From: Streptomyces coryli
Lineage (GTDB): Bacteria > Actinomycetota > Actinomycetes > Streptomycetales > Streptomycetaceae
Assembly: GCF_011044975.1 (NCBI RefSeq)
Contig: NZ_JAAKZV010000015.1
Location: forward strand, 1 to 64,000
Direction of reading: 5' to 3'
DNA length: 64,000 nucleotides
Below, piece by piece: positions 1 to 64,000 of this stretch (the first letter of the stretch is position 1; each line of letters begins with the position of its first letter). The notes under the pieces were generated by a model. It saw nothing but the letters and a program-made list of their open reading frames with translations. It was not told where the DNA came from and did no database searches. A program made the position numbers and the translations under genes.

Positions 1-69
1 GGCGGGTGGGTACAGCCACGGCGCGCAGCGCCGGAAACCCCGCGCGCAACCGGCGGCCGCAGACATCGC

Positions 70-99
70 TCTGCCCTCGGCAGATCTGCCCCCGGCAGA
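70..99 (+). promoter_or_regulatory. two adjacent PopR operator boxes
   Basis: Two perfect copies of the palindrome TCTGCC-N3-GGCAGA lie back to back at 70-84 and 85-99, about 75 bp before the clpP3 start. From memory, this is the site through which PopR acts on the clpP3-clpP4 operon in Streptomyces lividans. A popR-like gene is present at 4637-5038, which supports the reading. The rest of 1-173 shows no gene, and I could not place a clear -35/-10 pair. Confidence 0.85.
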
Positions 100-173
100 G
101 ATCCCTGGCGCGCCGGGGCCCCCGCGACGGACAGTCGCAGCAGTAGGCCCGACCAGTCAGGAGGCAAGGCACC

Positions 174-806
174 ATGACTCAGCAACCCAGGGCGGCGGAC
201 GGGGACACCGCCCCCACCCCCTTCGACGATCATCTGGCGACGCAGCTGCTCGGGCAGCGCATCGTCGTTCTCGGCACCCAGGTGGACGAGGTCTCCGCCA
301 ATCGCGTGTGCGCGCAGCTGCTCCTGCTGTCCGCCGAGGACCCGCGCACGGACATCGCGTTGTACGTGAACAGCCCCGGCGGCTCCGTACACGCCGGCCT
401 CGCCATCTACGACACGATGCGGCTGATCCCGAACGACGTCGCGACCGTGGCGATGGGCTTCGCGGCCAGCATGGGCCAGTTCCTGATCACGGTCGGCACC
501 CCGGGCAAGCGGTTCGCGCTGCCGAACGCCCGGATCATGATGCACCAGCCCTCCGGCGGCATCGGCGGCTCCGCCGCGGACATCGAGATCCAGGCGGAGA
601 ACCTGGAGTTCGCCAAGCGCGAGATGGAGCGGCTGATCGCCGAGCACACCGGCCAGACCCAGGAGACGATCGCCCGCGACGGCGACCGGGACCGCTGGTT
701 CACGGCGGAGCAGGCGAAGGAATACGGAATGGTCGACCGGGTGGTCGAGTCGATGGCGGACGTGCGTCCGGCCAGCACGCGCAAGCAGAGGGTGGGGCTG
801 TACTGA
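174..806 (+). CDS. clpP3: ATP-dependent Clp protease proteolytic subunit ClpP3
   Basis: This is a 210-residue ClpP serine peptidase, the proteolytic ring subunit that works with Clp ATPases in the cytoplasm. The catalytic triad is intact: Ser99 in GFAASMGQ, His124 in MMHQP, and Asp169 in the ARDGDRDR segment. The ATG at 174 is preceded by AGGAGG at 159-164. The stop overlaps the ATG of the next gene by one base (TGATG), so the pair is translationally coupled. The twin PopR boxes upstream and the nearby popR gene identify it as the clpP3-clpP4 operon rather than the housekeeping clpP1-clpP2 pair. Expression is probably kept low until PopR-controlled induction. Confidence 0.9.
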
Positions 807-1411
807 TGAGCTCGTACACGATTCCGAACGTCGTCGAGCGCACGCCGCAGGGCGAGCGCGCCTACGACATCTACAGCCGGCTGCTCAACGACCGCGTCAT
901 CTTCCTCGGCACGGAGATCGACGACGGGGTCGCGAACGTGGTCATCGCCCAGCTCCTCCACCTGGAGTCGGACAGCCCGGGCAGCGAGATCCAGATCTAC
1001 ATCAACTCGCCCGGCGGATCGCACACTTCACTGATGGCGATCTACGACACGATGACCTACGTGCAGGCCCCGATCTCCACGACCTGCGTGGGCCAGGCGG
1101 GCTCGACCGCGGCGCTGCTGCTGGCGGGCGGCGCCCCCGGGCGCCGGGCCGTACTGGAACACGCCCGCGTGCTGCTCGGCCAGCCCGCGACCGGCGGCAT
1201 GCAGGGCACGGCATCGGATCTGAGCGTGCAGGCCAAGGAGGTCCTGCGGATCCGCTCGCAGATGGAGGAGGTCCTGTCCCGCCACACCGGCCACGACGTG
1301 GCGACGCTCAGGGCCGACATGGACCGGGACAAGGTCTTCACCGCGGAGGAGGCGGTCGCGTACGGACTCGCCGACTCGGTGCTGAGCCGGCGGCTGCAAC
1401 CGGCGGCCTGA
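806..1411 (+). CDS. clpP4: ClpP4-like Clp protease subunit lacking the catalytic histidine
   Basis: This is a 201-residue ClpP-fold protein translated from an ATG overlapping the clpP3 stop. Ser100 (GQAGST) and Asp171 (ADMDRD) of the triad are present. The position of the catalytic His in the usual IHQP motif is Gly125, because the sequence reads VLLGQP. On its own this subunit should therefore be proteolytically impaired. It may act as a structural partner in a mixed ring with ClpP3, which is my inference. The reading frame is open further upstream to about 308, but that part only shadows clpP3. It converges on the response regulator gene with a 9 bp gap. Confidence 0.88.
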
Positions 1412-1420
1412 CGGCCGCCG

Positions 1421-2083
1421 TCACATGCCGGCGCGGACCAGGCCGCATTCGTAGGAGAAGATCACGGCCTGCACCCGGTCCCGGAGGCCGAGCTTGGTCA
1501 GAATGCGGCTGACGTGGCCCTTCACGGTCCCTTCGGTGAGGAAGAGACGGCCGGCGATCTCGGCGTTGGACAGGCCTCGGGCGATCAGTTCGAGCACCTC
1601 GCGTTCGCGCTCGGTGAGGACCCGGAGTTCGGCCTCCGTACGCGGCAGCGGGTCGCCGGACGTGCCGATGTGGCGTTCGATCAGCCGCCGGGTCACCGGT
1701 GGCGCGACGATGGCGTCGCCGTTCGCCACCACGCGGATCGCGGACAGCAGGTCGGCGGCGAGGGTGTCCTTGAGGAGGAAGCCGCTGGCGCCGGAGCGCA
1801 GCGCGGAGTACACGTACTCGTCGAGATCCCAGGTCGTGAGGATGAGGATGCGCGGCCCTTCGGGAAGCGACGCGCGGATGCGGCGGGTCGCCTCGAGGCC
1901 GTCGACCTCGGGCATCCGGATGTCCATCAGGATGACGTCGGGGGCCGTTTCGGCGGCCAGCGAGGCGGCCGTGGCGCCGTCGTCGGTCTCCCCGACGACG
2001 GCCATGTCCTCGGCGTTCTCGAGGATCATCCGCAGGCCGGTACGGAGCAGGTCCTGGTCGTCGACCAGGAGGACACGGATCAT
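1421..2083 (-). CDS. NarL/LuxR-family two-component response regulator
   Basis: The protein has 220 residues. An N-terminal receiver domain carries acidic residues near DD9 and the phosphoacceptor Asp54 in ILMDIRMP. A C-terminal LuxR-type HTH (about 150-210) contains LTEREREVLELIARGLSNAE and EGTVKGHV. It is a DNA-binding transcription factor. Its ATG overlaps the stop of the upstream histidine kinase gene (ATGA), so the two are co-translated and form a cognate pair. The open frame continues upstream of 2083 as a shadow of the kinase gene. The target genes are unknown; the divergent lipoprotein gene at 3482 is one candidate. Confidence 0.9.
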   Translation of the reverse strand: MIRVLLVDDQDLLRTGLRMILENAEDMAVVGETDDGATAASLAAETAPDVILMDIRMPEVDGLEATRRIRASLPEGPRILILTTWDLDEYVYSALRSGASGFLLKDTLAADLLSAIRVVANGDAIVAPPVTRRLIERHIGTSGDPLPRTEAELRVLTEREREVLELIARGLSNAEIAGRLFLTEGTVKGHVSRILTKLGLRDRVQAVIFSYECGLVRAGM

Positions 2084-3417
2084 GCGGTCGCTCCCGGATC
2101 GAGTCCCGGATCGAGGGGGATGCGGGCCCGTACGGCATAACCGCCGTCGGGGCCGGGGCCCGCGGACACCTCGCCGCCGAGCAGCGCCGCGCGTTCGCGC
2201 ATGCCCCGCAGCCCGTTGCCGGTCCCGTCGGCGGCCGGCACGGCGGCGGCGCCGTTGTCGCTGATATCGAGCCGCAGCTCGTCGCTGCCGTAGGCCACCG
2301 TCACGTGGGCGCGGGCTCCGGGCCCGGCGTGCTTCATGGTGTTCGTGAGCGCCTCCTGGACGATCCGGTACGACGAGACGTCCGCGCCGGCGGGCAGCGG
2401 GCACGGCGATCCGTCGATGCGCAGCTGGACCGGGGTGCCAGCCTGCCGTACCTGGTCGATGAGGCGGGGCAGTTGCGCCAGTCCCGGCACCGGCCGCGCG
2501 GGGGCGTCGGGCTGCTCGGGCTGCTCGGGCGCGGACAGCACCTGCCGCATGTCGGCGAGCGAGGCGCGGCCGGTCGCCACGATGGTGTCCAGCGCGGCGA
2601 GGGTGTCGGTGGGCCGGTTGGCGAACGCCGCGGCGCCGCCCTGCGCCTGCATCACGATGACGGCCAGGCCGTGCGCCACCACATCGTGCAGCTCGCGGTG
2701 GATACGGGCCCGTTCGGCGGCCACGGCGAGCGCGGCCTGCTGGTCGCGCTCGCGCTCCAGGTCCTGTGCCCTCGCCCGGAGTTCGGCGAGATAGGCGCGG
2801 CGGCTGCGCAGGCCCCACCCGATCGCCCAGGCGCCGGCGAGCAGGGGGCCGAGGACGGGCATCCCGCCCCAGTCCGTCGGGCCGAACGTGGGTCCCTCGG
2901 TGGGCGGCGGTACCTCACCGGCCGCGGCTCCCGGCGGGCGTTCCTGTCCGCCGCGGCCGAAGGGGCCGCCGTGCAGCCAGCCGTCCGTCCTGCCGTCGTA
3001 CGCCACGAACGCCGACCAGACCGTCGCCAAGGCCAGGGCGGCACCGAGCAGGACGAGCGACACCTTGGGCGGCCGCTGCGCGGCGATCGTATAGAGGGTG
3101 ATCGGAACGGCCAGGTCGGCGGGCACCGGCCCCGCCGCCAGCGCCATCTGCCCCACGGCGGCGAGCGACGCCGCGGCGAACGCCGGAACCGGCCACCTGC
3201 GGCGCACCGCCACGGCGGCGACGCAGATCCCGATCAGGACCCACTGGACCAACGGCTCCCGCAGCCCGGCCGCAGCGGCGAACGAGTCGCTGAGCACCGG
3301 AGTCACGGACGCACCGGCACCGGCCCACGTGCCGGCCAGCAGCAAGGCGGCGAGGCCGGCGTCCTGAACGCTCGACCGGCGTAAGGCGCCCCGTAAGCCT
3401 GCCACCTGACTCTTCAT
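2080..3417 (-). CDS. NarL-type sensor histidine kinase (HisKA_3) with two TTA codons
   Basis: This 445-residue membrane sensor has several hydrophobic segments in the first half. A HisKA_3 box follows with the phosphorylated His in RELHDVVAH, and then an HATPase domain with DNGAA and GNGLRGMRER. The start at 3417 (MKSQVAGL) has a weak AAGGTG upstream. Codons 8 (3396-3394) and 12 (3384-3382) are TTA, the leucine codon that in Streptomyces needs the bldA tRNA, so translation is probably tied to development. It couples to the response regulator by an ATGA overlap. A longer open frame to 3771 overlaps the divergent lipoprotein gene and is not supported. Confidence 0.85.
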   Translation of the reverse strand: MKSQVAGLRGALRRSSVQDAGLAALLLAGTWAGAGASVTPVLSDSFAAAAGLREPLVQWVLIGICVAAVAVRRRWPVPAFAAASLAAVGQMALAAGPVPADLAVPITLYTIAAQRPPKVSLVLLGAALALATVWSAFVAYDGRTDGWLHGGPFGRGGQERPPGAAAGEVPPPTEGPTFGPTDWGGMPVLGPLLAGAWAIGWGLRSRRAYLAELRARAQDLERERDQQAALAVAAERARIHRELHDVVAHGLAVIVMQAQGGAAAFANRPTDTLAALDTIVATGRASLADMRQVLSAPEQPEQPDAPARPVPGLAQLPRLIDQVRQAGTPVQLRIDGSPCPLPAGADVSSYRIVQEALTNTMKHAGPGARAHVTVAYGSDELRLDISDNGAAAVPAADGTGNGLRGMRERAALLGGEVSAGPGPDGGYAVRARIPLDPGLDPGATA

Positions 3418-3481
3418 AGGAGGCAACACCTTAAGGCCCGGCGTCGCCGCCCGATACCCGCCGAAAGTCAGGGTTCGGAGC

Positions 3482-4627
3482 ATGACTCCGGGCAGGCGCG
3501 CGGCCGTTGCGACACCGCGCAGCCTGAGCAGCATGATGAAGACACCACTGCTTCTCCTCGCCGCTACGGCCCTCGTGCTGGCCGGGTGCGGCGCCCCCGG
3601 GCACCACGCCGCCGACCCGCTGAAGTGGGAACGGGTCGTACCGGCAGGTGACTGCAACTGCGCCGACGGCAGCAAGTTCAACTTCTGGGAACACCGCGCC
3701 GATCCGGCCAAGGTCGTGTTCTTCCTGAACGGCGGCGGTGTCTGCTGGGACGCGGCCAGCTGTGCCTTCACCAGCGACGGCTCTCCCGGCGAGAGCGAGC
3801 TCTACGACTGGAATCTCCAGAACACCAACCCGGACAACCGGGGCGGGATGTTCGACGTCACGAGGGCGGACAATCCGTTCGCCGGTTACTCGTTTCTCTA
3901 TGTGAGTTCCTGCACCGGTGACGCCCACCTGGGCAACGCCTCCCAGGCCTACTCGCCGGAGTTGACCGTCGAGCACCGCGGCTACGCCAACGGAACGGCG
4001 GCGCTCGACCACCTCGCCAAGCACTATCCCAACGCCAAGGAGATCGTCGTCGTCGGCAAGACCGCGGGGTCGATCGCCGCCCCCATCTACGGCGGACTCG
4101 TCGCCGACCGGCTCCCCGACGCCAAGGTCACCGTGTTCGGCGGCCAGTCCGGCGCCTGGCCCGACAATCCCGACTTCAACACCGACGTCCTCGACAAGGC
4201 ATGGGGCGCCTACGACACCATGCCCGGCTGGGCCGTCCAAGGACTCACCGCCCGCCAATGGGGCGTCCCCAGATTCTGGAACCGAGCCGGCCGGCACAAC
4301 GCCGACCTCGTGCTGTCCCGATTCGACTTCGCCTACGACCCCCACGCCGCCGTCGAGATCAGCGGATGGGAACCCGGCGACTCACCGAGCGTCGACACCG
4401 TGCCCGGCTTCGACGAGCTGGCCGTCATCGACGCCAACGAAAAGGCCGTCGAAGCCACGGGAACAGACCTGCACAGCTACACCGCACCCGGCGAGGGCCA
4501 CGGGCTCTTCGAGTTCGAGACGTTCTACAAGCTCAAAGTGCAGGGCGTCCGGCTGACCGACTGGCTCGACACCCTGCTCCATGACAAACCGCCCGCAGAC
4601 GTCCACTGCGACCCCTGCGACCCGTAA
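3482..4627 (+). CDS. pectinacetylesterase-family lipoprotein with Thr in place of the nucleophile Ser
   Basis: This is a secreted lipoprotein of up to 381 residues. A hydrophobic signal ends in the lipobox LVLAGC (Cys36). The family signatures are LNGGGVCW near 82-89 (oxyanion region) and SSCTGDAHLG near 142-150. These match the pectinacetylesterase/Notum-like alpha/beta hydrolases, which remove acyl groups from polymers or proteins. The expected nucleophile motif GxSAG reads GKTAG here, with Thr194, so activity is uncertain. The start could instead be the ATG at 3533 (MMKTPLLLL), which gives a shorter signal peptide; AGGG lies 8 nt before 3482. It is divergent from the kinase gene and convergent with popR. 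Confidence 0.8.
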   Translation: MTPGRRAAVATPRSLSSMMKTPLLLLAATALVLAGCGAPGHHAADPLKWERVVPAGDCNCADGSKFNFWEHRADPAKVVFFLNGGGVCWDAASCAFTSDGSPGESELYDWNLQNTNPDNRGGMFDVTRADNPFAGYSFLYVSSCTGDAHLGNASQAYSPELTVEHRGYANGTAALDHLAKHYPNAKEIVVVGKTAGSIAAPIYGGLVADRLPDAKVTVFGGQSGAWPDNPDFNTDVLDKAWGAYDTMPGWAVQGLTARQWGVPRFWNRAGRHNADLVLSRFDFAYDPHAAVEISGWEPGDSPSVDTVPGFDELAVIDANEKAVEATGTDLHSYTAPGEGHGLFEFETFYKLKVQGVRLTDWLDTLLHDKPPADVHCDPCDP

Positions 4628-4636
4628 GCCCGTCGG

Positions 4637-5038
4637 CTACGCCGCCAGCCGCACCTCGCCCGCTCCGGGTCCGGCCGCCCGCGTGGCCGAGCTGCGGCTG
4701 CCCAGGCGGGTGACCGACGCGAGCGAGGTCTCCGACCGCAGAGCCGGCTGCGCGGTGCGCAGGATCTCCTCCTGTACGCGCCCGAGAAGATCCGCCAGCC
4801 GCAGGCCGAGCGCATGCGCCGCCGCCGCGAGGACCTCCGACGAGGCCTCCTTGCGGCCGCGTTCCACCTCGGAGAGGTAGGGCATGGAGATGCGCGCCTC
4901 CTCGGCCACCTCCTTGAGCGTGCGCTCTTGCGCAAGACGCTCGCGGCGCAGGACGTCGCCGACGACGTCGCGCCACAGGGGCTCCTTCGGCTGCGGCAGG
5001 GGTACGACTCGGAGAGGCTCCGGCTGCGTGGTCGTCAT
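4637..5038 (-). CDS. popR: PopR/ClgR-family XRE transcriptional regulator
   Basis: This 133-residue protein has an XRE helix-turn-helix at about residues 28-85 (KEVAEEARISMPYLSEVERG) followed by a flexible tail. The tail ends in Leu-Ala-Ala, like the C-terminal Ala-Ala degron by which, as I recall, PopR is destroyed by ClpP1P2. Together with the PopR boxes before clpP3 (70-99), this makes it the likely regulator of clpP3-clpP4. The clgR paralogue has a similar domain, so clgR is the main alternative name. Start ATG 5038 is chosen because the upstream open frame is low-complexity. A CGCCC-A-GGGCG palindrome lies about 47 bp upstream. Confidence 0.82.
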   Translation of the reverse strand: MTTTQPEPLRVVPLPQPKEPLWRDVVGDVLRRERLAQERTLKEVAEEARISMPYLSEVERGRKEASSEVLAAAAHALGLRLADLLGRVQEEILRTAQPALRSETSLASVTRLGSRSSATRAAGPGAGEVRLAA

Positions 5039-5082
5039 CGCCTCAGCATAGGAGCGCCGCGGCCCGCAAGGCAGGGACCGGC

Positions 5083-5099
5083 GTTCCGCCCTGGGCGAA
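5083..5099 (-). promoter_or_regulatory. candidate ClgR-type operator upstream of popR
   Basis: On the minus strand the core CGCCCAGGGCG is a perfect palindrome around a central A, flanked by TT and GAA. It fits the general ClgR core CGCY-NAN-RGCG that I remember from other actinobacteria. Its place just upstream of popR suggests control by ClgR or autoregulation. Confidence 0.45.
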
Positions 5100-5116
5100 G
5101 CACGTAAACGGGCAAA

Positions 5117-5151
5117 GGCCCCGAGCTCCCCCCCTTGGGGTGCCCGGGGCC
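5117..5151 (-). terminator. hairpin after first peptide-transporter ATPase gene
   Basis: Arms GGCCCCG (5117-5123) and CGGGGCC (5145-5151) enclose further pairing of CCCC with GGGG. On the minus strand the hairpin is followed by TTTG. It lies 13 bp beyond the stop of the gene at 5164-6210 and before popR. Confidence 0.7.
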
Positions 5152-5163
5152 CTCGTTGATGGG

Positions 5164-6210
5164 TTACGCCGCGTGCACGACGTCCTTCTCCTCGGCGAAG
5201 TGGCACGCCGACTCGTGTGCCGCGCCCGAGTCCGTGTCCCGGAAGCGCTCGGGCACCGCGAGCAGCGGCACCTCCTCGGCGCACTTGTCCTGCGCCTTCC
5301 AGCAGCGGGTACGGAACCGGCAGCCCGACGGCGGATTCGCCGGCGACGGCACGTCGCCGGAGAGGATGATCCGCTCGCGGCCGTCCCTGGCCTCGGGGTC
5401 CGGCACCGGGACCGCCGACAGCAGCGCCTGGGTGTACGGGTGCGTCGGGTGGTCGTAGATCTCGGTGTCCGTGCCGATCTCCGCCATCTTGCCCAGGTAC
5501 ATCACGCCGACCCGGTCGGAGATGTGCCGCACGATCGACAGGTCGTGCGCGATGAAGATGTAGGAGAGGTTGAACTCGTCCTGCAGCTTCTCCATCAGGT
5601 TGATCACCTGCGCCTGCACCGACACGTCCAGCGCCGACACCGGCTCGTCGCAGATGATGATCTCCGGGTTCAGCGCCAGGCCGCGCGCGATGCCGATGCG
5701 CTGCCGCTGGCCGCCGCTGAACTGGTGCGGATACCGGTTGATGTACTCGGGGTTGAGGCCCACGACGTCCAGCAGGTCCTGGACCTTCCGGCGGCGGTCG
5801 CCCTTCGGCGCCACCTCCGGGTGGATGTCGAAGGTCTCGCCGATGATGTCGCCCACCGTCATACGGGGGTTCAGCGAGGTGTACGGGTCCTGGAACACCA
5901 TCTGGATGTTCCGGCGGACCTCCTTCAGCGCGCGCCCGGACAGCTTGGTGATGTCCTGGCCCTTGTAGAAGACCTCGCCGGCCGTCGCCTGCTCCAGGTT
6001 CATCAGCAGCTTCGCCACCGTGGACTTGCCGCAGCCGGACTCGCCGACGATGCCGAGGGTCTCGCCCTGGAACAGGTCGAAGGAGATGCCGTCGACGGCC
6101 TTCACCGCGCCGACCGTCTTCTTGAAGACGACCCCCCGGGTCAGCGGGAAGTGCTTCTTCAGGTTGCGAACCTGGAGAATCGGCTCTCGCTGCGAAGTCT
6201 GCTCAGCCAT
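5164..6210 (-). CDS. peptide ABC transporter ATP-binding protein (DppF/OppF type), operon 1
   Basis: This 348-residue cytoplasmic ATPase has Walker A GESGCGKST, signature SGGQRQRIGIARGLA, Walker B IIICDEP with VSALDVSVQAQ, and the H-loop His. The C-terminal oligopeptide/dipeptide module has clustered cysteines (SGCRFRTRC, DKC, ACHF), which in some relatives bind an iron-sulfur cluster. With the second ATPase it powers import of peptides captured by the lipoprotein at 9173-10795. Its ATG overlaps the stop of the preceding ATPase gene by 8 bp. It is the last gene of a five-gene operon and is closely similar to the gene at 11147-12316. Confidence 0.92.
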   Translation of the reverse strand: MAEQTSQREPILQVRNLKKHFPLTRGVVFKKTVGAVKAVDGISFDLFQGETLGIVGESGCGKSTVAKLLMNLEQATAGEVFYKGQDITKLSGRALKEVRRNIQMVFQDPYTSLNPRMTVGDIIGETFDIHPEVAPKGDRRRKVQDLLDVVGLNPEYINRYPHQFSGGQRQRIGIARGLALNPEIIICDEPVSALDVSVQAQVINLMEKLQDEFNLSYIFIAHDLSIVRHISDRVGVMYLGKMAEIGTDTEIYDHPTHPYTQALLSAVPVPDPEARDGRERIILSGDVPSPANPPSGCRFRTRCWKAQDKCAEEVPLLAVPERFRDTDSGAAHESACHFAEEKDVVHAA

Positions 6211-7201
6211 TGAGCGTCTCCTTCCAGAAGTGGCACGCGCTGCCGCGGTCCTCGGATACGGCGGCCAGCGCCGGCAGCTCCGTACGGCAGATGTCCTCCG
6301 CCTTCGGGCAGCGCGGGTTGAAGGCGCAGCCGGACGGGACCCGGAGCAGGTTGGGCGGCAGGCCCTTGATCGCGTAGAGCTCCTGGCCCTTCTGGTCCAG
6401 GCGCGGGATCGAGTCGAGCAGGCCGCGGGTGTACGGGTGGGCGGGCTGCGCGTACAGCTCCTTCACCGGAGCCGTCTCCACGATCCGGCCCGCGTACATG
6501 ACCGCGATCTTGTCGGCCACGTCCGCGACCACGCCGAGGTCGTGGGTGATGAGGATCAGGCCCATGTGGAACTCCTGCTGGAGCTCCGCGAGCAGGTCCA
6601 TCACCTGCGCCTGGACGGTGACGTCCAGCGCCGTGGTCGGCTCGTCCGCGATGATCAGGTCCGGCTCCAGGGCCAGTGCCATCGCGATCATGATGCGCTG
6701 GCGCATGCCGCCGGAGAACTGGTGCGGGTAGTCGTTCACCCGCTGCGCCGCGGCCGGGATCTTCACCCGGTCCATCAGCTCGATGGCCTTCGCCTTGGCC
6801 TGCTTCTTGTTCAGGCCCTGGTGGACGCGGAACATCTCGCCGAGCTGGTAGCCGACGCTCAGCACCGGGTTCAGCGACGACAGCGCGTCCTGGAAGATCA
6901 TGGCGATCTTCTGGCCGCGCAGCTGCCGGCGCTCCTCGCGGGACATGGTCAGCATGTCCTGGCCGCGGAAGCGGATCTCGCCCTGCGGGATCTTCGCCGG
7001 CGGCATGTCGAGGATGCCCATGATCGCCTGCGCGGTGACGGACTTGCCGGACCCTGACTCGCCGAGGACGGCGAGGGTCTCGCCCGAATTCACCGAGTAG
7101 TTGACGCCGTTGACCGCGCGGACCACGCCGTCCCGGGTGTGGAACTCGACGTGCAGGTCGCTGACTTCGAGCAGCGGGGTGGTGTTCTCTGCAGTAGTCA
7201 C
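6203..7201 (-). CDS. peptide ABC transporter ATP-binding protein (DppD/OppD type), operon 1
   Basis: This ATPase of about 332 residues has Walker [10 protein letters not shown], signature [15 protein letters not shown], Walker B LIIADEP with [11 protein letters not shown], and a C-terminal cysteine-containing module ([13 protein letters not shown]). I chose GTG 7201 because GAGG stands 6 nt before it. A GTG at 7213 directly abuts the stop of the permease gene but has no ribosome-binding site. It pairs with the DppF-type ATPase next door in the heterodimeric motor of the importer. The paralogue in operon 2 is at 12309-13364. Confidence 0.9.
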
Positions 7202-7213
7202 TTGACGCCTCAC

Positions 7214-8143
7214 TCAGCGCAGCTTGGGGTCGAGGGCGTTGCGGACCGCTTCGCCGAGCATGATGAACGCCAGCACACAGATGCTGAGCATGACCGCGGG
7301 GGCCATCAGGGTGTGCGGGGCGTTGCGGAGGTTGTCGGCGCCCTGGGAGATGTCCAGGCCCCACGAGACGGCCGGGTCGGACAGGCCGAGACCGAGGTAC
7401 GACAGCGTCGCCTCCGCCGTGATGTACGTACCCAGGGCGATGGTCGCGACGACGATCACCGGGGCGAGGGCGTTCGGCAGGATGTGCCGGAGCATGATCC
7501 GCGGCGTGGAGGCGCCGAGCGCCTTCGCGGCCTGGACGTAGTCCGCCTGCTTCACCGTGATCACCGAGCCGCGCATGACGCGGGCTATCTGGGTCCAGCC
7601 GAGGAAGGCCAGCGCCAGCGAGACCATCCACCACTTCCGGTCGGTGAAGGCCTGCATCACGACCATCGCGCCCAGCAGGAACGGGATGCCCAGGAAGATG
7701 TCGATCACCCGGGAGAGGACCGCGTCGACCCAGCCGCCGAAGTAGCCGGCCACCAGGCCGACGAGCCCGCCGAAGAAGACCACCAGCGCCGTCACGCTGA
7801 TGCCCACCAGCACCGAGGCACGGGTGCCGTAGATGAGCCGGGCGTAGATGCTGCGGCCCTGCTTGTCGTAGCCGAACCAGTCGGTCTGGAAGAAGTGGCC
7901 CCAGTTGGGCTCGCCCAGGTAGTGATTGGCCAGGTCGGCCCGGCGCGGGGAGGCGCCGGTGAACAGGCCGGGCCAGGCGGTGATCACCAGCAGCAGCACG
8001 ATGAGCAGCGCCGAGACGATGAAGTACGGGTTGCGGCGCAGGTCCCGCCAGGCGTGGCCCCAGAGGCTGCGGGCCTTGTCCGGGGCCGGGGTGGCGGCTT
8101 CGACGGCCGGAGCCGGGGCGTCCTTCGTAAGCGTGTCAGGCAT
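7214..8143 (-). CDS. peptide ABC transporter permease (DppC/OppC type), operon 1
   Basis: This 309-residue integral membrane protein has a cytoplasmic N-terminal segment, a first helix around 39-57 (YFIVSALLIVLLLVITAW), and the binding-protein-dependent permease domain. The EAA loop reads YVQAAKALGASTPRIMLRHILPN. It forms the membrane channel together with the DppB-type permease. Its ATG overlaps the stop of the upstream permease gene by 8 bp, typical of coupled translation. The paralogue is at 13376-14308. Confidence 0.92.
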   Translation of the reverse strand: MPDTLTKDAPAPAVEAATPAPDKARSLWGHAWRDLRRNPYFIVSALLIVLLLVITAWPGLFTGASPRRADLANHYLGEPNWGHFFQTDWFGYDKQGRSIYARLIYGTRASVLVGISVTALVVFFGGLVGLVAGYFGGWVDAVLSRVIDIFLGIPFLLGAMVVMQAFTDRKWWMVSLALAFLGWTQIARVMRGSVITVKQADYVQAAKALGASTPRIMLRHILPNALAPVIVVATIALGTYITAEATLSYLGLGLSDPAVSWGLDISQGADNLRNAPHTLMAPAVMLSICVLAFIMLGEAVRNALDPKLR

Positions 8144-9068
8144 AGCGGATCCTCGGGTCCAGGACCGCGTAGAGCAGGTCGACGATGAGGCTGGCGGCGA
8201 GGTAGATCAGCACCATGACGGTCACCAGGCCGACGACCGTGGTGCCCTCCTGCCGTTGGATGGCGTCGAAGAGGTAGTAGCCGACGCCCTTGACGTTGAA
8301 CATGCCCTCGGTGACCACCGCGCCCGCCATCAGCGAGCCGATGTCGTAGCCGAGGAAGGTGACCACGGGGATCAGCGAGTTGCGCATCAGGTGCACGCCC
8401 ACCACGCGGCGCCGGGGCAGGCCCTTGGCGACGGCGGTGCGCATGTAGTCGGCGCGCAGGTTCTCCGCGATCGAGGTGCGGGTGAGCCGGGCGACGTACG
8501 CGAGCGAGAGGGCCGCGAGCACGGTCGCCGGGAGGAACAGCTCGCTGACGGACATGGAGTCCTGGACGTTGGGCGTCACCCAGCCGAGCTGGTTGGCGAA
8601 GAGCCACTTGAAGAGGAAGCCCAGGACGAAGACCGGGACCGAGATCAGCAGCAGCGTCAGCAGCAGCACCACGTTGTCGCGCAGCTTGCCGGCCTTCAGG
8701 CCGGAGACGATGCCCAGCGCGAGGCCCAGCACCAGCTCGATGCCGAACGCGATAAGCGCCAGCCGCATCGACACCGGGAACGCGTCGCTGAGCACGTCCG
8801 TGACCGGCCGGCCGCTCTGGATCTGGGTGCCGAAGTCGCCGTGCAGCACCATGCCGGTGAGGTAGTCCCAGTACTGCTTGATCAGCGGCTGATCGAGACC
8901 GAGGTCGTGCCGGATGTGCGCGAGGGTCGCGGGGTCGGCACCCCGGTCCCCGAACATGGCGCGCACCGGGTCCCCGGGCAGCGTGTACGCCATGAGAAAG
9001 ATCAGCAGAGTGGTCCCGACGAACACCGGGATCATCTGGAGCAGTCGTCGTACGACGTAACGCCCCAT
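8136..9068 (-). CDS. peptide ABC transporter permease (DppB/OppB type), operon 1
   Basis: This 310-residue permease begins with the typical MGRYVVRRLLQMIPVFVGTT segment. It has the long extracytoplasmic loop after helix 1, and its EAA loop reads YMRTAVAKGLPRRRVVGVHLMRN. It is the first permease gene after the binding-protein gene. A 104 bp gap with a strong stem-loop separates them, which probably lets the binding protein be made in excess. The paralogue is at 14301-15227. Confidence 0.92.
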   Translation of the reverse strand: MGRYVVRRLLQMIPVFVGTTLLIFLMAYTLPGDPVRAMFGDRGADPATLAHIRHDLGLDQPLIKQYWDYLTGMVLHGDFGTQIQSGRPVTDVLSDAFPVSMRLALIAFGIELVLGLALGIVSGLKAGKLRDNVVLLLTLLLISVPVFVLGFLFKWLFANQLGWVTPNVQDSMSVSELFLPATVLAALSLAYVARLTRTSIAENLRADYMRTAVAKGLPRRRVVGVHLMRNSLIPVVTFLGYDIGSLMAGAVVTEGMFNVKGVGYYLFDAIQRQEGTTVVGLVTVMVLIYLAASLIVDLLYAVLDPRIRYA

Positions 9069-9096
9069 CGTGCCTCCATATGAGCGGGCGCGGCAG

Positions 9097-9151
9097 CGGC
9101 GGCCGACGGGCCTTCCCCGGGTCGTACGGGGTGTGGGCCCGCCGGCCGCCG
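9097..9151 (-). terminator. stem-loop between binding-protein and permease genes, operon 1
   Basis: Arms at 9097-9112 and 9136-9151 pair over 16 positions with one mismatch, and the loop can form a further CCCCG/CGGGG stem. Such hairpins behind binding-protein genes usually stop part of the transcription or protect the 5' message. There is no U-tract. Confidence 0.6.
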
Positions 9152-9172
9152 TCGCGAACTACGCGGTGACTG

Positions 9173-10795
9173 CTACTTCTTCAGGACCTCGACCTGGTGG
9201 AACACCGGGTCGCCGTGCTGGTCGAACTCCACGTTCTGGACGTTCTCGGAGTAGCCGGAGTTCACCTTCTGGTCCCAGAGCGGGATCGCCGGCATCTCCT
9301 TGACCAGCTCCTTCTCGACCTGCTGGTACGCCTTCACGGAGGCGTCGAGGTCCTTGGCGGAGTCAGCCTTGGCCATCATGTCGTCGACCTTCTTGCTGGA
9401 GAAGTCCGACTGGTTGCCCGCGCGGCCGGTGCCGTACAGGTCCTGCATGAAGTTCATGTTCAGCGGATAGTCCTGCACCCAGCCCGAGCGGTACATCGAC
9501 TTGACCTCCTTGGCGTCACGAGCCTTCGTGTCCGCCTGGAAGGTGGTCTTCGCCGCGCCGGTGCACTCCACCTTCACGGCCTGGCGGATGGAGTTGCAGA
9601 CCGCGTCCACCCACTCCTTGTGACCGCCGTCGGCGTTGTACTGGATGGAGATCTTGTTCTGCGGAACGCCGCCGCCGGCCTTGATGAGCTGCTTGGCCTT
9701 CTTCGGGTTGTACTTGGTGACGTCGCCGGCGGCGTTCTTCTGGTAGCCGAACACGGTCGACGGCACGAAGCCGGTGGCGGGCACGCGGGTGCCCTGCAGC
9801 ACGGTCTTGGTGATGGTGTCGCGGTCGATCGCCATCGACAGGCCCTGGAGGACCTTCGGGTCGACGTCCTTGAACTGCTTGCCGTAGAAGGCCGGGACGA
9901 TCGTCTGGGTGGCGGAGTACGGCTGGTCGATGGCGCGGTCGCCGAGGTCGTCCTTGTACTTCGCCAGGTCGCGCGGGGCGAGCTGGGTCATCGAGTCCAC
10001 GTTGCCGGACTGCAGGTCCTCGTAGGCAGCCTCGAGCTTGGTGTAGTTCTTGAAGATCACGCCGCCGTTCTTGGCCTGGTTCGGGCCCTGGTACTTGGCG
10101 TACTTCTTGATCTCGATCTGCTTGTTGTGCTCCCAGCTGACGAACTTGTAGGCGCCGTTGCCGACCGGCTTCTGCCCGGCGGCCTTCGGGTCCTTGTAGA
10201 ACGACTTCGGCTGCGGCGAGAACGCGTAGTAGCCGAGCTTGTACGCGAAGGCCGGCATCGGGTTGTTCAGCTCGATGGTGAAGGTCGTGTCGTCGACCAC
10301 CTTCAGACCGGCCAGCTTGTCGGCCTTCGGGTCACCCTTCTCCGGGTGCACGTCCGCGAAGCCCTTGATGTCGGAGAACCAGGAGGCCTGCGTCTGGTTG
10401 TTCTTCGGGTTGGCGGCCCAGTTCCAGGCGTCGACGTAGGAGTCGGAGGTCACCGGGGTGCCGTCGTGGAAGGTGTAGTCCGGCTTGAGCTTGACGGTCC
10501 AGGTCTTGTTGTCCTTGGACTCCACGGACTCGGCGTTCTCCATGGTGAGCTTGCCCTTGGAGTCATAGCCCGTGAGCTGGTCGAAGACCGTCATGGCGAT
10601 GTAGGCGCCGTTGGTCTCCATGGTGCTCGTCGGCACCAGCGGGTTCTGCGGCTCGCCGCCCTGCATCTTGAAGATGCCGTTCGGGTCGACCTCACCCCCG
10701 CCGCTGCCGCTGTCGCTGCTGCCACCACAGGCCGTAGCCGCGAGACCGACGGCTATCGCGCCGGCGACCCACTTAGCGCTCTTCGCACCGCGCAT
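9173..10795 (-). CDS. peptide-binding lipoprotein (family 5 solute-binding protein), operon 1
   Basis: This 540-residue extracellular lipoprotein has a signal peptide with lipobox LAATAC near residue 23. It then shows the family 5 fold with typical segments such as WTVKLKPDYTFHDGTPVTSDSYVDAWNW (about 94-122). The start ATG 10795 has AGGAGG just upstream. It should capture oligopeptides and pass them to the adjacent permeases. It is paralogous to the lipoprotein at 15327-16952. In Streptomyces, transporters of this type import signalling peptides (the bldK locus) or nutrients. Gene order here differs from what I recall for bldK, so I do not use that name. Confidence 0.93.
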   Translation of the reverse strand: MRGAKSAKWVAGAIAVGLAATACGGSSDSGSGGGEVDPNGIFKMQGGEPQNPLVPTSTMETNGAYIAMTVFDQLTGYDSKGKLTMENAESVESKDNKTWTVKLKPDYTFHDGTPVTSDSYVDAWNWAANPKNNQTQASWFSDIKGFADVHPEKGDPKADKLAGLKVVDDTTFTIELNNPMPAFAYKLGYYAFSPQPKSFYKDPKAAGQKPVGNGAYKFVSWEHNKQIEIKKYAKYQGPNQAKNGGVIFKNYTKLEAAYEDLQSGNVDSMTQLAPRDLAKYKDDLGDRAIDQPYSATQTIVPAFYGKQFKDVDPKVLQGLSMAIDRDTITKTVLQGTRVPATGFVPSTVFGYQKNAAGDVTKYNPKKAKQLIKAGGGVPQNKISIQYNADGGHKEWVDAVCNSIRQAVKVECTGAAKTTFQADTKARDAKEVKSMYRSGWVQDYPLNMNFMQDLYGTGRAGNQSDFSSKKVDDMMAKADSAKDLDASVKAYQQVEKELVKEMPAIPLWDQKVNSGYSENVQNVEFDQHGDPVFHQVEVLKK

Positions 10796-11087
10796 GGGTT
10801 CCTCCTAGGAGTGCACTGTTCTGATCTGAAGGGGGTGAGCACCCGGGTAAGGAACCGAGCCTCAAGTGAATTCACTATCGGTCACGACAGTGCCTGTAAA
10901 CCACACTTAAAAGGTCTCGATCAGATCACGCAAGATCCTTTAAGAAAGACAAATAGGGACAGACCGTACTAGACAGATCACGCAAAAACGGACTCTGTTG
11001 CGTTCACCACACATCATCGTCCGGTATACGGACGAGTAACAGATCCCGCCCTGACGTCCATCCGCGTAAGCGTCTGCGAACGAAAAA
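10796..11087 (-). promoter_or_regulatory. upstream region of peptide transporter operon 1
   Basis: No gene is seen here. The block is clearly more A/T-rich than its surroundings. It carries an exact 12 bp direct repeat, CAGATCACGCAA, at 10922-10933 and 10974-10985. Stretches GGTCTCGATC-N-GATCAC (from 10913) and CTAGACAG (from 10969) recur at nearly the same spacing upstream of operon 2 (from 17149 and 17207). The operon 1 promoter must lie here, but I cannot fix its -35/-10 hexamers. Confidence 0.55.
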
Positions 11088-11123
11088 GCGGCCCGGCGCC
11101 CCGACTTCGGGGCACCGGGCCGC
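11088..11123 (-). terminator. Rho-independent terminator of peptide transporter operon 2
   Basis: Arms GCGGCCCGG and CCGGGCCGC, with an inner CCCCGA/TCGGGG stem around CT, are followed on the minus strand by TTTTTCG. It lies 23 bp beyond the stop at 11147. Confidence 0.9.
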
Positions 11124-11146
11124 TCGGCCCGCGCAGCGCTCGCGCC

Positions 11147-12316
11147 TCAGCCCGCGAGCACGCTCTTCTCCTCGGCGAAGTGGCACGCCGACTCATGGTT
11201 CGCCGGCGAGTCCGACCCGCTGAAGACCGCCGGCACCGCGAGCAGCGGCTCCTCCTCGGCGCACTTGTCCTGCGCCTTGAAGCACCGCGTACGGAACCGG
11301 CAGCCCGACGGCGGATTCGCCGGCGACGGCACATCGCCGGTGAGGATGATCCGCTCCCGGTCCTCGCGCACATCCGGGTCCGGTACGGGCACGGCGGACA
11401 GCAGCGCCTGGGTGTACGGGTGCGTCGGGTGGTCGTAGATCTGCCGGTCGGTGCCGATCTCCGCCATCCGCCCCAGATACATCACGCCGATGCGGTCGGA
11501 GATGTGCCGGACGACGCTGAGGTCGTGCGCGATGAAGAGGTAGGACAGGGTGAACTCGTCCTGCAGCTTCTCCATCAGGTTGATCACCTGCGCCTGGATG
11601 GAGACGTCCAGCGCCGACACCGGCTCGTCGCAGATGATGATCTCCGGGTTCAGCGCCAGGCCGCGCGCGATGCCGATGCGCTGCCGCTGGCCGCCGGAGA
11701 ACTGGTGCGGGTACCGGTTGATGTGCTCCGGGTTGAGCCCCACCGTCTCCAGGAACTCCTGGACCTTCCGCCGCCGGTCGCCCTTCGGCGCCACCTCGGG
11801 GTGGATCTCGAACGGCTCCCCGATGATGTCGCCGACCGTCATCCGCGGATTCAGCGAGGTGTACGGGTCCTGGAAGACCATCTGGATGTTGCGGCGTACG
11901 GCCTTCAGCGCCCGGCCGCTCAGCCGGGCGATGTCCTCGCCCTTGTAGAAGATCTCCCCGGAGGTCGGCTCCTCCAGCTTCATCAGCAGCTTCGCCACCG
12001 TGGACTTGCCGCAGCCGGACTCCCCCACGATGCCCAGGGTCTCGCCCTGGTGCAGGTCGAAGGAGACGCCGTCGACCGCGCGGACCGCGCCGACCTGCCG
12101 CTTGAAGACGATTCCCTGGGTCAGCGGGAAGTGCTTGACCAGGTTCCGTACCTGCAGGATCGGCTCGCCGCGCTCAGCGGGCCGGTCGATGACGGCGATC
12201 GCCGACTCGTCCGTCGCCGCGTCCACCTGCTCCACCTTGGTCAGGCTCGGCGTCTCCGGCACCGCGTCGGCCGGCTGGTCGTTCGGACCGCCCCCGGGCT
12301 TGTCGAGCTCAGCCAT
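11147..12316 (-). CDS. peptide ABC transporter ATP-binding protein (DppF/OppF type), operon 2
   Basis: This 389-residue ATPase has the same motif set as the operon 1 paralogue (GESGCGKST, SGGQRQRIGIARGLA, IIICDEP). The C-terminal cysteine module is present too (SGCRFRTRC, DKC, ACHF). It differs mainly by an acidic N-terminal extension of about 45 residues before the conserved EPILQVRNL segment. Its ATG overlaps the stop of the preceding ATPase gene by 8 bp. It is the last gene of operon 2 and is followed by a strong terminator. Confidence 0.92.
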   Translation of the reverse strand: MAELDKPGGGPNDQPADAVPETPSLTKVEQVDAATDESAIAVIDRPAERGEPILQVRNLVKHFPLTQGIVFKRQVGAVRAVDGVSFDLHQGETLGIVGESGCGKSTVAKLLMKLEEPTSGEIFYKGEDIARLSGRALKAVRRNIQMVFQDPYTSLNPRMTVGDIIGEPFEIHPEVAPKGDRRRKVQEFLETVGLNPEHINRYPHQFSGGQRQRIGIARGLALNPEIIICDEPVSALDVSIQAQVINLMEKLQDEFTLSYLFIAHDLSVVRHISDRIGVMYLGRMAEIGTDRQIYDHPTHPYTQALLSAVPVPDPDVREDRERIILTGDVPSPANPPSGCRFRTRCFKAQDKCAEEEPLLAVPAVFSGSDSPANHESACHFAEEKSVLAG

Positions 12317-13364
12317 CGAGCGTCTCCTTCCAGAAGTGGCACGCGCTCCCGCGGCCGGGCATCGCCCGGTCGTCCGCGTCCTTCACCTCGTACAGCGGGG
12401 GAATGTCGGTGCGGCACACGTCCTGCGCCATCGGGCAGCGCGGCTGGAAGGCGCAGCCGGGCGGGATGTTGGTCAGGGTCGGCGGCAGCCCCTTGATCAC
12501 GTACAGCTCCTGGCCCTTCTGGTCCAGGCGCGGGATCGAGTTCAGCAGGCCCTTGGTGTACGGGTGCGCGGGGCGCCGGTACAGCTCGTGCACCGGAGCC
12601 GTCTCCACGATCCGGCCCGCGTACATCACCGCGATCTTGTCGCTGACGTCCGCCACCACACCCATGTCGTGGGTGATCAGGATCAGGCCCATGTTGTACT
12701 CGCGCTGCAGCTCCGCGAGCAGCTCCATCACCTGCGCCTGCACCGTCACGTCGAGCGCGGTCGTCGGCTCGTCCGCGATGATCAGGTCCGGCTCCAGCGC
12801 CATCGCCATCGCGATCATGATGCGCTGCCGCATGCCGCCGGAGAACTGGTGCGGATAGTCGCCCACCCGCTGCTTCGCGGCAGGGATACGGACCCGGTCC
12901 ATCAGCTCGATGGCCCTCGCCTTCGCCTCCTTGCGGGAGGCGCCCTGGTGCTTGCGGTACATCTCGCCCAGCTGGTACCCGACGCTGAAGACGGGGTTCA
13001 GCGCGGAGAGTGCGTCCTGGAAGATCATCGCGATCTTCCGCCCGCGGATCTTGCGCCGCTGCTCGCTGGACATCTTCAGCAGGTCCTGGCCGCGGTAGAG
13101 GATCTCACCCTTGGTGATCTTCCCCGGCGGGATGTCGAGGATGCCCATGATGGTCTGGGCGGTGACCGACTTCCCGGACCCCGACTCGCCGAGCACCGCC
13201 AGGGTCTCGCCGGCGCTCACGCTGTAGCTGACGCCGTTGACGGCCTTGGCGACGCCTTCGTTGGTACGGAACTCCACGTGCAGATCGCGGACTTCCAGCA
13301 GCGGGCCGCTGTCCGGCTCCGAACGCGGGGCCGGCAGGTCCGCCGCCTTGTCGATGAGTGTCAT
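12309..13364 (-). CDS. peptide ABC transporter ATP-binding protein (DppD/OppD type), operon 2
   Basis: This 351-residue ATPase has Walker [10 protein letters not shown], signature [15 protein letters not shown], Walker [19 protein letters not shown], and a C-terminal module with PGCAFQPRC and ACHF. The ATG at 13364 follows AGGAGGG at a good distance and stands 11 bp after the permease stop. It energises the importer together with the DppF-type subunit. It is strongly similar to the gene at 6203-7201, in keeping with duplication of the whole operon. Confidence 0.92.
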   Translation of the reverse strand: MTLIDKAADLPAPRSEPDSGPLLEVRDLHVEFRTNEGVAKAVNGVSYSVSAGETLAVLGESGSGKSVTAQTIMGILDIPPGKITKGEILYRGQDLLKMSSEQRRKIRGRKIAMIFQDALSALNPVFSVGYQLGEMYRKHQGASRKEAKARAIELMDRVRIPAAKQRVGDYPHQFSGGMRQRIMIAMAMALEPDLIIADEPTTALDVTVQAQVMELLAELQREYNMGLILITHDMGVVADVSDKIAVMYAGRIVETAPVHELYRRPAHPYTKGLLNSIPRLDQKGQELYVIKGLPPTLTNIPPGCAFQPRCPMAQDVCRTDIPPLYEVKDADDRAMPGRGSACHFWKETLDG

Positions 13365-13375
13365 CGCACGCCCTC

Positions 13376-14308
13376 CTAACGCAGCTTCGGGTCGAGGGCG
13401 TCGCGCACCGCGTCGCCGAGCATGATGAATGCCAGCACTGTCACGCTCAGGAAAAGCGATGGATAGAGCAGCATGTGCGGGTGGTTGAGGAATCTGCTCT
13501 GGGCGTCAGCGATCATGAGCCCCCAGGAGATGTTCGGCGACTGGACGCCGATGCCCAGATAGGACAGGGCCGCCTCCGCCGAGATATAGATCCCGAGGTT
13601 GATCGTGGAGAGCACGATCACCGGGGCGATGGCGTTGGGCAGCACATGGCGAGTGGCTATCCGCCAGGTGCCCGCACCCAGCGCGCGGGCCGCGATGACG
13701 TAGTCGTTGTGCTTGTTGGACAGCACCGCACCACGCATGATCCGGAACACCGAAGGCCAGCCGAGCACCATCAGGATGAGCGCCACGGTGTACACATTGC
13801 CGGTGTCGAACATCGACAGGAAGAGCAGGCCGCCCAGCATCAGCGGGATGGCGAAGAAGATCTCGGTGATCCGGGAGAGCACCGTGTCCACCCAGCCGCC
13901 GCGCAGTCCGGCGATCAGCCCGAGGACGCCACCGACCATGGAGGTCATGGCGCTGGTCAGGATGCCGACGATGACGGAGTTGCGGGCACCGTAGATGGTG
14001 CGGGTGTAGACGTCGCAGCCCTGCACGTCGTAGCCGAAGGGGTGCCCGCTCTTCGGCGGCTCCATGGAGTTGCTCAGCTGGCAGAAGCCCTTCTCGTACG
14101 GGCTGCGCTCGGTGAACAACTGGGGCGCGACGGACAGCACGATCAGGCCGAGGATGATGACGGCCGAGATCAGGAAGATCGGATTGCGGACCAGGTCCCG
14201 GCGGGCGTCGGACCACAGGCTGGCGACGCGCTCGGACTTCGCCTGCTCGTCGGCACCGTCCGTGGTACCTGGCGCGGGCATGGTAGGTGCGGCCGTGGGG
14301 TCAGTCAT
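13376..14308 (-). CDS. peptide ABC transporter permease (DppC/OppC type), operon 2
   Basis: This 310-residue permease has a charged cytoplasmic N-terminus and a first helix at IFLISAVIILGLIVLSVAP. The EAA loop reads YVIAARALGAGTWRIATRHVLPN, and the C-terminus is the same ALDPKLR as in the operon 1 copy. Its extracytoplasmic loop contains two cysteines (KGFCQLSN, VQGCDVYT) not seen in the operon 1 paralogue, perhaps forming a disulfide. The ATG overlaps the preceding permease stop by 8 bp. Confidence 0.92.
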   Translation of the reverse strand: MTDPTAAPTMPAPGTTDGADEQAKSERVASLWSDARRDLVRNPIFLISAVIILGLIVLSVAPQLFTERSPYEKGFCQLSNSMEPPKSGHPFGYDVQGCDVYTRTIYGARNSVIVGILTSAMTSMVGGVLGLIAGLRGGWVDTVLSRITEIFFAIPLMLGGLLFLSMFDTGNVYTVALILMVLGWPSVFRIMRGAVLSNKHNDYVIAARALGAGTWRIATRHVLPNAIAPVIVLSTINLGIYISAEAALSYLGIGVQSPNISWGLMIADAQSRFLNHPHMLLYPSLFLSVTVLAFIMLGDAVRDALDPKLR

Positions 14309-15227
14309 AGCGGATCCTCGGGTCGAGCACGGCGTACAGGATGTCCACCAGCAGGTTGGCGGCGATATAGACGAGAATCAGCACGGTGACGAAACCGACC
14401 ACCGTCGTCTGCTCCCGCAGATAGACCGACTGGAACAACTGGCTTCCGACGCCGGGGATATTGAAGATCTGCTCGGTGATGATCGCGCCGCCCATGAGGG
14501 AGCCGAGGTCGTAACCGAGATAGGTCACCACCGGGATCAGTGCGGTGCGCACCGCGTGCCGGCCGATGACGCGCTCGCGGCGCAGGCCCTTGGCCACGGC
14601 GGTACGGACGTAGTCGGCCCGCATCGACTCCATCAGGCTGGTGCGCATCAACCGGGCGAGATACGCCGTCGAGATGGAGGCCAGCACGAACGCCGGCATC
14701 AGCAGGCTGGTGAAGCTCTCCTCGTCCTTGTAGGTGACGGGGAGCAGGTCCCACTTCACACCGACCATCAGCTGCAGGACCGAGCCCAGCACGAAGATCG
14801 GGATAGAGATCAGCAGCAGCGTGCTGAGCAGCACCAGCTGGTCGAGGAACTTCCCCTTGCGCAGCGCGGCCAGCACGCCCGCGAGCACGCCGAGCACGGC
14901 CTCGATGAGGAAGGCCAGGCCGGTCAGCTTCAGGGTCACCGGGAAGCGCTCGCTCATGATCTCCGAGACTTCGCGGCCCGTATAGGTCTCGCCGAAGTCA
15001 CCGGAGAACACCCCGGACATGTAGTACCAGTACTGCACATACCAGGGGTCATCCAGGTGGTACTGCTCGCGCAGCTGCGCCGCCACGGCCGGGCTCAGGC
15101 GGCGGTCTCCCGCCAGGGCCTGGAGGGGGTCGCCGGAGAGCGCGAAGACCAGCAGAAAAATGATCAGGGTGGCGCCGAGCAGTACAGGGATCGCCTGCAG
15201 CAGGCGCCGGACTAGGTAGCGGCCCAT
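14301..15227 (-). CDS. peptide ABC transporter permease (DppB/OppB type), operon 2
   Basis: This 308-residue permease begins MGRYLVRRLLQAIPVLLGAT and has the EAA loop YVRTAVAKGLRRERVIGRHAVRT. It shares the C-terminal LDPRIRY ending with the operon 1 copy. It forms the channel with the DppC-type permease. It follows the binding-protein gene after a 99 bp gap containing a perfect 14 bp stem-loop. Confidence 0.92.
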   Translation of the reverse strand: MGRYLVRRLLQAIPVLLGATLIIFLLVFALSGDPLQALAGDRRLSPAVAAQLREQYHLDDPWYVQYWYYMSGVFSGDFGETYTGREVSEIMSERFPVTLKLTGLAFLIEAVLGVLAGVLAALRKGKFLDQLVLLSTLLLISIPIFVLGSVLQLMVGVKWDLLPVTYKDEESFTSLLMPAFVLASISTAYLARLMRTSLMESMRADYVRTAVAKGLRRERVIGRHAVRTALIPVVTYLGYDLGSLMGGAIITEQIFNIPGVGSQLFQSVYLREQTTVVGFVTVLILVYIAANLLVDILYAVLDPRIRYD

Positions 15228-15262
15228 CAGGTCTCCAGTAATGCGGATTGTTCGGGCGCGGA

Positions 15263-15293
15263 CCGCAGCGCCGGGGGGTCCCCGGCGCTGCGG
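15263..15293 (-). terminator. stem-loop between binding-protein and permease genes, operon 2
   Basis: Perfect 14 bp arms CCGCAGCGCCGGGG (15263-15276) and CCCCGGCGCTGCGG (15280-15293) enclose a 3 nt loop. It sits at the same place as the operon 1 stem-loop although the sequences differ. No U-tract follows, so it is more likely an attenuator or message stabiliser than a full stop. Confidence 0.65.
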
Positions 15294-15326
15294 CTGCCGC
15301 CCTGGAGCGGTGTTTCTGTGGACCGG

Positions 15327-16952
15327 TTACGAGGCGGGCTTGACCGTCTTCCAGTCCACCTCACCCGACGGGTCGAAGACCAGCGGGGCGAGCTCCTCGC
15401 TGACCGCGCCGACCCGGCTGTAGTTGTAGATCGGGATGTACGGCATGTCCTTGACGAGGACGTCATCCGCGGCCTGGTACTTCTTCATGGCCTCGTCCTC
15501 GTTCTCGGACTGGTCGGCCTCGTCCATCAGCTTCTCGAACTGCGGGTTGATGTAACCCGAGTAGTTGGAGCCGTTGGTGATGGCCTCCTCCGAGAACAGC
15601 GGCCGCAGCCAGTTCTCGATGGACGGGTAGTCCTGGATCCAGCCCATCCGGAAGGCGCCCTCGTACTTCTTGTCACCGAGGTCGTTGAGGATGCCCTGGA
15701 ACTGCTCGAAGGGCTTCACGGTGACGTTGATGCCGAGGTTCTCCTCGAGCTGGTTGCCGACCGCCTCGATCCACTGCTTGTGGTCGCCGTCCGCGTTGTA
15801 CGCCAGGGTCAGCTTGTCGCCCGGCAGGCCCTTCGAGGCGCCGTAGAGCTTCTTGGCCTCGGCCGGCTCGTACTTGCAGGAGTCGCAGTTGCCCTCGCGG
15901 TAGCCCGGGACACCGGAGTTGACGAAGTCGTCGGCCGGCGTACGGCTGCCGGCGTAGATCTTCTCGGCGATGGTCTTCCGGTCGATGGCCATCGAGATGG
16001 CCTTGCGGGTGTCGGCGTCGGTGGCCTTCAGCGTCTTGTTGTCGAAGCCGATGTACGCGACCGAGGCCTCGTCACCCTTGATGAAGCGCTCGCCGAGGTC
16101 ACGGTCGGCGGTCTCCAGCGCGGACACCGGGATGGTGTCCATGATGTCGACGTTGCCGTCCTGCAGCTCGCGGTAGCCCGCCTCCAGATCCGCGAAGATC
16201 TTGAAGGTGACACCGGCGATCTTGTAGTCACCGGCGTCGGGGTGCTTCTTGTTGAGCACCGTCTTGATCTGCTTGTTGTGCTCGAACTTCCCGCTCATCT
16301 TGAACGGGCCGTTGCCGATCGGCGCTTCCTCGAAAGCCTTCGGGTCCTTGAAGAACGCCTCCGGCAGCGGCATGAAGGGGTTGAAGCCCAGCATGATCTT
16401 GAACTGGCTGAACCGGTCCGTCAGCGTGACCTCGAAGGTCTTTTCGTCGACGACCTTCAGGCCCTTCATGGTCTTCGCCGTCGGCTTCTTCTTCTCGCCG
16501 GGGTTCAGGTCCTTGTACCCGTCGATCTTCGCGAACAGCGGGTTGGTCTCCTGCGCGTTCTCCTGGTTGGCGCCCCAGTTCCACGCGTCGACATAGGACT
16601 TGGCCGTGACCTTCTCACCGTTGTGGAAGGTGTAGCCGTCCTTCAGCTTGATCGTCCACTTCTTGCTGTCCTCGGTCTCGATGGACTCGGCCATGGCCAG
16701 CTGCGGCTCGCTGGTCTTGGCGTCGTACGAAACAAGGCCGGTGAACAGCGCCTGTATGACCTGCGTGCCCTCGGACTCGTACGTGTTGGACGGGATCAGG
16801 CCGTGCTGAGGCTCGCCTGAATACATGGTGACCTGGGGCTTCGATGCACCCTTGTCGCCATCGCCACCGTCATCGCCACCGCCACAGGCCGTCGCCGCCA
16901 GCGCGACGGCTACAGCCGCCGCCGCCCATTTGGCACTTGTCGCACCCCGCAT
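15327..16952 (-). CDS. peptide-binding lipoprotein (family 5 solute-binding protein), operon 2
   Basis: This 541-residue lipoprotein has a signal peptide MRGATSAKWAAAAVAVALAA and a lipobox ending in Cys near residue 23. Its family 5 features are WTIKLKDGYTFHNGEKVTAK and the SMAIDRKTIAEKI region. The ATG at 16952 is chosen because GAGGAGG lies 8 nt upstream; the open frame to 17021 lacks such a site. Its N-terminal MRGA-SAKW start closely matches the paralogue at 9173-10795. It should deliver peptides to the operon 2 permeases. A short CDSC motif near position 350 is absent from the operon 1 protein. Confidence 0.93.
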   Translation of the reverse strand: MRGATSAKWAAAAVAVALAATACGGGDDGGDGDKGASKPQVTMYSGEPQHGLIPSNTYESEGTQVIQALFTGLVSYDAKTSEPQLAMAESIETEDSKKWTIKLKDGYTFHNGEKVTAKSYVDAWNWGANQENAQETNPLFAKIDGYKDLNPGEKKKPTAKTMKGLKVVDEKTFEVTLTDRFSQFKIMLGFNPFMPLPEAFFKDPKAFEEAPIGNGPFKMSGKFEHNKQIKTVLNKKHPDAGDYKIAGVTFKIFADLEAGYRELQDGNVDIMDTIPVSALETADRDLGERFIKGDEASVAYIGFDNKTLKATDADTRKAISMAIDRKTIAEKIYAGSRTPADDFVNSGVPGYREGNCDSCKYEPAEAKKLYGASKGLPGDKLTLAYNADGDHKQWIEAVGNQLEENLGINVTVKPFEQFQGILNDLGDKKYEGAFRMGWIQDYPSIENWLRPLFSEEAITNGSNYSGYINPQFEKLMDEADQSENEDEAMKKYQAADDVLVKDMPYIPIYNYSRVGAVSEELAPLVFDPSGEVDWKTVKPAS

Positions 16953-17275
16953 GGGTAAGCCTCCTCGAGAATCACTGTCCAACGAGTCGAAGCACAGGGC
17001 CAGTTGATGCCGGTTACGCAACCCCCGGCACTACTCCCCCGCCTTGCGCACGCTCGCATGCCGACATGCCAATACGTTGGCCTGCCATGTGGTCGAGCTC
17101 AATGCCCATCACTATCGGGGAAGTTGGGCACGGCAACTACGCCGGGTTGGTCTCGATCCGATCACACCTCGTGTGATGGATTGGCCGAAATATGGACACA
17201 ACAAGGCTAGACAGACAGTCACGAAACGGTCTGTTAACGCGAGATGCGGGCCGGACCGTCCGAATACCGGACGTT
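16953..17275 (-). promoter_or_regulatory. upstream region of peptide transporter operon 2
   Basis: No gene is seen here. The region holds a perfect inverted repeat ATCACAC-CTC-GTGTGAT at 17161-17177. It also holds two stretches shared with the upstream region of operon 1 at near-identical spacing: GGTCTCGATC-N-GATCAC from 17149 and CTAGACAG from 17207. The palindrome is a plausible operator for a dimeric regulator. Exact promoter hexamers cannot be fixed. Confidence 0.55.
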
Positions 17276-18406
17276 TCATGATCGACGAGAGAGGTAATTC
17301 GCTAGGCCGAAGGTGATGTCCTCCTCTAGCGTCTCCAGGTTCCAGCGTCCGCCGCGATACGCGGTGTTGGTCACCCAGAAGACGGTGATCCCGTCGCCCG
17401 TTATGGTCCTGCCGGTACTGGCGAAGGACCAGTCGTTCCCGCCGTTGTGCCAGGCGGCGCGCCCGACGCGAGTGTCGGCGAAGGCCCACCCGTATCCGTA
17501 CGAACCGCTGCCGCCCGGCTCCCGCACGTACGGGGTGAAGAGCTTCCGGAGCTGGGCTTTCGGCAGCACGCCGCCCTTTCCGCTGCCGCGGCTGAGGGCG
17601 CGGTGCCAGGCGAACGTGTCGCGGGCGGTGGAGAGCATCCCGCCATTGCCGCGCAGGTTCCAGTACGGGCCGTCATCCGCCCACGGGTGGTCGAGGGGCG
17701 TGCCCTGGCTGCGCCCGCGGGCGTCGTACTCGACGGCGATCTTGTCCCTGTCCCAGCGCGGCAGGACGTATCCGGTGTGCCGCATGCCGGCGGGCTCGAA
17801 GAGCCGGGTGGCGAGGAAGCGCTCGTACGGGAGGCCTGAGGCGTGCTCGACGACGGCGGCGAGGAGGCTGTAGCCGAGGTTGGAGTAGTGGAAGCCGCGG
17901 TCAGGGCGGAGGTCGGCGCGCAGGGCGCGTTGGATGAGCTGTCGGCGTGAGACGGGCTCGTAGTCGTCGCCGAGACCCTCGGGCAGCCCGGAGGTGTGGG
18001 TGAGGAGCTGATGGAGGGTGATGCCGCGCTTGTCCGGCGGCACGATGGCGCCGTCGGCGCCGAGATGGGTGCTGAGTCGATCGCTCACTTTCAGCCGCCC
18101 CATCGCCTCCAGCTTCAGCACCGCGGCGGCGGTGAACTGCTTGGTGATCGACATGACGTCGTAGACGGTGTCGCAGTCGTTGCCGGCGCGGCGGGGGTGG
18201 AATCCGGCGCAATGGACCAGCTTGTTCCCGCGGGCGGCCATGACGGTGCCGGTGGGGCCGTCGGGGAGGGTGCGGCGGAGGAAGGCGTCGATACGACGGT
18301 CGACGGGGTCGCGCGGCGGCTTCGCACCGATCCGGGCCTCGGCGTGCCCGCAGCCGATGAGCAGCAGGGCGGTGAGAACGGCGGCGATGGCGGCACGGAT
18401 CTTCAT
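17276..18406 (-). CDS. lipoprotein serine hydrolase, beta-lactamase/PBP-like (class C fold)
   Basis: This 376-residue exported protein has lipobox LLLIGC near residue 18. The SxxK motif is SITK in DVMSITKQF, the Tyr motif is YSNLGY, and the third motif is HNGG in WHNGGN. These mark the serine beta-lactamase-like/D-aminopeptidase/esterase superfamily. Members cut D-amino acid peptides or esters, and the substrate cannot be told from the sequence. ATG 18406 follows GAGGAGCGA. An upstream open frame to 18550 is not supported. It is divergent from the HTH gene at 18535. Confidence 0.85.
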   Translation of the reverse strand: MKIRAAIAAVLTALLLIGCGHAEARIGAKPPRDPVDRRIDAFLRRTLPDGPTGTVMAARGNKLVHCAGFHPRRAGNDCDTVYDVMSITKQFTAAAVLKLEAMGRLKVSDRLSTHLGADGAIVPPDKRGITLHQLLTHTSGLPEGLGDDYEPVSRRQLIQRALRADLRPDRGFHYSNLGYSLLAAVVEHASGLPYERFLATRLFEPAGMRHTGYVLPRWDRDKIAVEYDARGRSQGTPLDHPWADDGPYWNLRGNGGMLSTARDTFAWHRALSRGSGKGGVLPKAQLRKLFTPYVREPGGSGSYGYGWAFADTRVGRAAWHNGGNDWSFASTGRTITGDGITVFWVTNTAYRGGRWNLETLEEDITFGLANYLSRRS

Positions 18407-18534
18407 GGGCTCGCTCCTCGGGTCAACTCGGCGGCTGATCCCGCAGGTTGACCCCAGCTGGGCGGCCTGCCCAAGATGGCGAGGTGTCCGAGACCGTACG
18501 AATCGCCGTACGGCCAGGTCAGCGAGGAGCCGCC

Positions 18535-18957
18535 ATGACCGTCGTGCCACCCCCGGAACCGCCCGCGACGGCGGACGAGGCGGAGTTCATGGCATCACTG
18601 CGCCGCCTGAAGACGTGGTCGGGCCGCAGCTACCGGCAGCTGGAGCGAGCGGCGTCGGCGGCCGGGGAGTGGCTTCCGTCGTCGACGGCGGCGTCGATGC
18701 TGACGCGGCAGACGCTGCCGCGTGAGGAGCTGCTGTGGGCGTATGTACGGGCCTGCGGCCTGGCCGAGGAGCCGGCCGAGGCGTGGCTGGCGGCGCGCAC
18801 CCGCACGGCGCTGGGCGACGATGCGTGCGTACGCACGCTGCCTCGCCGTTTGCGTGTATCGGTGGCCGCCGCAGCTGCGCTGGCCGCGCTGGCCCTGGGC
18901 GGAACGATGGCCTTCCAGGCCGAGGAGCACGACGTGCGGGTGACGACGTCACGCTGA
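18535..18957 (+). CDS. small HTH-domain protein with one C-terminal membrane segment
   Basis: This 140-residue protein is of a kind common in Streptomyces. A cytoplasmic helix-turn-helix-like domain spans about 18-95 (FMASLRRLKTWSGRSYRQLE, then TLPREELLWAYVRACGL). A single hydrophobic segment follows at about 106-124 (VSVAAAAALAALALGGTMAF) with a short outer tail. ATG 18535 has GAGGAG upstream. Its role is unknown. A membrane-tethered DNA-binding protein is possible, as is a degenerate HTH used for protein contact. Confidence 0.75.
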   Translation: MTVVPPPEPPATADEAEFMASLRRLKTWSGRSYRQLERAASAAGEWLPSSTAASMLTRQTLPREELLWAYVRACGLAEEPAEAWLAARTRTALGDDACVRTLPRRLRVSVAAAAALAALALGGTMAFQAEEHDVRVTTSR

Positions 18958-19007
18958 CGCCCTTCGCGCCTGCGGCGCGGTTCCGCGCTCCGCGCGGAGT
19001 CCTCAAA

Positions 19008-19120
19008 CGCCGGACGGGCTGATAGTAGGTGCGCCCGCAGCGCCGACAGGCTGATAGTGGATGGCCCGCAGCGCCGACAGGCTGATGGCGGTGCGCGCGC
19101 AGCGCCGGACGGGCTTGATT
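19008..19120. repeat. tandem repeat of 31-33 bp, three and a half units
   Basis: Units start at 19008, 19041, 19072 and 19103 (partial), each opening CGCCG-ACRGGCT-GAT and ending in GCAG. The last unit doubles as the left arm of the inverted repeat at 19101-19159. The sequence resembles the dispersed GCCGGACGGGCT elements often found between Streptomyces genes. No coding frame is evident. Confidence 0.75.
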
Positions 19121-19159
19121 CGGCGGCACTGGACCACCAAATCAAGCCCGTCCGGCGCT
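19101..19159 (-). terminator. 20 bp perfect inverted repeat downstream of typA
   Basis: Arms at 19101-19120 and 19140-19159 are perfectly complementary over 20 bp around a 19 nt loop. It lies 33 bp beyond the typA stop and between two converging genes, so it can serve as a terminator for both. Confidence 0.75.
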
Positions 19160-19191
19160 TGAGGACTTCCGCGGCGGAGCCGCAGGAAACC

Positions 19192-21066
19192 TCAGGCGTG
19201 CTTCGCGCGCGAGATGGCGCGGGCCCGCTCGCGCGCATCCAGCGCGACCTTACGGATGCGCACCGTCTCCGGCGTCACCTCCACACACTCGCCGTCGCGG
19301 CAGAACTCCAGCGACTGCTCGAGCGACAGCTTGCGCGGCGGGACGATCGACTCCGCGATGTCGGACGTCGCCGAGCGGATGTTGGTGAGCTTCTTCTCCT
19401 TGGTGATGTTGACGTCCATGTCGTCGGCGCGCGAGTTCTCGCCGACGATCATGCCCTCGTACACCTCCGTACCCGGCTCCACGAAGAGCGTCCCCCGCTC
19501 CTGCAGGTTCGTCATCGCGAAGGCCGTCACCGCACCCATGCGGTCCGCGACCAGCGACCCGCTGTTACGCGTGCGCAGCTCACCGAACCACGGCTCGTGA
19601 CCCTCGAAGATCGAGTGCGCGATGCCCGTACCACGCGTCTGCGTCAGGAACTCCGTACGGAAGCCGATCAGCCCACGCGCCGGCACCACGAACTCCATCC
19701 GGACCCACCCGGACCCGTGGTTCGTCATGGTCTCCATGCGGCCCTTGCGCGCCGCCAGCAGCTGCGTGATGGCGCCCAGGTGCTCCTCGGGCGCGTCGAT
19801 CGTCATCCGCTCGACCGGCTCGTGCACCTTGCCGTCGATCTCCTTGGTGACGACCTCCGGCTTGCCCACCGTCAGCTCGAAGCCCTCCCGGCGCATGGTC
19901 TCCACGAGGATCGCGAGCGCCAGCTCGCCACGCCCCTGGACCTCCCAGGCGTCGGGACGCTCGGTCGGCAGCACCCGCAGCGAGACGTTACCGATCAGTT
20001 CCCGGTCCAGCCTGTCCTTGACCAGCCGCGCCGTGACCTTGTGGCCCTTGCCGCCCTTGCCGACCAGCGGCGAGTTGTTCGTGCCGATCGTCATCGAGAT
20101 CGCCGGCTCGTCGACCGTGATCAGCGGCAGGGCGACCGGGTTCTCCGGGTCGGCCAGGGTCTCGCCGATCATGATGTCCGGGATGCCCGCCACCGCGCAG
20201 ATGTCGCCGGGACCGGCCTTCTCGGCCGGCTTACGGGTCAGCGCGTCGGTCATCATCAGCTCGGTGATGCGGACGTTCTGCATCGTGCCGTCGCGCTTGA
20301 TCCACGCGACCGTCTGGCCCTTCTTCAGCTCGCCCTGCTCGACGCGGAGCAGCGCGATGCGGCCGAGGAAGTTGTCGGCGTCCAGGTTCGTCACGTGCGC
20401 CTGGAGCGGGGCCTCCTCGTCGTACGAGGGGGCCGGGACGTGCTGCAGCAGCGTCGTGAAGAACGGCTCCAGGCTGTCGCTGTCCTGCGGGACCGTGCCG
20501 TCCTCGGGCTTGGTGAGGGACGCGATGCCGTCGCGGGCGCAGGCGTAGACGATCGGGAACTCGATCTGCTCCTCGTCCGCGTCCAGGTCCAGGAAGAGGT
20601 CGTACGAGTCGTCCACGACCTCGGCGATCCGGGAGTCGGGGCGGTCCGTCTTGTTGATGCACAGGATCACCGGGAGGCGGGCCTCCAGGGCCTTCCTGAG
20701 CACAAAGCGGGTCTGCGGGAGCGGGCCCTCCGAGGCGTCCACCAGCAGCACGACGGCGTCGACCATGGACAGGCCGCGCTCCACCTCGCCGCCGAAGTCG
20801 GCGTGGCCGGGGGTGTCGATGATGTTGATCACGACCGGCTCACCGCCGCCCTTGGGGTGGTACTTCACCGCCGTGTTCTTGGCGAGGATCGTGATGCCCT
20901 TCTCACGCTCCAGGTCGTTCGAGTCCATCATGCGTTCGTCGACCGACTCGAGGTCGTGCGCCGCGAAGGCGCCGGCCTGCTTGAGCATGGCGTCGACCAG
21001 GGTGGTCTTGCCGTGGTCGACGTGGGCGACGATGGCGACGTTGCGGATGTCGTTGCGCGTGGGCAT
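19192..21066 (-). CDS. typA: ribosome-associated translational GTPase TypA/BipA
   Basis: This 624-residue translational GTPase starts MPTRNDIRNVAIVAHVDHGK. G1 is AHVDHGKTT, the switch I region contains EREKGITI, G3 is DTPGHADFG and G4 is NKTDRPD. Domains II, III, V and the TypA-specific C-terminal domain follow (EFVVPARGLIGFRTEFL, GTLFVEPGTEVYEGMIVGE). It binds 70S ribosomes and helps 50S assembly and stress or cold adaptation. Length is usual for the family. It is monocistronic between an inverted-repeat terminator and the terminator of the upstream lipoprotein gene. Confidence 0.96.
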   Translation of the reverse strand: MPTRNDIRNVAIVAHVDHGKTTLVDAMLKQAGAFAAHDLESVDERMMDSNDLEREKGITILAKNTAVKYHPKGGGEPVVINIIDTPGHADFGGEVERGLSMVDAVVLLVDASEGPLPQTRFVLRKALEARLPVILCINKTDRPDSRIAEVVDDSYDLFLDLDADEEQIEFPIVYACARDGIASLTKPEDGTVPQDSDSLEPFFTTLLQHVPAPSYDEEAPLQAHVTNLDADNFLGRIALLRVEQGELKKGQTVAWIKRDGTMQNVRITELMMTDALTRKPAEKAGPGDICAVAGIPDIMIGETLADPENPVALPLITVDEPAISMTIGTNNSPLVGKGGKGHKVTARLVKDRLDRELIGNVSLRVLPTERPDAWEVQGRGELALAILVETMRREGFELTVGKPEVVTKEIDGKVHEPVERMTIDAPEEHLGAITQLLAARKGRMETMTNHGSGWVRMEFVVPARGLIGFRTEFLTQTRGTGIAHSIFEGHEPWFGELRTRNSGSLVADRMGAVTAFAMTNLQERGTLFVEPGTEVYEGMIVGENSRADDMDVNITKEKKLTNIRSATSDIAESIVPPRKLSLEQSLEFCRDGECVEVTPETVRIRKVALDARERARAISRAKHA

Positions 21067-21141
21067 GCGGCGGCGCTTCTCCGGGGCTCGTGGGTTGCGG
21101 CTCTTCCTGTTGTGATCCAGCCGCCGCCGGGCGGAAATCGC

Positions 21142-21175
21142 CTCGGCCGTCCCCCATTTTACGGGGACGGCCGAG
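21142..21175 (-). terminator. hairpin terminator of orphan binding-protein gene
   Basis: Perfect 13 bp arms CTCGGCCGTCCCC (21142-21154) and GGGGACGGCCGAG (21163-21175) enclose CATTTTAC. It begins 18 bp beyond the stop at 21194 and before the typA start. Confidence 0.8.
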
Positions 21176-21193
21176 GGTTCCGCGTTTCAGGCC

Positions 21194-23368
21194 TCAGCGG
21201 CGCCAGCCGATGTCCTGGTATCGGGGGGTTGCGAACCCGTGCGCACCGGTGTTCATCAGGCCATTCTTCGTCGCCACCAGCTGCGGGCGCTGGTAGAGCG
21301 GGAGCGATCCGGCGGCCGCCCAGATCCGGGTGTCGGCCTTGGCCAGCAGCTGGCGCTGCGCCGTCGGGTCCAGCTCGCCCGCCGCCTGGTCGAAGAGCTG
21401 GTCGACCTCGTCGGTGCCGACCCGGGTGTAGTTCTGCTCGACCAGCAGCGAGCCGTCGGGGGCCGGCTGCGGCTTGGCGTAGATCGGACGGGCATCGGTG
21501 GCCGGGTAGGCGGTGCCGGGCCAGGAGTACAGCGCCAGGTCGTACTGGCCGGCCGCGATGTAGTCCTTGAAGTAGCTGTCGCCGCCGGCCTTGATGATCT
21601 TCGCCTGGACGCCGATCGAGTCCAGCATCCGCACGATCCGGGCCGCCACCGCCCGCAGCTGCGCCGAGCCCTCGTCGGACGGCACCACGAACTTCAGCGT
21701 CAGCGGCTTGCCGTCCTTGACGAAGGGCCGGTTCCGCGGCGCCGCGGCCAGCGGGTCGCTCTCCTTGGCCATCCTGGCCTGGGTGGCCCGGGCCGCCTTC
21801 TTCGCCTTCGCGTACTCGGTCCCGTCCTCACCGTACTTCGAGGCCACCTTCAGCAGCTTCGCCTGCTCGCGCAGCGCCGTGCGGTGCATGTCCGCCCCGG
21901 CCGCTACGGAGAAGGGGAGCTCGATGGCGCGCGGCGCGAGCATGCCGGGCTTGGAGTCCTCCTGCTTGGCGTCCGCCGTGCCGTTCTTGCGGCCGATCGG
22001 GCCGCCCTTCCAGCCGGCCTCGGCGAGCAGCGCCTGCGCGGCCTGCACGTCCTGCTCGCCGAGCGCGGCGCTGTGGTCCTCGTAACCCTGCTGCACGCTC
22101 ATGAAGAGGTGGCTGCCCAGCGGCCTGGCCGGCAGCCCGAGCGGGCCGAGGACGCTGCGGGCGACCTCGCCGCGGTCGACGGCGCGGGCGACGGCGTGCC
22201 GTACCGCCTCGTCGGCGAGGGGGCCGCTGCTGCCGTTGAGGGCAAGCTGGGTGTAGGCGGGCTCCAGGGCCTTGCGGACGGTGAATTTCTTCGGCAGCTC
22301 GGCGGTGTTCTTCTCGGCCTCGGAGAGCTTCTTACTCCCCTTGTTCTTGTCGTCGGCCTGCTTCTCCGTGCTGCTGATGTGCTTCGCGTGCTGCGGCTTG
22401 CCCGCCGCCTGGGCGGTGCGGGCCTTCTGCCGCATGGCCTTACGGGCCTGGGCGACCTCCAGCGCGAAGTCGCGGTCCACCTCGGCGATGTCGATCCGGC
22501 CGTCGGCCAGCGCCTGCTCGCGGTCGGCCCGCTTGACGGGCTTGAAGACCAGCTTGTCGAGCGCGGGGCGGCTGCCCCACCACTCGGCGTTGCGGACCAG
22601 CTCGACCCCGCGCTTCTTGCTCAGCTTGGGCTTCTTCCGGTCCTTCTTGTCGCCCTTCTTGCCGTCGTCCTTGCTGCCGTCGTCCAGCGTGAACGGGCCC
22701 GCGACGACGTCGAGTTCGGTGCGCGAGGTGTCGTTGAAAGCGTCGGGGCTGCCCATCACGCTCTTCGGGTACAGCGGCGTGAAGAGGCCCTGCCAGTCGG
22801 CGTACGGCTCCTTGAAGGTGACCTCGATCTCGCCGCTCTTCTTGCCCGGCTTGATCGACTTGATGCGGTCGTAGCCGGCGTTGCGGGCGGTCCAGAAGGC
22901 GTTGTTCTTGCCGTTCAGCGCCATCCACTGGGCCCGGAAGTCGGCGATGCCGATGCGCCGGCCGTCGCTCCAGCGGGCCTTGGGGTTGAGCTGGTAGACG
23001 ACCTTCTGGCGCGGCTCCCGCTTGGTGACCTCGGCGGAGCGCAGGTAGTCCTCGTTGAGCTGCGGGCGGCCGTGCTTGTCGGTGGTGAAGAGCGCGGGCA
23101 GCACCGCCTCGGCGACGCGGTCGGTGGCCTCACCCGCGTCGACCTGGAAGGCGTTGTACGTGTGCGGCAGCGCGTCCACCGCCCAGCGCACCGTGCCACC
23201 GCTCTTCAGCGCCGAGCGCTGCGCGGTGGTGACGTCCTCGGCGGCCGTCGAGGACGCGGCCCCGCCGGAGCTGCACGAGGCCGCCAGGGGCAGCACCAGA
23301 CCGGCGGCGGCCAGTGCCGCGGCGGCCCGTGCGGCGCGGTGGCGCTGCCTGCGGCTGACTTGGGTCAT
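21194..23368 (-). CDS. orphan family 5 solute-binding lipoprotein with Lys-rich insertions
   Basis: This 724-residue lipoprotein has a signal peptide with lipobox LAASC (about residue 30). The family 5 substrate-binding fold follows, with PKARWSDGRRIGIADFRAQW near 130. ATG 23368 has GGAGG 8 nt upstream. It is about 180 residues longer than the two peptide-binding proteins in this window. Two lysine-rich insertions account for part of this: near 226-253 (KKGDKKDRKKPKLSKKRG) and 311-361. No permease or ATPase gene accompanies it. It may share another transporter or act as a sensor lipoprotein. BldKB-like function is possible but not shown. Confidence 0.85.
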   Translation of the reverse strand: MTQVSRRQRHRAARAAAALAAAGLVLPLAASCSSGGAASSTAAEDVTTAQRSALKSGGTVRWAVDALPHTYNAFQVDAGEATDRVAEAVLPALFTTDKHGRPQLNEDYLRSAEVTKREPRQKVVYQLNPKARWSDGRRIGIADFRAQWMALNGKNNAFWTARNAGYDRIKSIKPGKKSGEIEVTFKEPYADWQGLFTPLYPKSVMGSPDAFNDTSRTELDVVAGPFTLDDGSKDDGKKGDKKDRKKPKLSKKRGVELVRNAEWWGSRPALDKLVFKPVKRADREQALADGRIDIAEVDRDFALEVAQARKAMRQKARTAQAAGKPQHAKHISSTEKQADDKNKGSKKLSEAEKNTAELPKKFTVRKALEPAYTQLALNGSSGPLADEAVRHAVARAVDRGEVARSVLGPLGLPARPLGSHLFMSVQQGYEDHSAALGEQDVQAAQALLAEAGWKGGPIGRKNGTADAKQEDSKPGMLAPRAIELPFSVAAGADMHRTALREQAKLLKVASKYGEDGTEYAKAKKAARATQARMAKESDPLAAAPRNRPFVKDGKPLTLKFVVPSDEGSAQLRAVAARIVRMLDSIGVQAKIIKAGGDSYFKDYIAAGQYDLALYSWPGTAYPATDARPIYAKPQPAPDGSLLVEQNYTRVGTDEVDQLFDQAAGELDPTAQRQLLAKADTRIWAAAGSLPLYQRPQLVATKNGLMNTGAHGFATPRYQDIGWRR

Positions 23369-23655
23369 GTCCGTTACCTCCGCCGTGACCACGTATGGCC
23401 CCTTTTCCTGCTGATCACATCGAGTGCCAACCCACTGAATGACAGCGGTGCGGCCCGAATGGGGAGGCGCGGCGGACCCCGGACACAAAGCGACCCGTTT
23501 GGCGCAGTCGTGCGACTGTCCGACGACACGCCCCGTCAAGCGGACACGGCTTGTCCCCCGCGGGAGCGGATATCCGCAGATCCCTTCCCAAGCGCGAGTG
23601 TGACGCGCAACACTCACCAGGTCAGCGCCGCACATTGCGGAGGTGAGGGCAGAAG

Positions 23656-23943
23656 ATGTCCCTGCACGACGAACTGACGGCGGCTCAGCGCTGTCTCGAC
23701 GATCTCACGCGCACCATCGGCCGGCTCCAGTCCAGTCCCGGCGTGGGCGAGCTGGAGATCCGCCGTGTCCGTACCGACACCGAGCATCTACGCGAGAGTC
23801 TCGCGCTGCTGCGTGACGCCGCGCCGCGCTCGGCCGGGCCGCAGCCGTCGGTGGTCCGGATCCCGGACCAGCCGTACGACCGCTCCCTGTGGAGCGACTG
23901 CGACGACGAAGGACTCGGCGCGAGCGACCGACACGCTCCCTAG
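23656..23943 (+). CDS. small conserved-looking hypothetical protein
   Basis: This is a 95-residue soluble acidic protein. Its first half, MSLHDELTAAQRCLDDLTRT to about 58, is predicted helical with heptad-like spacing. The tail ends RIPDQPYDRSLWSDCDDEGL. GGAGGTGA lies about 12 nt before the ATG. It stands just upstream of the sdh genes on the same strand (59 bp before the sdhC start), so it may be co-transcribed. I do not recognise a family. The 287 bp before it (23369-23655) holds the divergent promoters. Confidence 0.65.
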   Translation: MSLHDELTAAQRCLDDLTRTIGRLQSSPGVGELEIRRVRTDTEHLRESLALLRDAAPRSAGPQPSVVRIPDQPYDRSLWSDCDDEGLGASDRHAP

Positions 23944-24002
23944 AGGGCCGGAGGCAGCTCCCTCTGAGCCTCACCTCCCCCATCCCCGTCCCGGAGACCA
24001 CC

Positions 24003-24842
24003 TTGGCAACCGAAGCCACCGAACGACCCGCCCCCGACAGTCCGCCCCCCGCCGGGGGCGTCACCGCCCCCGGACGCGCCGCGATCAGAGAGCGGCATCT
24101 GCGTACGGACCGATGGTGGCTGGCACCGGCCGCCACCGCGGCCGGGCTGCTCGCCTTCGTCATCTACTCGACCTGGCGGGCCTTCGCGAACACGGACTAC
24201 TACGCGGCCCCGTACGTCTCGCCCTTCTACTCCCCCTGTCTGGCGGAGAACTGCGAGCCGATGAAGGGCGGCCCCAACTTCGACCTCCTCGGCGGCTGGT
24301 GGGGCCTCTCGCCCGCGATCATCATCCTGATCTTCCCGCTGGGCTTCCGCCTGACCTGCTACTACTACCGCAAGGCCTACTACCGCGGCTTCTGGGCGTC
24401 GCCGCCGGCCTGCGCGGTGGCGGAGCCGCACAAGAAGTACTCCGGCGAGACCCGCTTCCCGCTGGTGCTGCAGAACATCCACCGGTACTTCTTCTACGCG
24501 GCCGTGCTGGTCGCCCTGATCCTGACGTGGGACACCGTGCTCGCGTTCCGGAACAGCGACTACGAGTGGGGCCACATGGGCCTGGGCACCCTCGTATTCC
24601 TCGCGAACATCGTGCTGATCTGGGCGTACACCCTCTCCTGCCACTCGTGCCGGCACATCGTCGGCGGCCGGCTGAAGCACTTCTCCAAGCACCCGGTGCG
24701 CTACAAGCTCTGGGGCTGGGTGGGGAAGCTGAACGAGCGGCACATGTTCCTGGCCTGGGCCTCGCTGATCAGCGTGGCGGCGGCCGACTTCTACGTCTAT
24801 CTGGTGGCCTCGGGCGCGTTCGACGACCCGACGCTGTTCTGA
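24003..24842 (+). CDS. sdhC: succinate dehydrogenase membrane anchor subunit (Sdh1 type)
   Basis: This 279-residue protein starts from TTG 24003, with GGAG 6 nt before it. An ATG at 23889 would overlap the preceding gene. About five membrane helices are visible (near 40-58, 100-118, 160-180, 195-212, 247-268). It resembles the single large anchor of the mycobacterial Sdh1 complex rather than SdhC plus SdhD. Between helices stands C213-H214-S-C216-R-H218, and a loop has C79 and C84. I recall that the mycobacterial Sdh1 anchor holds a membrane-embedded Rieske-type cluster; the CHSCRH motif could be part of its ligands. It is followed by sdhA after 16 bp. Confidence 0.85.
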   Translation: MATEATERPAPDSPPPAGGVTAPGRAAIRERHLRTDRWWLAPAATAAGLLAFVIYSTWRAFANTDYYAAPYVSPFYSPCLAENCEPMKGGPNFDLLGGWWGLSPAIIILIFPLGFRLTCYYYRKAYYRGFWASPPACAVAEPHKKYSGETRFPLVLQNIHRYFFYAAVLVALILTWDTVLAFRNSDYEWGHMGLGTLVFLANIVLIWAYTLSCHSCRHIVGGRLKHFSKHPVRYKLWGWVGKLNERHMFLAWASLISVAAADFYVYLVASGAFDDPTLF

Positions 24843-24858
24843 GAGGGATGCACGCAAC

Positions 24859-26802
24859 ATGACGCACGTCGAAAGGCAGCAGTGGGACGTCGTGGTGGTC
24901 GGGGCCGGCGGCGCCGGGCTGCGCGCCGCCATCGAGGCCCGCGAGCAGGGCCTGCGTACGGCCGTGATCTGCAAGTCGCTGTTCGGCAAGGCCCACACGG
25001 TCATGGCCGAGGGCGGCATCGCGGCATCCATGGGCAACGTCAACTCGGGCGACAACTGGCAGGTGCACTTCCGCGACACCATGCGCGGCGGCAAGTTCCT
25101 CAACCACTGGCGGATGGCCGAACTGCACGCCAAGGAGGCCCCGGACCGGGTCTGGGAGCTGGAGACCTGGGGCGCGCTCTTCGACCGTACGAAGGACGGC
25201 AAGATCTCGCAGCGCAACTTCGGCGGGCATGAGTACCCGCGGCTTGCGCACGTCGGCGACCGGACCGGCCTGGAACTCATCCGCACGCTGCAGCAGAAGA
25301 TCGTGTCGCTGCAGCAGGAGGACTTCAAGGAGACCGGGGACTACGAGGCGAAGCTCAAAGTCTTCCAGGAGGTCACGGTCACACGGGTCCTCAAGGACGA
25401 CAGCGGAAAGGTTTCCGGAGTCTTCTGCTACGAGCGGGAGTCCGGGCGCTTCTGCGTCATCGAGGCGCCGTCCGTGGTGCTCGCGACCGGCGGGATCGGC
25501 AAGTCCTTCAAGGTGACGTCGAATTCGTGGGAGTACACGGGCGACGGGCACGCGCTGGCGCTGCTCGCCGGGGCGTCGCTGATCAACATGGAGTTCGTGC
25601 AGTTCCATCCCACCGGGATGGTCTGGCCGCCGTCGGTGAAGGGGATTCTCGTCACCGAGTCGGTGCGGGGTGACGGGGGCGTGCTCCGTAACTCCGAGGG
25701 CAAGCGGTTCATGTTCGACTACATCCCCGACGTCTTCAAGGAGAAGTACGCGCAGACGGAGGAGGAGGGCGACCGCTGGTACAAGGACCCGGACAACAAC
25801 CGGCGGCCGCCCGAGCTGCTGCCGCGCGACGAGGTCGCGCGGGCGATCAACTCCGAGGTCAAGGCGGGCCGCGGCTCGCCGCACGGCGGCGTCTTCCTCG
25901 ACGTGTCGACACGGATGCCGGCCGAGGAGATCAAGCGGCGGCTGCCGTCGATGCACCACCAGTTCAAGGAGCTGGCGGACGTCGACATCACGGCCGAGGC
26001 GATGGAGGTCGGGCCGACCTGCCATTACGTCATGGGCGGCGTCGACGTCGAGCCGGACACCGCGGCCGCGGTCGGGGTGCCGGGTCTGTTCGCGGCCGGT
26101 GAGGTCGCGGGCGGCATGCACGGCTCGAACCGGCTGGGCGGCAACTCGCTCTCCGACCTGCTGGTCTTCGGCCGGCGCGCCGGGCTGCACGCGGCGAAGT
26201 ACGCGGCCGAGCTGGGCGATTCCCGGCCCGTGGTGAACGAGGACGAGATCGCGACGGCCTCCGCGGAGGCGCTGCGGCCGTTCAGCGCCGAGCCGAGCGA
26301 CGAGGACGGCGCGCGGCCGCCGGAGAACCCGTACACGATCCACCAGGAGCTGCAGCAGGCGATGAACGACCTCGTCGGCATCATCCGGCGGGAGCCGGAG
26401 ATGAACGAGGCGCTGCAGCGGCTCGGCGAGCTGCGCGGGCGGGCCCGGCGGGCCGGGGTCGAGGGACACCGGCAGTTCAACCCCGGCTGGCACCTGGCGA
26501 TCGACCTGCGGAACATGCTGCTGGTGAGCGAGTGCGTCGCGCGCGCGGCGCGGGAGCGCACCGAGTCGCGCGGCGGGCACACCCGGGACGACTTCCCCGG
26601 GATGGACCGCGACTGGCGCAAGTCGAATCTCGTGTGCCGGCTCTCCGACCCGAGCGGCGGCCTCGCCGCCACCGACCCGGAGCGCGGCCAGATCCGCCTG
26701 GAGAAGCGGGAGATGCCGCCGATCCGGCCCGATCTGCTCGACCTGTTCGAGAAGGACGAACTGGTGAAGTACCTGACCGACGAGGAGCTGACGGCAGAGT
26801 GA
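24859..26802 (+). CDS. sdhA: succinate dehydrogenase/fumarate reductase flavoprotein subunit
   Basis: This 647-residue subunit oxidises succinate to fumarate at a covalently bound FAD. The dinucleotide-binding motif is VVVVGAGGAGLRAA (about 11-24). The His for FAD attachment is His46 in KAHTVMAEGGIAAS. Active-site segments are QFHPTGM, ESVRGDGG and SNRLGGNS. It forms the soluble part of complex II with SdhB and passes electrons to menaquinone through the anchor. The stop overlaps the GTG of sdhB. Confidence 0.96.
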   Translation: MTHVERQQWDVVVVGAGGAGLRAAIEAREQGLRTAVICKSLFGKAHTVMAEGGIAASMGNVNSGDNWQVHFRDTMRGGKFLNHWRMAELHAKEAPDRVWELETWGALFDRTKDGKISQRNFGGHEYPRLAHVGDRTGLELIRTLQQKIVSLQQEDFKETGDYEAKLKVFQEVTVTRVLKDDSGKVSGVFCYERESGRFCVIEAPSVVLATGGIGKSFKVTSNSWEYTGDGHALALLAGASLINMEFVQFHPTGMVWPPSVKGILVTESVRGDGGVLRNSEGKRFMFDYIPDVFKEKYAQTEEEGDRWYKDPDNNRRPPELLPRDEVARAINSEVKAGRGSPHGGVFLDVSTRMPAEEIKRRLPSMHHQFKELADVDITAEAMEVGPTCHYVMGGVDVEPDTAAAVGVPGLFAAGEVAGGMHGSNRLGGNSLSDLLVFGRRAGLHAAKYAAELGDSRPVVNEDEIATASAEALRPFSAEPSDEDGARPPENPYTIHQELQQAMNDLVGIIRREPEMNEALQRLGELRGRARRAGVEGHRQFNPGWHLAIDLRNMLLVSECVARAARERTESRGGHTRDDFPGMDRDWRKSNLVCRLSDPSGGLAATDPERGQIRLEKREMPPIRPDLLDLFEKDELVKYLTDEELTAE

Positions 26803-27587
26803 CCACCGCTGCTACGGGATACATCGCCAAGTTCAAGGTATGGCGTGGGGACACCGAGGGCGGTGCCCTGGAGGACTTCGAGGTCGAGGTGAACGAGGGC
26901 GAGGTCGTCCTCGACATCATCCACCGGCTGCAGGCCACGCAGGCCCCGGACCTGGCGGTGCGGTGGAACTGCAAGGCGGGCAAGTGCGGTTCGTGCTCCG
27001 CGGAGATCAACGGGCGGCCGCGGCTGCTGTGCATGACGCGGATGTCGGTCTTCACCCGCGAGGAGACCATCACCGTCACGCCGCTGCGGGCCTTCCCGAT
27101 CGTCCGCGACCTCGTCACCAACGTGGGCTTCAACTACCAGAAGGCCCGCGAGGTCCCGTCCTTCGTACCGCCGCAGGACCTCGGTCCCGGCGAGTACCGG
27201 ATGATGCAGGAGGACGTCAACAGGTCGCAGGAGTTCCGTAAGTGCATCGAGTGCTTCCTGTGCCAGGACACCTGCCATGTGGTCCGCGACCACGAGGACA
27301 ACAAGGAGGCGTTCGCCGGGCCGCGGTTCCTGATGCGGGTGGCGGAGCTGGACATGCACCCGCTGGACGACGCGGCCGAGCAGGGCCTCGACCGTAAGGC
27401 GACGGCGCAGGAGGAGCACGGGCTCGGCTACTGCAACATCACGAAGTGCTGCTCGGAGGTCTGCCCGGAGGGCATCAAGATCACCGACAACGCGCTGATC
27501 CCGCTCAAGGAACGGGCGGTGGACCGGAAGTATGACCCGCTGGTCTGGCTGGGCAACAAGATCATGAGGCGCGGCCAGGACACCTGA
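26799..27587 (+). CDS. sdhB: succinate dehydrogenase iron-sulfur subunit
   Basis: This 262-residue subunit starts from GTG 26799, which overlaps the sdhA stop (GTGA). The N-terminal ferredoxin domain has the [2Fe-2S] cysteines in RWNCKAGKCGSCSA and LLCMTRM. The C-terminal domain has cluster cysteines in CIECFLCQDTCH and CCSEVCPEGIK. It carries electrons from SdhA to the membrane anchor. The C-terminus is rich in basic residues. A hairpin terminator follows at 27618-27644. Confidence 0.95.
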   Translation: MTTAATGYIAKFKVWRGDTEGGALEDFEVEVNEGEVVLDIIHRLQATQAPDLAVRWNCKAGKCGSCSAEINGRPRLLCMTRMSVFTREETITVTPLRAFPIVRDLVTNVGFNYQKAREVPSFVPPQDLGPGEYRMMQEDVNRSQEFRKCIECFLCQDTCHVVRDHEDNKEAFAGPRFLMRVAELDMHPLDDAAEQGLDRKATAQEEHGLGYCNITKCCSEVCPEGIKITDNALIPLKERAVDRKYDPLVWLGNKIMRRGQDT

Positions 27588-27617
27588 CGTCAGCGGTCGC
27601 ACCAATGACACACCCGA

Positions 27618-27644
27618 AGGGGCCCTTGTGACACAGGGGCCCCT
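27618..27644 (+). terminator. 13 bp hairpin ending the sdh operon
   Basis: Arms AGGGGCCCTTGTG and CACAGGGGCCCCT (one G:T pair) enclose a single A, 31 bp after the sdhB stop. It ends only 5 nt before the proposed ATG of the carboxypeptidase gene, so that gene's own transcript must start within or after it. Confidence 0.8.
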
Positions 27645-27649
27645 CCGCA

Positions 27650-29245
27650 ATGCTCCTGCGCATGCGCAGACCCTTTAACCGCCGTACGCATCTGTCACTT
27701 TGGCCGCTGCTGGCGGCACTGCTGGCCACCGGCCTCAGCTACAGCGCCCCCGCGACCTCCGCGCCCGACGACGACGCCCTGACCCAGGCGCTCGACAACA
27801 TCCTCGCCGACAGCCGCCTCAACGGCGGTCTGGCCTCCGTCACCGTCGCGGACGCGGCCAGTGGCGAGACGCTTTACGAGCGGGCGCCCGACGTGCGCCT
27901 GATGCCCGCGTCCAACACCAAGCTGCCGACGTCCGCGGCCGCCATGGCCGTCCTCGGCCCCGACTACACCTGGGATACGGACGTCCTGGCGACGGGAAAG
28001 CGCAGCGGCGGCACCCTCGAAGGGGACCTCTACCTGCGCGGCACCGGCGACCCGACGCTGCTCGCCGAGGACCTCGACGCGCTCGCGCAGAAGGTCGCCG
28101 CCGAGGGGATCACCAGGGTGAGCGGGCGGCTGGTCGCCGATGACACCCGCTTCGACGCCGTCCGGCTCGGGGATTCGTGGGCGGCGGATGACGAGTCGGC
28201 GTATTACGAGCCGCAGATCTCCGCGCTCACCCTCAATGCCGATACGGACTACGACAACGGCAACGTGGTGATCGAGACCAGCCCGGGCAAGCAGGCCGGG
28301 GACGCGGCGGCCGTCAAGATGACGCCGGCCAATCGCTACGTGAAGGTCGTCAACCGCGCGAAGACCGTCGGCAAGGACGAGCCGAGCACGCTGGGCGTCG
28401 AGCGCAACCACGGCACCAACACGATCGTGGTCAGCGGGAACATCCCGCAGAAGGCCGACACCGATAAGCAGTGGATCGCGGTCTGGGAGCCGACCGGCTA
28501 CGCCGCCTCGGTCTTCCGCGACAAGCTGGCCGCGCACGGGATCAAGGTCGCCGGCGGCACGCGGCTCGGCGAGGCCGTACCGGACGGTGCCGACAAGCTC
28601 GCCACCCACGGCTCGATGTCGCTGGCCCGCGTGCTCACCCCGTTCATGAAGCTGTCCAACAACGGGCACGCCGAGGTCCTCGCCAAGACGATGGGGTACG
28701 AGGCGGAGAAGTCCGGCAGCTGGGGTGCGGGCCTCAAGGCCATCGGCGGGTGGCTGAAGGGCGACGCGGGCGTCGACACCGGCACGCTGCGGCAGGCCGA
28801 CGGGTCGGGGCTCTCGCGCAAGAACAACGTCCCGAGCGGGCAGTTCGCGAAGCTGCTGCATCACGCACAGCAGGAGCCCTGGTTCAAGGAGTGGTACGAC
28901 GCGCTGCCGGTCGCCTGCAACAGCGACCGGATGGTCGGCGGGACGCTGCGCTCCCGGATGTGCGGCACCCCGGCGGCGGGGAACGTGCACGCGAAGACCG
29001 GGTCGCTCACCGGGGCGTCCGCGCTCTCCGGGTACGTCACGGCCGCCGACGGCAAGAAGTTGATCTTCAGCGTGGTGCTGAACAACTACCTCGCCTCGTC
29101 CGTGAAGGACATCGAGGACAAGATCGCGGTGGTGCTCGCCTCGTACCGCGAGGGCGCGGAGACCATCAAGGAACCCTCGCTCACCCGGAAGGCGGCACCC
29201 CCGGCCGACCTCGAGTGCGCCTGGCAGAAGCCGCGCTCCTGCTAG
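27650..29245 (+). CDS. dacB: D-alanyl-D-alanine carboxypeptidase/endopeptidase (peptidase S13, PBP4 type)
   Basis: This 531-residue exported enzyme trims peptidoglycan stem peptides. A signal segment spans residues 14-38. The three penicillin-binding motifs are S88-N-T-K91 in MPASNTKLPT, SNN in KLSNNGHAEV, and KTG in HAKTGSLTGAS. The start is unsure. ATG 27650 sits 5 nt behind a terminator hairpin and lacks a ribosome-binding site, and ATG 27662 (MRRPFNRR) also lacks one. Leaderless translation is possible. Confidence 0.9.
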   Translation: MLLRMRRPFNRRTHLSLWPLLAALLATGLSYSAPATSAPDDDALTQALDNILADSRLNGGLASVTVADAASGETLYERAPDVRLMPASNTKLPTSAAAMAVLGPDYTWDTDVLATGKRSGGTLEGDLYLRGTGDPTLLAEDLDALAQKVAAEGITRVSGRLVADDTRFDAVRLGDSWAADDESAYYEPQISALTLNADTDYDNGNVVIETSPGKQAGDAAAVKMTPANRYVKVVNRAKTVGKDEPSTLGVERNHGTNTIVVSGNIPQKADTDKQWIAVWEPTGYAASVFRDKLAAHGIKVAGGTRLGEAVPDGADKLATHGSMSLARVLTPFMKLSNNGHAEVLAKTMGYEAEKSGSWGAGLKAIGGWLKGDAGVDTGTLRQADGSGLSRKNNVPSGQFAKLLHHAQQEPWFKEWYDALPVACNSDRMVGGTLRSRMCGTPAAGNVHAKTGSLTGASALSGYVTAADGKKLIFSVVLNNYLASSVKDIEDKIAVVLASYREGAETIKEPSLTRKAAPPADLECAWQKPRSC

Positions 29246-29297
29246 CGCAGTAGTCACGCGATACCCGGCCCGGTCGCGACCGCATCATTACGGACTT

Positions 29298-31256
29298 ATG
29301 GTGCGGAAAGGACCGGGTCGGGCGGCGGCCCGGCGCAGCGAGAAGGGCCTGGCGCGGATGCGAATACGGCGGCTTCGCTATGGGTGTGCCGTACTGGGCG
29401 CGCTCGGGACCCTGCTGCTCCAGGGCGCGTCAGCGCCCCTCGTAGACCCCGTCACCCTCGACAAGGACGGGCAGATCACCGACGAGGTCGGCGCCCTCGG
29501 CAGCCGCCGCGGTGAGGTGGCCACGGCGCTCGAGGATCTCGACAAGTCGAACAACATCCAGCTCTACGTCGCGTATGTGCGCAACTTCGCCGGCCGCGGC
29601 GGGCAGTCCTGGGCCGATGCCACCGCCGAGAAGAACGGGCTCGGGCAGAACGACATCCTCCTCGCCGTCGCCACCCGCGACCGTCAGTACGCCACCTCCG
29701 CCGCCACCGACTCCGGCCTCACCGAGGACCAGATCCAGCAGGTCAACGCCGAGGCCATCGAGCCGGCGCTGCGCCAGAACGACTGGGCGGGCGCGGCCAT
29801 CGGCGGGGCGGACGGCATCGCGGCCGTGCTGGACGGCAAGCCCATCCCGAAGCCCGAGATCACCCCGGGCCCGGCTAATCCGGGCGGCGGGACCGGTGCC
29901 GAGCAGTTCACCGCCTCCGACGCGCTGGTGCCGGTGCTGGCGGTGGGCGGGGCCGCGGTGGCGGCCGGGTATCTGTTCTCGCCCAAGCGGCGCAAGCGGC
30001 GGCAGGAGGGCGGTGGCTGGGGCCGGAGCGGGCCGCAGCTGACGCCGTTGCCCGCGCTGGACTCGCAGGCCAGGACGCTGCTGGTGGAGACCGACGACGC
30101 GATCCGCACCTCGTCGGAGGAGCTGGGCTTCGCCTCCGCCCAGTTCGGCGAGGAGGCGTCCAAGCCGTTCAACGACGCCATCGGATACGCCAAGGGCGAG
30201 CTCACCGCGGCCTTCCGGCTGCGGCAGCAGCTCGACGACGCGTATCCCGAGGACGACGCCACCAAGCGGAAGATGCTCGACGAGATCATCGCCCGCTGCA
30301 CCGACGCCAACCGGCGGCTCGACGCCGAGTCGGCCGCCTTCGACCAGCTGCGCGCCATGGTCACCAACGCCCCCGAGGTGCTGGCCAACGCCGAGGCGGC
30401 GGCGGAGCGGCTGCCGCAGCGGATCAACGACGCCGAGGTGCAGCTCACCGGGCTGGGGCAGGCGTACGCGTCGTCCGCGTTCGCGGCGGTGGCGAACAAC
30501 CCGCGGGAGGCCAAGGACCGCTTCCAGTTCGCGGCGAAGAACCTCACCCAGGCCCGTACTGCGCTGACCGGAGGCGACCGCAACATCACGGCCGTGCACG
30601 TGCGCGCCGCCGAGGGCGCGATCGAGCAGTGCGACACCCTCACCGACGCGGTGCTGCGGCGGGCGAACGAGCTGCAGGCCGCGGCCGCGAAGGTCGAGGA
30701 GTCGCTCCGGGACATGCAGGCGGACCTCGCCGACGCCCGCGGCATGGTCTCCGGCACCAACCACGACGTGTCCACCGCCGATCTGCAGGGCCGCATCGCC
30801 CGCGCCGAGACGGTGCTCGCCGAGGTGCAGCAGTCGGTGGCGGCGGGCCCGTACGACCCCCTGGACACCCTGCGCCGGATCGAGGAGGCGGACGCGGCGC
30901 TGGAGGAGGCGCTGTCCGGCGCCCGGGAGCAGGCGGCGGCCGAGCGCAAGGCCCGCGGCCTGCTCGACCAGGCGCTGCTCGCGGCGCGCAGCGAGGTGGC
31001 GGCGGCCCGCGACTTCATCACCACCCACCGCGGCGGCATCGGCAGCTCGGCCCGCACCCGGCTGCACGAGGCGCAGCGGCATCTGCAGCAGGCCGAGAGC
31101 TTCGCGTCCGCGGACGCGACCAGCGCCCTGCAGCACGCCCAGCAGGCGGACAGCCTGGCGCAGCAGGCGCGCGAGCTCGCCGAGCGCGATGTCTACGGCG
31201 GCTACGGATCCGGCTACGGGCGGATGGGCGGCATGGGCGGCGGCGGCCGCTTCTAG
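29298..31256 (+). CDS. TPM-domain membrane protein with long coiled-coil C-terminus
   Basis: The protein has up to 652 residues: a signal-like segment near 28-45, then an extracytoplasmic TPM domain (about 50-180; DEVGALGSR, NGLGQNDILLAVATRDRQ). A membrane segment lies near 211-228, followed by basic KRRKRR and a long Ala/Glu-rich cytoplasmic coiled coil ending in a Gly/Tyr/Met-rich tail. A start at 29358 (MRIRRLRYG) is also possible. It precedes pspA by 39 bp on the same strand. TPM proteins have been tied to membrane protein maintenance, which suits a partnership with PspA at the inner membrane face. Confidence 0.85.
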   Translation: MVRKGPGRAAARRSEKGLARMRIRRLRYGCAVLGALGTLLLQGASAPLVDPVTLDKDGQITDEVGALGSRRGEVATALEDLDKSNNIQLYVAYVRNFAGRGGQSWADATAEKNGLGQNDILLAVATRDRQYATSAATDSGLTEDQIQQVNAEAIEPALRQNDWAGAAIGGADGIAAVLDGKPIPKPEITPGPANPGGGTGAEQFTASDALVPVLAVGGAAVAAGYLFSPKRRKRRQEGGGWGRSGPQLTPLPALDSQARTLLVETDDAIRTSSEELGFASAQFGEEASKPFNDAIGYAKGELTAAFRLRQQLDDAYPEDDATKRKMLDEIIARCTDANRRLDAESAAFDQLRAMVTNAPEVLANAEAAAERLPQRINDAEVQLTGLGQAYASSAFAAVANNPREAKDRFQFAAKNLTQARTALTGGDRNITAVHVRAAEGAIEQCDTLTDAVLRRANELQAAAAKVEESLRDMQADLADARGMVSGTNHDVSTADLQGRIARAETVLAEVQQSVAAGPYDPLDTLRRIEEADAALEEALSGAREQAAAERKARGLLDQALLAARSEVAAARDFITTHRGGIGSSARTRLHEAQRHLQQAESFASADATSALQHAQQADSLAQQARELAERDVYGGYGSGYGRMGGMGGGGRF

Positions 31257-31295
31257 TACGTATCTGATCGACCAGCTCACAAGGAGAACGGCGTC

Positions 31296-32054
31296 ATGAC
31301 CGGAAAGCAGACCATCCTCGGCCGCGTCACCCAGCTCGCCCGGGCCAACATCAACGCGCTCATCGACCAGGCGGAGGACCCGCAGGTCATGATCGACCAG
31401 CTGATCCGCGACTACACCGGCAACATCCGCGAGGCGGAGGAGGCGGTGTCGGTGACGATCGGCAATCTGCGGCTGATGGAGCAGGACCGCACCGAGGACC
31501 AGGAAGCCGCCACCGAGTGGGGCAACAAGGCGCTGGCGGCGTCGGCCAAGGCCGACGAGCTGCGGGCCGCCGGGAACACGCTGGACGCCGACAAGTTCGA
31601 CCAGCTCGCCCGGGTCGCGCTGCAGCGGCAGCTGCAGCACGAGAACGAGATGCGGACCGCGGCGCCGATGATCACCAGCCAGACGGAGGTGGTCGACAAG
31701 CTGCGTACCAACCTGGAGGCGATGAAGGGCAAGCTCTCCGAGCTGAACTCCAAGCGCGACCAGCTGGTGGCCCGCTCCCGTACGGCGCAGGCGCAGAACC
31801 AGATGCTGGACGCGGTCCGGTCGATGGACGTCACCGACCCGACGGCGGAGCTGGGGCGCTTCGAGGAGAAGATCCGCCGCGAGGAGGCCCGCGCGATGGG
31901 CAAGGAGGAGCTGGCGAACTCGTCCCTGGACGCCCAGTTCGAGCAGCTCGACGACCTCGGCACGAAGGCGGAGATCGACGCGCGGCTGGCCCAGCTCAAG
32001 GGCAACGGCGGCAGCACGGTGACCGCCATCGGCGGCGGGCAGCAGGCTGCGTGA
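31296..32054 (+). CDS. pspA: PspA/IM30-family membrane-stress protein
   Basis: This 252-residue, almost wholly helical protein has the typical start GRVTQLARANINALIDQAEDP and an YTGNIREAEEAV segment. Long coiled-coil helices reach about residue 235. Proteins of this family assemble on the cytoplasmic membrane and protect it when it is damaged. AAGGAGAA stands before the ATG. With the TPM gene it forms a likely two-gene unit. It converges on the phosphatase gene with a 3 bp gap. Confidence 0.92.
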   Translation: MTGKQTILGRVTQLARANINALIDQAEDPQVMIDQLIRDYTGNIREAEEAVSVTIGNLRLMEQDRTEDQEAATEWGNKALAASAKADELRAAGNTLDADKFDQLARVALQRQLQHENEMRTAAPMITSQTEVVDKLRTNLEAMKGKLSELNSKRDQLVARSRTAQAQNQMLDAVRSMDVTDPTAELGRFEEKIRREEARAMGKEELANSSLDAQFEQLDDLGTKAEIDARLAQLKGNGGSTVTAIGGGQQAA

Positions 32055-32057
32055 TCC

Positions 32058-34499
32058 TCAGAACGCGCTGAGCAGCGCCTCCACCGGGTCCTCCGCCGCC
32101 GGCTGGTCGCCCGGGAGAGCGAGTTCGTACCAGACGGTCTTGCCGCGGTGGGTGCGCCTGCTGCCCCAGTTGAGGCTGAGCAGGCTGACCAGTTGCAGGC
32201 CGCGGCCGCCCTCGTCCGTGTCGCGGGCGCGGCGGCGGCGGGGCTGGACCAGGGCGGCGTCCCAGACCTCGCAGACCAGGGTGCGGTCGAGGAGGAGGCG
32301 GAGGCGGATCTCGCCTTCGCCGTGCCGGAGCGCGTTGGTGACCAGCTCGCTGACCAGCAGCTCGGTGGTGTCGACCAGGTCGTCGAGGCCCCAGTCGAGC
32401 AGCTGCGCGCGGGCGTGCTCGCGGGCGCGGGCGACGGAGCGCGGCTCGGCGGGGAGCTTCCAGTCGCCTACGGAGCCGGGCGGGAGTCCCTCGACGCGGG
32501 CCATCAGCAGGGCGATGTCGTCCTCGCCGTGCCGGGTCGGGAGCGCGTCCAGGACGTGGTCGCAGGCCTCCTCGAGGCGCTGGCCCGCCTCGTCCAGGGC
32601 TTTGCGGAGGGCGTCGAGGCCCTCGGCGAGCGGGTGCTCGCGGGACTCGATCAGCCCGTCGGTGTAGAGCGAGAGCAGCGCCCCGTCCTCCAGCTCGGTC
32701 TCGGTCTCCTCGAACGGCTCGCCGCCGACGCCGAGCGGCAGCCCGGTGGGGACCTCTAGCAGCATGGCCGGCTGGCCCGGCTCCACGACGACGGGCGGCA
32801 GGTGCCCTGCGTTGGCGATGGTGCAGCGGCGGGTGACGGAGTCGTAGACGGCGTAGACACAGGTGGCGAGATACACCTCGGAGGACTCGCCGAGGCCGCG
32901 GGCGATCTCGTCGAGCGCCGCGAGCACCTCGGCCGGCTCCAGGTCGAGCAGCGCGAGGGTGCGTACGGCCGTGCGCAGCTCGCCCATCGCGACCGCGGCG
33001 CGCAGCCCGCGTCCCATGACGTCGCCGACGACCAGGGCGGTGCGGTGGCCCGGCAGCTCGATGACGTCGAACCAGTCGCCGCCGACCTCGGTCGCGGTGT
33101 TCCCCGGCAGATAGCGGCAGGCGATGTCGAGGCCCGCGGCGACCGGGTCGCCGGGCGGGAGCAGGCTGCGCTGGAGTATGAGCGCGCGGGAGTGTTCGCG
33201 CCGGTAGAGGCGGGCGTTGTCGATGCAGACGGCGGCGCGAGCGGCGAGCTGGACGGCCAGAGCGGTGTCGCGCTCGCCGAAGTCCTCGCTGCCCTTGGCG
33301 CGGGCGAACTGGACGAGGCCGACGACGGTGTCGCCGGCGACGAGCGGGACGGCGAGAGTCGTCTGCACGACTCCCGATTCGTCGTCGCCGCTGACCACCT
33401 GCACCTGTCCGGTGCGCAGCGCGGCCGCGTACGGGGAGTGGAAGGGGAAGTGGTGGGTGGCGCCGACCGGCGTCACCGGGGAGTCGGAGACGGCGCTGGC
33501 GAAGGCGACCCGGCGCAGCTCGGCGCTGCCGTCGGCGAGCCCGGGGCGCCCCTCGTCGCCGTCGAGCATCCCCTCGTACAGGTCGACGCAGGCCATGTCG
33601 CAGAACTGCGGCACGGTCACGTCGAGCAGCTCGCGGGCGGTGGTCTGCAGGTCGAGCGAGTTGCCGATGCGGGCGCCGGCCTCGTTCAGCAGCGCGAGGT
33701 TGCGCCGGGCGGACGCCGCCTCGTGCTCCGCGCGCCGGCGGCTGGTGACGTCGGTGGCGATGGCGGCGACGCCGATGGGGCGGCCCGCGCCGTTGTGCAC
33801 CCGGTACATCGACACCGACCAGCGGAGCCGCTGCGGCTCCTCCGGGGACGGGCCGAGTATCTGCATGTCGGTGACCGGCTCGCCGGTGTCCAGCACCTGC
33901 TTGAGCGCCGCGCTCATCCGCTCGGCCTCCTGCCGCGGCAGGTAGTCCTGCGGGGTGCGGCCGCGGTGGGTGTCCGGGGCGCCGCCGAAGGCGGTGGCGA
34001 AGCGCTCGTTGACCCGCAGCAGCCGGCCGTCCGTACCGAAGAGCAGGAAGCCCATCGGGGACTCGCCGAAGACCGCCTGGGAGGCGGCGAGGTCGGTCTC
34101 GATACGGCGCAGCGCGTAGACGTCGACGGCGACGCAGAGCGCGCCGCGCTCGCCGCCGACGCGGCGGGTGGGCATGACGTAGAGCTCGGCGATGCCGTCG
34201 GCGCCGGTGCCGCCGGGACGGCGATACGGAATCAGCCCGGTCCACTCGCGGCCGTCGAGGCCGCCGTCGTCGTTCAGGATGGCCGCGACCCCGCGGCCGA
34301 CGCGTTCGCGCTGCTCAGCGGGGACGAAGGCGACGACCGGGTCGCGGCCGAGGGCCTCCTCCGCCGGGATGCCCAGCAGGTCGGTCGCCCGGTCGCTCCA
34401 GCTGTCGATGCGTCCGTCGGAGCCGAGGGAGAACGACGCCACCTTGATGTGGTCATAGATCGACCCCGGCGGACTGGACTGCCACAACGGGTCCGTCAC
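32058..34499 (-). CDS. PAS-PAS-GAF-SpoIIE phosphatase with C-terminal HATPase domain
   Basis: This 813-residue cytoplasmic sensor starts from GTG 34499. Two PAS-like domains lie at about 15-130 and 140-260, and a GAF domain at 270-435. A PP2C/SpoIIE phosphatase follows at 455-665 (EVGGDWFDVIEL, VVGDVMGRG, LYTDGLIES). A RsbW-like HATPase domain at 690-795 has SELVTNALRHG and DEGGRGLQLV. Such proteins set sigma-factor activity by dephosphorylating anti-anti-sigma proteins, and here a kinase-like module is fused in. A separate HATPase protein is encoded just upstream at 34669-35121, so the two may act in one partner-switching pathway. Confidence 0.9.
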   Translation of the reverse strand: MTDPLWQSSPPGSIYDHIKVASFSLGSDGRIDSWSDRATDLLGIPAEEALGRDPVVAFVPAEQRERVGRGVAAILNDDGGLDGREWTGLIPYRRPGGTGADGIAELYVMPTRRVGGERGALCVAVDVYALRRIETDLAASQAVFGESPMGFLLFGTDGRLLRVNERFATAFGGAPDTHRGRTPQDYLPRQEAERMSAALKQVLDTGEPVTDMQILGPSPEEPQRLRWSVSMYRVHNGAGRPIGVAAIATDVTSRRRAEHEAASARRNLALLNEAGARIGNSLDLQTTARELLDVTVPQFCDMACVDLYEGMLDGDEGRPGLADGSAELRRVAFASAVSDSPVTPVGATHHFPFHSPYAAALRTGQVQVVSGDDESGVVQTTLAVPLVAGDTVVGLVQFARAKGSEDFGERDTALAVQLAARAAVCIDNARLYRREHSRALILQRSLLPPGDPVAAGLDIACRYLPGNTATEVGGDWFDVIELPGHRTALVVGDVMGRGLRAAVAMGELRTAVRTLALLDLEPAEVLAALDEIARGLGESSEVYLATCVYAVYDSVTRRCTIANAGHLPPVVVEPGQPAMLLEVPTGLPLGVGGEPFEETETELEDGALLSLYTDGLIESREHPLAEGLDALRKALDEAGQRLEEACDHVLDALPTRHGEDDIALLMARVEGLPPGSVGDWKLPAEPRSVARAREHARAQLLDWGLDDLVDTTELLVSELVTNALRHGEGEIRLRLLLDRTLVCEVWDAALVQPRRRRARDTDEGGRGLQLVSLLSLNWGSRRTHRGKTVWYELALPGDQPAAEDPVEALLSAF

Positions 34500-34668
34500 G
34501 CGACCGCCCCCTTACTCAACCGGAACACACACTTCAGGTCGCGATCGGGCCCCGTCCCAGTTCCCGATCGGACCTGCGTGTACTCCTTGACACTTCTAAC
34601 CGGTCAGCGGCTAGTCGAACCTCACCGTTACCGCACTCACACCATGTGTCCCGGACGAACCGGACGAC

Positions 34669-35121
34669 TCAGGGAGCAAGGGGAAGTTCGAACCACACAG
34701 TCTTGCCGGTTCGGCCCTTCCGGGTACCCCAGTTGGTGGCCGCGTCCGCGACCAGTTGCAGGCCGCGGCCGCCCTCGTCCTCGGGGCCGGCGCAGCGTAC
34801 CCGGGGTGGGTCGGGGAGCGGGTCGGAGACTTCGACGAGGAGGGCGTCGTCGAGTTCGAGGTTCTCGAGGCGGACGCCGATGGGGCCGCTGGCGTAGCGC
34901 AGGGAGTTGGTGACGAGCTCGCTGACCAGGAGGACGGTGACGTCGACGACGTATTCGAGGCCCCAGGCGCGGAGCGTCTCGCGGACCACCGCGCGGGCGG
35001 TGCGTACGGCGCCGGGGTCGGCGGGGAAGGTCCACTCGGCGGGTCCGTCAGGCGGCACGATGGCAGGAGGGCCGATAAGGGGGCCCGTAGCCTCTGCAGC
35101 ATTGCTCACGCCTGACCACAT
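34669..35121 (-). CDS. RsbW-like ATP-binding anti-sigma/serine kinase
   Basis: This 150-residue HATPase protein has SELVTNSLRYASG (N box), LLVEVSDPLPDPP (G1 region) and DEGGRGLQLVADAATNWG (G2/lid region), and ends in TGKTVWFELPLAP. The layout equals the C-terminal domain of the neighbouring phosphatase. Hundreds of such small kinases occur in Streptomyces, and partners cannot be predicted. A GTG 12 nt further in (VSNAAEATG) is an alternative start. Confidence 0.85.
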   Translation of the reverse strand: MWSGVSNAAEATGPLIGPPAIVPPDGPAEWTFPADPGAVRTARAVVRETLRAWGLEYVVDVTVLLVSELVTNSLRYASGPIGVRLENLELDDALLVEVSDPLPDPPRVRCAGPEDEGGRGLQLVADAATNWGTRKGRTGKTVWFELPLAP

Positions 35122-35210
35122 CCCGGGATGCGACCCACTGGCTCGACTCGGAGCTTGTTGTCCGATTTGTGGGGATTACTACACACATACCCAGGTTTAT
35201 GGAGAAAATA

Positions 35211-35402
35211 TCACCCTTGACCGTCGGAATCGGACCGGTTGACCCGCTCCACCAGATAGAGCTGCTGGTGGCCCTTGTCGTCGAAGCGGGACGCCACCTT
35301 CTCCGCCTCCGCGCGGGTGGCATAGCGGCCGACACGGTAGCGGTTGCCGTTGTCGTCCTGGCGGATCACGACCCAGGGCAGGACGACCCCGTTCTCATCC
35401 AT
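35211..35402 (-). CDS. small SPOR-domain-like protein
   Basis: This protein of about 63 residues reads MDENGVVLPWVVIRQDDNGN then RYRVGRYATRAEAEKVASRF. That pattern of paired strands and a helix with the G-x-[YF]-x-[ST]-x-x-[EA]-A core is typical of SPOR domains, which bind denuded glycan strands. It has no signal peptide, which is odd for a glycan binder. ATG 35402 is preferred over a GTG one codon earlier. The flanking gaps (35122-35210, 35403-35547) show no other gene. Confidence 0.75.
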   Translation of the reverse strand: MDENGVVLPWVVIRQDDNGNRYRVGRYATRAEAEKVASRFDDKGHQQLYLVERVNRSDSDGQG

Positions 35403-35547
35403 CACCCAGCACCGCCCCGCCGCCGCCTCCGTTCCGTCGCATATGCCGGAGCTTACGCCTGGCCTTCACGCATTGGATACGGGTTTACAGCACGGGGTGA
35501 CGAAATCGTCATTCTGTTCGATTACGGGGAGTGCGGCGGCGGGGGGG

Positions 35548-36300
35548 CTATTTGACCGGAAGGTGATACATGACCCGGTTCCGGTCGGCCGGAATGATCA
35601 CGTCCGCGGTCTCCACCGCGCGCCCCGACGCGTAGAAGGTGCGCGCCACGACCAGCACCGTCCGGCCGGGGACGCCGCCGAGGGCGAGGTTCTCCTCGGC
35701 GAGGCCGGGACGTGCGCCGACCTCCTCGACAAGGTTGTCGACGATCACGTCGATGGCGGCCATCCGTTCGACGACGCCGCGGCCGGCCAGCGGGCCCTCC
35801 TCGGGGAGCATCACCGGCGTCCGGCCGGTCAGCGCGAGCGGCTCCCAGGAGGTGGAGAGCATCGCGACCTCGCCGGCCGAGCGGAAGACGTACGACGTGC
35901 GCATCACCCGCTCCCCCACAGTGAGCTGCAGCCGGGAGGCGATCTCCGGGCTCGCCTCCTCCTGCTCGCTGCGCGACTCCCAGCTGCCCTTGGCGCGTTC
36001 GTCGGACTGCTCCTGGCGGAACGGGTTGGAGCCGGCGATGGTGCGATAGCCGCTGCGGGCGATCTTGCGCGGGGCGGGGTGCTCGCGGACATACGTGCCG
36101 GACCCGGAGCGGCCCTCGACGAGGCCCTCGGCCATCAGCACCTTGCGCGCCTCCAGCGCGACGGTGTCGGAGACGCCGTACTCCTGGCGGATGCGGGCCT
36201 GGGAGGGCAGCCGGGAGTGCGGCGCGAGCTCACCGCCGACGATCTTTTTACGCAGGTCGCCCGCCACCCTGAGGTAGGCGGGCTGCTCACCGAAAGGCAC
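35548..36300 (-). CDS. GntR-family (HutC/UTRA) transcriptional regulator
   Basis: This 250-residue regulator starts from GTG 36300, preceded by GGGAGG. The winged-helix domain spans about 5-72 (YLRVAGDLRKKIVGGELAPHSRLPSQ). The UTRA ligand-binding domain begins near 95 (ASRLQLTVGERVMRTSYVFR) and runs to the end. It probably represses genes for uptake or use of a small molecule. No metabolic operon adjoins it, so the target is unknown. The open frame continuing to 36360 has no start signal. Confidence 0.88.
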   Translation of the reverse strand: MPFGEQPAYLRVAGDLRKKIVGGELAPHSRLPSQARIRQEYGVSDTVALEARKVLMAEGLVEGRSGSGTYVREHPAPRKIARSGYRTIAGSNPFRQEQSDERAKGSWESRSEQEEASPEIASRLQLTVGERVMRTSYVFRSAGEVAMLSTSWEPLALTGRTPVMLPEEGPLAGRGVVERMAAIDVIVDNLVEEVGARPGLAEENLALGGVPGRTVLVVARTFYASGRAVETADVIIPADRNRVMYHLPVK

Positions 36301-36400
36301 ATGCCCTCCCAAAGCTTGACAGTGCGCGACAGCTTGGCAACTCTGGGTGCACGCCTGCAACCTTGGGGCAGGGATTCACTTTCCGTGAGGCAGGGCAGCG

Positions 36401-37756
36401 TCAGCCGAGGCCGAGGACGGTCCGCGCGATCAGGAAGTAGATGATCAGGCCCGTCGCGTCGACCAGCGTCGTCACCAGCGGGGCCGAGATCACCGCCGGG
36501 TCGATGCCGAGCCGCTTGGCGAGCAGCGGCATGCTGGCGCCGACCACCGCCGCCCAGGCGCAGATGGCTACCAGCGAGAAGGACACGGTCAGCGCGATGT
36601 CCTTGTTGGTCATGATCGTGGCGAGCACGAAGCCGACCGCGCCGAGGCCGACGCCGAGCAGGAAGCCGACCCGGCACTCGCGCCAGGCGATCTTGAAGAC
36701 GTCGCTGGGCCGCAGCTCGCCGACCGCGAGCGCGCGCACCGCGCCGGTGGCGGCCTGGGCGCCGACATTGCCGCCGGTGCCGACCAGCAGCGGGATGAAG
36801 ACGGCCAGCTGGGTGACCTCCTCCAGCTCGCCCTCGAAGGCCTGCAGCACCTTGGCGGTGAGGGTGGCCGCGACGATGAGCAGGAAGAGCCAGACGATAC
36901 GGGACCGGGCGATCTTGAAGACGCCGGCCGCGAGGTAGTGCCCTTCGAGCGGCTGGGCGGCCGACTGGCGGGCGAAGTCCTCCGTGTCCGCCGCCTCGAT
37001 GACCTCCAGCGCGTCGTCGATGGTGAGCAATCCGACGACCCGCTCCTCGCTGTCCACCACCGGCAGGTCGAGGAGGTTCGCCTCCTGCATCAGGCGGGCG
37101 GCCGATTCGGCGGAGTCGGTGGCCTTGACCCGTACGCACTCGGTGTCGACCAGGTCGGTGAGCTGCTGCGCCGGGTCGGCGAGCACCAGGTCGCGCAGCG
37201 CGACGACGCCGGTGAGGCCGCGCTGGGCGTCGACGACGGGGAGGGTGTAGACGGTCTCGGCATCGGCGCCGACCGCGCGCACCCGGGCGAGCGCCTCGGC
37301 GACGGTGGTGTGCTCCTTGAGCAGCACCGTCTCGGGGGACATCCAGCGGCCGACGGCGTCCTGGTCGTAGCCGAGCAGCTCGGCGGTGAGGCGGCGCTCG
37401 TGCGGGCTGAGGCCCGAGAGGACCCGCTGGGTGAAGTGCGCCGGGGCCTCGCCGAGCAGCCGGGCCCGGTCGTCGGGGTCCATCTCCTCGACGATGTCGT
37501 GGAAGGCGGGCTCGCGCAGGCCGTTGAGGATCTTCTGCTGGTCGCCGGGGTCGAGCTCCTCGAAGACCTCGACCGCCTCGTCCTTCTGCAGCAGCCGGAA
37601 GAGGAGGACGGAGTGCACCTCGTCGGCGCGGGCCAGTTCGTCGGCGATGACGTGCGGCGGGTGCTCGGCGAGCCAGTGCTGCAGATGCGCCACATCGCCG
37701 TCGGCGAGGAGCTCGTGCAGCTCCGCGTCCACATCCGCGTGCGCTTCTGTCGGCAT
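36401..37756 (-). CDS. mgtE: magnesium transporter MgtE
   Basis: This 451-residue Mg2+ channel has an N-terminal superhelical MgtE_N domain (about 10-130). Two CBS domains follow (about 137-255) with LPVVD motifs. A connecting helix leads to five membrane segments from about 290, with the conserved pore region PLLVGTGGNVGAQAATGAVRAL. Cytosolic Mg2+ binding to the N and CBS domains closes the pore in known members. Length and architecture are standard. Confidence 0.95.
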   Translation of the reverse strand: MPTEAHADVDAELHELLADGDVAHLQHWLAEHPPHVIADELARADEVHSVLLFRLLQKDEAVEVFEELDPGDQQKILNGLREPAFHDIVEEMDPDDRARLLGEAPAHFTQRVLSGLSPHERRLTAELLGYDQDAVGRWMSPETVLLKEHTTVAEALARVRAVGADAETVYTLPVVDAQRGLTGVVALRDLVLADPAQQLTDLVDTECVRVKATDSAESAARLMQEANLLDLPVVDSEERVVGLLTIDDALEVIEAADTEDFARQSAAQPLEGHYLAAGVFKIARSRIVWLFLLIVAATLTAKVLQAFEGELEEVTQLAVFIPLLVGTGGNVGAQAATGAVRALAVGELRPSDVFKIAWRECRVGFLLGVGLGAVGFVLATIMTNKDIALTVSFSLVAICAWAAVVGASMPLLAKRLGIDPAVISAPLVTTLVDATGLIIYFLIARTVLGLG

Positions 37757-37896
37757 GCCTTGCCCCTCCTCTTCACTCGGCCCCGAAGATCACCGTATGC
37801 CGGGGGTCAGAGCGCCGCGCGCGGGGGGCGGCTGACCGGGTCGGTAGCGTGGGCGCGGGCCGTACGACGAGGCGACGGTCCAGGGAGGGAGCCGCT

Positions 37897-38649
37897 ATGA
37901 ATGGCACGGATGACCAGCTCAAGCCGATGCCCGAGGACTTCGAGCGGGTGCTTGCGATCGTCGCGCACCCCGATGATCTCGAGTACGGGGCCGCCGCCGC
38001 GGTATCGCACTGGACGAAGGCCGGCAAGGAGGTCACGTATCTACTCGTCAGCCGCGGGGAGGCGGGGATCGACGGGCTGGATCCGGAGACCTGCGCGCGG
38101 CTGCGCGAGGAGGAGCAGCGGGCGAGTGCGGCGGTGGTGGGGGTCAGCGCGCTGGAGTTCCTCGACCATCGCGACGGCGTGATCGAGGAGGGGCTGCCGC
38201 TGCGCCGCGACATCGCCGCGGCGATCCGGCGGCACCGGCCCGAGCTGCTGGTCACGCTCAATCACCACGACACGTGGGGCGATGACGGCTGGTGGAACAC
38301 GCCCGACCACCGTGCCGTCGGCCGCTCCGTGCTGGACGCGGCGGGTGACGCGGGCAACCGGTGGATCTTCCCGGAGCAGTTGGGCGCGGGCGGTCTCGAG
38401 CCGTGGGGCGGAGTGCGCTGGGTGGCGGTGGCGGGGTCGCCGTACGCCACTCACGCGACGGCGGTCGAGGAGGCGGATGTGGACGCGGCGGTGGCCTCGC
38501 TGGCCGAGCACAAGGCATATATCGAGGGGCTCGGGGTGAAGGAGTCGCCGGCGGAGTACGCGCGCGGCTTCCTGGGTCAGTTCATGGAGGCGACCGGCCG
38601 GCGGCTCGGGGAACCGTACGCGGTCGGCTTCCAGGTGTATCCGCGCTGA
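37897..38649 (+). CDS. PIG-L/LmbE-family deacetylase
   Basis: This 250-residue zinc-dependent N-acetylglucosaminyl deacetylase-type protein has the metal motif AHPDD (His24, Asp26, Asp27). The downstream motif is HHDTWGDDGWWNTPDHRAVG. Relatives act on GlcNAc-inositol (mycothiol pathway, MshB; conjugate amidase Mca) or related sugars. The substrate here is not clear. ATG 37897 follows GGAGGGAG. It is transcribed away from mgtE. Confidence 0.88.
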   Translation: MNGTDDQLKPMPEDFERVLAIVAHPDDLEYGAAAAVSHWTKAGKEVTYLLVSRGEAGIDGLDPETCARLREEEQRASAAVVGVSALEFLDHRDGVIEEGLPLRRDIAAAIRRHRPELLVTLNHHDTWGDDGWWNTPDHRAVGRSVLDAAGDAGNRWIFPEQLGAGGLEPWGGVRWVAVAGSPYATHATAVEEADVDAAVASLAEHKAYIEGLGVKESPAEYARGFLGQFMEATGRRLGEPYAVGFQVYPR

Positions 38650-38663
38650 CTGACTTCTCCTGT

Positions 38664-38694
38664 TTGACCTTTACGTAACGTCAACTTCTACGGT
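38664..38694 (+). promoter_or_regulatory. MerR-type promoter with 19 bp spacer and operator dyad
   Basis: A -35 hexamer TTGACC (38664-38669) and a -10 hexamer TACGGT (38689-38694) are 19 bp apart, the overlong spacing typical of MerR-activated promoters. The spacer holds TTACGTAA (38671-38678) and the arms TTGAC/GTCAA (38664-38668, 38680-38684). It lies 40 bp before the TipA-like MerR gene, which suggests autoregulation. Confidence 0.75.
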
Positions 38695-38734
38695 GGCATC
38701 ACCGACCGCGAGAGATACGGGAACGGAGCTCGCG

Positions 38735-39484
38735 ATGGAGTGGTCCATCCAGGAGATCGCCCGCTCGGCCGGGACCACGAGCCGCACCCTGCGCCACTAC
38801 GGCGACCTGGGGCTGCTCGTGCCCAGCCGGGTGGCGGCGAACGGCTACCGCTATTACGACGAGCGGAGCCTGGTCCGGCTGCAGCAGATCCTGCTGCTGC
38901 GCGAGCTGGGCCTCGGCCTGCCCGCCATCGGCGACGTACTCGCCGGCGAGCAGGACGAGGCCCAGGCGCTCCGCAACCACCTCGAGCTCCTGCAGCAGGA
39001 GCGCCGGCGCCTCGGGCGCCAGATCGAGTCGGTGAAGACGACGCTGCGGAAGATCGAGGAAGGAGAGCAGCTGATGGCCGAGGAAGTTTTCGAGGGCTTC
39101 AACCACGCCCAGTACGAGGAGGAGGTCACCGAGCGCTGGGGCCGGGACGCCTGGGAGAAGGGTGACCGGTGGTGGAAGTCGCTGACCGAGGAGGACAAGA
39201 AGGCCTTCCGGAAGCAGCACGACGACATCGCCCGCGACTGGGGCGCCGCCCGTACCGCCGGCGAAGCCGCCGACGGCGAGGTGGCGCAGGCCATCGCGGC
39301 CCGGCAGGTGGCGTGGATGCAGTCGGGCGGGATGGTCGAGGTCACCCGTGAGTACGTCAGCTGCATCGGTGACCTGTTCGTGGGCGACCCGCGTTACGGC
39401 GAGAACTACGACAAGTACGCGGCCGGAACGTCCGGGCTGGTCCGGGACGCGCTGAAGGTCTATGCCGAGCGGAGCATGAGCTAG
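38735..39484 (+). CDS. TipA-like MerR-family transcriptional regulator with TipAS domain
   Basis: This 249-residue protein has an N-terminal MerR winged helix (about 2-72; EWSIQEIARSAGTTSRTLRHYG) and a coiled-coil dimerisation helix (about 78-118). The C-terminal drug-recognition domain matches TipAS/SkgA proteins (YEEEVTERWGRDAWEKGDRWW, VSCIGDLFVGDPRYG). TipAL binds thiopeptide antibiotics covalently and activates its own gene. A similar role in sensing amphipathic compounds is likely. ATG 38735 has GGAG 6 nt upstream, and an ATG at 38693 lies inside the promoter. Confidence 0.92.
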   Translation: MEWSIQEIARSAGTTSRTLRHYGDLGLLVPSRVAANGYRYYDERSLVRLQQILLLRELGLGLPAIGDVLAGEQDEAQALRNHLELLQQERRRLGRQIESVKTTLRKIEEGEQLMAEEVFEGFNHAQYEEEVTERWGRDAWEKGDRWWKSLTEEDKKAFRKQHDDIARDWGAARTAGEAADGEVAQAIAARQVAWMQSGGMVEVTREYVSCIGDLFVGDPRYGENYDKYAAGTSGLVRDALKVYAERSMS

Positions 39485-39496
39485 GCCGCTAGGCCG

Positions 39497-40492
39497 CTAG
39501 GCCTTCGCGGTGGCCGCCGCCGCCCGGTCCCGGAAGACGTGCCGGTACGTCTGCGGGGAGACGCCCGTCTGCCGGCCGAAGTGGTGCCGCAGGTTCGCGG
39601 CGCTGCCGAAGCCGGTGCGGCGGGCGATCGTCTCCACCGGGTCCGCCGTGGTCTCCAGGAGTTCCTGGGCCAGGCGGACCCGCTCCTGGAGCAGCCACTG
39701 CAGTGGCGTGGTGCCGAGGGTGGTGCGAAAGCGGCGGGCGAAGGTGCGCTCGGCGAGATGGGCGCGGCGGGCCAGGTCCGCCACCGTGAGCGGCTCGTGC
39801 AGGCGGTCGCGGGCCCAGGCGAGGACGGGGGCGAGGCCGTCGTCGTCGTTCGTACGGGCCACCGGGCGCGGCAGCGGTTTCGCGTACTGGGTCTGGCCGC
39901 CCTCGCGGTGCGGGGGGACCACCATGCGGCGGGCGACCTCGTTGGCGACCGCGGAGCCGTGGTCGCGGCGGACCAGGTGCAGGCACATGTCGATCACCGC
40001 GCCTGTGCCGGCCGAGGTGAGGATCGGGCCGTCCTCCGTGTAGAGCGCGTCCGGCTCGAAGCGGACCGCCGGGAAGCGGTGGGCGAAGTCGCCCGCGTTC
40101 ATCCAGTGGGTGGTCGCGCGGCGGCCGTCGAGGATGCCGGCGGCGGCCAGGATGTACGCGCCCGAGCAGAGCGAGACGATCCGCTTGCCTGCCTCGTACG
40201 CCTTGCGCACCGCGGCGACCAGGCCGGGGGGCGGGTCGAGTTGTACGGGGCGGGCGGCGGCCGCGACCACGAGGGTGTCGGCGTCGGCCAGGTCCGCCAG
40301 GCCGTACGGGGTCGGGACGACGAGGCCCGCGGCGGTGGTGAGCTGTCCTGGTTGCGCGGCGCAGAGGCGCAGCTCGTACCAGGGGTCGGCGAGGTCGCTG
40401 CGGTCGAGGCCGAAGACCTCGCAGGGGACGGCGAGTTCGAAGGTGGCGGTGGCGTCGGTGACGGCGACCGCGACGACGTGCGGACTGCTCAT
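39497..40492 (-). CDS. GlxA-family transcriptional regulator (DJ-1/PfpI plus AraC HTH)
   Basis: This 331-residue protein has an N-terminal class I glutamine amidotransferase-like domain (about 1-190) with the nucleophile-elbow sequence VSLCSGAYILAAAG. An AraC-type double HTH follows at about 225-322 (LTVADLARRAHLAERTFARRF, VETIARRTGFGSAANLRHHF). Members regulate diverse catabolic genes. The gene is divergent from an amino acid permease with 71 bp between starts, so that permease is a candidate target. Confidence 0.9.
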   Translation of the reverse strand: MSSPHVVAVAVTDATATFELAVPCEVFGLDRSDLADPWYELRLCAAQPGQLTTAAGLVVPTPYGLADLADADTLVVAAAARPVQLDPPPGLVAAVRKAYEAGKRIVSLCSGAYILAAAGILDGRRATTHWMNAGDFAHRFPAVRFEPDALYTEDGPILTSAGTGAVIDMCLHLVRRDHGSAVANEVARRMVVPPHREGGQTQYAKPLPRPVARTNDDDGLAPVLAWARDRLHEPLTVADLARRAHLAERTFARRFRTTLGTTPLQWLLQERVRLAQELLETTADPVETIARRTGFGSAANLRHHFGRQTGVSPQTYRHVFRDRAAAATAKA

Positions 40493-40563
40493 GGCTGGAA
40501 TTTAGCGCACGTAGGCATTTCCGCCTATGGCTTGGGTGGGGGTGGGCGCGGAGGCTTGATCGC

Positions 40564-41850
40564 ATGACCGCCACCAACACTGTCCAGGCCGCTCCAGCCC
40601 CTGCGGGGCAGCTCACTGCTGCCCAGGGCACCGCGATGTACATCGGCGCCGTGCTCGGCACCGGCGTGATCACGCTGCCTGCGCTCGCCGCCGATACCGC
40701 GGGGCCGGCGTCGCTGCTGGCATGGGCGGTGCTGGTGCTGGCTTCCGTGCCGCTGGCCGCCACCTTCGCGGCACTCGGGGCGCGGCATCCGGATGCCGGG
40801 GGCGTGTCGACGTATGCGCGGCTGGCCTTCGGCGAGCGGTCGGCGACGGTGGTGGGCTGGTGCTTCTACTTCGCGATCCCGGCGGGTGCGCCGGCTGCCG
40901 CGCTCTTTGCCGGGGACTATGTCGAGTCGGTGGTCGGGGGAGGTACGACCACGACGACGCTTACCGCGGTCGCTCTTATCGCTGCTGTGACCGGCACCAA
41001 TGCGGCCGGTGTGCGGCTGACCGGGCGTCTTCAACTGGGCCTGGCGACCTTGCTGGTGGCGCTGCTCGTGCTGTCGGTCGCGCTGTCCCTTCCCGAGGCC
41101 GATACGGCGAACCTCACCCCCTTCGCCCCGCATGGCTGGGGGTCGATCGCGCCGGCCGCCGCGCTGCTGGTGTGGAGCTTTGCGGGGTGGGAGGCGATCA
41201 CGCATCTGGCGGGCGAATTCCGCCGTCCGGCGCGGGATCTGTCGCGGGCCACGGGGGCGGCGGTGGCGCTGGTCGGGGTGCTTTATCTCTCGGTCGCCTT
41301 CGCCGTCGTCGCCGTGCTGGGTCCGGCGGCGGCCGAGTCCCGGGCGCCGCTCGGTGACTTGATGGCCCATGGGCTCGGCGGCCCGGCGCGGCTGCTGGCG
41401 GCGGGGGCGGCGCTGCTGCTGACGCTCGGCACGATGAACGCCTACTTCGCGGGTGCCGCGAAGCTCGGCGCGGCGCTGGCCCGCGACGGTGCGCTTCCGG
41501 TGCGGCTGGCGCGCGGCAGCGAGGCGGGTGAAGTCCCGCGCCGCAGCCTGGCGTTGATCTCGGCGCTGAGCTTCGTATCGCTGGCGGCGGTGACGGTGAC
41601 CGGGGCGGGGACGAAGCCGCTGGTGCTGCTGACGACGGGTTCGTTCGTGATGGTGTACGCGATCGGGGTGGCCGCGGCGCTGCGGTTGCTGCCGCGGCGG
41701 AGCAAGGGGCGGGCGGCGGCGTGGGCGGCACTGGTGGCGGTGGCGGCGTTGTTGGCGGCCAGCGGGGTGTACCTACTGTGGCCGCTGGCGGTGACGGGGG
41801 CGGCGGTTGGCTGGGTGCAATGGCGTCGCCGGGGCGGGCGGTCCGGCTAG
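40564..41850 (+). CDS. APC-superfamily amino acid permease
   Basis: This 428-residue integral membrane protein has about 12 hydrophobic segments. It begins with a cytoplasmic stretch and the family motif GTAMYIGAVLGTGVITLPALAA. Later features include LLVWSFAGWEAITHLAGEFRRP and NAYFAGAAKLGAALARDGALP. This pattern is typical of the YjeH/CadB-like branch of amino acid/polyamine transporters. Substrate and direction (uptake or export) cannot be read from sequence. It is divergent from the GlxA-type regulator. Confidence 0.88.
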   Translation: MTATNTVQAAPAPAGQLTAAQGTAMYIGAVLGTGVITLPALAADTAGPASLLAWAVLVLASVPLAATFAALGARHPDAGGVSTYARLAFGERSATVVGWCFYFAIPAGAPAAALFAGDYVESVVGGGTTTTTLTAVALIAAVTGTNAAGVRLTGRLQLGLATLLVALLVLSVALSLPEADTANLTPFAPHGWGSIAPAAALLVWSFAGWEAITHLAGEFRRPARDLSRATGAAVALVGVLYLSVAFAVVAVLGPAAAESRAPLGDLMAHGLGGPARLLAAGAALLLTLGTMNAYFAGAAKLGAALARDGALPVRLARGSEAGEVPRRSLALISALSFVSLAAVTVTGAGTKPLVLLTTGSFVMVYAIGVAAALRLLPRRSKGRAAAWAALVAVAALLAASGVYLLWPLAVTGAAVGWVQWRRRGGRSG

Positions 41851-41877
41851 CGTGCTGGGTTCCTTTTCGGTCATGGC

Positions 41878-41908
41878 TTGACCTCAAGCTTGGTTCAGGT
41901 TGCACCGT
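41878..41908 (+). promoter_or_regulatory. SoxR/MerR-like box in a 19 bp-spaced promoter
   Basis: The -35 TTGACC (41878-41883) runs into the imperfect dyad CCTCAAG-CTTG-GTTCAGG (41882-41899). CACCGT stands 19 bp after the -35. Layout and arms resemble SoxR operators (CCTCAAGTTAACTTGAGG in E. coli soxS). I recall that SoxR targets in S. coelicolor include an NAD-dependent epimerase-like gene, and here too the downstream gene is an NmrA/epimerase-type protein. Confidence 0.65.
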
Positions 41909-41948
41909 GTGAACACAACAAGGCAGCAACTTACCGAGGAGCCCCGCA

Positions 41949-42794
41949 ATGATTCTGGTGACCGGCGCAACGGGAAAGGTCGGCCGCCAGGCCGTCGTGC
42001 AACTGCTGGACGCGGGCGTGAGCGTGCGGGCTCTGGTCCGTAACCCCGAGACGGCCGCGCTGCCCGCAGGGGTGGAGGTGGTGCGCGGGGATCTCACCGA
42101 CGCTGCCTCCGTCGAGGCGGCGGTGCGGGGCGTGGACGCCGTCTTTCTCGTCTGGCCGCTGACGACCGCCGACGCCGCGCCCGCGGTGATCGCGGCCGCC
42201 GAGAAGCACGCCCGCCGCATCGTCTACCTGTCGGCCTTCGGCGTCCCGGACGACGACACCGTCGAGGCGGAGGAAGGGATCATCGGGTTCCACACCGCGA
42301 TCGAGCGGGCGATCCGGGCCACGGACCTGGAGTGGACGATGCTGCGCGCCGGCGGCTTCGCGGCCAACACGCTCGGCTGGGCCGACCAGGTCCGGCAGCA
42401 CGGCGCCGTACGCGCCGCGCACGCCAAGGCGACCCGGTCGCTGATTCACGAGGCGGACATCGCGGCGGTGGCCGTACGGGCGCTGACCACCGACGAACTG
42501 CTGGGCGCCACCCCGCACCTGACCGGGCCCGAGGCGCTGACGCAGGAGGAGCAGGTGCGGGCGATCGGCGAAGTCCTCGGCAAGGACGTGGTATTCGAGG
42601 AGCTCGGTGAGGAGGCGGCGGCCGCCGAGCTCGAGGCGCAGGGGATCCCGTCGTTCTACGCCCTCGCCATCGTGCAGGCGCACGGGCAGATGGTCGACGA
42701 GCCCGAGACCGCCTCGCCCGCGGTCGCGGAGATCACCGGGCGGGCGCGGACATACCGGGAGTGGGTCGCCGACCACGCGGCCGACTTCAGCTGA
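41949..42794 (+). CDS. NmrA-like NAD(P)-binding atypical SDR protein
   Basis: This 281-residue Rossmann protein has the cofactor motif TGATGKVGRQAVVQLL at 5-20, an Arg at the end of strand 2 (ALVRNPE, favouring NADP), and GDLTD near 44. The catalytic Tyr-x-x-x-Lys of classical dehydrogenases is not evident, as is usual for NmrA/quinone reductase 2-like members. GAGGAG stands before the ATG. The SoxR-like promoter suggests induction by redox-active compounds. It converges on and overlaps by 8 bp the pseudogene at 42787. Confidence 0.88.
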   Translation: MILVTGATGKVGRQAVVQLLDAGVSVRALVRNPETAALPAGVEVVRGDLTDAASVEAAVRGVDAVFLVWPLTTADAAPAVIAAAEKHARRIVYLSAFGVPDDDTVEAEEGIIGFHTAIERAIRATDLEWTMLRAGGFAANTLGWADQVRQHGAVRAAHAKATRSLIHEADIAAVAVRALTTDELLGATPHLTGPEALTQEEQVRAIGEVLGKDVVFEELGEEAAAAELEAQGIPSFYALAIVQAHGQMVDEPETASPAVAEITGRARTYREWVADHAADFS

Positions 42795-43291
42795 GTTCGG
42801 CGGGGCCGTCCTGCCGCGGCGTCTGAGGTGAAGGCGCGCGGTGGGACCCGCCGTTGTGCGCGGCCCGCTCCTCCGGGGTGCCGAGGCCGCGCTTGACCGT
42901 GTCGAGGATGGTCATGCCCTGGCCGACCAGCCCTGCCGCGATCTCGCCGAGGCCGTCGGCGCCGTTGAGGACGTTGACGTTCGCCCCGGACAGTCCGCCG
43001 CTGGCCTCCTTGACGATCTGCGGCAGCTGTTCGATCAGCATCCGGTCCAGCGCCACCCGGTCGTGCAGCGACGCCGCCTCCGCCTGCATCCGCATCCGGT
43101 CGGCCTCGGCCTGCGCTCGTCCGACCAGGCGAGAAAGTGCTCGGAGCCACCGCGGACCCGCACGGACACCTCCCCGGCACCCGCGGCTCCGCGCGTCCCG
43201 AGCGTCAGCACGCCCGTGCGACCGATCACGGCGTCGTCCGGGATCATCTCCCCGCCGCCCCCTCACGCCACTTGGCCCGTTCCTGCGACGT
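42787..43291 (-). pseudogene. remnant fusing an NfeD-like gene start to a flotillin gene end
   Basis: The downstream half (about 43115 to 42787) encodes RAQAEADRMRMQAEAASLHD through KRGLGTPEERAAH, a typical flotillin/SPFH C-terminus. The upstream half encodes TSQERAKWREGAAG, then in another frame MIPDDAVIGRTGVLTLGTRG through EHFLAWSDE. That looks like the start of an NfeD-like OB-fold protein, a usual flotillin neighbour. One G appears missing near 43248, and there is no start codon before TSQERAKW. A frame change at about 43115-43125 marks a deletion that removed the end of one gene and most of the other. Confidence 0.75.
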
Positions 43292-43373
43292 TAGCGGCGG
43301 GGTGGGGGCGGGGCACATGGGCTGGTCGGGTTTTGCTGCGTTCTTGACGTAACCGGCGTCGTGGGCCCGGTGC

Positions 43374-44015
43374 TCAGCCCGCCTGGCGATCGCGGCTGCG
43401 CAGTCTGTTCAGGAGGCCTGGGTTGCGGGGGGTGGGGCCGGTGGCGTTGACCCGTATTGCGGTGTCCAGTTCAGATGGGTCGTGTAGCAGGGGGGAGCAG
43501 CCGATGGCGTTGCCGGGGAGGATGAGGGCGTCGCAGGCGCGGGTGAGGAGCGCGTCGCCGGTGGGTTGTTCGAGGCCTGGGCCGGACTCGTTGCGGATGG
43601 TGGCCAGCTCTGCGGCTGCGTCCGGGCGGGACAGCAGGGTGGCGATGCGGCCTGCTCTGGATTCCCACTCGGCCAGCCGTGCGTGGCGTGCCTCCGGGTC
43701 GGGCGTGAGTGGCGGCTCCGCCGCCCACGACAGCGCCAGCGGTGGGCCGCCTCGCGCCGGTACCGCGCACAGCCGCGCTCGCAGGTCCGCGGAGAGCAGC
43801 AGTGCCACCGGGTCGCCCAGGCGGCGCGCGAGCGCCATCGCCGGGTGGAGCAGGGCGCGTTCTGCGACCGGGCCGCCTCCGCGGGCTGCCGGGGCGTCGA
43901 AGAGGACGCTCACGCCGCCGGGGCCCTCGAGTACGTAACCGCCGACCGGTCCGTCGGCGACGGCCGCCGTCACCGCCTCGACCCGCTCCCTGCACACCAC
44001 CGCGTAGGTCGCCAC
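43374..44015 (-). CDS. hypothetical soluble protein
   Basis: About 213 residues are encoded from GTG 44015 (MATYAVVCRERVEAVTAAV). An open frame continues to 44129 but its codons look non-coding. It is Ala/Arg-rich, has no membrane segment, and ends LLNRLRSRDRQAG. The segment ERALLHPAMALARRLGDPVALLLSADLRARL suggests helices. I recognise no family. It lies 181 bp downstream of the CHAT gene on the same strand, and whether it belongs to that operon is unclear. Confidence 0.55.
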   Translation of the reverse strand: MATYAVVCRERVEAVTAAVADGPVGGYVLEGPGGVSVLFDAPAARGGGPVAERALLHPAMALARRLGDPVALLLSADLRARLCAVPARGGPPLALSWAAEPPLTPDPEARHARLAEWESRAGRIATLLSRPDAAAELATIRNESGPGLEQPTGDALLTRACDALILPGNAIGCSPLLHDPSELDTAIRVNATGPTPRNPGLLNRLRSRDRQAG

Positions 44016-44196
44016 GCCGACGCCCGCCCCTCTGTCCTTGCCCGTCCCGCCGAATCGGCGCTCCACCTGCGCCTTTTCCTGAATCCTCGGCGCGGTTACG
44101 GGCGCCGGGCAAGGGGCGGTGTCCGGCAAATACCGGGATGGGCGGTCAAGGTTTGGTTACGCCGGAATGGTTGCCCCCGCGCCCCGGTGAAGTGCG

Positions 44197-47169
44197 TCAC
44201 CAGCCCTGGTGGGTGAATCCCGCCCAGCCGGCCAGGTCCTGCGCGCGGATGAGCCGCACCCGGTTCGCGAGGTGCGCCGGCATGTCCGGCGGGGGTCTGC
44301 GGTGCGGGTCGAGCATCCACAGCTGGGCCCGGCGCAGGGCCGCGGCCGGCGCGGCGGACTGCCTGCGGAGGTAGTGGTGGGCCATGTACATCAGCAGCGA
44401 CGTGGCCTCGTCCGGCACCGGCCACAGCGAGCCGAGCACCGTGCGGGCACCGGCGGCGAGGAACGCCGTGGCCAGGCTGTAGGCCTCGTCGTAGCCACGG
44501 CCCGAGACATTGCTCCAACAGGCGGCCAGGCAGACCAGATCGAGCCCGCCGCCCGGCCCGGCCGCCTCGGTCAGCTCCTCCGCCACCAGTCGGCTCCCGC
44601 CGGCCAGTTCCAGATACGCGCTGTGCCGACCGCCGGGGCGGACCACCCCGTGACAGGCCAGATGCACGGTCCCGGCCCGGCCGCCGCGCAGCCGCGCGAG
44701 CACCGCCGGGGCGGTGGCGTCGCGGGCGTCCAGGTGGACCCCGGCCGGGTAGAAGACGCGGTGAATGGCCTGCGCCTCTTCGCCCGCGTGCCGGAGGTCG
44801 CCGGTCGGGTTGCCGACGACGACGGCGGGCGTGGCCACTCCCGTCGCGCCGCCGGGTGCGGACCTGGCCGCGACCTCGCAGAGCATGCGGGCGGAGGGCA
44901 TATAGGAGATCTGCAGGTCCTGGAGGGCGTATCGGCGCCCGGCAGGGCCCGTCTCCGCGTACCGGCGTCCCACGGGGCCCGTCTCCGCGTCCCGCCAGGC
45001 CGCGTGCCACGGCACCACGCCGAGCTCCCCGACCGGCACGAGGACGACGGCAGGTTCGGCGGAGCCCCCGGAGCGGGTCAGTTCCTCGGCCACCGTCCCG
45101 AGCGCCGCCCGCCAGGCCCACCCGCACAGCCGGTCCAGCGCCGCTCCCGCCTCCGGGTGCGGCCGGCCCTGCGGGCCGCCGTGGACCGGATCGCCGTCGA
45201 CCGGGCCTGCCACCCGTGCGGCACGGGGCACCGGGCTGGGGCTCCCCACCTCCAGATACGCCGCCAGCTCCGGCGCGTCCAGCCGCAGCCGGGGCAGCTC
45301 CACGGCCCGTACCCCGCCGTCCGCCGTCACGATCACCGCCGCGCCCGGCGCGAACGCGTCCCGCTCCGGCCGCTCGCCTCCCGGCACCAGAAACACGAAG
45401 GCGTCCGCGCCGATCGCCCGCAGCGCGCCCGCCACCTCCCCGGTGGACGGGGCGCTGAGCAGCCGGTCGCGGTACGGCGAGGCCGCGAGCACATCGAGCA
45501 CCCGGCGGCGCAGCGGCACGTCGGGGCCGGTGCCCGTGCCCGTGCCGGCCCCAGTACCCATCGCCGCGCGCGGGTCGGCGAGCTCACCCTCAGGCGCCGG
45601 CGCCCCCGCCCGCCGCCACTCCTCCGCCAGCCCCTCCTGGCCCAGCTCCCGCAGCATGTCCGGGACAGTCGCCGCCACCCGCGCCGCATGCAGCACCAGC
45701 CCGCGACCGCTCTCCAACGCCTCGACCGCATCGCCCAGTTCACCGTCGGCAATGCACCAACGAGCCACGTCGAGGCAGCGGCCCATCGCCCGGTTCGCCG
45801 CCTGCGTCGCGTGCTCGGTGCCGGACTGCAGCAGCGCGGCCCAGGCGTACCCCGGCAGCGCGGCGAGGCCGAACTCCCGGGCCTCGGCCCGCATCCGGCG
45901 CGCGGCGGCCGCCCGTACCGGCGGAAACGCCTGCGCCCGGATGCGCAGCGCGTCCGCCAGGCCGGTGCCGATCATGGCCCAGTGCGGGTGGGCGGGGCCG
46001 CCGGCCGCCCGTACCACCCGGCGCAGGAGGTCGATGCCCTGGTCGAGGTGGGTGAGCACGTCCCGTCCTGCCCGGCCGACCGTGAGGAGCGGCCCGGCGT
46101 GCTGCTGCCGGACGATCTCGGCCCGCAGCAGGTGCGCGGCGGCAAGCGCGCTGGCGCACCTGATCCATTGGTCGCTGTCGTCGGGGCACTGCGGCAGCGC
46201 CTCGGCCAGCATGCCGATCGCCTCGTCGAGACCCGCCACGTCGCGGTCGAAGATGGCCTGCCCGGTGACCATATGGGCCGCCGCGATCAGGGCGTTGGGG
46301 CCGGAGCCCGGCGCCGGGCGGGCGACGGTGGCGCGTGGCCTCCCCTGCCGGGCGTCGGGCATCCGCCCCGTACGCTGGGCTACCAGCATCCGCAGCTTGT
46401 CGCGGTCGTTGGCCAGGCAGGCCTCGGCGCTGGACCGCTCCGGATAGTGCCGGGGCAGCCTGGCCAGCGCCGTCTGCTGCTCGCGGATGTGCCGGGCCAG
46501 CGCGTCCTCGTCCTTTCTGCGGTACGCGCCCTCGGCCCGCAGGGTGGCGACGTAGCAGCGGTAGTACAGCTCCTCGTCGGGCCGCAGCGCACCGCTCCCG
46601 CACACCTCGGCCAACTCGTCCGTCGCCCGCTCGAGTTCCGCCAGGCCGCCGTGCTGCTGCGCCTGCTCGGCGCGGGCCGCGGCGCGGATCAGGGCGATGC
46701 CCGTAGCGGCCGGATCGCCTCGCTCGGACAGCTCGGCGGCGGCGGTGCCGAGATTCTCCATGGCGTCGTCATTACGGGTCATCTCCTGCTGCCCCGACGC
46801 CCGGTCCGTCAGCCCCGCCAGGCCGTCCACCCCGCGTATCCGGGCCTGCCACACCGGGTCCTGATGCGCGAGCGCGGCCTGCACCAGCTCCCCCTGCTGC
46901 GTGGGTGTGCAGCACGGCCCGTGCAGCCGCATGAGGGGTACGAGCTGCAGCAGATAGCCGGCGTACAGCGCCCGTTCGGTGCCCGCCGCGGCCATGCCCC
47001 GCCAGTGCGCGTAATGCCCGTCGAAGGCGGCGACGGCATCCGCGGTGCCGGCGTGCTCCGCGATCAGCTCGGTCCACTGACGCGCGTATTCCTCGGTTAC
47101 GGCCGCCCGGGTGCCGAACTCCGCCTGGATGCGGCGCAGCAGGTCCTCGAGATCGCGGAGCTCGGCCAT
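44197..47169 (-). CDS. CHAT-domain peptidase with helical repeat N-terminus
   Basis: This 990-residue protein starts at ATG 47169 (MAELRDLEDLL), 4 bp after the caspase stop. The first 600 residues or so are helical and TPR-like (for example LRAEGAYRRKDEDALARHIR). The C-terminal CHAT domain (about 680-990) has the catalytic pair His840 in VHLACHGVV and Cys884 in LVCLAACWSN. CHAT proteases are caspase relatives; some act in gasdermin- or Craspase-type killing after a sensor activates them. It is the last gene of an operon with Hsp70, a J-like protein, GrpE and a caspase. A 10-residue unit ETGP[V/A]GRRYA is repeated in tandem. Confidence 0.9.
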   Translation of the reverse strand: MAELRDLEDLLRRIQAEFGTRAAVTEEYARQWTELIAEHAGTADAVAAFDGHYAHWRGMAAAGTERALYAGYLLQLVPLMRLHGPCCTPTQQGELVQAALAHQDPVWQARIRGVDGLAGLTDRASGQQEMTRNDDAMENLGTAAAELSERGDPAATGIALIRAAARAEQAQQHGGLAELERATDELAEVCGSGALRPDEELYYRCYVATLRAEGAYRRKDEDALARHIREQQTALARLPRHYPERSSAEACLANDRDKLRMLVAQRTGRMPDARQGRPRATVARPAPGSGPNALIAAAHMVTGQAIFDRDVAGLDEAIGMLAEALPQCPDDSDQWIRCASALAAAHLLRAEIVRQQHAGPLLTVGRAGRDVLTHLDQGIDLLRRVVRAAGGPAHPHWAMIGTGLADALRIRAQAFPPVRAAAARRMRAEAREFGLAALPGYAWAALLQSGTEHATQAANRAMGRCLDVARWCIADGELGDAVEALESGRGLVLHAARVAATVPDMLRELGQEGLAEEWRRAGAPAPEGELADPRAAMGTGAGTGTGTGPDVPLRRRVLDVLAASPYRDRLLSAPSTGEVAGALRAIGADAFVFLVPGGERPERDAFAPGAAVIVTADGGVRAVELPRLRLDAPELAAYLEVGSPSPVPRAARVAGPVDGDPVHGGPQGRPHPEAGAALDRLCGWAWRAALGTVAEELTRSGGSAEPAVVLVPVGELGVVPWHAAWRDAETGPVGRRYAETGPAGRRYALQDLQISYMPSARMLCEVAARSAPGGATGVATPAVVVGNPTGDLRHAGEEAQAIHRVFYPAGVHLDARDATAPAVLARLRGGRAGTVHLACHGVVRPGGRHSAYLELAGGSRLVAEELTEAAGPGGGLDLVCLAACWSNVSGRGYDEAYSLATAFLAAGARTVLGSLWPVPDEATSLLMYMAHHYLRRQSAAPAAALRRAQLWMLDPHRRPPPDMPAHLANRVRLIRAQDLAGWAGFTHQGW
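44927..44986 (-). repeat. 30 bp in-frame tandem duplication inside the CHAT gene
   Basis: Two copies (44927-44956 and 44957-44986) differ at six positions and encode two 10-residue units, ETGPVGRRYA and ETGPAGRRYA, in a probable surface loop. Confidence 0.8.
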
Positions 47170-47173
47170 CCGG

Positions 47174-49090
47174 CTACCCGGGCACCACGGTGCGCACCTG
47201 GACGGTGTGCGTCGCCCACTGCCCCGGCCCGCCGGCCGGGACCGGCCCCGCGACCCGGCTGCCGTGCGCCGGCGGTTCGAGGCGCAGCACCCCGTCGGGG
47301 CGTTCCCCGGCCGCCGCCCGGCTGAGCGCGGCCGCCGGATCCCACGGGTCGAGGTGGAACGGGACGGTGTTGAGCTCGCCCTCGGCCACGATGACCTTGA
47401 GCCAGTCCACCGTGGCGGCCCCCGGCACCGGCGGACGGCGCTCGGGCAGCGACAGCTGCACCTCGGCCCCGTCCAGCGCATGGCCTACGTGCCCGGCGCC
47501 GACGAAGTCGCCGGTGAACAGGCCCGTATGGCAGCCGTATTCATCGGTCAGATCGAGCAGCACGCACCACAGCCGACGGCCGGGCGCGGCCCCCTCGTGC
47601 CGAAGCCGGATGGAGACCCTGGGCGCCACCGGCCCCCGCGGCCCGTACTCGTACCGGCGCACGATCTCGCCGCTGCCGTCCGGCACCAGCGGAGGGCCGT
47701 CCTTCCCGGCCGCGACCTCGACGCGCACCCGCCCGCGCAGCGGCGAGAAGGCGGGCGCGTCGAGGTCCCGCAACTGATGCCAGCGGGCGAGATGGACAAG
47801 GCAGGCCGCGACGCGGTGGACTGCGTCGGGGTCCGCGAGCGGCAGCGGGGCGACGAAGGCGGAGCCGTCGCGGCGCAGCACGTGGGCCGCGCCCTGGTGC
47901 ACCTCCACCCGGAACCAGAGGTCGCCGGCGTGCTCGGCTCCTTCCACGAGCCGGAGCAGCGGTGACGGCCCGCCGCCCGGGCCTGCCTCCCCCAGCGCCC
48001 CGGCCAGCGCCCGCTCGATCGCGGGCTGCCCCGGCGCCGCCAGCGTGACGGAAGCCGGCGGCAGCTCCAGCGCGGACAGCGCGACCGGGTACACCTCACC
48101 GGGCTCGGGCCGCCAGTCCGCGGGCGCGACCAGGGTCCGTTCCGGCTCCACCGCCTTCGCCCGCACCACCTGCCCCCGCGCCGCCGGCCCGGTCACCGTG
48201 AACTCGGTCCCCGCCTCCTCCGCTACGAGCCCGTGCCCGCTGCCGCAGTCGACCTCCCAGCCGTCCCGGCCGTCCCGCAGCAGGTGCGGGCTCGGCGTCC
48301 GGGTGCCGAGGCCGCCGAGGAACGGCTGGTCGGCTAGGCCGCCGGGGTCCACCGGTGAGAGGACCGGGTGCTGCCTCGCGTTCCACTTCTGCACCTGGGC
48401 GTTGAGGGCCGCGTGCAGCTCCCGGTAGGTCACGCTCGGGCCGTACGCGGTGAGCCGGTCGACCAGCGCGCGGGTGAACAGCCCGTGGTAGCGCCCGTCG
48501 AAGGAGCCCTCGCACGAGGGCTGGTCGAGCCTGCTGCCGGCGAGCAGCACATGCCGGCCAGGCCCGTCCGGCAGCAGCGCCGCGCGCCCGGCGAACCGCT
48601 GCCATCCCGGGTCCGGCGGCGTGAACCTGGCCGTGAGGTGCGGGCCGCCGCGGGTGGCGCCGCCGGAGAAGCAGGAGTCGAGCACGGCGGCGGTGTGGGC
48701 GCCGCCGGCGGCCACCTGGTTCAGCAGCGCGCCGAGCCGCTTGTCGACGAGCGGCCGCCCGTCGGCGCAGACCAGCGCCTGCATCCGGCCGGTGGCCTCG
48801 ATGCGGAGGTACGCGGGGTCGGTGACCTCGAAGTCGCTGCCGTGGCCCGCGTACCAGAACAGCGCCGTGTCGTCGGCGCCCGCCCGGCCCAGGTGGCCGC
48901 GGATGCCGTCCTCGACCGACTCCGGGGTGGCGTCGGCGTCCAGCAGCTCCCGGACGGCGAGCCGCCCGCCGAGCCGGCCGGTCAGCAGGGTGCGGACCGC
49001 CGCGATGTCGTTACGGCAGCCCTTGAGCGACTCGAAGCGGCCGGGCGGGTAGGCGTTGATGCCGACCAGCAGCGCGTAGACGGTCCCCAT
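47174..49090 (-). CDS. caspase-family (peptidase C14) protein
   Basis: The protein has 638 residues. The N-terminal caspase/metacaspase domain (1-260) starts MGTVYALLVGINAYPPGRFE and has the catalytic dyad His83 (FWYAGHGSDF) and Cys140 (VLDSCFSGG). The rest is beta-rich and unfamiliar, with an LLDLTDEYGCHTGLF segment, and may bind a ligand or substrate. It has no signal peptide or membrane segment. The start is 16 bp after the GrpE-like gene, and the stop is 4 bp before the CHAT gene. Metacaspase-like proteases prefer Arg/Lys sites in many bacteria; specificity here is unknown. Confidence 0.93.
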   Translation of the reverse strand: MGTVYALLVGINAYPPGRFESLKGCRNDIAAVRTLLTGRLGGRLAVRELLDADATPESVEDGIRGHLGRAGADDTALFWYAGHGSDFEVTDPAYLRIEATGRMQALVCADGRPLVDKRLGALLNQVAAGGAHTAAVLDSCFSGGATRGGPHLTARFTPPDPGWQRFAGRAALLPDGPGRHVLLAGSRLDQPSCEGSFDGRYHGLFTRALVDRLTAYGPSVTYRELHAALNAQVQKWNARQHPVLSPVDPGGLADQPFLGGLGTRTPSPHLLRDGRDGWEVDCGSGHGLVAEEAGTEFTVTGPAARGQVVRAKAVEPERTLVAPADWRPEPGEVYPVALSALELPPASVTLAAPGQPAIERALAGALGEAGPGGGPSPLLRLVEGAEHAGDLWFRVEVHQGAAHVLRRDGSAFVAPLPLADPDAVHRVAACLVHLARWHQLRDLDAPAFSPLRGRVRVEVAAGKDGPPLVPDGSGEIVRRYEYGPRGPVAPRVSIRLRHEGAAPGRRLWCVLLDLTDEYGCHTGLFTGDFVGAGHVGHALDGAEVQLSLPERRPPVPGAATVDWLKVIVAEGELNTVPFHLDPWDPAAALSRAAAGERPDGVLRLEPPAHGSRVAGPVPAGGPGQWATHTVQVRTVVPG

Positions 49091-49106
49091 GCGATACGGG
49101 CCGGCC

Positions 49107-49688
49107 CTACTGCGCGGTGTAGACGCGGACCTGCTGGGGGCGGACGATGCGCTCGCCGATCCGGTAGCCGTGCCGGACCAGCTCGGCGACCTCGCCGTTC
49201 TGCTCAGGGGCGAGCGCGGCGAGCGCGCCCACGGCCTCCTGCACGGCGGGGTCGAACGGGCCCCGGGTCACGGGGATGCGCTGCATCCCGTACTTCTCCA
49301 TGATCACGAGCAGCTCGGCGGCCACCGAGTCGGCGAACCCGTCCTCCTGGCCGGGGTGCCGGTCCACCCGGTCCAGGAGCAGGACGAGGTCGTAGAGCAG
49401 CGGCTGCAGGGTGCGGCCTTCGGCGTCCTTGCGGGCGTGGTCGAGTTCGCCGTGCAGCTCGTCCAGGCTGCGGCGGGCCTCGCGGTCGTTGAGCAGCCGG
49501 CGGCGGAACTGGTCGTTCAGCGTGGCCAGTTCCTCGCGCATGCCGTCCACGGCGTCGGCGACGATCCCGAACGGGTCGGGCCCCTGCTCCGGAGCGGGCG
49601 CGGGCGGCGGGACCGGCGCCGGCTCCGGATCGAGCGCCAGCCGGGGGTCCTGCTCGGGCGGCGTGGCGGATGCGGGCGAGGCGGTCAT
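49107..49688 (-). CDS. GrpE-like nucleotide exchange factor
   Basis: This 193-residue protein has a Pro/Ala-rich N-terminus and then a long coiled coil (about 45-100; ELATLNDQFRRRLLNDREAR). The beta-wing domain carries the GrpE signature VTRGPFDPAVQEAVG and ELVRHGYRIGERIVRPQQVRVY. It should release ADP from the Hsp70 of the same operon. It is a paralogue; the housekeeping grpE is expected elsewhere with dnaK-dnaJ. Its ATG overlaps the stop of the J-like/TPR gene (ATGA). Confidence 0.9.
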   Translation of the reverse strand: MTASPASATPPEQDPRLALDPEPAPVPPPAPAPEQGPDPFGIVADAVDGMREELATLNDQFRRRLLNDREARRSLDELHGELDHARKDAEGRTLQPLLYDLVLLLDRVDRHPGQEDGFADSVAAELLVIMEKYGMQRIPVTRGPFDPAVQEAVGALAALAPEQNGEVAELVRHGYRIGERIVRPQQVRVYTAQ

Positions 49689-50833
49689 CGGACCCTCCCT
49701 TGGGGCAGCGGCGGCCTGGTGTGCACCGGCAGGTCGTTGTACGTGTGCCGCCACCGCGGCTTGATGCCCATGGCGACGGGCAGGCCGAAGAAGGCGAAGA
49801 GGGCCAGGGTGCTGAGCAGGTTGGGCAGCGTCAGCATGAGGACGAAGCACACCGCCATCACCCCGGCCATGCTCTTGCGCCAGCGCCAGGTCTTGGACTG
49901 CGCCGCGAGGGCGGTCGCGCGGTACCGGGTCAGCTTGCTGATCAGCTCGCCGTCCGCGACCCCCACCGCCAGGGCCTGGTCCACGCAGTGGATGACGTGC
50001 TTGGCGCTTTCGGCGGAAGGGATGACGAAGCGCTGGTGGAACGGGTGCAGGGTCATGGCACCCTCGGCCCGCAGCGCCCAGATGCGGCCCACCTGGTCCT
50101 TGACGACGGAGTCGTCGGGCCGGCCGATCAGGGCCTGCTCGTAGTTCTGCAGCGCCTCGTCGTAACGCTGGGCCAGATAGAGGCTGTTGGCGGCCCCGAG
50201 CCTGGCGTCGAAGTCGGCGGGAGCGAGCTCGACGGCCTTCAGCGCCCAGTCGGCTGCCGCCGAATGCTGGCCGGTCTGCGCGCACACCTGCGCGATGAGG
50301 GTGTGGGTGAGCGCGTCGCCCGGGTGCAGCGCGAGGGCCCGCTGCAGCTCCTGCAGCGCGTCGCCGTGCTGGCCCTGGTTGCTGTGGATGACGCCGAGCA
50401 GTCGCCAGGCGTCGGCGTCGCGGTCGTTGTGGTGGACCGCCTGCCGGAGCTCGTAGACGGCGCCCGCCTCGTCGTTCACCTCCAGCAGCGCACGGGCCTG
50501 GGCCACCCAGTCCCGACCGCTCTGGGTGGGCTCGGGACGGGGCGCGGCCTTCGGCGTCGCGGTCTTACGGGGCTGCTGCCGGGGCTGCTTGGCCTGCGCC
50601 AGCCGGCGGTCGTACGCGCCCCGCTTCGCCCGGTCGAGCAGCTCCTTGCGCGCCTCCCCGACCAGCGCCACCTTGTCCTCGGCCACCCGCCGCTTCGCGG
50701 CGTCGGGTGCCCGGCTGGCACGGCTGGACCAGGTGCGGAAGGCCGCGTCGAGCAGCCTGGGGAGCTGGTCCTGGGCGGCGGCGGGGTCGATCTCGAGTTC
50801 CGCGTAGTAGTCGGGCACGTCGTCGGTCGTCAT
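49685..50833 (-). CDS. J-like domain/TPR protein with C-terminal membrane anchor
   Basis: This 382-residue protein begins with a degenerate J domain (about 7-78): PDYYAELEIDPAAAQDQL opens it and AKRGAYDRRL closes it, as in DnaJ. The HPD tripeptide needed to fire Hsp70 ATPase is replaced by residues around Trp35-Ser36-Ser37. A linker rich in Pro/Lys/Gln follows, then about three to four TPR units (107-241), and two hydrophobic segments at about 320-357 that should anchor it to the membrane. Together with the neighbouring Hsp70 and GrpE it resembles a private, membrane-located chaperone machine. Confidence 0.85.
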   Translation of the reverse strand: MTTDDVPDYYAELEIDPAAAQDQLPRLLDAAFRTWSSRASRAPDAAKRRVAEDKVALVGEARKELLDRAKRGAYDRRLAQAKQPRQQPRKTATPKAAPRPEPTQSGRDWVAQARALLEVNDEAGAVYELRQAVHHNDRDADAWRLLGVIHSNQGQHGDALQELQRALALHPGDALTHTLIAQVCAQTGQHSAAADWALKAVELAPADFDARLGAANSLYLAQRYDEALQNYEQALIGRPDDSVVKDQVGRIWALRAEGAMTLHPFHQRFVIPSAESAKHVIHCVDQALAVGVADGELISKLTRYRATALAAQSKTWRWRKSMAGVMAVCFVLMLTLPNLLSTLALFAFFGLPVAMGIKPRWRHTYNDLPVHTRPPLPQGRVR

Positions 50834-50854
50834 GGTGAACGGCGCTCCCGGAGG

Positions 50855-52459
50855 CTAAAGGGTCGCCGCGCGGGCGACGCGATCGGTGGCCTCGGCCATC
50901 TCCTCCGCGCCCAGGTTGTCCGGCCGCTCGAGCTCGAACTCCCCGATCCACTTGCCGGTGGTGCCGTCCTTGAGCTCGACGTGGATGATGCCGTCCACGT
51001 CGTACGAGTAGGTGACCTCGAAGGGTGCGCCGGCCTTCGGGTACTGCGGGATGTCGAGGGTGCTCTCACCGACGACCTTGACGTAGTCCAGGTCCTCGTC
51101 GTGGCCCTCGGTGACCTGCACCCGCAGCCTCGACTGCATGTCGTCGAGGGTGTAGAAGGTCTCGCTCTTCTTGGCCGGGACCGACGTGTTGTGCGGAATG
51201 ATCACGGAGTTGTACTGGTCGTTGCGGTTCGTCTCGCGGGTGGTGACCATGCCGAGCGACTGGGATGTGACGTCCTTGATGGACTTCACCTTGCCCTTGG
51301 TGAGCCGGGCCAGACCGTCGCCGGGCGCGGACTCGGTGCTCGCGCCGCTGCCCACGTACTTCTTCTTCTCCTCCGCGTCCTCCTTCCGCACCGCCGCGTC
51401 CAGCGCGACCAGCGCGGCGCCGAGGGCGACCACCTCGTCCTGGCTGATGCCGCGCTCCGGCTCCTTGTCCGAGAGCCGCTCGATCAGCGCCTGGACCATG
51501 GGCATCCGGGTGGAGCCGCCGACGAGCAGCACCTTGTCGATGCCGCTCCAGTCGAGCCGCGCCTCCTGCAGCACGCCCTCGGTGATGATGCGGGTGCGGT
51601 CCAGCAGCTCGGCCGAGATCTCCTCGAACTTCTCCCGGGTCACCCGGATCTGCTCGTGCTTGCCGCCGGCGGAGAGCATCACGACGGCCTGCGGGGCGTT
51701 GGAGAGGGTGCGCTTGGCGATTTCCGCCTTGTCGCGCAGCTCGGCCTGCAGCGCGCTGTCCTCGTTGAGATCGGGGCCGCCGGCGGCCATGAAGGCGTCG
51801 TTGAGGAAGTTCATCAGCGCGCCGTCCCAGTCGAAGCCGCCGAGATTGCGGTCGCCGTCGGTCGCGGTCACCTCGTAGTCGCCGTCCACGACGCGCATCA
51901 CGGTGACGTCGAAGGTGCCGCCGCCCAGGTCGTAGACGAGCACCGTGCCGATCTCGGTGCCGCTCTCGCCGTCGGACTCGGCGATGCCGTAGGCGAGCGC
52001 GGCGGCGGTGGGCTCGTTGACGATCCGCAGCACCTCGAGGCCTGCCAGCTTGCCGGCGTCCTGGGTGGCCCGGCGGCGGACGTCGTCGAAGTACGCGGGC
52101 ACGGTGATGACCGCCTGCTCGACCGGCTCGCCGAGCATCATCTCGGCGTCCTCCTTGAGCCGCTTGAGCAGCAGCCCGGAGATCTCCTCCGGCCGGTACG
52201 CGGTGCCGGACTCCGACTGGTACACCGGGTTGGTCTCGCCCATGTACCGCTTGACGAACTGCACCACGTCGTCGGGTGCGGTGACCGCCGACCGCTTCGC
52301 CTGCGATCCGACGACGACGGTCTCGCCCTGGAACATCACCACGGAAGGGGTGATGTTCTCGCCCTCGCGGTTGCGGACGATGGACGGGCTGCCCGACCTG
52401 TCGGCGACCGCCACCGCGGAGTACGTCGTACCCAGGTCGATACCCACCACGCGCGTCAC
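50855..52459 (-). CDS. Hsp70-family chaperone lacking the helical lid
   Basis: This 534-residue Hsp70 starts at GTG 52459 ([20 protein letters not shown]), with GAGGGGGAG just upstream. ATPase-domain motifs are intact: phosphate 1 [10 protein letters not shown], the segment [13 protein letters not shown], phosphate 2 [11 protein letters not shown], and adenosine [11 protein letters not shown]. The linker (about 360-398) is altered, without the DnaK VLLLDV sequence. The substrate-binding beta domain (about 398-512) is followed by only some 20 residues, so the alpha-helical lid is missing. It heads the five-gene operon. The 102 bp upstream contains the promoter; I saw no CIRCE or HAIR box. Confidence 0.92.
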
Positions 52460-52561
52460 TTGACTCCCCCTCACCTTCCGGCCGACAAGCTAATCAAACC
52501 AGCAACGGGCAGCACATGGCGCCAAGTTGATTCACAACCGGCCGAAAGGCGTCAAGCGAGC

Positions 52562-53146
52562 TCAGGCGGCCAGCACCGACAGCACCGACTTCACCGCGAC
52601 CGGGCCCGCCTCCGCCTTCCGCAGCCGCCCGGCGGTCCGCTCCGCCGCCGCGCCGTGCAGGATGTAATGCACCACGCTGACCAGCCAGACCGTGGGCAGG
52701 TCGGTACGGAACGCGCCTTCCTCGCGGCCGCGTTCGATCAGCTCCTCGACGCGCTTCGCGGGGCCCTCGTGCAGCTCGCGCAGCCGTCCCGCCGGGAGCA
52801 CGCCCTGGGCCGCGTCCAGCAGCGCCCCGGACTCGGCGACCAGCTCCCAGCTCGACTCCAGCAGCCGCTCCATGACGGTCCGCGCGTCCCCCTCCAGGTC
52901 GACGGCGGCGAGCGGCTCCTCCGCCGCCCGCAGGGCGTCGACCATCGCGGCCTCGACCAGCTCGGCGCGGGTGCGGAAGTGCCCGTAGAGCGTCATCCGG
53001 CCCACGCCCGCGGCCTTGGCGATGTCGTCGGTGGTGGCGTTCGGGTCGGCGGCGAGGCGGGCGCGGGCCGCGGCCAGGATGCGGGCGATGCTGCGCTCGG
53101 CGTCGGCGCGGCGGGCACGGGGGCGGGCGGTCGTCATGCCGCCCAT
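52562..53146 (-). CDS. TetR-family repressor
   Basis: This 194-residue regulator has an N-terminal HTH (about 15-62; TTDDIAKAAGVGRMTLYGHF) and a helical ligand-binding domain. It is divergent from a DHA2 drug exporter (53239). The shared region holds two copies of CTCGTAC-N6-GTACGAG, so it very likely represses both genes until a drug binds. The start may be ATG 53146 or ATG 53137 (MTTARPR). Neither has a ribosome-binding site, and the first would be almost leaderless. Confidence 0.92.
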   Translation of the reverse strand: MGGMTTARPRARRADAERSIARILAAARARLAADPNATTDDIAKAAGVGRMTLYGHFRTRAELVEAAMVDALRAAEEPLAAVDLEGDARTVMERLLESSWELVAESGALLDAAQGVLPAGRLRELHEGPAKRVEELIERGREEGAFRTDLPTVWLVSVVHYILHGAAAERTAGRLRKAEAGPVAVKSVLSVLAA

Positions 53147-53159
53147 CGTAACTCGCTAT

Positions 53160-53217
53160 CTCGTACGGGAATGTACGAGCTATGCTCCCGGTTAGAACTC
53201 GTACATCTACGTACGAG
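53160..53217. promoter_or_regulatory. twin TetR-type operators between repressor and exporter
   Basis: CTCGTAC-N6-GTACGAG occurs at 53160-53179 and again at 53198-53217, with 7 bp perfect arms and different 6 bp spacers. The centres are 38 bp apart. They flank the space between the divergent TetR and exporter genes and overlap where both promoters must be. Confidence 0.9.
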
Positions 53218-53238
53218 ATAAGGGGACGGGAGACTCCG

Positions 53239-54627
53239 ATGTCGACGCAGTCACAGCACCAAGAAGGCCCCAAGCAGGCGGCCTTGAACCCTGCGCGCTG
53301 GCGCATTCTCGGCTTCCTCGGGATCGCCCAGCTCATGCTGATCCTCGACGTCACCGTCGTGGCCATCGCGCTGCCGCACATGGGCGCCGACCTCGGCATC
53401 GGCCGCGAGGCGCTGACCTGGACGGTGAGCGCGTACACCCTCACCTTCGGCGGCCTGATGCTGCTCGGCGGCCGGATCGTGGACCTGATCGGCGCCAAAC
53501 GGGTCGTCCTGACCGGGCTGTTGCTCTTCACCGCGGCCTCGCTGGTGACCGGGCTCGCCGACTCGGCGGCGCTGCTGCTCGGCGGCCGGGTGGCACAGGG
53601 CGTCGGCGCGGCGCTGCTCTCACCCGCCGCGCTGTCGCTGGTGATCACGCTCTTCGACGGCGAGGAGCGCAACAAGGCGCTCGGCATCTGGTCCGCCCTC
53701 GGCGGCGGCGGCGCGGCGCTCGGCGTGCTGCTGGGCGGGGCACTCACCGCGGGTCCCGGCTGGCCGTGGGTGTTCTACGTCAACGTGCCCATCGGCCTGG
53801 TCATCGCGGCCGCCCTGACCAAGCTGCTCCCGAAGCAGCTCCCGCCGACGAACCGCCCGCGCCTCGACCTCCTGGGCGCGCTGCTGGTGACGGCCTCGTC
53901 CGCCGCCCTCATCTACGCGCTGATCGCCGCGGGCGAGGACGGCTGGCTCACCGCGACCACCGGGTGGCTGGTGCTCCTGTCCGTCGTCGGGTACACGCTC
54001 TTCGCGACCTGGCAGCGCAAGGCGCGGTCGCCGCTGATGGACGTGCGGCTGCTGGTCCGGCGGCCGGTGGCGACCGGCGCGTTCCTCATCCTCATCGCCA
54101 CGGCGCTGCTGATCGCGATCTTCTTCCTGGGCACGTTCTACTTCCAGCACAGCGAGGATTACGGCGCGCTGCGCACCGGGCTGCTGTTCCTCCCGGTGGC
54201 GCTCGCCACCATGCTCGGCGCCAACCTGACCGGCCGCGTCCTGGGCCGCTTCGGCGGCCGCCCGCTCGCGGTGGCGGGGCTGCTGATCGCGGCGGCCGGG
54301 CTGGCCGCGCCGGCCTTCGAACTGCACCCGGCCACGGTGGTCGCGGGCGTGGCGCTGACCGGCGCCGGGACCGGCGTCATCTTCGTCGTCGCCTCGGCGA
54401 CGGCGCTGGGCCAGGTCGCCCCGCACGAGTCGGGCATCGCGTCCGGCATCGTCTCCACCTTCCACGAGCTGGGCGCCTCGCTCGGCGCGCCGGTCGTCTC
54501 CAGCGTCGCGGCGGCGAGCCTGGTCGGCCCGACCCTGACCGGTTTCACCGACGGCTTCACGGTCGCGGCGATCGCCGCGGCGGTGGCGGCGGTCATCGCG
54601 GGGGTGCTGACGCCGGGCAAGCACTGA
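53239..54627 (+). CDS. DHA2-family (EmrB/QacA) multidrug exporter
   Basis: This 462-residue MFS transporter has about 14 membrane segments. It starts with a cytoplasmic tail and helix 1 containing LMLILDVTVVAIALPHMGADL, the DHA2 motif D1. LLGGRIVDLIGAKRV is motif A. The ATG at 53239 has GGGAG 6 nt upstream. It probably expels hydrophobic drugs by proton antiport. The divergent TetR gene and the twin operators imply drug-induced expression. It is followed by a strong terminator. Confidence 0.93.
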   Translation: MSTQSQHQEGPKQAALNPARWRILGFLGIAQLMLILDVTVVAIALPHMGADLGIGREALTWTVSAYTLTFGGLMLLGGRIVDLIGAKRVVLTGLLLFTAASLVTGLADSAALLLGGRVAQGVGAALLSPAALSLVITLFDGEERNKALGIWSALGGGGAALGVLLGGALTAGPGWPWVFYVNVPIGLVIAAALTKLLPKQLPPTNRPRLDLLGALLVTASSAALIYALIAAGEDGWLTATTGWLVLLSVVGYTLFATWQRKARSPLMDVRLLVRRPVATGAFLILIATALLIAIFFLGTFYFQHSEDYGALRTGLLFLPVALATMLGANLTGRVLGRFGGRPLAVAGLLIAAAGLAAPAFELHPATVVAGVALTGAGTGVIFVVASATALGQVAPHESGIASGIVSTFHELGASLGAPVVSSVAAASLVGPTLTGFTDGFTVAAIAAAVAAVIAGVLTPGKH

Positions 54628-54644
54628 CAGCACCCGTAACACCG

Positions 54645-54679
54645 GAGCCGGAGAGCGGGCATGCGCCGCTCTCCGGCTC
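54645..54679 (+). terminator. 14 bp hairpin terminator after first exporter
   Basis: Perfect arms GAGCCGGAGAGCGG (54645-54658) and CCGCTCTCCGGCTC (54666-54679) enclose a 7 nt loop, followed by TTGCAT. It starts 17 bp after the stop. Confidence 0.88.
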
Positions 54680-54683
54680 TTGC

Positions 54684-54737
54684 ATACCCCCCACCGGTAT
54701 GTTACAAATCCCTTCCACAGATACCCCCTAGGGGTAT
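54684..54737 (+). promoter_or_regulatory. two CsoR-family-like operators before second exporter
   Basis: Two 17 bp boxes of the form ATACCCCC-N-GGTAT lie 37 bp apart: 54684-54700 (ATACCCCCCACCGGTAT) and 54721-54737 (ATACCCCCTAGGGGTAT). The second has perfect 9 bp arms when extended to 54719-54739. G/C-tract palindromes flanked by ATA/TAT are typical of CsoR/CstR/RcnR-type sensors of copper, persulfide or other ligands. No such regulator gene is in this window. Confidence 0.65.
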
Positions 54738-54762
54738 CTGATCCAGAGAGGGGAACAACCTC

Positions 54763-56217
54763 ATGTCATCCGTCGACCCCCGGCGCTGGTGGGCGCTACT
54801 CGTGCTCGCCACCGCCCAGTTCATGGTCATCATGGACACCTCGATCATCGGCGTCGCGCTGCCCGAGATGCAGCGCGACCTCGGCTTCTCGCAGGGCGAC
54901 CTGCAGTGGGTCTTCAACGCGTACGTGATCGCCTTCGGCGGCCTGCTGCTGCTCGGCGGCCGGCTCTCCGATCTGCTCGGCGCCCGCCGGGTGTTCACCG
55001 CCGGCTGGGTGGTGCTGATCGCCGGCTCCGTCGTGGCCGCGGCGGCCACCACCGCCTGGGTGGAGGTACTCGGCCGCGCCGTGCAGGGCGTCGGCGGCGC
55101 GCTCATCGCACCCGCGGCGATGACCCTGCTGATGATCCTCTTCAGCCACGACCCGAAGGAGCTCGGCAAGGCCCTCGCCCTCTACGGCGCCGCCGCCCCC
55201 GCGGGCGGCACCGCCGGAGTCTTCCTCGGCGGCGTCTTCACCGAATGGCTGAGCTGGCCGTGGGTGTTCATCATCTACGTCCCGATCGGCGTCGCCACGC
55301 TCCTGGCCACCGGACTGCTGCCCGCGGTCACCGGCCGCCGCGGCGGCGTGGACATACTCGGCGCCACCGCCGTCACCGCAGGTCTGGCGCTCGCGGTCTT
55401 CGCGGTCGTCCGGGCACCCGAGACCGGCTGGGGCTCCGGCGCGACCGTGCTGCAACTCCTCGGCGCCGCCGCCCTGCTGGCCCTGTTCGTCGTACGCCAG
55501 CGCGCCGCCCGCACCCCGCTGATGCCGCTCGCCATCTGGCGCGCTCCCGGCCTGGCCCCGGCCAATGTGGCGATGACGCTGCTGGGCGCGGCCTGGATCC
55601 CGATGTGGTACTTCCTCAACCTCTACCTCCAGCAGGTCCTCGGCTACGGCTCCTTCGCCTCCGGCGCCGCGCTGCTGCCGATGACGGTGCTGCTGATGGT
55701 CTTCATGACGGCCATCACCGCCCGGCTGCTGGGCCGTTACGGCCCGAAGCGGCTGCTCGTCGGCGGCCTGCTGGTGCTCGCGGCCGGCCTGCTGTGGCTG
55801 TCCGCGGTGGAGCCCACCGGGACGTACGCCGTCGACGTGCTGCCGGCCTCGCTGGTGGCGGCGCTCGGCATGTCCCTCGCGTACATCCCGGGCCTGATGA
55901 GCGCGATGTCCGGCGCCCCGCCGGAGCAGGCGGGTCTCGCCTCGGGCATCGTCAACACCACCTACCAGGTCGGCTCCGCCCTCGGCCTCGCCGCCCTCAC
56001 CGCCCTGGCCACCTCACAGGGCGCCGGCGAACTCGGCGACCTGCCCGCTCTGACCGACGGCTTCAGCGCCGCCTTCACCGGCGCCGCCGCGGTGGCCGCC
56101 GCGGGTGCGCTGCTCACCGCGATCTTCATGGACCGCGGCAAGCGCCCGGCCACACCCCAGGACGCCCCAGGCGACCTCGCCGAACAGCGCCCGCAGCCCG
56201 GGGAGGTGACCCGCTGA
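54763..56217 (+). CDS. DHA2-family MFS exporter under CsoR-like boxes
   Basis: This 484-residue transporter has about 14 membrane segments. Helix 1 has FMVIMDTSIIGVALPEMQRDL, and motif A is LLGGRLSDLLGARRV. GAGGGGAA precedes the ATG. It is a paralogue of the exporter at 53239 but has its own promoter region with two CsoR-like operators. That suggests control by metal, sulfide or electrophile stress rather than by the TetR protein. The hydrophilic C-terminal tail is rich in Pro and Gln. Confidence 0.92.
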   Translation: MSSVDPRRWWALLVLATAQFMVIMDTSIIGVALPEMQRDLGFSQGDLQWVFNAYVIAFGGLLLLGGRLSDLLGARRVFTAGWVVLIAGSVVAAAATTAWVEVLGRAVQGVGGALIAPAAMTLLMILFSHDPKELGKALALYGAAAPAGGTAGVFLGGVFTEWLSWPWVFIIYVPIGVATLLATGLLPAVTGRRGGVDILGATAVTAGLALAVFAVVRAPETGWGSGATVLQLLGAAALLALFVVRQRAARTPLMPLAIWRAPGLAPANVAMTLLGAAWIPMWYFLNLYLQQVLGYGSFASGAALLPMTVLLMVFMTAITARLLGRYGPKRLLVGGLLVLAAGLLWLSAVEPTGTYAVDVLPASLVAALGMSLAYIPGLMSAMSGAPPEQAGLASGIVNTTYQVGSALGLAALTALATSQGAGELGDLPALTDGFSAAFTGAAAVAAAGALLTAIFMDRGKRPATPQDAPGDLAEQRPQPGEVTR

Positions 56218-56378
56218 GCCCCGTCCCGTGCCGGGCCCGACCCGGCTGCCGCACTTGCCGGGCAGGGCCGTCGCAGGGAACTCCCCGCGGCGGCCCTCGC
56301 CCGTAGGAGACGGAATCGATCGGGCACCGGAGGCGCTTATCAGGGTGCTGCGGACCCGCCCCGAAAGGAAGCCTGATC

Positions 56379-57242
56379 ATGGAGAACGAGCTCTACGACT
56401 ACAGCCCGATCACCGAGCGGGAGCCGATCCGCTGGCCGGACGGCGCCCGTGTGGCGTTCTATGTCGGGCTGAACGTCGAGCACTTCAAGCTCGGCGTCCC
56501 CTCCACCAGCCTCAACGACGGCACCGCCCACCTCACCCCGGACGCGCTCAACCACGGCTGGCGGGACTACGGCCCGCGAGTCGGCTTCTGGCGCGTCATG
56601 GAGGCCCTCGACCGGCACGGGGTCCGCGCCAGCGTGCTGCTCAACTCCGATGTCGTGCACCACTACCCGCAGATCATCGAGGCGGGCAGGGCCCGCGACT
56701 GGGCCTGGCTGGCGCATGGGCAGACCAACTCCAAGCTGCAGGCCGACATGACCGAGGACGAGGAGCGGGCGTACCTCACCGAGGTCGTCACCACCATCGA
56801 GAAGGCCACCGGCCGCAGGCCCCGCGGCTGGATGGGCCCGGCGCTGACCGAGACCTTCAACACCCCGCGGCTGATCGCCGAGCTGGGCCTGGACTACGTG
56901 CTCGACTGGACGGCCGACGACCAGCCGTTCCCGCTGAATGTGCCCGGGGTGCTGAGCGTGCCGTACAGCCTGGAGCTCAACGACATCAGCCTCTTCACGA
57001 TGAACCGGATGACCGGGCCGCAGTTCCTGCAGATGGTCAAGGACCAGTTCGACCAGCTCTACGCCGAATCGGCCGACAGCGGGCGGGTGATGGCGCTGGC
57101 GCTGCACCCGTTCGTCATCGGCCAGGCGTTCCGTACGAAGTACCTGGACCAGGCGCTGGAGTACATCGCCGGGCACGACGGCGTGTGGCTGACCACGAGC
57201 GACGAGATCGCCGAGCACTACCGCCGCAACACGGCCTCGTAA
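56379..57242 (+). CDS. polysaccharide deacetylase-like (NodB-fold) protein
   Basis: This 287-residue cytoplasmic protein belongs to the NodB/carbohydrate esterase 4 fold. Its sequence resembles the allantoinase-like PuuE branch: GARVAFYVGLNVEHF, GWRDYGPRVGFWRVMEALDRHGVRASVLLNSDV and RPRGWMGPALTETFNTPRLIAEL. The usual TFDDG metal motif is replaced by GLNVEHF, as in that branch, so the substrate may not be a polysaccharide. There is no signal peptide. The 160 bp before it shows no gene. It converges on a small membrane protein gene. Confidence 0.8.
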   Translation: MENELYDYSPITEREPIRWPDGARVAFYVGLNVEHFKLGVPSTSLNDGTAHLTPDALNHGWRDYGPRVGFWRVMEALDRHGVRASVLLNSDVVHHYPQIIEAGRARDWAWLAHGQTNSKLQADMTEDEERAYLTEVVTTIEKATGRRPRGWMGPALTETFNTPRLIAELGLDYVLDWTADDQPFPLNVPGVLSVPYSLELNDISLFTMNRMTGPQFLQMVKDQFDQLYAESADSGRVMALALHPFVIGQAFRTKYLDQALEYIAGHDGVWLTTSDEIAEHYRRNTAS

Positions 57243-57245
57243 CCG

Positions 57246-57485
57246 CTACTTGGGCTCCGGCGTCCGGTCCGCGTCGGGCGCCGGGGCCGGCGTCTTGCGC
57301 AGGAAGCTCCACGCCGTCGCGGCGCCGGCGGCGAGCAGCACCAGGGCCGCCCCGAAGGTCCCCGCCTCCGGCGAGGTCACCCACAGCAGCGCTATCACCG
57401 CGAGCACGGCGCACGTGGTGGCCAGCGCGCCCGCGAGCACCGCGGATACGGTCAGCGCTCTGTTCGGCCCGGCTTCGTCAGTCAT
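57246..57485 (-). CDS. small two-helix membrane protein
   Basis: This 79-residue protein has two hydrophobic segments at about 12-36 (LTVSAVLAGALATTCAVLAVIALLWV, broken by TSPEAG) and 42-60. A charged Pro-rich C-terminal tail follows. I recognise no family. It is divergent from the cytochrome b gene, with 187 bp between the starts. Confidence 0.7.
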   Translation of the reverse strand: MTDEAGPNRALTVSAVLAGALATTCAVLAVIALLWVTSPEAGTFGAALVLLAAGAATAWSFLRKTPAPAPDADRTPEPK

Positions 57486-57672
57486 GGTGGATCCCCCCTG
57501 ACCACGCCCGGCGCGGCCTGTGTTGTTCCCCGTAATGAGAGCGAGGATGGTCAGTCCTCACGATTGCCCCGATCTTATCCGAGCGGCGGGTGCCGCAAAC
57601 TCGATATGTGAGCTGCATCACATCAGTAGTCCAGCATGTCACAGACGGGCGCCCCCGGCCCGTCATGTCTGC

Positions 57673-59337
57673 ATGAGCGACACGGCGCAGCGGCGTGGGA
57701 ACGCCCCCGCAGGTGAGCGGGTGGCGGACTGGGCGGACGGACGGCTGGGGATCTACGGGATCGGGCGCAAGTACATGCGCAAGGTCTTTCCTGACCACTG
57801 GTCGTTCATGTTGGGCGAGATCTGCCTGTACAGCTTCATCGTCATCATCCTGACCGGCGTGTATCTGACCTTCTTCTTCCACCCGTCCATGAACGAGGTG
57901 GTGTACGACGGCAGTTACGCCCCGATGAACGGCGTGCGGATGTCCGAGGCGTACGCCTCCACCCTCGACATCAGCTTCGACGTGCGCGGCGGGCTGCTGG
58001 TGCGGCAGATCCACCACTGGGCCGCGCTGATCTTCCTCGCCGCGATGTTCGTGCACATGATGCGGCACTTCTTCACCGGCTCGTTCCGCAAGCCGCGCGA
58101 GATCAACTGGCTGATCGGCTTCAGCCTGCTGGCGCTGGGCCTCTTCGAGGGCCTCTTCGGCTACTCGCTCCCCGACGACCTGCTGTCCGGCACCGGGATG
58201 CGCTTCCTGGACGGCTCGCTGCTGGCGGTGCCGCTGGTCGGCACGTATCTGTCGATGTTCTTCTTCGGCGGCGAATTCCCCGGCCATGACATGATCCCGC
58301 GGATCTATTCGCTGCATGTGCTGCTGATCCCGGGCATCATGGTCGCCCTGGTCGTGGCGCATTTGATCTACGTCTTCTACCACAAGCACACCCAGTGGGC
58401 GGGGCCAGGACGGACCGAGCGGAACGTCGTCGGCGCGCCCTTCCTGCCGGTCTACATCGCCAAGGCGGGCGGCTTCTTCTTCCTGGTCTTCGGCGTCATC
58501 ACGCTGATTTCGGCGGCCGTGGCCATCAACCCGGTCTGGGTGTACGGCCCGTACCGCGCGGATCAGGTCTCCACCGGGGCGCAGCCCGACTGGTATCTGC
58601 TCTTCGTCGAGGGCATGGTGCGGGTGATGCCGGGGTGGGATGTCACCGTCGGCGGGTACACCCTCGCGCTCGGGCTGCTGGTGCCGCTGATCGCCTTCCC
58701 GGTGTTCCTGGGCTTCATCGCCGTCTATCCGTTCCTGGAGTCCTGGATCACGGGCGACAAACGCGAGCACCACATCCTGGACCGGCCGCGCAACCGGCCC
58801 GTGCGCACGGCCATCGGCGCGGCCTGGATCAGCGCGTTCCTGATCCTGCTGGCCGGCGGCGGCAACGACATCGTGGCCACCAAGCTGCACCTGTCGATCA
58901 ACCTCATCACCTGGGCGATCCGGATCGGGGTCTTCGTGGTGCCGCCGGTGGTGTTCGTGATCACCAAGCGGATCTGCCTGGGCCTGCAGCGCCGGGACCG
59001 CGAAAAGGTGCTGCACGGGCGCGAGTCGGGGGTCATCAAGCGGCTGCCGCACGGCGAGTTCGTCGAGCAGCACACCCCGCTGTCGCAGACCGAGCTGCAC
59101 GCCCTGACCGCGCACGAGCAGCCGCGCCCGCTGGAGGCGCCGCCGGCGGAGGACGAGAACGGGGTCCCCGCACCCGTATCGCGGAAGGAACGGCTGCGCC
59201 TCCGGCTCTCCCGGGCCTTCTACGGGGCGGAGTCCCAGGTGCCGAAGCCGACGCCCGCGGAGTACAAGGCGCTGCACAACGGGCACGAGGGCGCGGCGCA
59301 CGCCGAGGAGCGGGCGGTGCTGGAGCGGGAGCACTGA
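57673..59337 (+). CDS. qcrB: orphan cytochrome b subunit (QcrB-like) of a bc1-type complex
   Basis: This 554-residue membrane protein has the cytochrome b heme-ligand region QIHHWAALIFLAAMFVHMMRHFF and a second histidine set in YSLHVLLIPGIMVALVVAHL. The quinol-site sequence is PDWY (QPDWYLLFVEG) instead of the common PEWY. The actinobacterial C-terminal extension is present. The genes for cytochrome c (qcrC) and the Rieske protein (qcrA) are absent here, so this is probably a second, stand-alone copy. ATG 57673 lacks an obvious ribosome-binding site, and the open frame reaches back to 57520 without good coding signs. Confidence 0.88.
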   Translation: MSDTAQRRGNAPAGERVADWADGRLGIYGIGRKYMRKVFPDHWSFMLGEICLYSFIVIILTGVYLTFFFHPSMNEVVYDGSYAPMNGVRMSEAYASTLDISFDVRGGLLVRQIHHWAALIFLAAMFVHMMRHFFTGSFRKPREINWLIGFSLLALGLFEGLFGYSLPDDLLSGTGMRFLDGSLLAVPLVGTYLSMFFFGGEFPGHDMIPRIYSLHVLLIPGIMVALVVAHLIYVFYHKHTQWAGPGRTERNVVGAPFLPVYIAKAGGFFFLVFGVITLISAAVAINPVWVYGPYRADQVSTGAQPDWYLLFVEGMVRVMPGWDVTVGGYTLALGLLVPLIAFPVFLGFIAVYPFLESWITGDKREHHILDRPRNRPVRTAIGAAWISAFLILLAGGGNDIVATKLHLSINLITWAIRIGVFVVPPVVFVITKRICLGLQRRDREKVLHGRESGVIKRLPHGEFVEQHTPLSQTELHALTAHEQPRPLEAPPAEDENGVPAPVSRKERLRLRLSRAFYGAESQVPKPTPAEYKALHNGHEGAAHAEERAVLEREH

Positions 59338-59343
59338 GCGCGC

Positions 59344-59378
59344 CGAGGGGCCGGGCGGATCTCCCGCCCGGCCCCTCG
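59344..59378. terminator. bidirectional 15 bp hairpin terminator
   Basis: Perfect arms CGAGGGGCCGGGCGG (59344-59358) and CCGCCCGGCCCCTCG (59364-59378) enclose a 5 nt loop between the converging cytochrome b and SPFH genes. Confidence 0.88.
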
Positions 59379-59390
59379 CTCGCACCCGTG

Positions 59391-60743
59391 TTACTCCTCG
59401 TCGAGCAGCTCCTCCGCCGCCCGCGAGGCCGCCCGCCCGGCCGCCGCGCCCAGCGCCTGGGCCGACCCGTTCGACGCCGCGGGCAGCTCCGTCATCCGCG
59501 GCAGCAGCTGCGCGGCGAGCAGCGTCGGCAGCGCCGAGGTGTCGCCGCCGGAGGCGTCCGTACGGACCACCACCGGCTGCGGCGCCCGCGTCGCCAGCTC
59601 GGCGCCGACGTCCAGCCGCCGCCGAGCGAGCTCGTACTGGAGCACCGCCCGGTTGTCGCGGTACGCCTGGGCGAGCCGGCGCTGCGCCTTCGCCTCGTTC
59701 TCCGCCGAGATCAGGCCGCTGCGGCCCCGGGTCTCGATCTCGAAGCGGACCTTCTGCGCCTCGGTCTCCTGCTCCTCCAGCAGCCGGGCGACCTCCTCGC
59801 GGGCCCGGTTCAGCGCCGCCTTGACCTCGACGAAGCGGGCGTCGCGGGCCTTCTTCGCGCGCTCGATGTCCATCTGCAGGTTGTCGATGCGGCGCTTGCG
59901 GGTGAGGCCCCACTCCTGCTCGTACGCGACCCGCTCCTTGGCGACCCGCTCACGGGTGGCCAGGTGCTGCTGGTACTGCATGGGCAGCTGCACGTCCGGG
60001 ATGTTGGAGCCGGTGATGCGTACGCCGTAGCGGTCCAGCTGCCGGTTGAGCAGCTCCTGCATGTCGGCGACATCCGAGCCGCGCAGGTCGTACGCCCGCT
60101 CGGTGCGCACCTTGCGGGCGCGCTGCCGGATGGCGTCCTGGACGGCGCTGGAGAGCACCAGGTCGAAGTTGCCTGCGCCGATGGTGCGGACGAAGCGGAC
60201 CGCGTCGGTGATCCGGAACTTCAGGAAGAACTCGATCGACCGCAGCGGCACGTTCTCCTGCGTCGGGCAGGCCATCACCGGCGCCGAATACGGGATTTCG
60301 GTGGCGACGTCGACCACGAAGTCGACCCGCGACCACGGGTGCCAGATGAAGTGCCGGCCGGCGTCGAGGGTGCGGGAGACGGCGCCGTACTTCGTCAGCA
60401 CCCCGTTCGTGCCCTGCTCGATCTTGACGATCGACGAGCGCCACCACCACAGCACGCCGATCAGCAGCAGCAGGGCGCCGATCACATAGCCGAGGACGGA
60501 CAGCGTGTCGTACGCGATGTCCGAGCCGCCGTCGGACTCCTTCAGCCCGGACATCACCCCGCTCGCCAGCGCGAGCACGCCGAGCCACAGCGGCAGCATC
60601 CACCACAGCCGGCGGCGGTGCCGCGGGATGATCACCGGGATCAGCATGCCCGCCTCGCCGCCGCGCAGCAGCTGCTGGATGTCGCTCCAGGGCGCGATCT
60701 TCTCCGAGATGACGGACCTGCGCATACGTCCTGCCGCGCTCAT
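59391..60743 (-). CDS. SPFH/band 7 membrane protein, second of a pair
   Basis: The protein has 450 residues. Two hydrophobic segments lie at about 46-66 and 80-100, then an SPFH domain (about 105-270; IVKIEQGTNGVLTKYGAVSRTL). A coiled coil follows (about 280-390; KKARDARFVEVKAALNRAREE) and an Ala-rich tail ending in EELLDEE. Such proteins build membrane scaffolds that organise microdomains or hold proteases. The ATG overlaps the stop of the other SPFH gene (ATGA), so the two are likely made in fixed ratio and may co-assemble. Confidence 0.87.
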   Translation of the reverse strand: MSAAGRMRRSVISEKIAPWSDIQQLLRGGEAGMLIPVIIPRHRRRLWWMLPLWLGVLALASGVMSGLKESDGGSDIAYDTLSVLGYVIGALLLLIGVLWWWRSSIVKIEQGTNGVLTKYGAVSRTLDAGRHFIWHPWSRVDFVVDVATEIPYSAPVMACPTQENVPLRSIEFFLKFRITDAVRFVRTIGAGNFDLVLSSAVQDAIRQRARKVRTERAYDLRGSDVADMQELLNRQLDRYGVRITGSNIPDVQLPMQYQQHLATRERVAKERVAYEQEWGLTRKRRIDNLQMDIERAKKARDARFVEVKAALNRAREEVARLLEEQETEAQKVRFEIETRGRSGLISAENEAKAQRRLAQAYRDNRAVLQYELARRRLDVGAELATRAPQPVVVRTDASGGDTSALPTLLAAQLLPRMTELPAASNGSAQALGAAAGRAASRAAEELLDEE

Positions 60744-62374
60744 GCGCCGGCCTCCTCGTTCAGCTCGTCGCCCTCATCGCCTTCGTCGCCCGCCGTCTTC
60801 ACCGGCACGGTGACCCGCTCCGCCTCGCGCAGCGTCTCGATCTCCGGCTGCCGTTCGGCGATCCGCTCGGCGACCTCGTTCAGCCGCGACCGCATGGTCT
60901 CCAGGTCGCCGGCGCTGAACAGCTCATCGCCGCGCTCGCCGACCAGCTCGCGGGCGATGGCCAGGAAGTCCACCCCGGCCTCCTCGCCGGCCCCGCCGGA
61001 GCCGCCGATCCGCACCATCCGCGGCAGGTGGTCGGCGATCTCCTCGAGGGTGTCCAGGATCTGCTGCTGGTAGCGGTATTCGAGGATCTCCGGCGCCTCG
61101 GCCGCGGTCATCGCGCGGATGTCCAGGGCCTGCGCGTCCAGCAGCGCCGCGTTCGCCTTCGCCTCCGACTCGGCCTGTACGTACCGCTGCCGGGCCAGCG
61201 CGTGCGCCCGGTTGGTCTCGCGCTCCACGGCGGTGTCCATCTGCGCCTGGTACTGGGCGATGTCGGCCTGGATGGAGGAGAGCGTCTCCTGGCGGGTGGC
61301 GAGCTCCTTGCTCAGGTCGCCCTCGTCCTGCTCCTTGCGGAGGTTGAGCGCGTATTCGTGGGTGTACGCCTCCTTCGCCATCCGCACCATCTCCGGGGCC
61401 GCGAGGTCCATGCGGTAGCCCTGGTCGGAGGGTTCGGCGGAGGTGATGTTGGCGTTGGTGAGCTCGACCGCGGGCCGGAACTGGGCGTTGAGCTGCTCCA
61501 TCAGCCGGCCGGTGTCCTCGCCGACCATGTCGTAGATCCCGGCGGCTTCCTGCTCGTAGATCAGGGAGCGGATGGTCTCGCTGACCGCGTTGCTCAGCTT
61601 CTCCTCGAAGCCGCGGACCGCGCCCAGGGTGTAGACGAACTCCACCGGGTCGCTGATCCGGAACTGCAGGAACAGGTCGATGGAGGCCTTCACCCCGCCC
61701 TTCGTCGGCGCCTCGCGCACGGGCGCGTTGAAGGGGTATTCGCGGGTGGTGTTGATGATGTACGAGACCCGCTTGAAGGGGTTGATGAGGATGACCCGGC
61801 CGGGCTCCTTCACCTGCTCCAGCTTGCCGAAGCGGGTGATCAGCGCGTGGCAGCCGTCCGGCACCATCACCATGCCCTGCCGCCACCACACGAAGCAGAC
61901 GGCGAGCACCGCGAGCACCCAGTAGTGGATGCCGAAGAGCGGGTTGGTGAGCACGTCGCCGCCGGCCGCGGACACCGCGATGGTGCCGGCCACGCCGATC
62001 ACGAGCAGCAACGACACCGGCAGCATGCTCAGGAAGGAGCGGCCCTTCGGCATCACCATCGGGCAGATGGCGTGCACCTTCTTGCCGTCCTCGCGGACCT
62101 GCTCGCTGCGGTTGAGCGCCTCGCCGGCCTCGTCGAGGGGCACCGACTTCTGCACCATGACCGTGTCGGTGCTGCCGCCCTGCTCGCGGGCGGCCGGGAA
62201 ATCGGCCGGGTCGATGCCGCCTTCCTGCAGCACCTCGCGGCCCCGCTCGACCTGGCCGCCGAAGGCTTCCGCGGTCTGCTCGCGCAGCTGCTGCTGCGCC
62301 ACCTCCCGCGGATTCGCTCCGCCGGCCACCGCGCGTGCGGCATTGCGTACGTTCTGCGCTCTGGATCGCGCCAT
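60740..62374 (-). CDS. SPFH/band 7 membrane protein, first of a pair
   Basis: The protein has 544 residues. A hydrophilic N-terminal region (about 1-105) with QQQLREQTAEAFGGQVERGR comes first. Two membrane segments follow at about 112-132 and 143-163, then an SPFH domain (about 165-320; GMVMVPDGCHALITRFGKLEQVKEPGRVILINP). A coiled coil (about 340-430) leads to an acidic tail (GDEGDEGDELNEEAGA). GGGGGAG precedes the ATG. It shares architecture with the downstream gene but is clearly diverged, so the duplication is old. Confidence 0.87.
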   Translation of the reverse strand: MARSRAQNVRNAARAVAGGANPREVAQQQLREQTAEAFGGQVERGREVLQEGGIDPADFPAAREQGGSTDTVMVQKSVPLDEAGEALNRSEQVREDGKKVHAICPMVMPKGRSFLSMLPVSLLLVIGVAGTIAVSAAGGDVLTNPLFGIHYWVLAVLAVCFVWWRQGMVMVPDGCHALITRFGKLEQVKEPGRVILINPFKRVSYIINTTREYPFNAPVREAPTKGGVKASIDLFLQFRISDPVEFVYTLGAVRGFEEKLSNAVSETIRSLIYEQEAAGIYDMVGEDTGRLMEQLNAQFRPAVELTNANITSAEPSDQGYRMDLAAPEMVRMAKEAYTHEYALNLRKEQDEGDLSKELATRQETLSSIQADIAQYQAQMDTAVERETNRAHALARQRYVQAESEAKANAALLDAQALDIRAMTAAEAPEILEYRYQQQILDTLEEIADHLPRMVRIGGSGGAGEEAGVDFLAIARELVGERGDELFSAGDLETMRSRLNEVAERIAERQPEIETLREAERVTVPVKTAGDEGDEGDELNEEAGA

Positions 62375-62447
62375 CTCACTCCCCCGGGGTCGTGCCGTAT
62401 CTCGGAATGCACAGCATTCAAGCAGTCACGAACCCGGCAGTCTGCGA

Positions 62448-62489
62448 CCGCACCCGGCAGTACCCGTCCGGGGAGATTGCCGGGTGCGG
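62448..62489. terminator. 12 bp inverted repeat between DUF2254 and SPFH genes
   Basis: Perfect arms CCGCACCCGGCA (62448-62459) and TGCCGGGTGCGG (62478-62489) enclose an 18 nt loop, starting 12 bp beyond the DUF2254 gene stop on the minus strand. Confidence 0.7.
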
Positions 62490-62500
62490 GCAGCGGCGGG

Positions 62501-63823
62501 CTAGCCGATGCCCTGCCGGTCCGGCGTGAGCGCGTAGGCGCGTTGGTCCGTTGCCGGCACCGCCCGGGACACCGCCTCCTCCAGCAGGGCCCGGTGCCGT
62601 ACCAGCGGCGCCCGGCGCGGCGGCGGCACGGCCGCCTCCAGGTCGGCGAGCAGCGCCGCCAGCCGCCGGGTGACCTGCACAGACCCGGCCCCGTAGGCGC
62701 GGATCTCGGTCAGCGCCATGTCGACCAGCTCCGCCCACGACGGCTCGGTCTCCACCAGCCGCACCCGCCCGTCCCGGTCCCGGTGCCAGGCCCGGCCGAG
62801 CGGCTGGTCGGCGAACGCGGCCAGCACCACCTGGATGCGGTCCAGCGCCTGGGTGGCGGTGGTCGGGTCGTTGACGCCGGGCGACAGCGCCCGCGCGGCG
62901 ATGTCGGCGAGCTGGCGCAGGCCGAAGGCGAGGTCCTGGTCCGGGGTGCGTTCGCCGCCGATGTCGAGGGTCTTGTGCACGGCGGCGGACGGCGGCAGCC
63001 GGCCCCCGTGCGCCTCGAAGAGCGGGGTGCCGGGCGCCAGGAAGTCGCCGATCCGCGGGATGAGGCGCAGCACGGTGCCGTGCCGGGCGGCGAGCGGGAT
63101 CAGCGCGTGCACGCGGATGGACTGGAGCACGCCGGGTGGTCCGGCATAGCTGAGCACGCCGGCCTTGGCGGGGAGGTCGCCTTCGGTCTCCTGGTCGTAC
63201 GAGCCCGACGACCGGGCCAGCCGCAGCGTCTCCGCGGTGACCCGGTCCATCACATGCGTCGGCCGCATCATCGCGATGGTGGTGTGCACGTACACGACGA
63301 ACAGCATCAGGCTGCCGACCACCAGGAACATCGCCAGCGACGCCCCGACGTACGGCACCACGGCCTGCTCGGGGTCGTCCGTCTTCGCGTACTCCTTCTG
63401 CAGCCGCAGCGTGTACAGGAACGTGCACAGGAAGACGGCCAGGGTCGTCTTGGTGACCCAGCTCTCGACGTAGATCCGCAGCACCCGCGGGGTGAGCTGC
63501 CCCGCCGCCATCTGCAGCGCCACCAGGGTGATGGAGAAGACGACGCCCAGGAAGGTGAGCATCGCCGAGCTCATGGTGGCGAGCGCCGCCTTCGCCGACT
63601 CGCCGAGGTCCTCCGCGAGCCGGAAGACGAGCAGCTCGTCGATCCGGACGGAGCCGAGCCGGTCGTTGAGGTCGTGGATCCACTCGTCGGTCCAGACGGC
63701 CCCGGTGGCGAGCAGATAGCCGCTCAGGATGCCGAGGAACGGCACGATCAGGAACGAGGAGCGCAGCCGCCGCCGCAGCCGGTGCATCAGCACGCGCCGG
63801 CGGCGGTGGCTTGAGGGGCCCAT
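62501..63823 (-). CDS. DUF2254-family membrane protein
   Basis: This protein of about 440 residues has four hydrophobic segments in the first half (SSFLIVPFLGILSGYLLATG; TFLGVVFSITLVALQMAAG; TTLAVFLCTFLYTL; AMFLVVGSLMLFVVYVH). A cytoplasmic domain follows with the family signature DLAFGLRQLADIAARALSPGVNDPTTA. The function is unknown. The start may be ATG 63823 (MGPSSHRRRR) or a GTG at 63847 that overlaps the upstream stop (TAGTG). I prefer 63823 because the extra codons include rare ones. Confidence 0.85.
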   Translation of the reverse strand: MGPSSHRRRRVLMHRLRRRLRSSFLIVPFLGILSGYLLATGAVWTDEWIHDLNDRLGSVRIDELLVFRLAEDLGESAKAALATMSSAMLTFLGVVFSITLVALQMAAGQLTPRVLRIYVESWVTKTTLAVFLCTFLYTLRLQKEYAKTDDPEQAVVPYVGASLAMFLVVGSLMLFVVYVHTTIAMMRPTHVMDRVTAETLRLARSSGSYDQETEGDLPAKAGVLSYAGPPGVLQSIRVHALIPLAARHGTVLRLIPRIGDFLAPGTPLFEAHGGRLPPSAAVHKTLDIGGERTPDQDLAFGLRQLADIAARALSPGVNDPTTATQALDRIQVVLAAFADQPLGRAWHRDRDGRVRLVETEPSWAELVDMALTEIRAYGAGSVQVTRRLAALLADLEAAVPPPRRAPLVRHRALLEEAVSRAVPATDQRAYALTPDRQGIG

Positions 63824-63846
63824 GGCGCCAACGTATGCGGGCGGCA

Positions 63847-64000
63847 CTACCCCCGCATGCCGAAGAGGAAGCGCAGCGGCGGCAGCCGGCGCACCAGCAG
63901 CTCGTACACGGCGAGGGTGAGGGCGAAGGCGATGGCGACCAGCGCGGCGTACTCGAGCGGGAGCGGGAGGGGCGTGGCGATGAGGAAGTACGCGACGGCG
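63847..64000 (-). CDS. C-terminal end of a probable acyltransferase-3-type membrane protein (partial)
   Basis: The last 51 codons of a gene run in from the right edge. They read a hydrophobic helix (LEYAALVAIAFALTLAVYE) followed by LLVRRLPPLRFLFGMRG and the stop TAG at 63849-63847. The helix plus Y-E-x-x-V-R-R and P-L-R-x-L-F-G-x-R is the usual ending of acyltransferase family 3 membrane proteins in actinomycetes. The remainder lies outside the window. Confidence 0.55.
   Translation of the reverse strand, partial: AVAYFLIATPLPLPLEYAALVAIAFALTLAVYELLVRRLPPLRFLFGMRG

Follow-up and report, generated by a model that had tools for sequence, protein, structure and literature searches.

Can a bacterial Hsp70 module control two proteases encoded downstream of it, or do chaperones and proteases merely share a stretch of DNA? 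This question is raised by a locus of Streptomyces coryli, situated in a window of 64,000 nucleotides (the whole stretch of DNA analysed), where Hsp70, a J-like/TPR membrane protein and GrpE are followed by a caspase-fold and a CHAT peptidase.

The operon and its surroundings

The relevant features, in the order in which the minus-strand genes are read, are:

52562-53146, TetR-family gene, upstream of the Hsp70 gene
52460..52561, minus strand, leader stretch of 102 bp between the TetR-family gene upstream and the Hsp70 start downstream
50855..52459, minus strand, Hsp70 with ATPase domain and beta substrate-binding domain (GTG start, 534 aa)
49685..50833, minus strand, J-like/TPR membrane protein (382 aa)
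49107..49688, minus strand, GrpE-family nucleotide exchange factor (193 aa; Pfam GrpE 48.9 bits versus a cut-off of 25.8)
47174..49090, minus strand, caspase-fold peptidase, Peptidase_C14 (638 aa; His83/Cys140)
44197..47169, minus strand, CHAT peptidase (ATG start, 990 aa; His840/Cys884)
43374-44015, minus strand, gene of 213 aa, 181 bp past the CHAT gene

A preliminary description had reported five tightly packed minus-strand genes forming an operon; coordinates, families and gaps are all confirmed, and the co-directional packing over 44197-52459, with intergenic gaps of 21, -4, 16 and 4 bp from the Hsp70 to the CHAT gene, supports the operonic arrangement. The 16 bp lie across the border between chaperone trio and proteases and the 4 bp between the caspase and CHAT genes, which suggests a single transcript. 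All five reading frames are intact, their third-position GC of 0.92-0.97 matches the expectation for real genes at such GC, and a ribosome-site-like stretch, GAGGGGGAG, precedes the GTG start of the Hsp70 gene.

Neither CIRCE nor HAIR consensus sites were seen by eye in the 102-bp leader and a scan for sigma-70-like promoters across 43000-53300 gave 0 sites, on which grounds heat-shock regulation was rejected. Two CTCGTAC-N6-GTACGAG inverted repeats between the TetR-family gene and a divergent MFS gene make TetR control of the MFS gene likelier, and the TetR-family gene is thus not favoured as a candidate regulator of the operon. A terminator-like site at 44057-44073 on the plus strand was discarded because its count is within shuffle expectation (1 found, shuffle mean 1.3). 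The gene at 43374-44015, which matched no Pfam family and had no plasmid match, was left out as a sixth member. As to a defence-island context, PADLOC found no known defence gene among 20 neighbouring proteins; its single match was to mad1, by the first 50 residues of a MerR-type regulator. The scanned genes around the operon are ordinary genes.

A divergent chaperone trio and two proteases with complete dyads

As first proposed, the gene content covers every component of an Hsp70 cycle, but two of the three depart from the standard form. The Hsp70 protein (Pfam HSP70 438.5 bits, cut-off 20.6) ends after the beta substrate-binding domain and lacks the alpha-helical lid; the three DnaKs aligned with it, in frames of 626, 635 and 639 aa, extend beyond that point. 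ATPase-domain signatures are kept in the alignment with the DnaKs, and the ATPase domain is predicted to be intact. The protein scores below the cut-off of every NCBIfam DnaK model listed, and its interdomain linker is followed by DVTSQSLG; assignment as a non-housekeeping-type Hsp70 module is supported. The J-like/TPR protein matches several TPR families above the Pfam cut-off, but the DnaJ family at only 16.5 bits, under the cut-off of 27.8, and the HPD motif is absent on inspection of the sequence. It consists of a J-like hairpin (approximately residues 1-85), a TPR region (approximately 106-258) and a transmembrane-like hydrophobic region within approximately 321-358; its single-sequence structure model (mean pLDDT 75.6) mostly matched TPR proteins in Foldseek. 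Compared with canonical DnaK-DnaJ-GrpE, the same three gene families and Hsp70 ATPase signatures are kept, but here with a lidless Hsp70, an HPD-less membrane J-like/TPR protein and a divergent GrpE. With lid and HPD motif missing, the trio is probably a nucleotide-gated sensor or assembly platform and not a folding machine.

Both proteases had been described as carrying complete His/Cys dyads, and these residues are present and kept in aligned relatives, His83/Cys140 in three of three caspases and His840/Cys884 in both aligned CHAT proteins. The caspase (Peptidase_C14 58.3 bits, cut-off 21.4) is alignable over its full length with relatives from S. clavuligerus and Embleya, including a conserved C-terminal part; the structure model of residues 262-638 is unusable for fold assignment (mean pLDDT 35.9). 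The CHAT domain (PF12770, 163.8 bits, cut-off 24) occupies residues 680-989 of its protein, residues 1-680 matched no Pfam family, and the S. clavuligerus relative is 44% identical across the full length. A Pfam scan of the five genes gave no AAA+ unfoldase, and among the operon genes there is no recognised pore-former and no recognised cleavage substrate.

Separate occurrence of trio and protease pair

The five-gene set splits into two modules, Hsp70-J/TPR-GrpE and caspase-CHAT, each of which occurs without the other. On a Rhodococcus plasmid the trio is found in the same order without protease genes, followed by a gene for an FtsK-like ATPase and with TniQ-type transposition genes nearby; its Hsp70 is 52% and its GrpE 33% identical to the operon proteins, the Hsp70 carries DVTSQALG after the linker, and the J-like relative has HPN, versus no HPD in the operon protein. 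Caspase and CHAT genes, in turn, are neighbours on plasmids of Streptomyces clavuligerus and Embleya with no Hsp70 nearby, so that the pair is probably an effector unit of its own. The full five-gene order was seen once and not recovered elsewhere (mainly plasmids, also 398 Pseudomonadota genomes and viral contigs); its conservation thus found no support in a search of mainly plasmids. That trio and pair turned up apart is in part the outcome which the preliminary description had named as speaking against its reading, though the search was of too narrow a scope to decide.

Across the 398 Pseudomonadota genomes, caspase and CHAT domains lie no more than 5 kb apart at 5 of 108 caspase places, with a chance expectation of less than 1 by rough hand estimate. 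No CHAT neighbour was present at 16 of 20 Pseudomonadota neighbourhoods of caspase relatives, nor at the Deinococcus and Nostoc loci with such relatives. Six short caspase peptide patterns gave 30 pattern matches in genome contigs and one weak relative (Dyella). The J-like/TPR profile matched 345 of the 398 genomes but is uninformative there, because among the matches listed nearly all are TPR stretches.

A phage or viral origin was rejected. Searching 50,697 phage records with the J-like/TPR protein and the caspase gave no relative of either. At 36 viral-contig loci with an Hsp70 match, neither caspase nor CHAT was matched, and there was a single short J-domain match. CHAT and J-like alignments recovered no relative from viral contigs, and six loci there with weak caspase domains had no match to CHAT, Hsp70 or GrpE.

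This distribution bears on several explanations. That two mobile modules were fused by chance, sharing transcription and otherwise functionally unlinked, would agree with the separate finds and the single sighting of the full order; the short gaps suggestive of one transcript and the five intact frames argue the other way, and we consider it highly improbable. Alternatively, the trio might only be needed to fold or assemble the two large proteases, or to insert a membrane complex, with no sensing involved, as the leading position of the chaperone genes and the size of the CHAT protein (990 aa) would allow; since S. clavuligerus and Embleya encode the pair without a nearby chaperone and Rhodococcus the trio without the pair, such a maturation role is unlikely.

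Chaperone plus protease is a usual layout of quality control, and a membrane-associated Hsp70 triage that passes damaged proteins to both proteases under stress or in mycelial development, and plays no part against invaders, would fit the ordinary, non-defence neighbours. Caspase-fold and CHAT peptidases are, on the other hand, generally specific cutters and not bulk degraders, the operon lacks the unfoldase, and relatives of trio and pair reside on plasmids, though plasmids were the main collection searched; we regard this explanation as fairly improbable.

A candidate membrane-tethered switch and its comparison with known systems

Our preferred but tentative reading, which we would not yet put at even chances, is that an Hsp70 switch tethered to the membrane tunes the threshold of the caspase/CHAT effector pair, in signalling directed against invaders or leading to cell death. 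From the gene order we infer that the two modules are coupled physically. The first would comprise a dedicated Hsp70-GrpE pair and the J-like/TPR protein as membrane-tethered scaffold, the second the two proteases as effector unit. Client load on Hsp70 and J-TPR at the membrane, for example by bulk-made or aggregating invader proteins, may act as trigger and alter a complex that holds the protease pair in check or puts it together; one of the two would then act on its partner or on a target common to both, and cell arrest or death would follow. The tight packing, the separate occurrence of trio and pair, their proximity in Pseudomonadota, the kept dyads, the loss of lid and HPD and published parallels count for the switch. 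Against it count the order seen once, the lack of defence neighbours, the pair without chaperones, the Rhodococcus trio without protease, the many caspase relatives without CHAT and the absence of a pore-former or substrate from the operon.

A wider version, in which lidless Hsp70, HPD-less membrane J-like/TPR protein and GrpE constitute a stand-alone class of immune or cell-death switch, a general sensor of proteome disturbance with exchangeable outputs (caspase-CHAT here, an FtsK-like ATPase in Rhodococcus), is rather doubtful. If the coupling is true, bacteria would possess a built-in route by which Hsp70 client load acts on caspase-like proteases, an analogue of chaperone-controlled cell-death proteases, and sensing of phage through proteome disturbance would become directly testable within one operon. 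The modularity, one trio with differing outputs, would then also offer the combination of lidless Hsp70, HPD-less J-like/TPR protein and GrpE as a search handle for unrecognised conflict systems.

In line with the preliminary description, full-text searches of an open-licence library listed no account of the five-gene set. PADLOC on the operon itself gave a caspase model (71.1 bits) and only weak BovA and JetA matches, with no multi-component antiphage system. Of the published systems, the GAP1-N2 GTPase conflict systems come closest with their HSP70/GrpE theme (Kaur 2020, PMC7159879). In that study, about 14% of GAP1-N2 neighbourhoods combine HSP70, GrpE and an FNIII protein, the last as a rule fused to DnaJ or TPR; they come chiefly from actinobacteria and firmicutes and have a predicted conflict role. 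The operon likewise joins HSP70 and GrpE genes to a partner of J-domain or TPR type, but here caspase and CHAT protease are linked and the J-like domain is without HPD. The operon might be a reduced branch of this theme, with GTPase and GAP1 genes lost or located elsewhere and the proteases as effectors. GTPase, GAP1 and FNIII had, however, no Pfam match among the genes called, with a crude gene caller, across 27650-63793 and one further left, FNIII is missing from the operon proteins though TPR and J-like regions are present, and the main text of Kaur 2020 contains no word beginning with CHAT; this derivation seems quite improbable.

The EACC1-caspase unit, in the same paper (PMC7159879) a two-gene conflict unit with a membrane component that is prevalent in actinobacteria, shares the N-terminal caspase domain, but NF047832 reaches 60.4 bits versus a cut-off of 140 and the gene 5' of the caspase encodes GrpE, not EACC1. 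Csx29 of Craspase, the type III-E CRISPR TPR-CHAT protein, resembles the operon CHAT protein in its C-terminal CHAT protease, which in Craspase is reportedly regulated by a partner complex; the NF041237 match of 22.5 bits (cut-off 300) is confined to residues 835-923, and there is no Cas7-11 among the families found around the CHAT gene.

An immune or cell-death role of the operon is plausible by analogy with the chaperone modules of predicted conflict systems (PMC7159879) and with a DnaJ/DnaK-dependent antiphage system (PMC12169576). In the latter, bNACHT25 antiphage defence requires DnaJ, and mutations that break the DnaJ-DnaK interaction disrupt it. This comparison is one of mode of action alone: bNACHT25 is an antiphage executioner that needs Hsp70/J machinery to become active. 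While the NACHT protein uses the chaperone of its host, the operon described here encodes a chaperone beside its proteases.

Gene content and chaperone residues

The preliminary description had reported five closely packed minus-strand genes, and these are present in the window with gaps of 21, −4, 16 and 4 bp in transcription order and a third-position GC of 0.92-0.97 in each gene; gene content and residues are read directly from the sequence.

50855-52459, minus strand: Hsp70, first transcribed; above the Pfam HSP70 cut-off
49685-50833, minus strand: J-like/TPR membrane protein (382 aa), second; DnaJ sub-threshold
49107-49688, minus strand: GrpE, third; above the Pfam GrpE cut-off
47174-49090, minus strand: caspase-fold peptidase (638 aa), fourth; above the Peptidase_C14 cut-off
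44197-47169, minus strand: CHAT peptidase (990 aa), fifth; above the Pfam CHAT cut-off

A longer CHAT frame of 1094 aa is an unlikely protein, since the alignment with the Streptomyces clavuligerus relative begins at residue 1 of the shorter, 990-aa form. On the same strand, 181 bp downstream of CHAT, lies a 213-aa frame (43374-44015) with neither a Pfam family nor a plasmid match.

Of the complete Hsp70 cycle proposed earlier, the three gene families stand, although the Hsp70 lacks the lid, the C-terminal alpha-helical part of standard Hsp70s, and the J-like domain lacks the J-domain motif HPD. The Hsp70 retains the ATPase signatures in alignment with DnaKs, but stops directly past the beta substrate-binding domain, whereas three aligned DnaKs (frames of 626, 635 and 639 aa) extend further and carry VLLL or IVLL in place of its inter-domain linker KSIK. 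It scores 436.3 bits where one NCBIfam DnaK model requires 648, and 418.2 bits against the 822.55 required by TIGR02350. Its best plasmid match (268 records matched) is an Hsp70 of Rhodococcus pseudokoreensis, 47.3% identical by plasmid-search count, followed, among the best 25 of these records, by matches of at most 42.8%, dnaK where named; the window and Rhodococcus proteins share DVTSQ(S/A)LG, as opposed to DVTPL(S/N)LG in the aligned DnaKs.

The second protein reaches 16.5 bits for Pfam DnaJ (cut-off 27.8) and is called J-like because the corresponding region of its Rhodococcus relative, which carries HPN, passes with 35.2 bits; inspection of the window sequence found no HPD in the J-like domain. 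A single-sequence model (mean pLDDT 75.6, low to moderate in the N-terminal part, where blocks of ten score 43-73) places helices at 3-13, 17-41 and 44-82, with a hairpin with almost no loop at the would-be HPD site, followed by an array of TPRs and an extended helix at 295-349 that includes some of the hydrophobic stretch. Most of the 50 structural neighbours that Foldseek lists are TPR proteins (designed TPRs, OGT, PEX5, MamA, APC/C subunits). Standard J-stimulated ATP hydrolysis between the two proteins is thus unlikely; a housekeeping DnaJ could be the partner of this Hsp70. Plain quality control is among the chief rival readings of the operon.

Protease pair and chaperone trio in other genomes

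The catalytic dyads described earlier are intact, caspase His83/Cys140 being conserved in all three aligned caspases and CHAT His840/Cys884 in both aligned CHAT proteins (Embleya CHAT left out). The C-terminal ~380 caspase residues align across the three caspases and yielded neither a Pfam family nor a usable structure model, and a Pfam scan assigned no family to CHAT residues 1-680. Among solved structures, the caspase weakly resembles GSU0716 and metacaspases, and the CHAT core gives weak matches to proteins with a CHAT domain, including 8d9f and 7x8a, which we take to be Csx29.

An S. clavuligerus plasmid encodes adjacent, convergent caspase and CHAT genes (41% and 44% identical to the window proteins; at least 15 further records with identical percentages among the matches listed were counted as the same single case), and its 706,856-base record holds no Hsp70 match. 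An Embleya plasmid carries a convergent pair (caspase 39%; CHAT 33% over residues 195-989) with Hsp70 matches more than 1 megabase away. These plasmids, where no Hsp70 lies near the pair, speak against another chief rival, a role of the trio (Hsp70, J-like/TPR, GrpE) as maturation chaperone. In S. clavuligerus, a co-directional RES-domain NAD+ phosphorylase gene (14863-15567 of the locus, minus strand) lies 38 bp upstream of CHAT. Counting against the pairing are caspase relatives on plasmids of Deinococcus (31%) and Nostoc (28%), where nothing within 8 kb matches the CHAT, Hsp70, J-like or GrpE protein of the window. The Deinococcus aetherius plasmid locus (2578-11525) shows a same-strand run of C1 peptidase, hypothetical, protease inhibitor I42, caspase, hypothetical and caspase genes.

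Caspase-domain matches occur in 73 of 398 Pseudomonadota genomes and CHAT matches in 112. Read jointly, the lists place a CHAT domain within 5 kb at no fewer than 5 of 108 listed caspase places (G058, G083, G226, G018 and G168, G226 being placed from its fetched neighbourhood), with a chance expectation of 0.6 to 0.8 by rough hand estimate (~2.5 CHAT genes per 4.5 Mb genome). Among 20 fetched neighbourhoods of 12-19.5 kb, drawn from the 108 places, four hold a CHAT match ~0.8 to 9 kb away and 16 do not; none matches window Hsp70, GrpE or the J-like domain. At two Pseudomonadota loci (L114, L115), caspase and CHAT domains sit close together in convergent orientation, the arrangement of the S. 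clavuligerus and Embleya plasmids, and this pairing may itself be a widespread, separate system.

The Rhodococcus plasmid, the only one of 72,556 plasmid records whose match spans 80% or more of the window J-like/TPR protein (2 match it in any part), carries the trio in window order, spaced by 46 and −4 bp, at identities of 52% (Hsp70), 26% (J-like/TPR) and 33% (GrpE). A 930-aa FtsK/SpoIIIE-type ATPase gene directly downstream overlaps its end, and TnsA-like, integrase, TniB and TniQ genes end ~4 kb upstream; within this locus (1-15989), trio and ATPase are possibly mobile cargo.

From these comparisons across plasmid records and 398 Pseudomonadota genomes, protease neighbours recur, the trio is seen twice and all five genes occur together only in the window, where a chance fusion is a further chief rival. 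By GC content and nearest relatives the window is actinobacterium-like. Six exact caspase peptide patterns found one weak relative in 84,980 species genomes, which at the level of such patterns shows that these hold no near-identical caspase, and is silent on absence of the operon.

A proposed threshold switch and its published parallels

The favoured reading of the operon is a threshold switch, in which a membrane-anchored J-like/TPR scaffold, the lidless Hsp70 and GrpE would register protein-folding load or some specific client; the nucleotide state of this module would restrain or assemble the caspase-CHAT pair, one protease perhaps processing its partner or a substrate common to both. For this coupling, we infer the contact, the direction, the trigger and the outcome.

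The surroundings scanned give no sign of a defence island. Across 20 neighbouring proteins, reaching ~13 kb to the left and 11 kb to the right of the operon, PADLOC returned a single match: its mad1 model hits only the N-terminal 50 residues of a MerR regulator that bears a TipAS antibiotic-recognition domain (38735-39484, plus strand). A crude composition-based caller predicted 27 genes in the interval 27650-63793 and missed at least one (43374-44015). Among these 28 genes, Pfam recognises transporters, regulators, a cytochrome b, SPFH and similar proteins, but neither a GTPase nor a GAP1 or mobile-element family. The stretch that separates a TetR-family gene from a divergent MFS transporter gene holds two CTCGTAC-N6-GTACGAG inverted repeats with a spacing of 38 bp (53160-53217), a likely operator pair, and two adjacent SPFH/band 7 genes lie with an upstream, same-strand DUF2254 membrane protein gene at 59391-63793 (minus strand).

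The remaining chief rival, a reduced GAP1-N2 system, has its parallel in PMC7159879, where HSP70 and GrpE occur in ~14% of GAP1-N2 neighbourhoods, mainly of actinobacteria and firmicutes, and FNIII proteins in HSP70/GrpE neighbourhoods are typically fused to DnaJ or TPR; its main text holds no CHAT-initial words. For the switch, PMC12169576 reports that the antiphage protein bNACHT25 requires host DnaJ and that mutations breaking the DnaJ-DnaK interaction disrupt its defence. Full-text searches of an open-licence PMC library (subscription papers and most preprints lie outside this scope) listed no account of the five-gene set; one broad search, matching 2,723 papers with mostly eukaryotic work among the 15 listed, carries little weight. 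The combination, the lidless, HPD-less chaperone and its exchangeable output are not described among the papers so searched, set beside what is already known, namely predicted conflict systems with HSP70, GrpE and J/TPR partners, and caspase-type and CHAT proteases in bacterial defence.
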